Below are positions 1 to 25,126 of a stretch of DNA of 25,126 bases, one piece after another. The stretch covers positions 1 through 25,126 of IMG/VR virus record IMGVR_UViG_3300005511_000853. One strand, 5' to 3'. Position 1 is the first letter of the stretch; each line of letters begins with the position of its first letter. The notes under the pieces are model-generated. The model did not search any database and was not told the DNA's origin. It saw only the letters and a list, made by a program, of their open reading frames with translations. Both the position numbers and the translations under genes were made by a program. This DNA is from a virus.

Positions 1-1257
1 GTGGCCGATATCGCAGAATCCCCCGCCGCTCTGGAGCAACGCCGCAGCCTGCACCGGCACCGAACAGTCGCGACATCGCTCCTGGTGGTCATGGGCATCG
101 CCTATTTCGCCGCCGTGAAATCGGGGCTCTCGGGCTTCTGGATGGATCTGCTGCGCGCCGGAACGGAAGCGGCACTGGTCGGCGGCCTGGCGGATTGGTT
201 TGCGGTCACCGCCTTGTTTCGCCGGCCTCTGGGCCTGCCGATCCCCCATACCGCCGTCATCCCGAACAGCAAGGACCGAATCGGTCTCGGGCTCGGAACC
301 TTCATCGAGCGGCATTTCCTGGAACCGGAGCTGGTGGCGGCGCGCCTGCGCGCGCTCGGCGCCAGTCGGCGGCTCGGCGCGTGGCTGGCCGACCGGCGCA
401 ATGCCGACGTGGTCGGCGACCGGCTGGCGCTTCTCGCGTCGTTCTTTTTGCGCTCGTTCAACGATCAGGCGCTGCAGCGGCTGATGCAGATGACCTTGCG
501 CCGCCAGTTGCGGGAGATCGAGCTGGCACCGGCGCTGGCGACTCTGCTCTCGGTCATGCGCCGGAACGGTGCGCATCATCAATTCCTCGATCATCTGCTC
601 CGGGCCGTGCGCGCCTATATCTTCGTGCACGAGGATCAGATCCTGGCGATCGTCGAGCAGCGCAGCCGCTGGTGGGTGCCACGGCGCATCGACCGCAGGG
701 TCGCCAAGGAGATCGCCGACGGGCTGATCGCCTATCTCGACGATCTCGGCCAGCGCGACCACGATGCCCGCGCAACTTTCGACGCGGCGATCGAGCGCCT
801 CGTCTCCGATCTCAGAAGCGATCCGGTCATGCGCGCGGAGATCAACGCGCTGCGCGATCGTTTTCTCGGCGCGCCCGAGGTGAACGCCTATTTCCAGACT
901 CTCTGGCAGGACTTGCGCATCCTGCTCGAGCAGCAGCTGGCGGAACCGAACTCGCGGCTGCGCCAGGCGCTGTCGGGCATCCTGCGGTCGATCGGATCGG
1001 CGATCGCGGACGATCCGGCCCTGCAAGCGCGCGTGGATCAGCGCTTGGAAGAAGGCATCCAGACCTTGATCGTACCCTGGCGCAAGGAGATCGGCCGCTT
1101 CGTCGCCGACGTGGTGAAGAGCTGGGAGACGCGCACGATCGTCGATCGCGTCGAGCTCGCCGTCGGCAAGGACCTGCAATACATCCGCTTGAACGGAACC
1201 CTGGTCGGCGCCGCGGTCGGCTGTGCCATCTTCGCGCTGACGCAGCTGCTGCGCTAG
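1..1257 (+). CDS. DUF445 family membrane protein, probable host flanking gene
   Basis: This 418-residue protein begins at GTG on the first base of the window. It has a hydrophobic segment at about residues 24-41 and another at the extreme C-terminus (about 400-416). Between them lies a long, charged helical region. The N-terminal pattern after the first membrane segment (GTEAALVGGLADWFAV, then ALFRRPLGLPIPHTAVIP) is the signature of the DUF445/YjiN family of inner-membrane proteins, whose biochemical role is not established. Length fits the family. It faces right and ends 24 bases before the end of the leftward phage-like genes, so I infer that the prophage boundary lies just after it. No duplicated att core can be tested because the right junction is outside the window. 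Confidence 0.85.
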   Translation: MADIAESPAALEQRRSLHRHRTVATSLLVVMGIAYFAAVKSGLSGFWMDLLRAGTEAALVGGLADWFAVTALFRRPLGLPIPHTAVIPNSKDRIGLGLGTFIERHFLEPELVAARLRALGASRRLGAWLADRRNADVVGDRLALLASFFLRSFNDQALQRLMQMTLRRQLREIELAPALATLLSVMRRNGAHHQFLDHLLRAVRAYIFVHEDQILAIVEQRSRWWVPRRIDRRVAKEIADGLIAYLDDLGQRDHDARATFDAAIERLVSDLRSDPVMRAEINALRDRFLGAPEVNAYFQTLWQDLRILLEQQLAEPNSRLRQALSGILRSIGSAIADDPALQARVDQRLEEGIQTLIVPWRKEIGRFVADVVKSWETRTIVDRVELAVGKDLQYIRLNGTLVGAAVGCAIFALTQLLR

Positions 1258-1281
1258 ACCCGCCAGAGTCGACCCGTCCCG

Positions 1282-1509
1282 TCAGCCGGCGTCGCGCCGT
1301 CGCTCGGCGGCCAGTGAGGCGCGGCGGCCGCCGGTCGCGTGGGGCAGGCGGTTGACCTGCATCTCGACACGGCCGTTGCGGATTCGAATCTTGAACACAT
1401 GGACCAAGCCGCAGTCGCAACATGCAATCTTGCAGCGGCGGTTGGAGCGGCCTTCCTGGAACAGCCACCATTCGCCGTCATGCACCTGCTCGTACTTTGA
1501 GCGGCTCAT
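1282..1509 (-). CDS. Small Cys-rich protein of unknown function
   Basis: This 75-residue protein is not recognised. Residues 27-33 carry a cluster of three cysteines (CKIACCDCG), which could bind a metal. The rest is basic and ends in an Arg-rich tail. Its ATG overlaps the stop of the upstream leftward gene in an ATGA arrangement (1506-1509), which suggests translational coupling in a two-gene leftward operon. An ORF in another frame (1254-1481) covers the same bases, but it lacks the ATGA link and its Arg/Ala/Pro-rich translation looks like out-of-frame GC-rich sequence. The gene ends close to the convergent DUF445 gene, at the putative left edge of the prophage. Confidence 0.55.
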   Translation of the reverse strand: MSRSKYEQVHDGEWWLFQEGRSNRRCKIACCDCGLVHVFKIRIRNGRVEMQVNRLPHATGGRRASLAAERRRDAG

Positions 1510-1847
1510 TGGGAGACCTTGCGCTCGCGCCAGCGCAGCATCCGCCAGGCCTCGAGATGCGCCTCCGCTTCCATGCGCGCCCGGTCGCGCAAGGTGAACC
1601 AGGCGGCATCCGGTCTTCGCACCGTGTGTCGCCGGGTCATCGCACAGAGCACGCGGAACGATCGCTTGGCGAGTCCGAACTCCTTTGCTGCACGAAAACG
1701 CAGGCGCTGCGGCTCGGTCATATGGGACATCATTCGCGCATCGCGCTCGCGCTGTTCCTCCGCGGCGATCGCCGCCAGCACCTCCGCCGGGATCGGGCCG
1801 TCATACTTGAGCTCGGCGTCGCGGCGCAGGCTGAGTGCGGTCTGCAT
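1506..1847 (-). CDS. Small charged helical protein, unknown, first gene of leftward operon
   Basis: This 113-residue, Arg/Glu/Ala-rich, probably all-helical protein is not recognised. I chose the ATG at 1847 over an upstream in-frame start at 1889 because it is preceded by a good ribosome-binding site (AGGGAGA, about five bases upstream), while the longer start has none. The gene lies downstream of the repressor on the same strand. A 17-bp dyad stands 46 bases ahead of its start, so it is probably expressed from its own repressor-controlled leftward promoter. Position and size fit an early regulator or accessory gene of a temperate phage, but no helix-turn-helix is evident and I assign no function. 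Confidence 0.55.
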   Translation of the reverse strand: MQTALSLRRDAELKYDGPIPAEVLAAIAAEEQRERDARMMSHMTEPQRLRFRAAKEFGLAKRSFRVLCAMTRRHTVRRPDAAWFTLRDRARMEAEAHLEAWRMLRWRERKVSQ

Positions 1848-1892
1848 GCAATCTCCCTGAGGCGATGGATTGTTCAAGGAGACTAGCACGGA

Positions 1893-1909
1893 ATTGCGAA
1901 AATCGCAAT
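1893..1909. promoter_or_regulatory. Operator-like palindrome O1 (ATTGCGA-AAA-TCGCAAT)
   Basis: This is a perfect 7-bp inverted repeat with a 3-bp centre. Its core of TTGCG, five bases and CGCAA recurs at 2633-2647, upstream of the repressor start. It lies 46 bases upstream of the leftward gene that starts at 1847. On the minus strand TTGCGA (1903-1908) is 17 bases from a weak -10 candidate, TAGTCT (1880-1885), so a bound repressor could occlude a -35 box. The -10 match is poor, so the operator reading is stronger than the promoter reading. A GANTC site (GATTC, 1914-1918) lies next to it. Confidence 0.65.
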
Positions 1910-1948
1910 ATTAGATTCGGTGTTATGCGATTGCCGCGAGCTGCGGCC

Positions 1949-2623
1949 TCAATACATGTCGGTGTTCTTCAGCACGAGATGCAGATTGCGGATCTTGGAG
2001 CGCGCCAAGCGGAAGGTGCGCTCCTTCGGCCGGAATTCGAACAGCTCGACGTAATCCGGCGCCAGCTTGACGATCCGCTTGATGAAGGCGCGGGCCGGCG
2101 CGCCGTCGCTGTCCGGCAGTAACTCGACCACGGCGTCGCGGCCGGGGAAGGGCTTGCGCGCGGCATCGACGAACAAGAGATCGCCGTGCATATGCGCGGG
2201 CTCCATGGAATCGCCGTCGACGTAGATGCAATAGATCCGCGCCTTGCCGGCGAGGCCCGGCGGACGATCCACATAATCGATCGGCTCGCCGTTGTTGAGC
2301 TCGAAGACACCGTCCGGCCCGGCCTGGCCGTTGCCGAGCAGAGGGATCTTGTTCTGGCGGTCGGGGCGCGGCGGTAGGGGTGCCGCGCGCAGATTCGATT
2401 GCGGCAGGCGTTCTTCCGCCAGTCCCGGCGCATATGGTGCGTCGCCGCCGCTATCCAGCGCGCGGAAGAAGGCTTCGATCGCCGCATTCTCGTCGATCTG
2501 CAGGCGCCGCTTTCCGGCCAGCACCTTGTTGAGCTTGTCGACTTCCATTTGTGCCGCCTGGGCGAGGCGGGTCTGCGTCACGCGATGGCGCTCGAGCGCC
2601 GCTTTGATCTCGATAGGTGTCAT
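1949..2623 (-). CDS. S24/LexA-type phage repressor with N-terminal HTH
   Basis: This 224-residue protein matches the architecture of self-cleaving phage repressors. An N-terminal helix-turn-helix spans about residues 16-38 (TRLAQAAQMEVDKLNKVLAG). A proline-rich linker runs over 60-95, and a C-terminal peptidase S24 domain follows. The catalytic serine is S139 in GDSMEP and the lysine is K182 in FIKRI. An Ala-Gly pair at 101-102 (GQAGPDG) is in the right place for the autocleavage site. DNA damage would therefore be expected to trigger cleavage and induction. I start it at ATG 2623; a TTG at 2647 is also in frame, but the GGAGG before it is only one base away. TTGCG/CGCAA dyads on both sides imply control of its own and flanking promoters. 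Confidence 0.88.
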   Translation of the reverse strand: MTPIEIKAALERHRVTQTRLAQAAQMEVDKLNKVLAGKRRLQIDENAAIEAFFRALDSGGDAPYAPGLAEERLPQSNLRAAPLPPRPDRQNKIPLLGNGQAGPDGVFELNNGEPIDYVDRPPGLAGKARIYCIYVDGDSMEPAHMHGDLLFVDAARKPFPGRDAVVELLPDSDGAPARAFIKRIVKLAPDYVELFEFRPKERTFRLARSKIRNLHLVLKNTDMY

Positions 2624-2632
2624 GGCTGTAGC

Positions 2633-2647
2633 TTGCGAATTGCGCAA
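2633..2647. promoter_or_regulatory. Operator-like dyad O2 (TTGCG-AATTG-CGCAA)
   Basis: The half-sites are the same as those of O1: TTGCG and CGCAA separated by five bases. This copy sits ten bases upstream of the repressor ATG at 2623. If the TTG at 2647 were used, it would fall inside the coding region. The position suggests negative autoregulation of the repressor by blocking initiation or early elongation. Confidence 0.6.
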
Positions 2648-2658
2648 ACCTCCGTCTA

Positions 2659-2673
2659 TTGCGATTTAAGCGA
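2659..2673. promoter_or_regulatory. Degenerate operator O3 in divergent region
   Basis: The left half-site TTGCG is intact; the right half (AGCGA) matches CGCAA at three of five positions. It lies between the repressor start and the rightward promoter, at 12 bases centre-to-edge from O2, the sort of spacing seen in tripartite phage operators. On its own it would be weak evidence; its value comes from lying between two better copies. Confidence 0.4.
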
Positions 2674-2680
2674 ATTTCAC

Positions 2681-2709
2681 TTGACCGTATATGCGAAAAT
2701 CACTAAAAG
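2681..2709 (+). promoter_or_regulatory. Rightward early promoter with embedded operator O4
   Basis: TTGACC (2681-2686, five of six to the sigma70 -35 consensus) is followed after exactly 17 bases by TAAAAG (2704-2709, four of six for -10). The spacer contains ATGCGAAAATCACTA (2691-2705), which matches the O1 core at 12 of 15 positions. Repressor bound here would cover the promoter. Transcription would start at about 2716, so the transcript could begin at or next to the ATG at 2717 and be leaderless or nearly so. Confidence 0.55.
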
Positions 2710-2716
2710 CAAGTCC

Positions 2717-3100
2717 ATGTTCATGACCGAACGCCAGTCCCCTCCCGCCGCTGCACTCCCTCCCTCGGCGGCGGAGCCTGCGGCCGGCATCGCCTCGATC
2801 CCCAACGAGGCCCCCTCGATGCCGGCCGCACCTTTTATCGAAGCCTCCACCGTGGATCCGATTCCACCAGGCGTCCGGCAATGGGCGATCGGTCCGAAGC
2901 AATGCCGCTGGATCCTCGCCGACGAGGCTGCCGGCGCCGAGGCCCTGATGTGCGGCACGCCCGTCGTGGGGCATCGCCCGTTCTGCGCTGAGCATTGTGC
3001 ACGCACCTACATGCCGCGGGTGGCGGAGGAGGGGGAAGCCAAGGAATCCGAAGAAGAAGCGATCGCGGAACACAATCCGAAACAGAAGGAGGCAGAATGA
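2717..3100 (+). CDS. GcrA-like zinc-binding protein lacking the N-terminal HTH
   Basis: This 127-residue protein has a disordered Pro/Ala-rich N-terminus (1-50), a compact middle domain (about 52-100) and an acidic tail. The middle domain has QCRWILAD, MCGTPVVGHRPFC and AEHCARTYMP, with a putative metal set at C63, C79, C90 and H93. This matches the C-terminal part of GcrA, the alphaproteobacterial cell-cycle regulator that works with sigma70 and GANTC methylation. The N-terminal DNA-binding helix-turn-helix of classical GcrA is absent. Start choice is between ATG 2717 and ATG 2723; neither has a clear ribosome-binding site. It is the first gene of the rightward operon, and its stop overlaps the start of a small winged-helix gene. 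The family call is by motif recall, not by search. Confidence 0.68.
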   Translation: MFMTERQSPPAAALPPSAAEPAAGIASIPNEAPSMPAAPFIEASTVDPIPPGVRQWAIGPKQCRWILADEAAGAEALMCGTPVVGHRPFCAEHCARTYMPRVAEEGEAKESEEEAIAEHNPKQKEAE

Positions 3101-3330
3101 TTCCGGACATGGCCCCAACGAAAGCCGAGCGCACCCGGTGTGCGATCCTCGAGCTGTTGGCCAAGGGACCCGCGCTCACTGCAGACGCGCTGGCCGATCG
3201 GCTCGATCTTTCGATTCTTTATGTCCGGCCGCGCGTCTCGGAACTGGTGAAGCAATCGCGGATCGTCGCCAGCGGAGATCGCGGCATGAATGCCAGCGGC
3301 AAGTTCGCCCGCAAATGGAGGACGGCCTAG
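3097..3330 (+). CDS. Small winged-helix DNA-binding protein
   Basis: This 77-residue protein is almost entirely one winged helix-turn-helix: helix 1 at about 9-21 (AERTRCAILELLAKG), the core HTH at 25-50 (TADALADRLDLSILYVRPRVSELV), and a wing at 52-65. It resembles MarR/ArsR-type or FaeA-like domains in fold but I recognise no specific family. Its ATG overlaps the stop of the GcrA-like gene (ATGA, 3097-3100) and is preceded by a strong ribosome-binding site (AGAAGGAGG). Because the upstream protein lacks a DNA-binding domain, the two may act together or replace a single GcrA; that is inference. Confidence 0.65.
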   Translation: MIPDMAPTKAERTRCAILELLAKGPALTADALADRLDLSILYVRPRVSELVKQSRIVASGDRGMNASGKFARKWRTA

Positions 3331-3558
3331 ATGGGTCGCAAGGCTTCAGTGGCCTCGGATCGTCTCGATCCGCTGCGGCCGCAATTCCGTGCCCGGACTT
3401 TCGTCGATGCCGGCGGTAAGCGCCGTTTCGGCATCAGCCTCGCCATGAATGGCAGCAAGTTCGTCGGCTCGGTGCTGATGCGCAGCGACAACGGCGCCGA
3501 TGCCGGCGGCGTTGCGCAGCTTCTGGAATCCATGGCGGCCTTCGTCCGGCGCGGGTGA
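3331..3558 (+). CDS. Small protein of unknown function
   Basis: This 75-residue protein is not recognised. It begins at the ATG directly after the TAG stop of the winged-helix gene, which suggests coupled translation in the rightward operon. The N-terminus is basic (MGRKASVASDRLDPLRPQFRA) and the middle looks like beta strands (FGISLAMNGSKFVGSVLM), followed by a short helix. There is no membrane segment or cysteine. Its position just ahead of the terminase genes gives no firm clue to its role. Confidence 0.55.
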   Translation: MGRKASVASDRLDPLRPQFRARTFVDAGGKRRFGISLAMNGSKFVGSVLMRSDNGADAGGVAQLLESMAAFVRRG

Positions 3559-3568
3559 GCAACGCTCC

Positions 3569-3823
3569 ATGCTTAGGCGTGCAAAGGCGAACTGCGTCGC
3601 TGATTCCGATGCCGAGAATGCAGCGTTGCGAAAACAGGCGCGCGAAGGTGCGCGAGACGCGATGGCCAAGCTCGTGGAGCTTTCGCGCGAGGCGGAGTCG
3701 GAATCAGTGAAGTTGGCGGCGATTAAAGAACTGCTCGACCGCGGCTTCGGTCGCGCGACCTCGACCGAACCAACCGGTGCCGTCGTCGCGTATCTGGTGA
3801 TCGATGATGGCTATGCAGGTTAA
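3569..3823 (+). CDS. Putative small terminase-like protein
   Basis: This 84-residue protein directly precedes and overlaps the large terminase gene by 20 bases, the usual place of a small terminase. The sequence is mostly helical: ARDAMAKLVELSREAESE, then KLAAIKELLDRGFGRATS. That second segment (about residues 48-64) resembles a conserved stretch seen in short proteins upstream of terminases in alphaproteobacterial prophages. At 84 residues it is shorter than typical TerS proteins, and no clear DNA-binding helix-turn-helix is visible, so it may be a fragment-sized variant or a different packaging accessory. Start chosen at ATG 3569; the open frame extends upstream to 3500 but overlaps the previous gene. 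Confidence 0.5.
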   Translation: MLRRAKANCVADSDAENAALRKQAREGARDAMAKLVELSREAESESVKLAAIKELLDRGFGRATSTEPTGAVVAYLVIDDGYAG

Positions 3824-5207
3824 AGTTTCGACCGGCCATGTGCCGCGGCCGCAACAGCGCCTGCTGCATGCGGCACCCGGCCGCTTCAAGGTGCTGGTCA
3901 CGCATCGGCGCTTCGGCAAGACCGTCTTCGCAGTCAACGAACTGATCTCCGGCGCGCGGCGCTGCACGCTGCGGCAGCCGCGCTTCGCCTATCTGGCGCC
4001 CTTCCACATCCAGGCGAAGGACGTGGCCTGGTCCTACTTGAAGCATTACACGGCGAAGATCCCAGACGTCGCCGTCAACGAGACCGAGCTTTGGGTCGAG
4101 CTGCCGCCGCGGCTGGAGCATGGCAGCGGTTCCGGCGGCGCGCGCATTCGTCTCTATGGCGCCGACAATGCGGACCGGCTGCGCGGTCTCTATTTCGACG
4201 GCGTGGTGCTGGACGAATACGCGCAGATGCATCCGCGCGTCTGGGCGGAAGTGGTGCGTCCCGCGCTTGCCGACCGGCAAGGCTGGGCGCTCTTCATCGG
4301 CACGCCGATGGGCCGCAACGGCTTCTGCGATCTCTTCGAAGGCGCCCGCGATGGCTTCCGCGATGCCGACGGTGCCCGCCGGCGCGATCCCGACTGGGCA
4401 AGCTTCATGTTCAAGGCCTCTGAGACCAGCATCATACCCGCGCCGGAGCTCGAAGCCGCGCAGCGGGCGATGACGCCGGACCAGTATGCGCAGGAGTTCG
4501 AATGTTCCTTCGACGCTGCGATTCCGGGTGCCTACTATGCGCAGATTCTCGCCGATGCGGAGCGGCTCGGCCGCATCCGTCCCTTCGCCTACGAACCGGC
4601 GCTGCCGGTGCACACCGGTTGGGACCTCGGCATCGGCGACGCGACCAGCATCTGGTTCGCGCAGGTGGTGCACGGCGAGCCGCGGCTCATTGATTATTAT
4701 GAGGCTTCCGGCGTCGGGCTTGAGCATTATGTGGCGCAGCTCCGCGCCGGCCATCGCGCGCAGTGGATCTACGGTCAGCACTTCTTCCCGCACGATCTCC
4801 GCGTCAAGGAACTGGGGTCAGGCCTCAGCCGCGTCGATGTTCTGCGCGGCTTCGGTCTTTCGCCGACCGTGCTGCCCGCCGCGAGTGTCGATGACGGCAT
4901 CAGCCAGGCGCGGTTCGTGCTTCGCAAGTGCTGGTTCAACGCCGAGCGCTGTGGCACCGGGCTGAAACTGCTGCGCCAGTACCGCTCCGCCTGGGACGAC
5001 AAGCGTCAGGTGCTGAAGCCGGTGCCGCTCCACGACTTCACCTCGCATTGCGCCGATGCGTTTCGGTATCTGTGCATCGGGCTCGGACGGCAGCTGATCG
5101 ACCGGCAGCCGCTGGTTGATCCGGCACTCTCGGGCACCGCGCGCGATGCGCGGCGGCCGCGGCTGGCGGCCGGGGCACCGCGCGGGGGAAAGCCCCATGG
5201 TTGGTGA
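3804..5207 (+). CDS. terL: Phage terminase large subunit
   Basis: This 467-residue protein is the ATPase/nuclease motor that packages phage DNA into proheads. The adenine-binding/Walker A region is at residues 33-40 (THRRFGKT). Walker B with the catalytic carboxylate is VVLDEY (134-139). A coupling-type motif follows (FIGTPMGRNGF). The C-terminal RNase H-like nuclease begins near residue 268 (HTGWDLGIGDATSIWF), with a conserved Asp, and closes with HCADAFRYL. Length fits the terminase 6 type. ATGs at 3804, 3807 and 3813 are all possible starts; I use the first. It overlaps the preceding small gene and ends before a 168-base AT-richer gap holding a probable promoter. Confidence 0.93.
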   Translation: MMAMQVKVSTGHVPRPQQRLLHAAPGRFKVLVTHRRFGKTVFAVNELISGARRCTLRQPRFAYLAPFHIQAKDVAWSYLKHYTAKIPDVAVNETELWVELPPRLEHGSGSGGARIRLYGADNADRLRGLYFDGVVLDEYAQMHPRVWAEVVRPALADRQGWALFIGTPMGRNGFCDLFEGARDGFRDADGARRRDPDWASFMFKASETSIIPAPELEAAQRAMTPDQYAQEFECSFDAAIPGAYYAQILADAERLGRIRPFAYEPALPVHTGWDLGIGDATSIWFAQVVHGEPRLIDYYEASGVGLEHYVAQLRAGHRAQWIYGQHFFPHDLRVKELGSGLSRVDVLRGFGLSPTVLPAASVDDGISQARFVLRKCWFNAERCGTGLKLLRQYRSAWDDKRQVLKPVPLHDFTSHCADAFRYLCIGLGRQLIDRQPLVDPALSGTARDARRPRLAAGAPRGGKPHGW

Positions 5208-5249
5208 GAAAATATCACTATTGTGTGTGTTCCACTCTTCGGGTATATT
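5206..5249 (+). promoter_or_regulatory. CACTAT element copy 1 and candidate promoter
   Basis: AGAAAATAT then CACTATTGTGT (starting 5206) resembles the element at 13253-13270 (AGAAAACACACTATAGTGT) with one base inserted. From CACTAT onward, 13 of 16 bases agree. Overlapping its end is a sigma70-like pair, TTGTGT (5221-5226) and TATATT (5244-5249), spaced by 17 bases. The -10 is good and the -35 is weak. It lies between terL and the secreted-protein gene at 5376. The rest of the gap to 5375 shows only short, unconvincing reading frames. Confidence 0.45.
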
Positions 5250-5375
5250 AGAGAAAGTTCAGGGGGTGAGATCGACGAAGTTGAAAATGACGATGATGGT
5301 CGTTCTCGATGTCCATCGCGTCGTTCGCCTGGGACAGACGGGAAATTGAGATGAGCACGAGCGAGGGAGAGACCG

Positions 5376-5720
5376 ATGAGGACGACGATTGCGGCGGTGC
5401 TGCTGGTGCTGTCGAGCGCGGCAGCGACAGCGGAAGCGACCAAGGCAGATTGGGATCGACTGGCTGAACCGGTCGTTGCGAAGTTCGGCAGCTGTGCGTG
5501 GACCGAGGTTGACCGCGCATGGAACACGACCGCACCAGCGGCGGACATAGCGGGCGCCGCCGTAGCGGCGTGCAAGGACAAGCTGGAGCCGCTGCGCGAG
5601 ATCTTGGCGAAGGATCCGTTCGGCGCGAGTAACGAAGAGATCACGGCTACGCTGGAGCAAATCAAAGGTGAAGTGCTCGATGCAGCACAAACCGATATCG
5701 TGAAGCGACGGAAGGAGTAG
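5376..5720 (+). CDS. Small secreted protein of unknown function, cargo gene
   Basis: This 114-residue protein has a clear signal peptide: basic MRTT, a hydrophobic core (IAAVLLVLSSAAA) and a likely signal peptidase site around TAEA (about residue 20). The mature part is helical, with two cysteines (about residues 40 and 66) that could form a periplasmic disulfide, and a charged C-terminus (KRRKE). I recognise no family. A good ribosome-binding site (GAGGGAGAG) precedes the ATG. A secreted protein is out of place between terL and head-assembly genes, and it has its own promoter candidate upstream, so I read it as a cargo (moron) gene. Confidence 0.65.
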   Translation: MRTTIAAVLLVLSSAAATAEATKADWDRLAEPVVAKFGSCAWTEVDRAWNTTAPAADIAGAAVAACKDKLEPLREILAKDPFGASNEEITATLEQIKGEVLDAAQTDIVKRRKE

Positions 5721-5722
5721 CA

Positions 5723-6391
5723 ATGTCCGGCTACAACACAAGCGGCAAAGAGCCGAAAAACGGCGGTTACGGCGGCAACAAGGACAAGAAAGCTAGCGGC
5801 GGTGGCGCCGGCACACAGGCGCTCGCCTCGGGCTCTGGGTTTCGCAATTACGCCAAGCCCGGCGAGGATGCCATGTCGCAGGCCCAGGCTGCTCGCCCCA
5901 GCGGCATGACCGCTCCCGGCAAGCAAACAGAAGGCAGCGGCGGCACCACCAAGCCATCCTACGTCACCCCCATGGATCAGCCGGCGCCTCCGGGCGCAAC
6001 GCCCTACGACGAGGGCGCCACGCCGTACGGCGTCGCTTCAACGGTCTTTGGCGGCATCAGCAACGCTATGAGGCGCGCGTTCACTCAGGGCTTCACCGGT
6101 AAGGACCCGGACGCCGACGAGATGGGAACGCAGACCGGGTGGTCGGCGGACCGCACAAAGGGCGGAACTTTCAATTCCAACGATCCCCGTGGCGCGGATG
6201 CCGGTCTACTTGATGACGAGCGTGAGATCGCGGGGCGTCCATTCCGCGCAGACAGTACGGACGAGGCCGACGATCCGGTCAGCGAAACCCCAGGCGCCTC
6301 CGCGTCCGGTGACATCTACTCCGACGTGATGCTGAAGGATCGGCGCAAGCCGACCACCACTCTGAAACAAATGCTGGAGTCCATGCTTTGA
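5723..6391 (+). CDS. Disordered Gly/Pro-rich phage protein, unknown
   Basis: This 222-residue protein starts two bases after the previous stop (TAGCA ATG). It is dominated by Gly, Ser, Pro, Thr, Asp and Lys in low-complexity runs and looks intrinsically disordered for most of its length. A short hydrophobic helix lies near the middle (GVASTVFGGISNAMRRAFTQ, about 104-123). The C-terminus has DVMLKDRRKPTTTLKQMLE. I recognise no family. Its position ahead of the connector genes suggests a minor virion or assembly component, but that is only context. Its last bases overlap the start of the next gene. Confidence 0.6.
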   Translation: MSGYNTSGKEPKNGGYGGNKDKKASGGGAGTQALASGSGFRNYAKPGEDAMSQAQAARPSGMTAPGKQTEGSGGTTKPSYVTPMDQPAPPGATPYDEGATPYGVASTVFGGISNAMRRAFTQGFTGKDPDADEMGTQTGWSADRTKGGTFNSNDPRGADAGLLDDEREIAGRPFRADSTDEADDPVSETPGASASGDIYSDVMLKDRRKPTTTLKQMLESML

Positions 6392-6795
6392 GCGGGCGGC
6401 GGCTGGGAATGACGGATGCGGAGTTCGATCGCAGCATGGCGCCGTTCGCGCCGCTGATCGAACGCGGTTATCGCGCGACCCTCACCCTCAATCGCCTCAC
6501 CGGTGATGAAGGGTTCCGGCAGCGCTATCTGAAGGGCGATGCCGAGGCGGTGGCCTTGTTCAACCGACTGACCGAGCTCAAGGCAGCGGCCACGCAGCCC
6601 TATCACGATGCGGTCGGCACGATGCAAGCGGCGACCACGCCCGACACCAGTGCCACGGCTCTGGCTTTGATCAACGATGCCGATTTCGTCGCGCGCTATA
6701 CGGCGGGCGACAATACGGCGCGCGCCCAATGGGACGCGGCCTCGGTCGGCAACGCGGAAGTCGCGCAAGCGGCGGAAGGAAGCAGCAACGCATGA
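6388..6795 (+). CDS. Phage protein with two RYxxGD repeats, possible assembly factor
   Basis: This 135-residue helical protein contains the same short motif twice: GFRQRYLKGDAEAVALFNRL (about residues 42-61) and DFVARYTAGDNTARAQWD (about 99-116). A third copy closes the scaffold-like protein at 10202-11044. I recognise the motif as one that recurs in phage head-assembly proteins but cannot name a function. The start is either TTG 6388, which overlaps the previous stop (TTGA) and has GGAG nine bases upstream, or ATG 6409 with a weaker site; I use the first. The stop overlaps the next ATG (ATGA at 6792-6795). Confidence 0.6.
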   Translation: MSGRRLGMTDAEFDRSMAPFAPLIERGYRATLTLNRLTGDEGFRQRYLKGDAEAVALFNRLTELKAAATQPYHDAVGTMQAATTPDTSATALALINDADFVARYTAGDNTARAQWDAASVGNAEVAQAAEGSSNA

Positions 6796-7394
6796 CGGAT
6801 GCGAAAGCAACACCGGCCTCCCTCGCCGCTTTGGCTGAGGAGGCCGGACGGAAGCGCGCCGCCGCGCAAGAGGAATACGGTCGCTTGAGCCTGGCCGCCG
6901 CCGAGGGCGATGCCGAAGCGCACGAGATGCTGCCGATGCTCGAGCAGGAGATCGCTGGACTGAGCGCCGAGTTGCAGCGCCTCGTCGCCGCGCAGATCGA
7001 AGCCACGATGCGTGCCGAGACCGAAGCGCAGGCGGAAGCGGAGCAGCGCGCGGCGGTGCAGGCCGAAACCGTGCGGGCGCTGGTGGCAGCGCAGTTGGAC
7101 AATGTCGTGCGCCTCGATGCCGCGGTGGCGGAGATGCGTGCGGCGCTGCTGGCGATGCGCGACGGCAACACCGCGCTTGGCGAAAGCCTCGGCAGTGCGG
7201 CGCATCAGAGCATCCATGACTTCAATCTGAAGCTCCCGATCATGATCGACACGGCGCTGGCGATCGGCGGCTTTCAGTTCAAGAGCATGCCCTTCGTCGC
7301 GCGCGACGCCGAAGGCCTGCCCGATCTCGCGGCCTGCCGTCTGGCGCCGCTCTATCCCGCAGGCTGGCTGCTCCGGGTCGCCGGCGCCGCGTGA
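6792..7394 (+). CDS. Long coiled-coil phage protein, unknown
   Basis: This 200-residue protein is Ala/Glu-rich and should form extended helices and coiled coil over about residues 5-135 (runs such as QIEATMRAETEAQAEAEQRA). A more globular C-terminus of about 65 residues follows (IHDFNLKLPIMIDTALAIGG, then a WLLRV end). No membrane segment or enzymatic motif is seen. Its ATG overlaps the stop of the preceding gene. Coiled-coil proteins encoded before the portal often have assembly roles, but I recognise no family here and do not assign one. Confidence 0.6.
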   Translation: MTDAKATPASLAALAEEAGRKRAAAQEEYGRLSLAAAEGDAEAHEMLPMLEQEIAGLSAELQRLVAAQIEATMRAETEAQAEAEQRAAVQAETVRALVAAQLDNVVRLDAAVAEMRAALLAMRDGNTALGESLGSAAHQSIHDFNLKLPIMIDTALAIGGFQFKSMPFVARDAEGLPDLAACRLAPLYPAGWLLRVAGAA

Positions 7395-7466
7395 TACCGC
7401 CATCTGGCGCCTCTCCTTCGGCGGCCATATCGAGTTTCGACCTTCATCTTTCAGGAGAGCTCCGGT

Positions 7467-7670
7467 ATGAGCTTTTTCAAACCGTCACCGCCGCCCAAGG
7501 TCGCGCCGCCGCCGACCCGGGACACCGCCGCCGATACGCTGCAGCAGCAGCAGGAAGAAGAGGCGAAGAAGCGTCGCGCCGCGCTCCAAGGCATGGCTTC
7601 CACCATGCTGACCGGCTCCAGCGGCGTGACATCGGAACTCACCGGCGCAAGGACGATGACCAATGGGTGA
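7467..7670 (+). CDS. Small helical phage protein, unknown
   Basis: This 67-residue protein has a Pro-rich start (MSFFKPSPPPKVAPPPTRD), a Gln/Glu-rich helix (about 26-40) and a Ser/Thr/Gly-rich tail. A strong ribosome-binding site (TCAGGAGAG) lies upstream of the ATG. The stop overlaps the next small gene, whose ATG lies at 7663. Short proteins with a KPxxPPP start and a later SGVT segment are common just ahead of portal genes in podovirus-like prophages; the role is unknown to me. Confidence 0.6.
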   Translation: MSFFKPSPPPKVAPPPTRDTAADTLQQQQEEEAKKRRAALQGMASTMLTGSSGVTSELTGARTMTNG

Positions 7671-7818
7671 TCCAGAAACCGTGCCGGACGTGCCACCCGC
7701 ACCGGAACCGGAAATCCCCGGCGTGCCGATCGGCGAGCGCAAGCCGGAGACAGTCGAAGCGCCAGTCACCGATCCCGACATCCCCGAACTCCAGGACCGA
7801 CGGAGACCGCTGCCATGA
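7663..7818 (+). CDS. 51-residue proline-rich acidic microprotein
   Basis: This short frame begins at ATG 7663 inside the end of the preceding gene and ends at TGA 7816-7818, overlapping the next ATG at 7815 (ATGA). The translation is strikingly Pro/Glu/Asp-rich, with repeated P-E-x and I-P-x steps (PAPEPEIPGVPIGERKPE), then a basic end (DRRRPLP). It would bridge what is otherwise a 144-base gap in an otherwise tightly overlapped operon. Both overlaps and the biased but regular composition support a real gene. A disordered linker or ligand peptide is plausible; function is unknown. Confidence 0.55.
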   Translation: MGDPETVPDVPPAPEPEIPGVPIGERKPETVEAPVTDPDIPELQDRRRPLP

Positions 7819-8132
7819 GCAAGCTCTACATTTCTGAATACGCCCGTGTCACCCAGGCGAGCGGCCCCGGCAATGCCGTCGTCCCGGCGCCCGAGGAGCC
7901 GCCGCTGGCGACCCAGATCGTCGATTTCACTTCGGGTGCGGCGCAATCCGCGGCGTTCAACATCAAGACCCGCTTCGTGCGGCTGCACACCGATGCGATC
8001 TGCTCGGTGCGCTTCGCCGCCAACCCGACCGCGACGGTCAACGATGCGCGCCTCGCGGCCGGGCAGACGGAGCTCCGCGGCATTCCCGTCGATGGATCCG
8101 CGGCCAAGGTCTCGGCGATCGCCAATACCTGA
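7815..8132 (+). CDS. Small beta-rich phage structural protein, putative
   Basis: This 105-residue protein is unlike its helical neighbours: it looks all-beta (TQIVDFTSGAAQSAAF, FVRLHTDAICSVRFA, ELRGIPVDG), as in small decoration or connector-associated proteins of phages. It starts with MSKLYISEYARVTQ, a form I recall from hypothetical proteins beside podovirus portals. The ATG overlaps the stop of the proline-rich microprotein. It ends 48 bases before the portal gene. A virion role is inferred from context and fold-like features only. Confidence 0.6.
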   Translation: MSKLYISEYARVTQASGPGNAVVPAPEEPPLATQIVDFTSGAAQSAAFNIKTRFVRLHTDAICSVRFAANPTATVNDARLAAGQTELRGIPVDGSAAKVSAIANT

Positions 8133-8180
8133 TCGCGTCTTTCTCTGCGTCTCACCGCAACTTCCAAGGATCGGCACCGC

Positions 8181-9887
8181 ATGATCGGCACCGAAGCCGT
8201 CGTCGCGCACAAGCCCGCGGCGCCTGTCGTGGCAGGACGCGCCAAGATGGATTCCCGCGACATCGCCGGCGAAATCATCCGCCGGCAGCAGCAGCTCGAA
8301 GCCGAGCGCGCGATCTATGAATCGCTCTGGCAGGAGATCGCGGATTTCATGCTGCCGCGTGCGGGCGTGTTCACCTATAAGGGCACGCCGCAACTGCGGC
8401 CGCAGGTCTTCGATTCCACAGCCGTGCTGGCGCTCGACCGGTTCTCCGCCGCCTTCGAGAGCATGCTGACGCCGCGCTCGCAGACCTGGCACATGCTGAA
8501 ACCGCTCGACGACGATCTGGCGGAAGACATCGCAGTCAAGCGCTGGTGCGACGAGGCGACGCGTCGGCTGTTCGCCTTCCGTTACTCGCCGCGCTCCAAC
8601 TTCGCCTCGCAGATCCATGAAGTCTACGGATCATTGGGCGCCTTCGGCACCGGCGGCATCTTCTCCGAGGAATCACCGGGTGCGGGCATCACCTATCGCG
8701 CCTGCAATCTCGCCGGTCTCTATGTGGTCGAGGACTTCCAGGGCCGGATCCGCACCGCGCATTACAAGCTGGAGATGACGGCGGAACAGGCAGCGCAGCG
8801 CTTCGGCGCCGACCAATTGCCCGACCAGATCCGCGGCAAGCTCGAGACCCGCCCCGACGACAAGGCGAGCTATCTCCATTGCGTGCGGCCGAACGGATCG
8901 CGGGTCTACGGCGCCAAGGGCCGCAGCGGCATGGCCTATGAATCCTGGTGGTTGTGCCAGGATGCACGCCAGGTGGTGGGGCAGGGCGGCTTCCGCACCT
9001 TCCCCTATGCGATCTCGCGCTATGTGACGCGGCCGGGCCAAGTTTATGGCGATTCGCCGGGCATGCTGGCACTCGCCGACACCAAGATGTTGAACATCAT
9101 GGCGCAGACCATGGTGCAGGAGGCGCAGCTCTCGATCGCGCCGCCGCTGTTGGCGCCGAATGACGGCGTGCTCTCCGCGCTCGGCGACGGTGTCTCGCTG
9201 ATGCCGGCGGCGATCAATTATGGCGGTGTCGATGATCAGGGCAGGCCGCTGATCCACGCGCTCAATCGCGGCAGCCAGTTCGCACCGGTGAAGGAGGAGA
9301 TCGCCGAGCGCCGCCAGAGTGTCAACGCCGCCTTTCTGGTGACCCTGTTTCAGATCCTGGTCGATACGCCGCAGATGACCGCGACCGAAGCTCTGCTGCG
9401 CGCGCAGGAGAAGGGCGCATTGCTGGCGCCCACGACCGGACGCCAGCAATCGGAGCTGCTGGGTCCGATCGTCGAGCGCGAGATCGATCTGCTGGCGCGC
9501 GCCGGCGCATTGCCGCCGCCGCCGGCGGCGCTGCTGGAGCGCAATGGCGGATACAAACTCGAATATGACTCGCCGCTCACGCGCGCGATGAAGGCGGATC
9601 AGGGCGTCGGTCTGCTGCGCACCATCGAGGCATTGGCCCCTCTCGCCAATGCCGATCCGGCGGTGATGGACGTGTTCAATCCCGACGAGATCGCGCCGGG
9701 CTTGGCCGAGATCAACGGCGTGCCGGCGAAGTGGATCCGCTCGAGGGACGAGCTCGATGCACTGCGTCAAGGCCGCGCTCAGGCGCAGCAGACGGCGCAA
9801 GCTGCCGCGGCTTTGCCTGCGGTGACCGGCGGCATCAAGGACCTGGCGCAGGCCCAAGCCGCCGCGTCACAAGCAACCCCTCAATAG
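8181..9887 (+). CDS. Podovirus head-to-tail connector (portal) protein
   Basis: This 568-residue protein matches the T7 gp8-type head-tail connector family. The N-terminal region has ESLWQEIADFMLPRAG (about 47-62) and the typical VFDSTAVLALDRFSAAFES followed by MLTPRSQTWHMLKP. The core contains GAFGTGGIFSEE, and the C-terminal part has the long helices expected of the wing and crown (NAAFLVTLFQILVDTPQMTATEALLRAQEK is inside this part). The portal forms the dodecameric ring through which TerL pumps DNA and to which the tail joins. ATG 8181 is used; a second ATG (MDSRDIAGEII) about 23 codons in is possible. Confidence 0.92.
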   Translation: MIGTEAVVAHKPAAPVVAGRAKMDSRDIAGEIIRRQQQLEAERAIYESLWQEIADFMLPRAGVFTYKGTPQLRPQVFDSTAVLALDRFSAAFESMLTPRSQTWHMLKPLDDDLAEDIAVKRWCDEATRRLFAFRYSPRSNFASQIHEVYGSLGAFGTGGIFSEESPGAGITYRACNLAGLYVVEDFQGRIRTAHYKLEMTAEQAAQRFGADQLPDQIRGKLETRPDDKASYLHCVRPNGSRVYGAKGRSGMAYESWWLCQDARQVVGQGGFRTFPYAISRYVTRPGQVYGDSPGMLALADTKMLNIMAQTMVQEAQLSIAPPLLAPNDGVLSALGDGVSLMPAAINYGGVDDQGRPLIHALNRGSQFAPVKEEIAERRQSVNAAFLVTLFQILVDTPQMTATEALLRAQEKGALLAPTTGRQQSELLGPIVEREIDLLARAGALPPPPAALLERNGGYKLEYDSPLTRAMKADQGVGLLRTIEALAPLANADPAVMDVFNPDEIAPGLAEINGVPAKWIRSRDELDALRQGRAQAQQTAQAAAALPAVTGGIKDLAQAQAAASQATPQ

Positions 9888-9896
9888 GATGCGCGT

Positions 9897-10205
9897 ATGA
9901 GTCTGCTCGATCGCGTTCTGCCGCGCGCTGATCTGGTGCGCGCCTATCAACAGGTGTTCGGCGGCGACGGACTCGCGCGTGACGCCGTGCTCGGCGACCT
10001 CGCCGTCTTCTGCGGCGAGCAGCAATCCTCGGTGCGGGTCAGCGGTCAGAAGGCGGTCGATCCTTATGCGATGGCGGTCGCCGAGGGACGCCGCGAGGTC
10101 TGGCTGCGCATCCGCGCCATGCTGGAAATGGATTCGTCGCAGGCTTGGGCCTTGGCGCAGCGCGAGCGCGCCCAGGCGGCCGCGGCACGACAAGGAGGTC
10201 GATGA
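9897..10205 (+). CDS. Bbp19-like phage structural protein
   Basis: This 102-residue helical protein lies directly after the portal. The motif DPYAMAVAEGRREVWLRIRA (about 58-77) is characteristic of the Bbp19-like domain named after Bordetella phage BPP-1, found in podovirus head modules. The remainder (LAVFCGEQQSSV) also fits. The precise virion role of this family is not well established to my knowledge. A ribosome-binding site is not strong. Its stop overlaps the ATG of the scaffold-like gene, and AAGGAGG inside its last codons serves as that gene's ribosome-binding site. Confidence 0.65.
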   Translation: MSLLDRVLPRADLVRAYQQVFGGDGLARDAVLGDLAVFCGEQQSSVRVSGQKAVDPYAMAVAEGRREVWLRIRAMLEMDSSQAWALAQRERAQAAAARQGGR

Positions 10206-11044
10206 TGGACGGTGAAGTCGAAGGCGGCGCGGTGGATGTCGTCGATTCCACGACCGGCGCGCAGGGCGGCGGTGAAGCCTGGTTCACGACGCTCGACGGG
10301 GATACGCAAGGCTGGCTCGAGAACAAGGGCTGGACCGCCGACGATGGGTTGACGCAGATGGTGCGCGCGCATCGCAGCCTCGAGAGTATGATCGGCCGCG
10401 ACAAAGTCGTGTGGCCGAAGGACGCGCAGGACAAGACGGCCTGGGCGGAGATTCACCGCCGCATGGGCGTGCCGTCAACCTGGGAAGATTACGGCCTGGT
10501 GCCGCTCGGTCCCGACGGCAAGCCCGACGCGGCGGCGGATCGCAGTTATGCCGACGGCATGGCGCAGGTCCTGCACAAGCTCGGCATCGGCCGGGAAACA
10601 GCGACGGCGCTGGCAACCGAACATGCGAAGCTGCAGGCGGTGCTGACCGCCGCCGACAACGATGCCTTCCAGCGCAGCTCGGCGCAGGACTTCGACAACC
10701 TGCGCCGCGAATGGGGCGGCGAGGCCGATCATCGTCTCGCGGCGGCCCAGCGCGCGTCCCGAGCCTTTGGCCTCGAGCCCGCGACCATGGGCAAGATCGA
10801 GCGTGCGATCGGCACGCGCGCCATGCTGACGCTCTTGTCGGAGATCGGCACCGCGATTTCCGAAGACCGCGGCAGCGGCACTGGCGGCTTCGGCGCCGGT
10901 GGCTGGCTGACACCGGAAGCCGCCAACGCCCGCCTGGTCGAGCTCCGCGGCGACAAGGATTGGACCCGCCGCTACTTCGCCGGCGACAAGAGCGCGATCG
11001 CGGAATACGACCGGCTGATCACGGCAGTGGCGAGCCGGGGGTAA
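10202..11044 (+). CDS. Putative scaffolding protein
   Basis: This 280-residue protein has the layout of podovirus scaffold proteins. An acidic N-terminus is followed by a conserved entry motif with WLENKGWTADDGLTQMVRAH and RSLESMIGRDKVVWPKD (about residues 37-80). The middle is helical (100-235), followed by a Gly-rich break, and the C-terminal helix pair ends in DWTRRYFAGDKSAIAEYDRL. The last segment is the RYxxGD motif also found twice in the 6388-6795 protein. It would direct capsid assembly and is normally absent from mature heads. ATG 10202 and ATG 10205 are adjacent; AAGGAGG stands just upstream. In the typical order the capsid gene would follow at once, but 2.4 kb of cargo intervenes. 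Confidence 0.7.
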   Translation: MMDGEVEGGAVDVVDSTTGAQGGGEAWFTTLDGDTQGWLENKGWTADDGLTQMVRAHRSLESMIGRDKVVWPKDAQDKTAWAEIHRRMGVPSTWEDYGLVPLGPDGKPDAAADRSYADGMAQVLHKLGIGRETATALATEHAKLQAVLTAADNDAFQRSSAQDFDNLRREWGGEADHRLAAAQRASRAFGLEPATMGKIERAIGTRAMLTLLSEIGTAISEDRGSGTGGFGAGGWLTPEAANARLVELRGDKDWTRRYFAGDKSAIAEYDRLITAVASRG

Positions 11045-11063
11045 GGCCTAAGCCGCGCTTCGC

Positions 11064-11106
11064 TTGTCTCTGGGGAAACCTCTGCTATCTTCGCGCTGCG
11101 GTTTCC
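11064..11106 (+). promoter_or_regulatory. Candidate promoter with flanking dyad for the GFA-domain gene
   Basis: TTGTCT (11064-11069) and TATCTT (11086-11091) are 16 bases apart, each four of six to the sigma70 consensus. A 7-bp inverted repeat, GGAAACC (11074-11080) and GGTTTCC (11100-11106), brackets the -10. Such an arrangement could be an operator or an RNA hairpin. The predicted start point, about 11098, leaves a 28-base leader before ATG 11126. Separate expression of the cargo gene is implied but unproven. Confidence 0.35.
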
Positions 11107-11125
11107 ATTGGTGCGGAGATTGGCG

Positions 11126-11473
11126 ATGACCACCGGCACCTGCCACTGCGGCGCCGTCAAAGTCACCCTCCCTGAGCCGCCGGCCTGGGTCAGCGATTGC
11201 AACTGCTCGATCTGCCGGCGCTATGGCGTCCTCTGGTCGTATTTCGTTGCAAAGACGGTCAAGACCGAAGCGGCGCCCGAGGCGCTGGTGAAATATTCCT
11301 GGGGACGCAAGGACCTCTATTTCGTCCACTGCAACACTTGCGGCTGCATGATGTGGTGGGAGCGCGTAAAGCCCGATCTTGAGAAGAAGATGGGCATCAA
11401 CATGCGCATGTTCGACCCCGCTATCCTCGCCGCCGCGCAGGTCGAGAAGCTCGACGGCGCGAACGACTGGTAG
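11126..11473 (+). CDS. GFA (glutathione-dependent formaldehyde-activating) / CENP-V domain protein
   Basis: This 115-residue protein carries the zinc-binding pattern of the GFA/CENP-V superfamily: TCHCGAVKV at residues 5-13, CNCSICRRYG at about 30-39, and a later CNTCGC (about 71-76). In Gfa the cysteines bind two zinc ions and the enzyme was proposed to speed the joining of glutathione and formaldehyde; most family members are uncharacterised, so the substrate here is unknown. Length is that of a single domain. It follows the scaffold gene on the same strand but is not a virion gene by family, so I read it as cargo. It is convergent with the membrane-protein gene that ends 11 bases downstream. 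Confidence 0.85.
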   Translation: MTTGTCHCGAVKVTLPEPPAWVSDCNCSICRRYGVLWSYFVAKTVKTEAAPEALVKYSWGRKDLYFVHCNTCGCMMWWERVKPDLEKKMGINMRMFDPAILAAAQVEKLDGANDW

Positions 11474-11484
11474 CGCCTCCCGGC

Positions 11485-11850
11485 TCAGGAGAAGGCTTCG
11501 AACTCCCGCGGCGCGATCGTGAAGCCGGTCCTGCGCTCGAGCGATCGCGCACCGGCGCGGAGCGCCATGCCGGACGCGGCGGGGCCGGCGCACCAGAGCA
11601 GTGCGGCGAGATAAGCCGTCAGCGGGATCGGCCTCGGATCGGAAAGGTCCGGATAGCAGAAGATCGCGATCAGCATCAGCGCCATCAGCACGGCCACGAC
11701 GATCAGCTGCGCGCCGAGAATGGCGAGCGCGCGCGACCATGCCTGTAAGGCGCGCGGCGTCCGGCTCCAGCGATGCGCCGCAACGATCAATGCCGCGGTG
11801 AGCGCCGCCGGCAGCAGGTTGGTCAAGACCACGGTCCAGAGGAAGAACAT
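11485..11850 (-). CDS. Small membrane protein, unknown
   Basis: This 121-residue protein has about three membrane segments: residues 3-25 (FLWTVVLTNLLPAALTAALI), 42-64 (LAILGAQLIVVAVLMALMLI) and 75-95 (IPLTAYLAALLWCAGPAASG). The C-terminal tail is basic and cytoplasmic in outlook. I recognise no family. It lies downstream of fic on the same strand after a 105-base gap, so the two may be cotranscribed, and it converges on the GFA gene. Holin-like hydrophobicity is a possibility, but the lysis cassette is elsewhere and the orientation is wrong for it. Confidence 0.6.
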   Translation of the reverse strand: MFFLWTVVLTNLLPAALTAALIVAAHRWSRTPRALQAWSRALAILGAQLIVVAVLMALMLIAIFCYPDLSDPRPIPLTAYLAALLWCAGPAASGMALRAGARSLERRTGFTIAPREFEAFS

Positions 11851-11955
11851 GCTGTGCTCCGCTTCATTCCGGCGGAGACCAAAGCGCGGAAACCGGGCGA
11901 GATTGGGGCGTTCTCCGTGCGTTTCCGCGGCAGTGTCGTGGTCCGAAAAGGCAGG

Positions 11956-13149
11956 CTAACGCTCGGGCAGAACCGGCGTCTCACCGAAGGGGCGGTTGAT
12001 CACGGAAAGCGCTTCGCGTGCGGTGAAGAGGCGGTTGTAGCGCTGGTCGGTCGGAGCGGCGAGAATGCCGGCTTCGACCAGTTGGTCGACGGCGCGCCCG
12101 GCTGCATTGAAGGAGACCTTGAGCAGCGCAGCCAGGCGCGGGATCGTCAAAACAGGGTAGTGGGGCAGGAGGTCGATGGCATGGACAGCCGCCGAGCCGG
12201 CGCGGAACTTGCGGCGGGTGCGCCAAAGTCCCGCCAGCGCTTGAAGCGCCGCTCGGGTCGTCAGCACCTCGTCCACTGTTCCGGTGATGGCGCGTGCGAT
12301 GAAGCCGACCGCTTCCGCCGAGTCGAGCTGTTGCTGTGCGGCCTTGAGCGCCGCCATGTAGGGAGGCTTATGCGCCGCGATGTAGGGCGCGAGATAGAGC
12401 GGCGTGCGGTTCTCGGCGGCCATCATCAGCGGCAAAAGCAATCGGCCGACGCGGCCGTTGCCGTCGCGGAACGGGTGCACCGCTTCGAAATGGGCATGGC
12501 CGATTGCCATGCGGGTGATCAGGCTTTGCGTCATCGCCTGTATTCCTTCGCAGCGGAGATAGCCAATGCTCTCGGCGAATGCCGCCGCGATGCCGTCCGG
12601 CGGCGTCGGGTCATAGATGGAATAGGCGATGTCGCGCCCGCCGCCGATCCAGACGACATTGCGCCGCAACGCGCCGGGTTCATCGGCATAGGCCTTGTCG
12701 CCCGCCATGACTGCGCGATGGAGGCTTGTGACGAGATCCTCGGTGAACAATGCGTGATGTTCGGCGCCCGCGCGCGGCAGCAGCCCATCGAGGGCGGTCG
12801 CGTAATCGCGCACCTGGATCGCGGCTTCGGATGCGGCGCCGTCCGCGGTCTCTTCGACGGCCAGCAATTCATCGAGCGTGCTGTTGGTGCCGTCGATCGC
12901 GGAACTCGAGACCGCTTCTTGCCGTGTCAGGATGCGGCTGATGAGGTAGGGATCCTTGAGCTCCGCCGCCAACGTGTCGATGCGGGCCATTGCTTCGACG
13001 GCGCGGGCGTGCTGCTGCAGAATCTCCGGCGGCAGAGCGACGCTCTCCTCCGGTGGCGGCAACGGCAGCACGCCGTAATGCGCGTCATAGGGTGCCGGCA
13101 AGCGCCGCAGCTGCTTCCGAACGGTCGGCGAAAGCTCCTCTCGGCGCAT
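11956..13149 (-). CDS. fic: Fic family protein (putative AMP transferase) with C-terminal winged helix
   Basis: This 397-residue protein has the three-part layout of class II Fic proteins. The N-terminal Fic_N region carries the inhibitory helix motif at residues 82-87 as SSAIDG, where the usual inhibitory Glu is Asp. The Fic core has the complete catalytic motif HPFRDGNGRVGR from H225, expected to move AMP from ATP onto a target hydroxyl. The C-terminus has a winged helix (about 330-385, with LTIPRLAALLKVSFNAAGRA). I use ATG 13149, preceded by TTAGGAA; ATG 13185 and TTG 13215 are also open. An imperfect dyad at 13190-13215 lies upstream, so self-regulation through the winged helix is plausible. 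It runs against the phage operon and is probably cargo. No separate antitoxin is seen. Confidence 0.9.
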   Translation of the reverse strand: MRREELSPTVRKQLRRLPAPYDAHYGVLPLPPPEESVALPPEILQQHARAVEAMARIDTLAAELKDPYLISRILTRQEAVSSSAIDGTNSTLDELLAVEETADGAASEAAIQVRDYATALDGLLPRAGAEHHALFTEDLVTSLHRAVMAGDKAYADEPGALRRNVVWIGGGRDIAYSIYDPTPPDGIAAAFAESIGYLRCEGIQAMTQSLITRMAIGHAHFEAVHPFRDGNGRVGRLLLPLMMAAENRTPLYLAPYIAAHKPPYMAALKAAQQQLDSAEAVGFIARAITGTVDEVLTTRAALQALAGLWRTRRKFRAGSAAVHAIDLLPHYPVLTIPRLAALLKVSFNAAGRAVDQLVEAGILAAPTDQRYNRLFTAREALSVINRPFGETPVLPER

Positions 13150-13189
13150 GTTCCTAACCTTCAATTTGGAGCCGGATTTCAGCATAGAA

Positions 13190-13215
13190 TTGAACGTTAT
13201 GCAGTTTAACGTCAA
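13190..13215. promoter_or_regulatory. Imperfect inverted repeat upstream of fic
   Basis: TTGAACGTTA and TAACGTCAA face each other with a short centre; the arms differ by one inserted base. The dyad lies 41 bases upstream of the chosen fic ATG, where an operator would be expected, and between fic and the rightward promoter at 13240. The winged helix in Fic is a candidate ligand. I cannot exclude chance. Confidence 0.35.
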
Positions 13216-13239
13216 TTTTAAGCTGCAAGCGTCTGGCGC

Positions 13240-13283
13240 TTTACATCATCTAGAAAACACACTATAGTGTATCTTGTTGGATC
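13240..13283 (+). promoter_or_regulatory. Late promoter candidate P2 with repeated element, upstream of capsid gene
   Basis: TTTACA (13240-13245, five of six) and TATAGT (13263-13268, five of six) are 17 bases apart, a good sigma70-type promoter. The -10 is inside a perfect 12-bp palindrome, ACACTATAGTGT (13259-13270). From 13257 to 13283 the sequence matches 22261-22287 at 22 of 27 positions, including the shared end TTGGATC. It points towards the capsid gene, 209 bases on. I infer that it drives capsid and tail genes past the inverted cargo block. Confidence 0.65.
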
Positions 13284-13491
13284 GCGGCGGCGGACAAGCC
13301 TCTCCTTATAGTGAGACCCCGCGCTTCGCCCGATCCTGCCGGTGAGCGACCGTTACCCGCGAGAGCGGCCCCGTGCCGTGCCCGATAAGCCGACGCTGTT
13401 CGATTCCGCGGCCCGGGCATCCAAGCGGACAAGCCATCGACCGTCAGTGCGCCCCACGTCGCGGGCGCGTTCACCGTTGAGGGCTAAGCAC
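13284..13491 (+). other. Capsid gene leader, about 208 bases without a gene
   Basis: This stretch lies between P2 and the capsid ATG. It contains the 11-base direct repeat GCGGACAAGCC at 13290-13300 and 13425-13435, one GANTC site (GATTC, 13402-13406), and GAGGGCTAA as the ribosome-binding region of the capsid gene. The capsid frame is open back to 13342, but that extension is Arg/Pro/Ser-rich and does not look coding. No RNA family or terminator is recognised. Together with 13150-13283 it makes a 342-base gap between fic and the capsid gene. Confidence 0.4.
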
Positions 13492-14412
13492 ATGTCCGCC
13501 AATCTCATCAATCTCCGCACGATTCAGTTTTCCGACAAGTTCGCGCTGCTCTCGCAGCAATTCGGCTCGCGCCTGCAAGGCCTGGTCGGCCAGGGCCAGT
13601 ACCAGGGCAAGCAGGCCTCGCCTGTCAACCAGGTGGCGCCGACGGCTGCGGTGCCGGTGACCGAGCGCTTCACGCCGATCGATCGGCAGGATGCGAATTT
13701 CGACCGGCGCTGGGTCTTCCCGCTGCCTTATGAGCATGCCCAGCTCGTGGACAAGTTCGACGAGCTGCAGATGCTCGGCGATCCGAAGCCGAGCCTGGTC
13801 ATGAACGCGGCCAATGCGATGGGCCGGGCGAAAGACGATGTCATCCTCGGCGCCTTTTTCTCAACCGCGAAGACCGGCGAGCTCGCCGCGGGCTCGGTCG
13901 CCTTCGGCACGACGCTCACTTCGGCCGGCGGACAGAACGTCTCGGTGCAGCAGGGCGCATCGGCGGCGACCAACCTGACCGTCGCCAAGCTGCGCGAGGT
14001 GGTGAAGACCTTCCTGCAGAACAATGTCGATCTCGACCGCGAGCAGATCACCGGCGCGCTCAACGCCAAGGCCCATGATTCGCTCTTGGGCGAGATCCAG
14101 GTCACCTCGATGGACTACCAGACCAAGCCGGTGCTGGAGGAGGGGCGCATCCGCCGCTTCATGGGCATCAACTTCGTGCTCACCGAGGAAGTCACCAACA
14201 TCTGCACCGGCACCGACGATCTCGCGGGCACCAGCACCGGGATTCCGTTCTGGGTCAATTCCGGCATGCATCTCGGCGTCTGGATCGACCAGACCACCAA
14301 CATCACGCAGCGCACCGATTTGAAGCTCCAGCCCTGGCAGATCTACATGGACATGATGATCGGCGCGACCCGCATCGAAGAGAAGAAGGTCGTGCGCGCC
14401 TGGTGTCGTTGA
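13492..14412 (+). CDS. Major capsid protein (Bbp17-like podovirus type)
   Basis: This 306-residue protein is the likely major head protein, an HK97-fold type by position and length. The N-terminus is MSANLINLRTIQFSDKFAL, followed by a region with QFGSRLQGLVGQGQYQGKQA and a beta-rich body (RWVFPLPYEHAQLVDKFDEL; TSTGIPFWVNSGMHLGVWI near the C-terminus). These resemble capsid proteins of BPP-1-like podoviruses. I chose ATG 13492 because residues encoded upstream look non-coding. It follows P2 rather than the scaffold directly, because of the cargo block, and precedes a Bbp16-like cement protein. A long half-conserved loop near DDLAGTSTG is normal variation. Confidence 0.85.
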   Translation: MSANLINLRTIQFSDKFALLSQQFGSRLQGLVGQGQYQGKQASPVNQVAPTAAVPVTERFTPIDRQDANFDRRWVFPLPYEHAQLVDKFDELQMLGDPKPSLVMNAANAMGRAKDDVILGAFFSTAKTGELAAGSVAFGTTLTSAGGQNVSVQQGASAATNLTVAKLREVVKTFLQNNVDLDREQITGALNAKAHDSLLGEIQVTSMDYQTKPVLEEGRIRRFMGINFVLTEEVTNICTGTDDLAGTSTGIPFWVNSGMHLGVWIDQTTNITQRTDLKLQPWQIYMDMMIGATRIEEKKVVRAWCR

Positions 14413-14513
14413 TCGGCACCGGTCGCGGATCGATCTACACCCCTCTCCAGTCGGCTCACTTCCCGTAAGCCCGGTGACATTCCGGCGAACGCCATTCTGT
14501 CAAAGGAGTAACC

Positions 14514-15008
14514 ATGGCCATCAACGCCTATAAGACCGTCTCCATCACCAATCTCGATGCCACGCCGATCCTGCGTGCCAATCCTTGGGTGCATGGCGGC
14601 AATTCCAAGCAGTTCGCCGGCACCGTCGAGGCGGTGAACGGCGATTCCATCGCCTCGACCTATCGCTTCTTCCGGGTCGGCTCCTGGATGCGGCCGGTCA
14701 GCCTCACGCTGTTCTGCGATGTGCTGACCGGCGGCGCCGCGGATCTCGGCCTCTATCGCGCGGCGGCCGATGGCGGTGCGGCGGTGAATGCGTCGCTCTT
14801 CGCCACGGCGCAGTCGATCGCGAGTGCCAGCGCGACCGGCATCAACGTGCGCTTCGAGGCGGACGATGTCGCCAATGTCGAGAAGCGGATCTGGGAGCTG
14901 CTCGGCCTCACCGCCGATCCCAATCTGGAATACGACGTGGCTCTCACCCTGACCGCGGGCATCAGCGCCTCCGGCACGCTCGCCCTCCAGGGCGTGTTCT
15001 CGTGGTGA
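14514..15008 (+). CDS. Bbp16-like capsid cement/decoration protein
   Basis: This 164-residue, probably beta-sandwich protein follows the capsid gene and has a strong ribosome-binding site (AAAGGAG). Sequence features such as STYRFFRVGSWMRPVSLTLF, ADLGLYRAAADGGA and the ending GTLALQGVFSW resemble the Bbp16 family of BPP-1-type phages, whose trimers cement capsid hexamers. No membrane segment is present. It is preceded by a 101-base gap with no visible terminator, so it is probably cotranscribed with the capsid gene. Confidence 0.7.
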   Translation: MAINAYKTVSITNLDATPILRANPWVHGGNSKQFAGTVEAVNGDSIASTYRFFRVGSWMRPVSLTLFCDVLTGGAADLGLYRAAADGGAAVNASLFATAQSIASASATGINVRFEADDVANVEKRIWELLGLTADPNLEYDVALTLTAGISASGTLALQGVFSW

Positions 15009-15012
15009 TGCC

Positions 15013-15207
15013 ATGGCGATTCAATACATCGGCATCAATCGCGGCCAGCAGAGCACGGACGTCGCCTCGGGCACGAGCACGACCGGCCGGCAGATCGAGC
15101 TCACGGTGAATGATGGCGTCGGCATCACCCGCAAGGAGGTGCTCGACAGTCTCGACAAGCTCCGCGACTTCATCGTGAACACGCGCGCCACCCCCTTCGC
15201 GCAGTAA
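15013..15207 (+). CDS. Small phage protein, unknown
   Basis: This 64-residue protein begins four bases after the Bbp16-like gene. It has a short N-terminal strand region (MAIQYIGINRGQQST), a beta-like middle (GRQIELTVNDGVGITR) and a C-terminal helix (KEVLDSLDKLRDFIV). Short genes of this form sit between capsid and tail genes in podovirus-like prophages. A minor structural role is likely from context; no family name is recalled. Confidence 0.62.
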   Translation: MAIQYIGINRGQQSTDVASGTSTTGRQIELTVNDGVGITRKEVLDSLDKLRDFIVNTRATPFAQ

Positions 15208-15237
15208 CCACCACCACCATCCCCTGGGTATTCGCAC

Positions 15238-15846
15238 ATGGCCTCACAGACCTCGATCTGCAACCGGGCGCTCGAATGCCTGGGGGATGCGCCGATCGTC
15301 TCGATCGACGACGACACTAAGGCGGCGAAGGCGCTGCGCCGCGTCTATGACATCAGCCGCCGCGCCTTTCTCTGCGATCACCCATGGCATTTCGCGAAGA
15401 AGCGCGCGAGCCTGCCCGCGTCCGCGGCCTCTCCCGTCTGGGGCTTCCACCGCGGCTATCCGGTGCCGGCGGATTTCCTGCGGCTGATCGCCGTCCGGAA
15501 CGGGCCGGATTTCAGCCTGGAGGCCGACGCCACCGGCTCGCAATGGATCCTGAGCGACGCCTCGGCGCCGCTCGACATCCTCTATCTCTATGATGTGGTC
15601 GATGCCGGCCGGCTGCCGCCGCATGCGGTCGAGGCACTGGCGCGCTGGCTCGCCTACGACCTCGCCGAAGATCTGACCCAGTCCAACACCAAGAAGCAGG
15701 ATGCGGCGCAGGCCCTCGCGGTGGCACTCACCCGCGCGAAACGGATCAACGGCATGCAGAAGCAGCCGGACCCCTATGCGGCCTTCTCCTTCCTCCAAGC
15801 ACGCGATCAGTCGATCCAGTTTCCCATTTTGACGACCGAAGGCTGA
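15238..15846 (+). CDS. Tail tubular protein A (T7 gp11-like)
   Basis: This 202-residue protein has the hallmarks of the gp11/tail adaptor family: an N-terminal ICNRALECLGDAPIVSIDDD, a helical KALRRVYDISRRAFLCDHPW at about 35-54, FRGYPVPADFLRL-type text (here HRGYPVPADFLRLIAV) and a closing helix bundle with ALARWLAYDLAEDL. It would form the dodecameric adaptor ring beneath the portal that links to the nozzle. Its length is typical. It is followed four bases later by the nozzle gene, the usual A-B order. Confidence 0.88.
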   Translation: MASQTSICNRALECLGDAPIVSIDDDTKAAKALRRVYDISRRAFLCDHPWHFAKKRASLPASAASPVWGFHRGYPVPADFLRLIAVRNGPDFSLEADATGSQWILSDASAPLDILYLYDVVDAGRLPPHAVEALARWLAYDLAEDLTQSNTKKQDAAQALAVALTRAKRINGMQKQPDPYAAFSFLQARDQSIQFPILTTEG

Positions 15847-15850
15847 CGGC

Positions 15851-18631
15851 ATGGTTAGGGCCTCCCCGAACTTCAACGCCTTCGATGCCGGCGAGTTTGC
15901 GCCGATCACCGAGAGCCGCACCGATCTCTCGCGCTACGGATTTGCCTGCCGTATCCTCGAGAACTTCCTGCCGCGGGTGGTCGGACCGGCTTCGCGGCGG
16001 CCGGGCACGTCCTTCATCGCCTCGGCGCGCTATCCCGACAAGGAGGCATTGCTCGTTCGCTTCGAATACTCGACCGAGCAGGCCTATGTACTGGAGTTCG
16101 GCCATCTTTACGTTCGCTTCTACCGCAACGACGGTCCGCTGCTCGAAGCCGCGAAGACGATCACCGGGGCGACCCAGGCGAATCCTGTCGTCCTGACCAT
16201 CGCCGGCCACGGCTATGCCAACGGCGACGATGTTGAAGTTGCCGGTGTCGCCGGCATGACGCAGTTGAACGGCCGCCGCTTCCGGGTGGCGAACAAGACC
16301 GCCAACACGATCGAGCTCACCGACCAGCACGGCACCAACATCAACGGCACCGCCTATGCCGCCTATGTTTCCGGCGGTGCGGTGGCGCGGGTCTACACGC
16401 TCGCAACCACCTATCAGGAAGGCGATCTCGGCCAAATGAAGTTCGCGCAATCGGCCGACATCCTCTACATCGCCCATACCGAATACGTGCCGCGCAAGCT
16501 GCAGCGTTATGGCGCCACCAACTGGGTGCTGGGCCAGGTCGATTTCCAGGATGGGCCTTATCTGCCGGTCAACGGCGCGCAGACCACGCTGACGCCCTCG
16601 GCGGCTAGCGGCGCCGGCATCACCATCTCTTCGGCGCTTTCGGTGGCGATCACCGGCGCGGCCAACAACGGCGCGGGCGCGATCCGCATCGCCTCGGCCA
16701 GTCACGGCTGGAAGACCGGCGACAGGATCGACATCAGCGGAATCCTCGGCACGACCGAGGCCAACGGCACCTGGACCGTCACCCGGGTCAATGCCAACGC
16801 CTATGACCTCAATGGCTCGACCTTTGCCAATGCCTATGCCAGCGGCGGCACGGCGAAGCCGCATATCTTCGAGCCGACCGATCTCGGCCGCCTGATCCGC
16901 ATCCAGCATTCCAGCACCTGGGGCTATGCCAAGATCACCGCATACACCAGCGCCGTCTCGGTGACGGCGGACGTGCTCGGCAATTTCGGCGGCACCACGG
17001 CATCGGCAAGCTGGCGCCTCGGCCTCTACAGCCAGGGCGGCGGCTATCCCTCCTGCGTCACCTTCTACGAAGGGCGCCTCTTCTGGGGCGGCTGCCCTCT
17101 GACACCGACACGGGTCGACGGCTCGATGTCGTCCAACTACGAGACCTTCTCGCCGTCATCGACCGCGAGCGTCGTCGCCGACGACAACGCCGTCGCCTAT
17201 CCGCTGGATTCCGGTGACGTCAATAACGTGCTCTGGATGAAGGACGACGAGAAGGGTCTGTTGGTCGGCACCAAGGGCGGCGAATGGGTGGTGCGCGCCA
17301 ACACCCTCAACGGCGCATTGACGCCGACCAACGTGAAGGCGACCCGCGCCACCACCTACGGCTCCTACGAAGGCTCGCAGCCTGTTCGCACGGGGAAGGA
17401 CGTGATCTTCGTGCAGAGGAAGCGGCGCAAGATCCGCAACCTCAACTACACTTACGAGATCGACGGCTTCAACGCCGGCGATCTCTCCATCCTCTCCGGC
17501 CATATCGGCCGCCTGGAGTTCGGCCAATTGGCCTTCCAGTCGGAGCCGGAGGGCTGGGTCTGGATGACCCGCGGCGACGGCCAGCTCCCGGTCCTCACCT
17601 ATGATCGCGACGAGCAGAAGATCGGCTGGTCGCGGCAGATCCTGGGCGGCTTCCAGGACGCGGCGCGGCGCCGGCCGCCGATCGTGCGCTCGGTCTGCTC
17701 GATCCCGGATCCCAACGACGCGCGCGACGAGGTCTGGCTGATCGTGCAGCGGATGATCGGTGGCCGCACCGAACGTTACATCGAATTGTTCGCACCCGAA
17801 TGGGAGAACGCCGACGACCAGGAGCAGGCCTTCTACGTCGATTCCGGCCTGATCTTCGACGGCCGCCAGGCGCAAACTTTGCAGCCCGGCGCCGGCGCCG
17901 CGGTGAAGGGCACGGCCGGCGTCGTCTTCACCGCCGGCGGCAGCGTGTTCAAGCTTGCCGATGTCGGCCGCGAGATCTCGATGCGCTGGTTCGACTACAC
18001 CGCCCTCGATCCCGAAGACCCCGCGATCCAGGGCGCCTGGGTCTCGGCCAAGGCGCGAATCACCGGCTACACGTCGGCGACGCAAGTGACGGCGACCATC
18101 CTCGCCGCCTGGCCCAATCTCGATCTCGTCGCCGCGAACGGCTGGCGGCTTTCCGCGAGCGCGCTCTCCAACCTCTGGCATCTCGAAGGCGAGACCATCA
18201 GCATCAACGCGGAAGGCGCCACGCACCCCGACGTCGTGGTCGTGGGCGGCCGCGCACCGCTCACCCGCGCGGTCGGCTACGCGGTCGCCGGGCTCCAGTA
18301 CGATTCGCGGCTCCAGACCATGCGCATCGAGGCGGGCGCCACCGACGGCACGGCGCAGGCGAAGGTGAAGCGGATCAACGAGGTCACCTTCCGCGTGCTG
18401 CAGAGTCTCGGCGGCGAGGCGGGGCCGGATTTCGCCAGCATGGTGCCGTTGAAGTACCGCACCACCACGATCCCGCTCGGCCGGCCGCCGGCGATCGCCG
18501 ACGACGACTGCCGCGTGCTCTGGGACAAGGGCTACGAGACCAAGGGCCGCATCGCGCTGCGCCAGTCCGCACCCTTCCCGATGACGGTGATCGCGGTCCT
18601 GCCGCAGGTCACCACCTACGACAAGGGCTGA
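15851..18631 (+). CDS. Tail tubular protein B / nozzle protein with two FCCH-like repeats
   Basis: This 926-residue protein fits the podovirus nozzle, a hexamer that forms the tail tube tip. The N-terminus (FNAFDAGEFAPITESRTDLS, then RILENFLPRVVGPASRRPG) is typical. Two insertions of the FCCH type occur: about residues 112-180 (VLTIAGHGYANGDDVEVAGV) and about 275-340 (ASHGWKTGDRIDISGILGT). The rest resembles the beta-propeller part (GRLFWGGCPLTPTRVDGS; NVLWMKDDEKGLLVGTKGGE; DEVWLIVQRMIGGRTERYIE). FCCH-like modules are common in phage nozzle proteins and may act as decorations. Start at ATG 15851, four bases after the gp11-like stop. Confidence 0.85.
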   Translation: MVRASPNFNAFDAGEFAPITESRTDLSRYGFACRILENFLPRVVGPASRRPGTSFIASARYPDKEALLVRFEYSTEQAYVLEFGHLYVRFYRNDGPLLEAAKTITGATQANPVVLTIAGHGYANGDDVEVAGVAGMTQLNGRRFRVANKTANTIELTDQHGTNINGTAYAAYVSGGAVARVYTLATTYQEGDLGQMKFAQSADILYIAHTEYVPRKLQRYGATNWVLGQVDFQDGPYLPVNGAQTTLTPSAASGAGITISSALSVAITGAANNGAGAIRIASASHGWKTGDRIDISGILGTTEANGTWTVTRVNANAYDLNGSTFANAYASGGTAKPHIFEPTDLGRLIRIQHSSTWGYAKITAYTSAVSVTADVLGNFGGTTASASWRLGLYSQGGGYPSCVTFYEGRLFWGGCPLTPTRVDGSMSSNYETFSPSSTASVVADDNAVAYPLDSGDVNNVLWMKDDEKGLLVGTKGGEWVVRANTLNGALTPTNVKATRATTYGSYEGSQPVRTGKDVIFVQRKRRKIRNLNYTYEIDGFNAGDLSILSGHIGRLEFGQLAFQSEPEGWVWMTRGDGQLPVLTYDRDEQKIGWSRQILGGFQDAARRRPPIVRSVCSIPDPNDARDEVWLIVQRMIGGRTERYIELFAPEWENADDQEQAFYVDSGLIFDGRQAQTLQPGAGAAVKGTAGVVFTAGGSVFKLADVGREISMRWFDYTALDPEDPAIQGAWVSAKARITGYTSATQVTATILAAWPNLDLVAANGWRLSASALSNLWHLEGETISINAEGATHPDVVVVGGRAPLTRAVGYAVAGLQYDSRLQTMRIEAGATDGTAQAKVKRINEVTFRVLQSLGGEAGPDFASMVPLKYRTTTIPLGRPPAIADDDCRVLWDKGYETKGRIALRQSAPFPMTVIAVLPQVTTYDKG

Positions 18632-18636
18632 CGCGC

Positions 18637-19065
18637 ATGCTCATCATCCCCTACGCGCCGCATCACCTGCACCAGCTCGCACTCCAGCCGCACCAGCAGC
18701 ATCTGGGCGTCGCCCTGCGCGAACACGGCTGGGCCGAGCAGGTGCGCGATGCCGGTCCCTGCTGGACCGTCTTGGTTGACGAGAAGCCGATCGCCTGTGG
18801 CGGCTTCCAGGAATGCTGGGAAGGCCGTGCCATCGCCTGGGCGATCCTCGGCGAGAAGGCGGGCCGGCACATGCTGGAATTGACGCGCGCGGTCCGGCGC
18901 GGATTGCAGGACCATCCGGCCGAACGCATCGAGGCCCAGGCGCTGGTGGGATTCGCGCCGGCGACACGCTGGGCACGGCTGCTCGGCTTCATGCCGGAGA
19001 CGCTGCTCCGGCGCTTTCACCAGGGCCGCGACTACCAGGCCTTCGTTTTCCTCAAGGACAGGTGA
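18637..19065 (+). CDS. T7 gp13-like protein with acetyltransferase-like fold
   Basis: This 142-residue protein resembles the small GNAT-like proteins encoded after the nozzle gene in T7-type phages (gp13/DUF2833). Pieces in order are: a His/Leu-rich start (PHHLHQLALQPHQQHLGV), a core with WTVLVDEKPIACGGFQECW, a helix before residue 100, and an ending (ATRWARLLGFMPETLLRRF) matching acceptor-side text of GNAT proteins. An acetyl-CoA loop of the Q/RxxGxG/A form is not clear (EKAGRHMLEL lies in its place), so enzymatic activity is doubtful. In T7 the protein is needed for virion assembly. ATG 18637 is six bases after the nozzle stop. Confidence 0.68.
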   Translation: MLIIPYAPHHLHQLALQPHQQHLGVALREHGWAEQVRDAGPCWTVLVDEKPIACGGFQECWEGRAIAWAILGEKAGRHMLELTRAVRRGLQDHPAERIEAQALVGFAPATRWARLLGFMPETLLRRFHQGRDYQAFVFLKDR

Positions 19066-19071
19066 CGCATC

Positions 19072-19530
19072 GTGTGGGCTCCGATTGCAATGGCCGCGGT
19101 TCAGGCGGTCGGCTCGATCGTTTCCGGCATCGGCCAGCATCAGGCTGCAAAGAGCCAGGCCAAGGCCGATCAGCAGAACGCGCGTCTGGCGGAATGGCAG
19201 GGGGAGAGCGAGGCCACGGCGATCCGGGAACGGGCACGCCGTCTCTCCGGTGAGAGCCGCGCCGCGATAGGCGCGTCGGGTGTCGACATCTCGGGCTCTT
19301 TCCTCGACGCGCTCTCGGACAGCGACATCAACGCCGAGCTCGATGCGCAAACCGCGGTCTGGAACCGCAAGGTCGAGGCGGGGAATTACCGCTTCCAAGC
19401 TCGCCAGGCGCGGGCCGCCGGACAGGGAGCCTTGATCGGTGGCTTCCTTGGCGCGGGTAGCCAGGCGTTGCAAGGCTACGGAAACCAGAAGGTCTTCAAC
19501 GCAATGAACACCAAGCCTGGAGCAAGTTGA
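19072..19530 (+). CDS. Internal virion protein (T7 gp14-like)
   Basis: This 152-residue protein starts at GTG, with ATG 19090 as an alternative. The pattern is that of gp14-type ejection proteins: a hydrophobic N-terminal helix (IAMAAVQAVGSIVSGIG), a long charged helix (about 25-75), the conserved RRLSGESRAAIGASGVDISG, and a C-terminal hydrophobic Gly/Ala segment (GALIGGFLGAGSQAL). Gp14 leaves the virion early and forms the outer-membrane part of the DNA channel in T7. Its stop overlaps the next ATG by one base (TGATG). Confidence 0.8.
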   Translation: MWAPIAMAAVQAVGSIVSGIGQHQAAKSQAKADQQNARLAEWQGESEATAIRERARRLSGESRAAIGASGVDISGSFLDALSDSDINAELDAQTAVWNRKVEAGNYRFQARQARAAGQGALIGGFLGAGSQALQGYGNQKVFNAMNTKPGAS

Positions 19531-21755
19531 TGGCCGTCGTGGAAATCTACCAGGCGCGGGAAACGCCCCAGGCGCGCGTGACCATGCCGAGCGGAGAGAA
19601 CCCGCTCGCGGAGCAGTTCGGCGGCGCACTGTCCGAGCTTGGTGACACCGCGGGGCGCGTTGCTGGCCAGATCGCCGAGGCGGACCGGATTGAAGATGAG
19701 AAGGCCTGGAAGCAGCTCCAGCCGGAGATTGCGAAGGACCTTGCGCAAAGCGGCCTCGACTGGACTGCGGCTTACGCCGACATGAAGGAAAACGCACCGG
19801 CGGATCTGGCCGGGTTCCAAGATCAGGTGAAAGCCTGGGGCGACAAGCGGCGCGACGAGCTATTGAAGAAGTATCCCGGCCAGAAAGCAGCCGACGCCAT
19901 CGAGCTGCATTTCGCGGAGTTGATGCGCCAATACGGCAGCGCGGCGATCGTCGACTCCACGGATGCCAAATACAAGTCAGTCGGCAATTCGATGCAAGCC
20001 GCGCTCGACAAGACCGCAAACAACGTCGCGCTCAATCCAAAGCAATACAATCTCGGCCGTCAGAGCATGCTGGATATGGTCGAGGCGGCGAACGTCTCTC
20101 AGTCCTTCAAGGACGATTGGCGTGCCAAGATCGATCATGGCTTGGCTCGCGCGCTGTTCGTCGGCCGCCTGAGCGACAATGATGCGACCGCGGCACGGAC
20201 GATGATCGATTCCGGCATCTATAATGACCGGTTGTCGTCCGAAGACCTTCTGGACCTTCGACAGCAGATCGATGCCACGGTCAAGGCGAGCGATGCCCGG
20301 AAGACTCAAATGACCACGGAGAATCAACGCGCCGAGCAGGCGCGTTGGAGTGTGACTTTCAGCGATGCACTCACGACGGCACGTGCGAAAGGCACGCAAA
20401 CGCTGATCAGCGATTCCATCATTCGCCGCATCTGGGGTGGGTCGCCGGAAGGCGATGTGACCGCAGAGCAGATGATCCGCAAGCTGCATGCCGAGGAGAA
20501 GAAGGGGCAATTGCAGCCGCTCGTCGATTCAAACACGCCGGCGCAGAACCAAGCGCTCGGCGACACGCTCGATCCCAACAAGAAACCGAACTTCAGCGCC
20601 GATGATGCCGAGACCTACCAGATCTTCAGCGGCCTCTTGAACCAGAAGGAAGCGGCATTCGCGGGCGACGACCCGGCGGGTGCCGCGTTGAAATACGGTC
20701 CCGACGTCGCGAATGCCTGGTCGGAGTTCCAGCAGGATTTGATGAACAAGACCAAGTTCCGGACCGCGACCGCACTGACCGTGATCGAACAGGAACGCCA
20801 AGGCGTTCCAAAGGACCGACAGCAGCTCATGCCGAAAGAGATCGCGAGCTGGGTCGCCGACCAGATCAAGAAGCAGCCGGACAACAGCGCGAGGCTGCAG
20901 ACGCTCCTGGATTTCGCCAACCTCGGCGACGAGCAGTATTCCCGCGACGTGGTTGCGCAGCTCGGAGAGTATCTTCCCCTCGGGTACAAGTTCGTGGTCG
21001 ACATCGCCGATCCCCTGCATGCCGGAAACTCGGGCGACAAGGTGCTTGCTGAAAAGGTGCTGGCCGAGTTGACGGTTGATACTGGCGGTGTTGAACTTAC
21101 GCAAGAGACGGAGAACGCAATCAGGGTTGGGCTTCTCGACGTGCTGTCGACGCCGGCGCGGCTGACGGACGATCTGGATGCGGCGACGCGTCAGAGGCAT
21201 GCCTCGCTTACGCGTGCGGCCATTCAGATAGCGAAGGCTAAACTACTGGCCAGGACGACGACAACTGAAGGGAAGGACACCAGTATCGAGGCAGCAGCTG
21301 GTCACGAAGCTGTGGATGAGCTACTCAGTCAGTATCGCACCCTTGGCGACCCGGACTTGGCTCGTATCATCTATCCGAAAGCCATTGAAACACGATCCCC
21401 GGGGGCAATTGCGGCAGGCCTCTCTGCATTCCGAGATGAAATTGCAGCCGATGAGCTCAAGGCCAGGGCCGGTGTCGGCTCAGAGTCGAAAGGGCCTGGC
21501 TATCGCAATATATCCGATGCCGAGACGGCTATTTGGATCAATCATCGCACGGGCTTCGTTCTCGTGCGGCCAAGCAAGAAGATCTACGACACCGATCGAA
21601 AGTCCGCAGCTCAGTTCCTCAAGTTTGTGACGATCGAGGAGACAGAACAACGTGGCCTTCGGGCATTGATGGAGAAAGAGCGCCAAGATGAGGAGTGGTC
21701 GAAACAGCTTGAGCAGCCCAACCCGGGCCAAGGTTCGGAACTGGACCCGTTCTAG
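19530..21755 (+). CDS. Large internal virion (core/ejection) protein
   Basis: This 741-residue, mostly helical, hydrophilic protein takes the place of T7 gp15/gp16. N-terminal text (MAVVEIYQARETPQARVTMP; ENPLAEQFGGALSELGDTAG) is typical of ejection proteins in podovirus-like prophages. No lytic transglycosylase motif was found in it, and no second large core protein follows, so one protein may serve for both. I start it at ATG 19530 rather than the TTG at 19527. The last 180 or so codons (from about 21200) use visibly less GC-biased third positions than the rest, and this shift continues into the cargo gene beyond, suggesting a recombination joint inside this gene. Confidence 0.75.
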   Translation: MAVVEIYQARETPQARVTMPSGENPLAEQFGGALSELGDTAGRVAGQIAEADRIEDEKAWKQLQPEIAKDLAQSGLDWTAAYADMKENAPADLAGFQDQVKAWGDKRRDELLKKYPGQKAADAIELHFAELMRQYGSAAIVDSTDAKYKSVGNSMQAALDKTANNVALNPKQYNLGRQSMLDMVEAANVSQSFKDDWRAKIDHGLARALFVGRLSDNDATAARTMIDSGIYNDRLSSEDLLDLRQQIDATVKASDARKTQMTTENQRAEQARWSVTFSDALTTARAKGTQTLISDSIIRRIWGGSPEGDVTAEQMIRKLHAEEKKGQLQPLVDSNTPAQNQALGDTLDPNKKPNFSADDAETYQIFSGLLNQKEAAFAGDDPAGAALKYGPDVANAWSEFQQDLMNKTKFRTATALTVIEQERQGVPKDRQQLMPKEIASWVADQIKKQPDNSARLQTLLDFANLGDEQYSRDVVAQLGEYLPLGYKFVVDIADPLHAGNSGDKVLAEKVLAELTVDTGGVELTQETENAIRVGLLDVLSTPARLTDDLDAATRQRHASLTRAAIQIAKAKLLARTTTTEGKDTSIEAAAGHEAVDELLSQYRTLGDPDLARIIYPKAIETRSPGAIAAGLSAFRDEIAADELKARAGVGSESKGPGYRNISDAETAIWINHRTGFVLVRPSKKIYDTDRKSAAQFLKFVTIEETEQRGLRALMEKERQDEEWSKQLEQPNPGQGSELDPF

Positions 21756-21766
21756 AGCGATCCATC

Positions 21767-22123
21767 TCAGTGCTGACACGGATAGCGTTCGACCATCGAA
21801 ATGATGATTCCGGAAATGGCAGCTTTGTCTTGGTCCGCTGGATTCGTCGAAGCCCAAAGTCGAAACGCCAGGCTCATATCATCGGGGCTTAATCCGCCTT
21901 TCGGGTAGCAGAACGGAATTTTTGCGCCATAGAGATCGGCCGAGGCTTCGAATGCGTCCATCACGCCCAGTATGTATGTCTGGCACATCTGATGGAGTGC
22001 GGTATTCTCGCTCTTACAAGCATGGGCGAGCGTCTTGACCTTCAAGTCGGATGCTGCGCACGGAGCGTTAAGTCCGAAACAGACCGCTAGGCAGATCGGT
22101 ATTCCGGTAATCAGCCTTGCCAT
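21767..22123 (-). CDS. Secreted Rap1a/Tai-like protein (immunity-protein fold), cargo gene
   Basis: This 118-residue protein has a signal peptide (MARLITGIPICLAVCFGLNA, cleavage near AAS at about 24). The mature part shows the pattern I recall for the Rap1a/Tai family: CKSENTALHQMCQTYILGVM with DAFEAS, then FCYPKGGLSPDDMSLAF, then a closing helix and YPC. Four conserved cysteines would make two disulfides in the periplasm. Rap1a and Tai proteins bind and neutralise type VI amidase effectors, but many family members stand alone with no known partner. No effector gene is near. It faces left, against the phage operon, has GAGGGA before the ATG and lower GC than its surroundings. All of this points to horizontal cargo. 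Confidence 0.68.
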   Translation of the reverse strand: MARLITGIPICLAVCFGLNAPCAASDLKVKTLAHACKSENTALHQMCQTYILGVMDAFEASADLYGAKIPFCYPKGGLSPDDMSLAFRLWASTNPADQDKAAISGIIISMVERYPCQH

Positions 22124-22165
22124 TTTTCCCTCAATCAGCGAGCGGTCCGACGCCCGTCCCAGTTT

Positions 22166-22202
22166 GCTTTGTCGAATAGTTGCCGCAATGTTCTAACAAA
22201 GC
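22166..22202. repeat. Inverted repeat GCTTTGT/ACAAAGC upstream of the Rap1a-like gene
   Basis: Seven-base arms (22166-22172 and 22196-22202) flank a 23-base centre in the AT-richer gap between the leftward cargo gene and promoter P3. No T-run follows either arm, so it does not look like a terminator. It could be an operator or a chance event. Confidence 0.25.
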
Positions 22203-22243
22203 GCGCGATTGAACAAGGCCTGTTTGGGTTCAACGGTTTTCCT

Positions 22244-22287
22244 TTGCTTTAAGCTAAAACACACACTATAATATATCGAATTGGATC
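22244..22287 (+). promoter_or_regulatory. Late promoter candidate P3 with repeated element, upstream of tail fibre
   Basis: TTGCTT (22244-22249) and a perfect TATAAT (22267-22272) are separated by 17 bases. The stretch 22261-22287 is the second full copy of the element at 13257-13283 (22 of 27 bases, from ACACACTATA to TTGGATC). Over the longer span 22250-22287 the match is 29 of 38. It points to the fibre gene 80 bases downstream and lies behind the leftward cargo gene, the same geometry as P2 behind fic. Confidence 0.68.
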
Positions 22288-22367
22288 AGCCGGCTCGGCG
22301 TAGTCCGCCCGGAAGCCGTGCCTAGCCCCCTATCTGCGCTGCAGTGGCATTCCCGAAGAGGTTCGAG

Positions 22368-24029
22368 ATGACCGTTTCCAGCACGATCAACCGTGAGCAA
22401 TACGCGACCGATGGCGTCGCCACCGCTTTCGCCATCCACTTTCCGTTCTTCGACGACACCGATGTGAACGCGGTCTATGTCGATGCTCTGGGCAGTGCGA
22501 CGCCGCTGGCACTCAACGCCGATTACACGGTGAGCGGCGGCGGCGGTGCGGGCGGCACGCTCAACGCCATGCTGGCGCCGGCAAGCGGCGGTGCGCTCAC
22601 CATCTATCGCGAGATTCCGTTCGTCCAGGAAGACGACTATGTCGAGGACGATCCGCTGCCGGCGGACACGCTCGAAGGCGGCTTCGACCGCGCGGTGATG
22701 CGCGATCAGCAGTTGAAGGATGCGCAGAATCGCGCGCTGACCTTTCCGGTCACGATCGATGCGGCTGTCTCGGCCGAGCTGCCGAGCCCGCAGGCCGATC
22801 GACTGCTGGGCTGGAAGGCGGACGGGAGCGGCCTTGAGAACAAGAGCCTGCCGGCTGGGACTGCGGTCTATGCGTCCTTCGCAAGCACCAATGCCGGATT
22901 ATCGCAGGCGGAGGCAGTCACACCCTTCGCGCTCGCCAGTTCCAACCTCGCCGCCGAGGTCCATGCCGCGACCGCGGGCGTCGCGGCCGCCGCAGCATTG
23001 CCGGGCCCGAACAAGATCATCAACGGTGGCATGGATATCGCCCAGCGCGGGACCAGCTTCGCCGCAGCAGTATCCAACACCTATTCACTTGACCGCTGGA
23101 ATTGGGGCGCTGCGGGAACAGGCGTGGTGACGATCACGCAGGCCGCCGACGCTCCGCCCAACAGCGAGTTCCAAAACTCGCTGCGGGTCACCGTCACGAC
23201 GGCGGATGCCGCGATCGCTGCCGGCGATGTCTATCTCGTGCAACAGCACATCGAGGGCTACAACGCCCGCGACCTCATCGGGCGAGATATCGCCATCAGC
23301 TTCTGGGTCCGGTCTGCCAAGACCGGCGTCCACTGCGCTTATCTCAACAACGGTGTAAACGATCGGGCGTACCTGATGCCCTTCACGGTCAATGCCGCGA
23401 ACACCTGGGAGAAGAAGGCGCTCAGCGTTCCAGGAGGCCTGATCACCGCCGGCACATGGAACTGGACCACCGGCAAGGGCCTCTCCTTCGGCTTCGCGCT
23501 AGCCGCCGGAGCGACTTGGCAGGCCGCCGCCGGCACCTGGCAAACCGGAAACTTCTGCGGCATCGCCGGCGCGGTCAACTGCCTCGACACGGTCGGCAAC
23601 ATCTTCGCCATCACCGGCGTGCAGCTCGAGCAAAACTCGGCGGCGACGCCGTTCGAGCACCGCCCGCTGCAGCAGGAAATCGCGCTCTGCGAGCGGTACT
23701 ACCAGAAGAGCTTCCCGCTCACGATCGCGCCGGCGCAGAACGCGGGCCTGTTCAATGGCTGGGCGCAGCCTGCCGGCGCTGCGGTTGGCCAGACCGTCAC
23801 GTTTGTTCCGTTCCGCACTCGCATGCGTGTCTCACCGACGGCTCTCACGCTTTACAACCCCCTCGCCGCGAATGCGCAGGCTCGCAACACGGCGACCAAT
23901 ACGGATTGGAGCTCCACCGCCGCGGCCGTGCTCAATGAAACCGGCCTCACCTTTACCGGTACGTCGCCAGGCGGATCGGCGGCCGGCAACCTTTGCGGCC
24001 TCAACTGGGCAGCGGACGCGGAGCTTTAA
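22368..24029 (+). CDS. Tail fibre protein with T7 gp17-like N-terminus
   Basis: This 553-residue protein begins with a T7-fibre type anchor: MTVSSTINREQYATDGVATA, FPFFDDTDVNAVYVD, LNADYTVSGGGG and IYREIPFVQEDDYVEDDPLP over about residues 1-110, followed by a helix (FDRAVMRDQQLKDAQNRAL). A middle domain begins at KIINGGMDIAQRGTSF and YSLDRWNWG and looks like a carbohydrate-binding beta-sandwich. The C-terminal domain ends in WAADAEL, an ending often seen in phage receptor-binding proteins. I chose ATG 22368 with AGAGG upstream; GTG 22344 is in frame. It is expected to bind the host surface glycan. No reverse transcriptase or template repeat is near, so no diversity-generating element is called. 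Confidence 0.85.
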   Translation: MTVSSTINREQYATDGVATAFAIHFPFFDDTDVNAVYVDALGSATPLALNADYTVSGGGGAGGTLNAMLAPASGGALTIYREIPFVQEDDYVEDDPLPADTLEGGFDRAVMRDQQLKDAQNRALTFPVTIDAAVSAELPSPQADRLLGWKADGSGLENKSLPAGTAVYASFASTNAGLSQAEAVTPFALASSNLAAEVHAATAGVAAAAALPGPNKIINGGMDIAQRGTSFAAAVSNTYSLDRWNWGAAGTGVVTITQAADAPPNSEFQNSLRVTVTTADAAIAAGDVYLVQQHIEGYNARDLIGRDIAISFWVRSAKTGVHCAYLNNGVNDRAYLMPFTVNAANTWEKKALSVPGGLITAGTWNWTTGKGLSFGFALAAGATWQAAAGTWQTGNFCGIAGAVNCLDTVGNIFAITGVQLEQNSAATPFEHRPLQQEIALCERYYQKSFPLTIAPAQNAGLFNGWAQPAGAAVGQTVTFVPFRTRMRVSPTALTLYNPLAANAQARNTATNTDWSSTAAAVLNETGLTFTGTSPGGSAAGNLCGLNWAADAEL

Positions 24030-24365
24030 ATGACGCCCGAATTTTGGATCCAGCTCGCGACCTTGCTGCTCGGCGGCGCCGGTGCGCTCGCGGCGGTCTA
24101 TGGCGTCTTGAACAACCGCATCTCCGGTTCGGCTGAGAAAGTGCATGAGCGCATCGACCGCGCCGAGGCGGCGGACGCCGAGATCCGCCGCGACTACGTG
24201 CGGCGCGACGATCTTCGCGAGGACATCCGTCGCCTCGAGCGCAGCCAGGAGGCGATGACCGCCAAGGTAGATCAGATGATCGCCAACCTGGTGCCGGTCC
24301 TGGCGCGCCTCGCCGAGGCGGCGATCTCGCTCAGCGGCCACAACAGCGGCAACAATCCCCAATGA
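24030..24365 (+). CDS. Single-pass membrane protein with coiled coil, lysis-cassette candidate
   Basis: This 111-residue protein begins directly after the fibre stop. One membrane helix lies at about residues 6-27 (WIQLATLLLGGAGALAAVYG), followed by a long heptad-rich, charged helix (about 35-90). The layout, N-terminal anchor with a coiled coil, fits haemolysin XhlA-type or spanin-like lysis proteins, and the place before a lytic enzyme agrees. No lipobox or specific motif allows a firm choice. Its stop overlaps an ATG at 24362 that I do not use as the start of the endolysin. Confidence 0.6.
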   Translation: MTPEFWIQLATLLLGGAGALAAVYGVLNNRISGSAEKVHERIDRAEAADAEIRRDYVRRDDLREDIRRLERSQEAMTAKVDQMIANLVPVLARLAEAAISLSGHNSGNNPQ

Positions 24366-24393
24366 ATCAATTCGTGATGAAAGGACTCATCGC

Positions 24394-24648
24394 ATGCTTC
24401 CGATCTTCTTCGCGCAGGCGGCGTCGCTCGCGGCCAATCTCGCCTTCGCCTTTGCCGCGATCCTGCTCTGGTGGGCGGCCTTGCGCTTCCTCGACGTGCT
24501 CGCCGGCGGCTGGCGGCATTTCAAAGGGCAGGGCGGGCCGCTCACGCTTATTCTCACCGATCCGCGCGCTGCTGCTGATTATTACGGCAAGCGGAATATC
24601 GGTGCCGCCCTGCTGGTCGGACTCGTTCTCGCCACGGTACGATTCTGA
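24394..24648 (+). CDS. Small membrane protein, putative holin
   Basis: This 84-residue protein has two membrane segments, about residues 6-33 (AQAASLAANLAFAFAAILLW) and 68-82 (IGAALLVGLVLATV), joined by a loop containing GGWRHFKGQGG and DPRAAADYYGKRN. AAAGGA eight bases ahead of the ATG is a good ribosome-binding site. Position between the coiled-coil membrane protein and the transglycosylase, plus size and two spans, suggest a holin; this is inference. A rival frame (24362 start) covers the same bases but its translation is Arg/Ser/Pro-rich and looks non-coding. Confidence 0.6.
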   Translation: MLPIFFAQAASLAANLAFAFAAILLWWAALRFLDVLAGGWRHFKGQGGPLTLILTDPRAAADYYGKRNIGAALLVGLVLATVRF

Positions 24649-25126
24649 CTTTCAACACGCTGCCGCGCGCTGGCTGCCGAACGGTCCGGACTGGCTTTGG
24701 TCGAAGGCCCAGGGCGTCCAGGAAAGCGGCCTCGATCCCGCTGCTGTCTCGCCGGTTGGCGCGCGTGGCGTGCTGCAGGTCATGCCGCCGACCTGGGCGG
24801 AGATCCAGAAGGCGATGGGCTGGCGCAATGTCAGCCCGCATTCCGCTCCGCACAACATCTTCGGCGGCGTCTGGTATCAGGCCCGCATGGCGCGGATCTG
24901 GTCGGGCCGGAGCCGCACCGGCGCTGAAGCCTATGACCTCGGCCTCGCCAGCTACAACGCCGGCGCCGGCACCGTGTTGAAGGCGCAGGCGCTCTGCGGC
25001 GATGCGCTGCTCTGGGCGGAGATCGCGCCCTGTCTCGTTGCGGTCAGCGGTCCGGCGAATGCGCGCCAGACCACCGACTATGTGCGACGCATCGCCAAAT
25101 GGCGCCGCATGATGGAGGCGCAGTGA
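24602..25126 (+). CDS. Lytic transglycosylase (SLT domain), phage endolysin
   Basis: The catalytic part is a compact soluble-lytic-transglycosylase domain. The general-acid Glu is in GVQESGLDPAAVSPVGARG, followed by VLQVMPPTW, then LGLASYNAGAGTVLKA and a closing QTTDYVRRIAKWRR. It cuts the MurNAc-GlcNAc bond of peptidoglycan at lysis. The frame is open from ATG 24362, but residues encoded before about 24600 look non-coding and overlap the membrane-protein gene. The best internal start I see is GTG 24602 (174 residues), which overlaps that gene by 47 bases and has no strong ribosome-binding site. No signal peptide is visible with this start, so export would depend on a holin. The gene ends at the last base of the window. 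Confidence 0.82.
   Translation: MPPCWSDSFSPRYDSDFQHAAARWLPNGPDWLWSKAQGVQESGLDPAAVSPVGARGVLQVMPPTWAEIQKAMGWRNVSPHSAPHNIFGGVWYQARMARIWSGRSRTGAEAYDLGLASYNAGAGTVLKAQALCGDALLWAEIAPCLVAVSGPANARQTTDYVRRIAKWRRMMEAQ

Follow-up and report, generated by a model that had tools for sequence, protein, structure and literature searches.

The first two rightward genes of the window (the whole stretch of 25,126 nucleotides that was analysed) encode two small proteins: one whose family matches support its identification as a homologue of the sigma-contacting half of GcrA, with the DNA-binding half absent, and one that is a lone winged helix. The best-supported reading of this pair would be that it redirects host RNA polymerase, and we favour, at a probability of about 40%, a split sigma70 cofactor over readings in which the pair serves as a decoy, a repressor or an antitermination system or contains a relic. 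In the proposed mechanism, a single operon under a CI-repressed early promoter would encode both proteins, and a conserved hairpin would hold the start codon of the sigma-interacting domain (SID). The SID would dock on the principal sigma factor of the host, at region 2, and the winged helix would supply DNA recognition. The pair would then bring host RNA polymerase to promoters of the element itself or stabilise it there; candidates are the early promoter and three dyad promoters (near 5215, 13250 and 22254). Both the cooperation of the SID with the winged helix and an activating rather than repressing effect are presumed in this mechanism.

The window is a 25 kb virus record in which a rightward cluster of podovirus-type structural genes (for terminase, head-tail connector, capsid, tail proteins, internal virion protein and transglycosylase) follows a CI-like repressor. 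The pair is known from five elements, namely the window, L002, L003, L011 and L133, which have in common the order CI, SID, winged helix, 75-aa ORF, small terminase and large terminase (terS-terL). L133 is the genome of Rhodospirillaceae bacterium R-7, the only named genome with the pair. The features at the left end of the window are as follows:

1-1257: gene for a DUF445 protein, the first gene of the window
1282-1889, (-) strand: two small genes, conserved in L002, L003 and L133
1894-1908: fourth operator-like dyad, an exact match
1949-2647, (-) strand: CI-like repressor with HTH and S24 peptidase domain, assigned by family matches
2633-2647, 2659-2673 and 2691-2705: three CI-operator-like dyads across the early promoter
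2681-2709, (+) strand: predicted early rightward promoter, TTGACC (2681-2686), 17 bp, TAAAAG (2704-2709)
about 2716-2717, (+) strand: predicted transcription start
2745-2774, (+) strand: leader hairpin 1, 9 bp stem, invariant in the five elements
2779-2830, (+) strand: leader hairpin 2, 13 bp outer and 6 bp inner stem
2819-3100, (+) strand: SID gene, probable coding part of 93 aa; the open frame back to ATG 2717 would give 127 aa
3097-3330, (+) strand: lone winged-helix gene, 77 aa, with an ATGA overlap with the SID gene
3331-3558, (+) strand: third operon gene, 75 aa, kept in all five elements

An earlier note on this DNA had placed the pair first in a repressor-controlled rightward operon, and this placement held up: the CI-like S24 repressor, the operator-like dyads and the promoter are all in position, and the TTGACN-17-TAAAAG layout is present in each of the five elements. 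Dyads of the form TTGCGA..TCGCAA gave 8 strand matches against 1.8 expected, and because they adjoin the CI gene we infer that CI binds them. The two small leftward genes have the exact CI-type operator match at 1894-1908 beside them. The third operon protein found no family match in profile searches. The ATGA overlap between the two genes, also described in the note, stands for the window, L002, L003 and L011 and fails for R-7, where a small indel removes the SID stop codon so that the SID frame extends over the winged-helix gene and continues to 5478.

The element (window 1260-25126; R-7 contig C1 at about 191.5-214.3 kb, L146-L148) has full head, tail and lysis genes, and no integrase or replication gene was found among its scanned proteins (window 1260-25126). 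It could be a GTA-like, domesticated element. The DUF445 gene adjoins it in both the window and R-7, where the two copies are 85% identical; DUF445 was not found next to the related terminases of R-7 relatives, and the related terminase is single copy in 14 of the 18 closest of them. A gene for a Fic/DOC-family protein (window 11956-13215, minus strand) is inserted on the opposite strand directly before the capsid gene.

The identification of the first protein, P0001, rests on profile, sequence and fold searches, the first of which the earlier note had called for. P0001 matched Pfam GcrA (PF07750) with 24.8 bits (E 3.3e-5), just under the curated cut-off of 26.9, and NCBIfam sig70cofacGcrA with 24.9 bits, far under the equivalog cut-off of 280. 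GcrA was its sole meaningful family match in Pfam and NCBIfam, and its top PDB sequence match was 5yix_B, the GcrA SID-sigma2 complex (E 0.029). PF07750 was matched independently by all five pair members (best 7.8e-6). When translation is taken from 2819, the alignment is confined to a C-terminal stretch of 61 positions in the GcrA model (89-149 of 155), and the N-terminal GcrA HTH is missing, in agreement with the description in the note of a GcrA-like C-terminal domain standing alone. Because the HTH is missing and the curated scores are not reached, the first protein is not GcrA in the strict sense and falls outside full-length GcrA.

The cysteines and histidine that the note had singled out as a zinc site are kept in relatives. 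In an alignment of 31 SIDs, drawn from the five elements, the GcrAs of related genomes, lone bacterial SIDs and isolated phages, six columns and no others are invariant: C63, W65, C79, G80, C90 and H93 (numbering from 2717). All five SIDs carry the C-x-W ... C-G ... C-x2-H pattern of the GcrA SID and, given this CCCH pattern, probably bind zinc. The WPxGDP loop of GcrA is lost, with WI-x-A-D or similar in its place, and identity to GcrA SIDs is about 20-25%. The predicted SID model has a mean pLDDT of 73, with core blocks at 87-91. Foldseek with this model returned three PDB chains only, 5yix_B, 7ye1_G and 7ye2_G, all of them GcrA (for 5yix_B, E 0.06, probability 0.98 and TM 0.73 by target). 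The model was built on a 25-sequence alignment that included GcrA sequences, and for this reason the fold search confirms the GcrA homology but is no independent proof of it.

GcrA binds sigma2 with its SID and promotes the formation of open complexes (PMC7403470); in the structure of GcrA with RNA polymerase, it contacts sigma2 and binds DNA downstream of the -35 (PMC12340889). The SID of the pair would likewise bind sigma70 region 2. Its scores below the curated cut-offs and its lost WPxGDP loop count against the split cofactor, and they could also be signs of a SID that is a relic or has been repurposed, its sigma contact gone. The loss of the SID stop codon in R-7 fits a relic or repurposed SID as well, as does a dN/dS of 0.22-0.47, which denotes purifying selection weaker than on terL or CI. 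Yet that selection is still purifying, the six invariant residues are kept and the position of the gene is constant in five elements, and we regard a relic as the least probable of the readings considered here.

A SID without a DNA-binding part could also act by itself. As a decoy, it would occupy sigma70 region 2, displace host GcrA and dampen GcrA-dependent cell-cycle promoters, and the winged helix would have a separate job. Such a free domain would naturally compete, and interference with host GcrA is possible because R-7 also encodes its own full-length GcrA, a protein available to compete with. The SID gene, however, always lies beside the gene of a DNA-binder, to which it is translationally linked in four of the five elements, and the surface of the SID has diverged from host GcrA; we consider a decoy possible but doubtful. 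The link to the methylation-dependent cell cycle that the note had raised finds no support, since the domain that reads methylated DNA is missing and GANTC is absent around the early promoter in three of the five elements (the window, L002 and L133; L003 and L011 have one each).

With P0001 as the query, no SID relatives were found in isolated phages and none was confirmed in viral contigs, where the family alignment recovered only the known elements. Most viral SIDs are of the usual kind: 60 of the 70 SID ORFs in viral contigs have a GcrA HTH, as judged with a profile built from few sequences, and the GcrAs in the four annotated records of isolated phages that were examined are full length, proteins of 169-235 aa with sequence preceding the SID. 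The other 10 ORFs are a mixture. L262 and L281 are fragments at contig edges, L254, L263 and L290 are apparently lone SIDs, and others are long or carry an HTH; among these last, L272 and L292 retain a fuller match to the GcrA model in Pfam. The mixture also includes L302 (1051-1749), where an HTH unlike that of GcrA, with weak Xre/HTH_23 matches, is fused to a GcrA SID. In viral contigs, lone SIDs, like fusions of a SID to another HTH, are a minority, in a scan that used the WPxGDP pattern and would therefore miss SIDs as diverged as that of the window. The lone SID gene of L290 (1498-1806) overlaps the next gene (1784-2068), whose product looks HTH-like by eye and had no Pfam match.

Lone SIDs also occur in three other genomes among the relatives of R-7. 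In L141, a sigma70-family gene with regions 2, 3 and 4 (4910-5743) overlaps the gene of a 74-aa lone SID (5740-5964) by ATGA, an apparent case of a sigma factor with its own SID partner. The lone SIDs at L140 5911-6234 and L142 5768-6034 (minus strand), likewise from R-7 relatives, have no obvious phage neighbours. Together, L302, L141 and the lone SIDs support the view of the SID as a sigma-contact module that has been re-paired with other partners. Polymerase redirection is favoured by the fusion of a SID to a non-GcrA HTH in L302, the overlap of sigma70-family and SID genes in L141 and a dyad common to promoters of the structural cluster.

The second protein, P0002, is a lone winged helix, as the note had proposed. 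Its AlphaFold model is confident (pLDDT 84) and has the H-E-H-H-E-E order of the winged-helix fold, resembling winged helices of the TFE/MarR/ArsR type without a specific partner. P0002 matches PHROG 1123 with 45 bits and HTH_24 above the Pfam cut-off, and a dN/dS of 0.20-0.34 indicates purifying selection. A diverged GcrA HTH was considered and rejected (hhalign probability 1.2, against a GcrA profile of only 4 sequences). Among 143 R-7 relatives, the winged helix was found in R-7 itself and, weakly, in one other genome. No SID adjoins a relative of the winged helix in another genome or the phage proteins like that relative, and no relatives of the winged helix were found in isolated phages. 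That the winged helix occurs without a SID in other phages and in bacteria, and lone SIDs without this winged helix, weighs against the split cofactor.

Several known systems resemble the pair in part. Caulobacter crescentus GcrA (PF07750; 5YIX, 7YE1, 7YE2) shares the SID with its CCCH, W and G positions and the predicted fold, but the GcrA HTH is in neither protein of the pair, the WPxGDP loop is gone and DNA binding apparently lies on a separate, unrelated winged helix. Full-length phage GcrAs (phiCbK group, PMC3556154; Atu_ph08, PMC6630229) are likewise phage-coded and carry a GcrA SID, whereas in the window the SID stands alone. The likeness to AsiA and MotA of T4 (PMC6755090) is one of architecture only, a small sigma-binding protein and a separate DNA-binder, both phage-coded; AsiA remodels sigma region 4, the region on which the phage sigma regulators covered by PMC7403470 act, whereas the SID of the window is predicted to act on region 2. 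GafY and GafZ of the Caulobacter GTA (PMC11150451, PMC9632790) are two small regulators that, under a repressor, work together on a phage-like structural cluster and scattered promoters in an alphaproteobacterium; they differ in that GafZ, whose HTH is sigma-like, serves as an antiterminator, and GafY binds RpoD.

The note had placed the gene pair at 2717-3330. Both genes are there, and the start of the first is probably not 2717 but the ATG at 2819 (GTG in L011, ATG in the other four elements). We place it there because the stretch 2717-2818 evolves like a structured RNA, with hairpins burying the Shine-Dalgarno sequence and the start codon. Hairpin 2 holds the Shine-Dalgarno GAGG (2807-2810) and ATG 2819, both base-paired in the predicted folds of all five elements. 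Codon positions 1 and 2 of 2717-2818 change more than position 3, and for most pairs of elements the silent sites of the leader change about 2-3 times less than those of terL (pS 0.15-0.25 versus about 0.45). Variable columns make up 5 of 56 in the stems and 29 of 68 in unpaired positions (Fisher p 3e-5), and the leader folds far better than its shuffles (z -5.6 and -5.0). Covariation was weak, with one compensatory pair in five sequences, a level reached by 85 of 500 shuffles, and was rejected as proof of a leader RNA; for this reason the case for the RNA rests on stem conservation, folding energy and silent-site suppression. The frame from 2717 is open in all five elements, and a leaderless start at that codon, at the predicted transcription start, is possible.

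Rfam gave no match in the window, and a 16-base pattern from the leader found chance GC-rich sequences in viral contigs among the matches listed. In 61 related genomes the leader scored at most 27.9 bits, against 131 bits for R-7, and in more distant elements at most about 20 bits. The strong hairpins that immediately follow the promoter of a long cluster read in one direction might suggest a quite different control, in which the SID, with or without the winged helix, modifies the polymerase near the promoter and lets it read on past the leader hairpins and along the long cluster in the manner of GafYZ or lambda Q. A pair of small regulators does antiterminate the Caulobacter GTA cluster (PMC11150451). 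Against this, hairpin 2 was not flagged by the terminator scan and its U-tract is not conserved (CTCCTTCTTC in L133), on which grounds it was rejected as an intrinsic terminator, and the ribosome site is buried in five of five folds, which suggests translational control. Antitermination or leader control of this kind is therefore nearly as improbable as a relic.

The candidate targets of the split cofactor beyond the early promoter, the last two of which the note had pointed to at 13240 and 22244, are the following:

5208-5251 (approximate), (+) strand: candidate dyad promoter, CACTATTGTG over the -35 (TTGTGT-17-TATATT); possible target
13229-13275 (approximate), (+) strand: candidate dyad promoter before the capsid gene, TTTACA-17-TATAGT, CACTATAGTG over the -10; possible target
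22244-22280 (approximate), (+) strand: candidate dyad promoter before the 22344-24029 gene, TTGCTT-17-TATAAT, CACTATAATA over the -10; possible target

These three have in common the dyad CACTATAGTG or a variant of it. Across the window, the related elements and R-7, a promoter-like pair with 17-18 bp spacing involves the dyad at 13 of 14 sites, the exception being the L005 site, which failed the promoter scan. The dyad lies over the -35 at six sites, in the spacer at one (L229) and over the -10 at the others. In R-7 the motif RCACACWATAGTG gave 11 strand matches (up to one mismatch) versus 1 for the control. Its frequency in 20 related genomes is at about the control level, so that the enrichment rests on one genome. 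The dyad ACACWATAGTGT lies over the -10 or the -35 near 5215, 13250 and 22254 in the window, and in R-7 it is found at C1:195540, C1:201706, C12:471909, C12:692137, C12:28821, C12:120078 and C20:291352. Sites outside the R-7 element include a distant copy of the internal virion protein gene and three DUF2280 paralogues (367-406 aa) at separate chromosomal loci, each behind a dyad promoter TTGTGT-17-TATACT:

L231 2866-3987, (-) strand: R-7 DUF2280 paralogue
L232 2935-4038, (-) strand: R-7 DUF2280 paralogue
L233 2732-3952, (-) strand: R-7 DUF2280 paralogue

The scattered dyads of R-7 look like a dispersed regulon, and in the split-cofactor reading the winged helix would be the reader of the dyad. 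The enrichment of the motif in R-7, a genome that has the pair, speaks for the split cofactor. For this reading, it is a difficulty that the dyad covers the -10 at some promoters and the -35 at others, and that the motif is enriched in one genome. Such a variable position relative to the promoter is a mark of a polymerase-blocking operator and agrees with repression no less than with activation. Repression is a frequent role of small winged helices that lack effector domains, and besides CI the winged helix is the sole DNA-binding protein recognised among the early genes. It might accordingly be a second, Cro-like repressor acting on the ACACWATAGTGT dyads over the late-promoter -10 or -35, with the SID working independently. 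The motif of R-7, however, occurs at host loci too and might be the site of a different regulator found only in that genome; on this evidence a Cro-like role is a shade more doubtful than a decoy.

The split cofactor remains our preferred reading. Besides the SID modules of L302 and L141, it draws on sequence matches confined to the C-terminal part of GcrA, the six invariant residues, a fold search that retrieved GcrA alone, the confident winged helix, the constant gene order in five elements and the purifying selection on both proteins. A wider scheme may be built on it, in which a switch that appropriates sigma region 2, consisting of two proteins and a leader RNA hiding the start codon, controls both an integrase-less GTA-like element and phage-derived genes scattered in the host through ACACWATAGTGT promoters; taken as a whole this scheme is unlikely, though less so than antitermination. 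If the pair does work as a split cofactor, it would show that GcrA can be taken apart into a portable sigma clamp and a DNA reader that can be exchanged, and the pair would provide a compact system for testing transcription activation by sigma2-binding factors. It may also be one way in which phage-like elements exploit or block the cell cycle of alphaproteobacteria.

Follow-up and report, generated by a model that had tools for sequence, protein, structure and literature searches.

Repeated elements before the capsid and fibre genes

Two similar promoter-like elements lie in front of virion genes of a viral genome, each behind a leftward passenger gene, and raise the question of whether they travel with the passengers or belong to the genes that they precede. 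The window, which is the entire 25,126-bp virus record, holds a temperate element of podovirus type, equipped with genes for connector, capsid, tail, fibre and lytic functions; scans at the genome level covered this record and its relatives. The original prediction read the pair as a cargo-plus-promoter module that keeps downstream virion genes expressed. We consider it quite probable that the two copies are late-operon promoters and not edges of a cargo cassette, an interpretation that forms the best explanation together with a putative operator and a leader RNA. There is nothing unusual in the promoters themselves; it is their conserved placement that corrects the first reading, and the surprise lies in the leader RNA of the capsid mRNA. 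The genes around the two sites are as follows.

11485–11850, reverse strand: second variable cargo ORF, leftward, without a Pfam match
11956–13149, reverse strand: fic cargo gene (PF13784, PF02661), variable among relatives
13492–14412, forward strand: major capsid protein gene (PF19821)
21767–22123, reverse strand: Rap1a-family cargo gene (PF18602), variable among relatives
22344–24029, forward strand: tail fibre gene

Positions 13257–13283 and 22261–22287 are identical at 22 of 27 bases, and the longer stretches 13246–13283 and 22250–22287 at 29 of 38, exactly the counts first reported. Comparison of all 38-mer pairs in the window yields a single pair with at least 29 matches, namely the capsid and fibre copies. 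A random scan gives no equal matches: the joint pattern of the two copies, allowing up to three mismatches, occurs exactly twice in the window and never in 100 shuffles, and no third copy is present in the whole record. The copies lie behind the leftward fic and Rap1a genes, respectively, as had been described. The sigma70-type −10 with a 17-bp spacer read in each copy is confirmed, with both hexamers now located, and a further promoter of this type precedes a secreted-protein gene.

5221–5249, forward strand: candidate promoter before the secreted-protein gene (−35 TTGTGT, 5221–5226; 17-bp spacer; −10 TATATT, 5244–5249)
13240–13268, forward strand: candidate capsid promoter (−35 TTTACA, 13240–13245; 17-bp spacer; −10 TATAGT, 13263–13268)
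22244–22272, forward strand: candidate fibre promoter (−35 TTGCTT, 22244–22249; 17-bp spacer; −10 TATAAT, 22267–22272)

Hexamers 16–18 bp apart characterize sigma70-type promoters, and the spacing is 17 bp at all three sites; at the corresponding place in the capsid relatives, the sequence likewise reads as a sigma70-type promoter with hexamers 17 bp apart. These features support the view that the copies are promoter-like elements preceding virion genes, and from the sequences we infer three active sigma70-type late promoters. No terminator beyond chance was identified in the window.

Probable late promoters keep their place while passenger genes vary

The capsid copy occupies the same pre-capsid place in seven IMG/VR relatives (L003–L009) and in the prophage of Rhodospirillaceae R-7 (L019), and the DNA upstream of it differs from one to the next. 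The window and L005 carry GFA, a small leftward gene and fic; L008 carries fic without GFA; and L003 and L004 carry GFA plus other DNA. In R-7 the GFA gene immediately precedes the element and fic is missing, and in L007 the element occurs with neither GFA nor fic. Other promoter sequences occupy this place in the more distant relatives L010, L011, L014 and L015, also with 17-bp spacers discernible by reading. At the fibre site of L026 and L029, a long ORF of the virion region ends 25 bp before a palindrome-bearing promoter and no cargo separates the two, and the R-7 fibre slot holds such a promoter together with a different Fic, which is co-directional and accompanied by DUF4172. Because this Fic is a different, co-directional one, inversion of the cargo, part of the arrangement as originally described, is not a rule. 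Since the upstream content differs while the promoter stays, the promoter belongs to the downstream virion gene.

Cargo-free relatives with the same elements at the same places, which the original prediction had named as the finding that would speak against it, are thus present: the capsid copy occurs without fic in L019 and L007, and fibre-site promoters occur without adjacent cargo in L026/L029. For the capsid copy, a cargo-linked promoter cassette is rejected, given that the promoter is present without cargo in relatives. More broadly, it is improbable that cargo and promoter arrived together, with the promoter restoring downstream expression. Both copies in the window do stand behind leftward cargo, and the fibre copy looks transplanted and adjoins a Rap1a gene that is missing from the relatives read, but elements without cargo exist at both sites, and the cargo in the slots varies in family and direction. 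A joint arrival of the Rap1a gene and the fibre copy alone is conceivable. Under the preferred reading, late promoters would sit at fixed places in the lineage with passenger genes coming and going just upstream, and the virion genes would thereby keep their own start despite the passengers.

Morons are passenger genes between the late genes of temperate phages. The variable passengers seen here (fic, GFA and Rap1a) resemble them in occupying fixed slots between virion genes, and each is missing at the same place in close relatives. Unlike in morons, the promoters act for the virion genes downstream and remain where a passenger is absent rather than coming and going with it, and no passenger-linked terminator was identified. 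Passengers would therefore be tolerated through insertion just upstream of resident late promoters, without bringing a downstream promoter along. A comparison with gene transfer agents, restricted to two chromosomal examples, found metabolic neighbours, a DUF445 neighbour common to the window and R-7, and no integrase motif within the part of the R-7 flanks that was scanned.

The fibre promoter resembles capsid promoters

Over 54 bp, the window fibre promoter matches the capsid promoters of R-7, L007 and the window at 40, 36 and 33 positions, respectively, versus 23–26 for other fibre promoters, which match one another at 30–36. The capsid-like sequence spans one stretch.

22237–22287, forward strand: capsid-promoter-like stretch at the fibre gene, 39 of 51 positions identical to the R-7 capsid promoter, stopping at TTGGATC

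The exact pattern has three matches in IMG/VR, all at capsid sites, and no other contig has one at a fibre gene. Its closeness to capsid promoters supports a true duplicate of a capsid-type promoter, which probably replaced the usual fibre promoter of the lineage and was cut at TTGGATC.

A palindrome overlaps three probable late promoters

The core shared by the elements is the palindrome ACACTAT(A/T)GTGT, which overlaps the −10 or the −35 hexamer at three late promoters.

5215–5226, unstranded: palindrome site 1, TCACTATTGTGT, 11 of 12 positions, its right half forming the −35
13259–13270, unstranded: palindrome site 2, putative operator, a perfect ACACTATAGTGT over the capsid −10
22263–22274, unstranded: palindrome site 3, degenerate, 10 of 12 positions, over the fibre −10

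Three matches of at least 10 of 12 positions occur in the window, compared with 0.25 expected from shuffles. The third, shorter relative originally proposed at 5206–5228 is real, but it is better placed at 5215–5226, where the palindrome lies on the −35 and not on the −10. In several phages the palindrome is found at or near the end of the terminase gene, before the capsid gene and before the fibre gene, in two geometries: over the −35, as at site 1, or over the −10, as at sites 2 and 3. It is missing at the capsid promoter of L010, L011, L014 and L015. Because site 1 overlaps the −35, conservation of the palindrome is not simply that of the −10 box; where it does lie over the −10, it could be partly promoter sequence with chance symmetry. 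The suggestion that the shared bases beyond −10 and −35 form a regulator-like site gains support from the recurrence at three promoters, and we regard the palindrome as a putative operator, whose regulator would block or time the three late promoters together.

Genes for possible regulators lie near the left end of the window.

1949–2647, reverse strand: S24-type repressor gene, its control region carrying different repeats (TTGCGAATTGCGCAA, TTGCGATTTAAGCGAA)
2717–3330, forward strand: candidate regulators, comprising an ORF resembling the GcrA C-terminal (sigma-interacting) domain (2717–3100) and a winged-helix ORF (3100–3330)

The palindrome was not found in the control region of the phage's own S24 repressor, and this repressor was rejected as its owner on account of the different repeats there. 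The protein resembling the GcrA sigma-interacting domain matches with an E value of 3e-5, just under the Pfam cut-off, and phage-borne GcrA homologues have a precedent in phiCbK (PMC9437464).

The same promoter type precedes four DUF2280-like paralogues in the R-7 genome, and a host regulator is therefore possible. Exact palindromes occur in this genome outside the prophage, three of them at dispersed DUF2280 genes, in promoters whose −35 they overlap, and another next to recA, and the differing repeats at the phage S24 repressor also favour an owner encoded by the host, into whose regulon the late promoters would be plugged. Against this, the DUF2280 genes are themselves phage-like, so that their sites may be remnants of related elements; as paralogues they are not independent; and R-7 sites with a single mismatch are about as numerous as a rough base-composition estimate. 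We hold a host operator to be a tentative option, with odds clearly below even.

Repeated operators are familiar in phages, for example the c1 operators of P1 and the stoperators of mycobacteriophage L5. The putative operator described here resembles these in placing one palindrome at several promoters of one phage. It differs in having three sites only, all at late promoters, and in being distinct from the repeats of the S24 repressor.

A conserved structured leader precedes the capsid gene

The ~215 bases between the capsid promoter and the ATG are conserved in the lineage and can be drawn as a series of helices.

13277–13491, forward strand: conserved structured leader RNA of the capsid mRNA, ~215 nt, from promoter to ATG
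13279–13336, forward strand: outer helix, inferred pairing of GGATCG (13279–13284) with CGATCC (13331–13336)
13290–13322, forward strand: motif copy M1, its upper stem imperfect in the window and intact in L003–L007 and L019
13346–13360, forward strand: hairpin B, compared by eye
13367–13435, forward strand: motif copy M2, GGCCCCG (13367–13373) with CGGACAAGCC (13426–13435)
13381–13417, forward strand: motif copy M3, nested in the M2 loop
13434–13482, forward strand: hairpin P3, CCATCGAC (13434–13441) with GTTGAGG (13476–13482), predicted to hide the ribosome-binding site, its 5′ strand overlapping the M2 3′ strand

The conservation of TTGGATC after the capsid promoter would be explained by the putative outer helix, to which it contributes the 5′ strand. 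The identity continuing into this heptamer, once taken as a possible mobile cassette edge, thus marks the 5′ end of the conserved leader at the capsid copy. A shared core, GGGUCCG...CGGGCAACCC, recurs upstream of capsid genes in distant alphaproteobacterial prophages (~30–40% identity). In the core motif, two helices are separated by a G.U or A.C wobble and a three-base xAA bulge, and each leader holds two or three copies, M1 arranged hairpin-wise and M2 circularly permuted; the third copy, M3, is nested inside M2 in the window lineage and, by eye, in L014. Folded as a single sequence, the complete window leader has an unremarkable energy (z −0.5). Since this gives no signal, comparison is needed; in the L007 leader, M1, M3 and P3 fold as drawn, with a z of −3.8 for P3.

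Comparative support and distribution of the leader

An exact IMG/VR scan for the core returned 28 stretches, most of them leaders of PF19821-like capsid genes, recognized by their N-terminal sequence, and the rest resembling chance or coding matches. A covariance model (R1) was built from 13 distant leaders; MAFFT left the outer helix region and hairpin B unaligned across these, so that the model holds M1 and M2 only. R1 recovers leaders outside its training set, including L022, L060, L075 and L063. Among 23 aligned matches, 13 of the 17 pairs show changes on both sides, and the covariation score is 0.365 compared with 0.158 ± 0.017 for shuffled and at most 0.113 for slid alignments, on an alignment that is fitted to the model and leans to it by construction, M1 and M2 having first been drawn by hand.

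A second model (R2), built without any member of the window lineage, finds the capsid leader in L015 (E 5e-5), L011 (6e-4), L004 (0.002) and L007 and L008 (0.04 each); the window leader gives a weak, displaced match (E 0.3). Across 385 alphaproteobacterial genomes, R1 has just three matches, each immediately upstream of a PF19821 capsid gene; two belong to the training set and one lies outside it. Beyond these genomes, the exceptions to the association with this gene family are low-scoring chance matches and L092/L106, which precede another capsid type. The leader thus combines conserved structure, compensatory changes and a position 5′ of one gene family, and both the structure and the association with capsid genes are established by these comparisons.

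Rfam 15 gives no match to the window leader at E ≤ 1 and nothing at the gathering score in 13 loci of canonical form, and a known RNA family was accordingly rejected as its identity. A literature search found no description of such a capsid leader, a 2017 list of 224 candidate RNAs falling outside its scope. The leader is an apparently undescribed, putative cis-regulatory RNA.

Proposed function of the leader RNA

The capsid transcript would start just downstream of its promoter, and the last strand of the leader would pair either upstream, within M2, or downstream with the ribosome-binding site, in P3. As one strand is common to both, M2 and the full P3 are predicted to be mutually exclusive, which suggests a translational switch in this structural model. 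The M2 3′ strand, which reads GCC in the lineage and CCC elsewhere, is also able to pair with the ribosome-binding region (GGCUU in the lineage, GGAGGG elsewhere). Capsid translation would be set by a factor recognizing the motif, which might be the capsid protein or some other RNA-binding protein of phage or host, and the leader probably controls the amount of coat protein. A further step would be to see in the leader a novel class of regulatory RNA of phages, its two or three wobble-plus-xAA motifs binding the capsid protein or a partner and switching capsid translation, in alphaproteobacterial prophages and, in reduced form, in HTVC010P-group pelagiphages; this is speculative and has perhaps one chance in a few of being right.

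The leader may instead be conserved because it affects mRNA stability or RNase processing, or because it serves as a structural or packaging RNA in its own right, a reading to which we give minority weight. The leader ends at the ribosome site yet is far longer than a Shine-Dalgarno hairpin requires, and its repeated identical motifs could have a role in processing or in RNA-protein assembly; every well-scored leader, however, directly precedes a capsid gene, and the strand common to M2 and P3 fits translational control. Conservation at the protein level, through an N-terminal extension or a short ORF, is very unlikely: in the window, a frame with a GTG start at 13342 does continue into the capsid gene, but conservation tracks helices and not codons, and a coding explanation is rejected on length differences among close relatives that are not multiples of three.

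Translational control through mRNA leaders is known from ribosomal-protein leaders and from riboswitches that hide the Shine-Dalgarno sequence. The capsid leader shares with these a conserved 5′ structure, a single gene family downstream and, as predicted here, alternative pairing that hides or frees the ribosome site. It differs in preceding a phage major capsid gene, in belonging to no Rfam family and in its repeated, circularly permuted motif with G.U or A.C wobble. The large capsid output of tailed phages is usually credited to gene order and to the promoters and ribosome sites involved. With a conserved leader in front of one major capsid family, and possibly in Pelagibacter phages as well, reporters would allow control at the RNA level to be tested directly. 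Like the capsid leader, the manA and wcaG motifs of cyanophages are phage-carried structured RNAs found by sequence comparison; they precede metabolic or exopolysaccharide genes, and capsid genes are not mentioned in that report (PMC2864571).

R2 has no match in GenBank phages of Vibrio, Alteromonas, Yersinia, E. coli, Methylophilales, Pelagibacter and Manatee Spring. By eye, and without statistical support, the M2 hairpin appears to be kept in the Manatee Spring leaders (MW202898, MW202510) and in pelagiphage leaders. Read in the same way, the pelagiphage leaders have a hairpin with C.A and GAA beside a UCUC/CUUUC stretch, for which either a purine run upstream or the Shine-Dalgarno sequence is a possible pairing partner.

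Chromosomal setting and gene content of the element

A DUF445 host gene adjoins the element in both the window and the Rhodospirillaceae genome R-7, with 85% identity between the two gene copies, in a setting of metabolic genes on either side. No integrase or replication genes were recognisable within the element, across window positions 1-25126 and L051 and L052 (R-7 contig 1, about 190,000-214,250). The element could be domesticated or gene-transfer-agent-like. A GcrA-like ORF, adjoined by a winged-helix protein gene and kept across the window's lineage, covers just the C-terminal, sigma-interacting part of its family:

window 2717-3100, GcrA-like protein ORF (PF07750 positions 54-149 only)

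Palindromes and leader-like motifs at other loci

Three more distant relatives (L010, L011, and L015) lack ACACTATAGTGT near the capsid promoter and carry a different inverted repeat, of the CATA...TATG type, within or adjoining that promoter, which gives the appearance of an altered operator specificity.

Elsewhere in R-7, a perfect ACACTATAGTGT separates recA from a divergent secreted-protein-like ORF (L043), and the sequence of this recA promoter region, TACTATGGTTTGCTTCATTGGATTCGAGG, is similar to that of the phage's capsid promoter together with the beginning of the leader. Four dispersed DUF2280 paralogues in the R-7 genome (L041, L042, L045, and L046; PF10045 assignment checked on the L045 copy) possess TQTxxRQ peptide repeats and are preceded by promoters carrying a palindrome matching phage site 1.

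Two further features lie near capsid genes:

L096:4698-4909, Group I intron (RF00028), ~0.65 kb 3' of the capsid leader
L092:2610-2635 and L106:6155-6180, GGGTCCGGTTTTACCGGGCAACCCTC, preceding a capsid gene of a different, T7-type-looking kind

The latter placement may reflect chance or a broader distribution of the leader motif. The L096 capsid frame ends at 211 aa.
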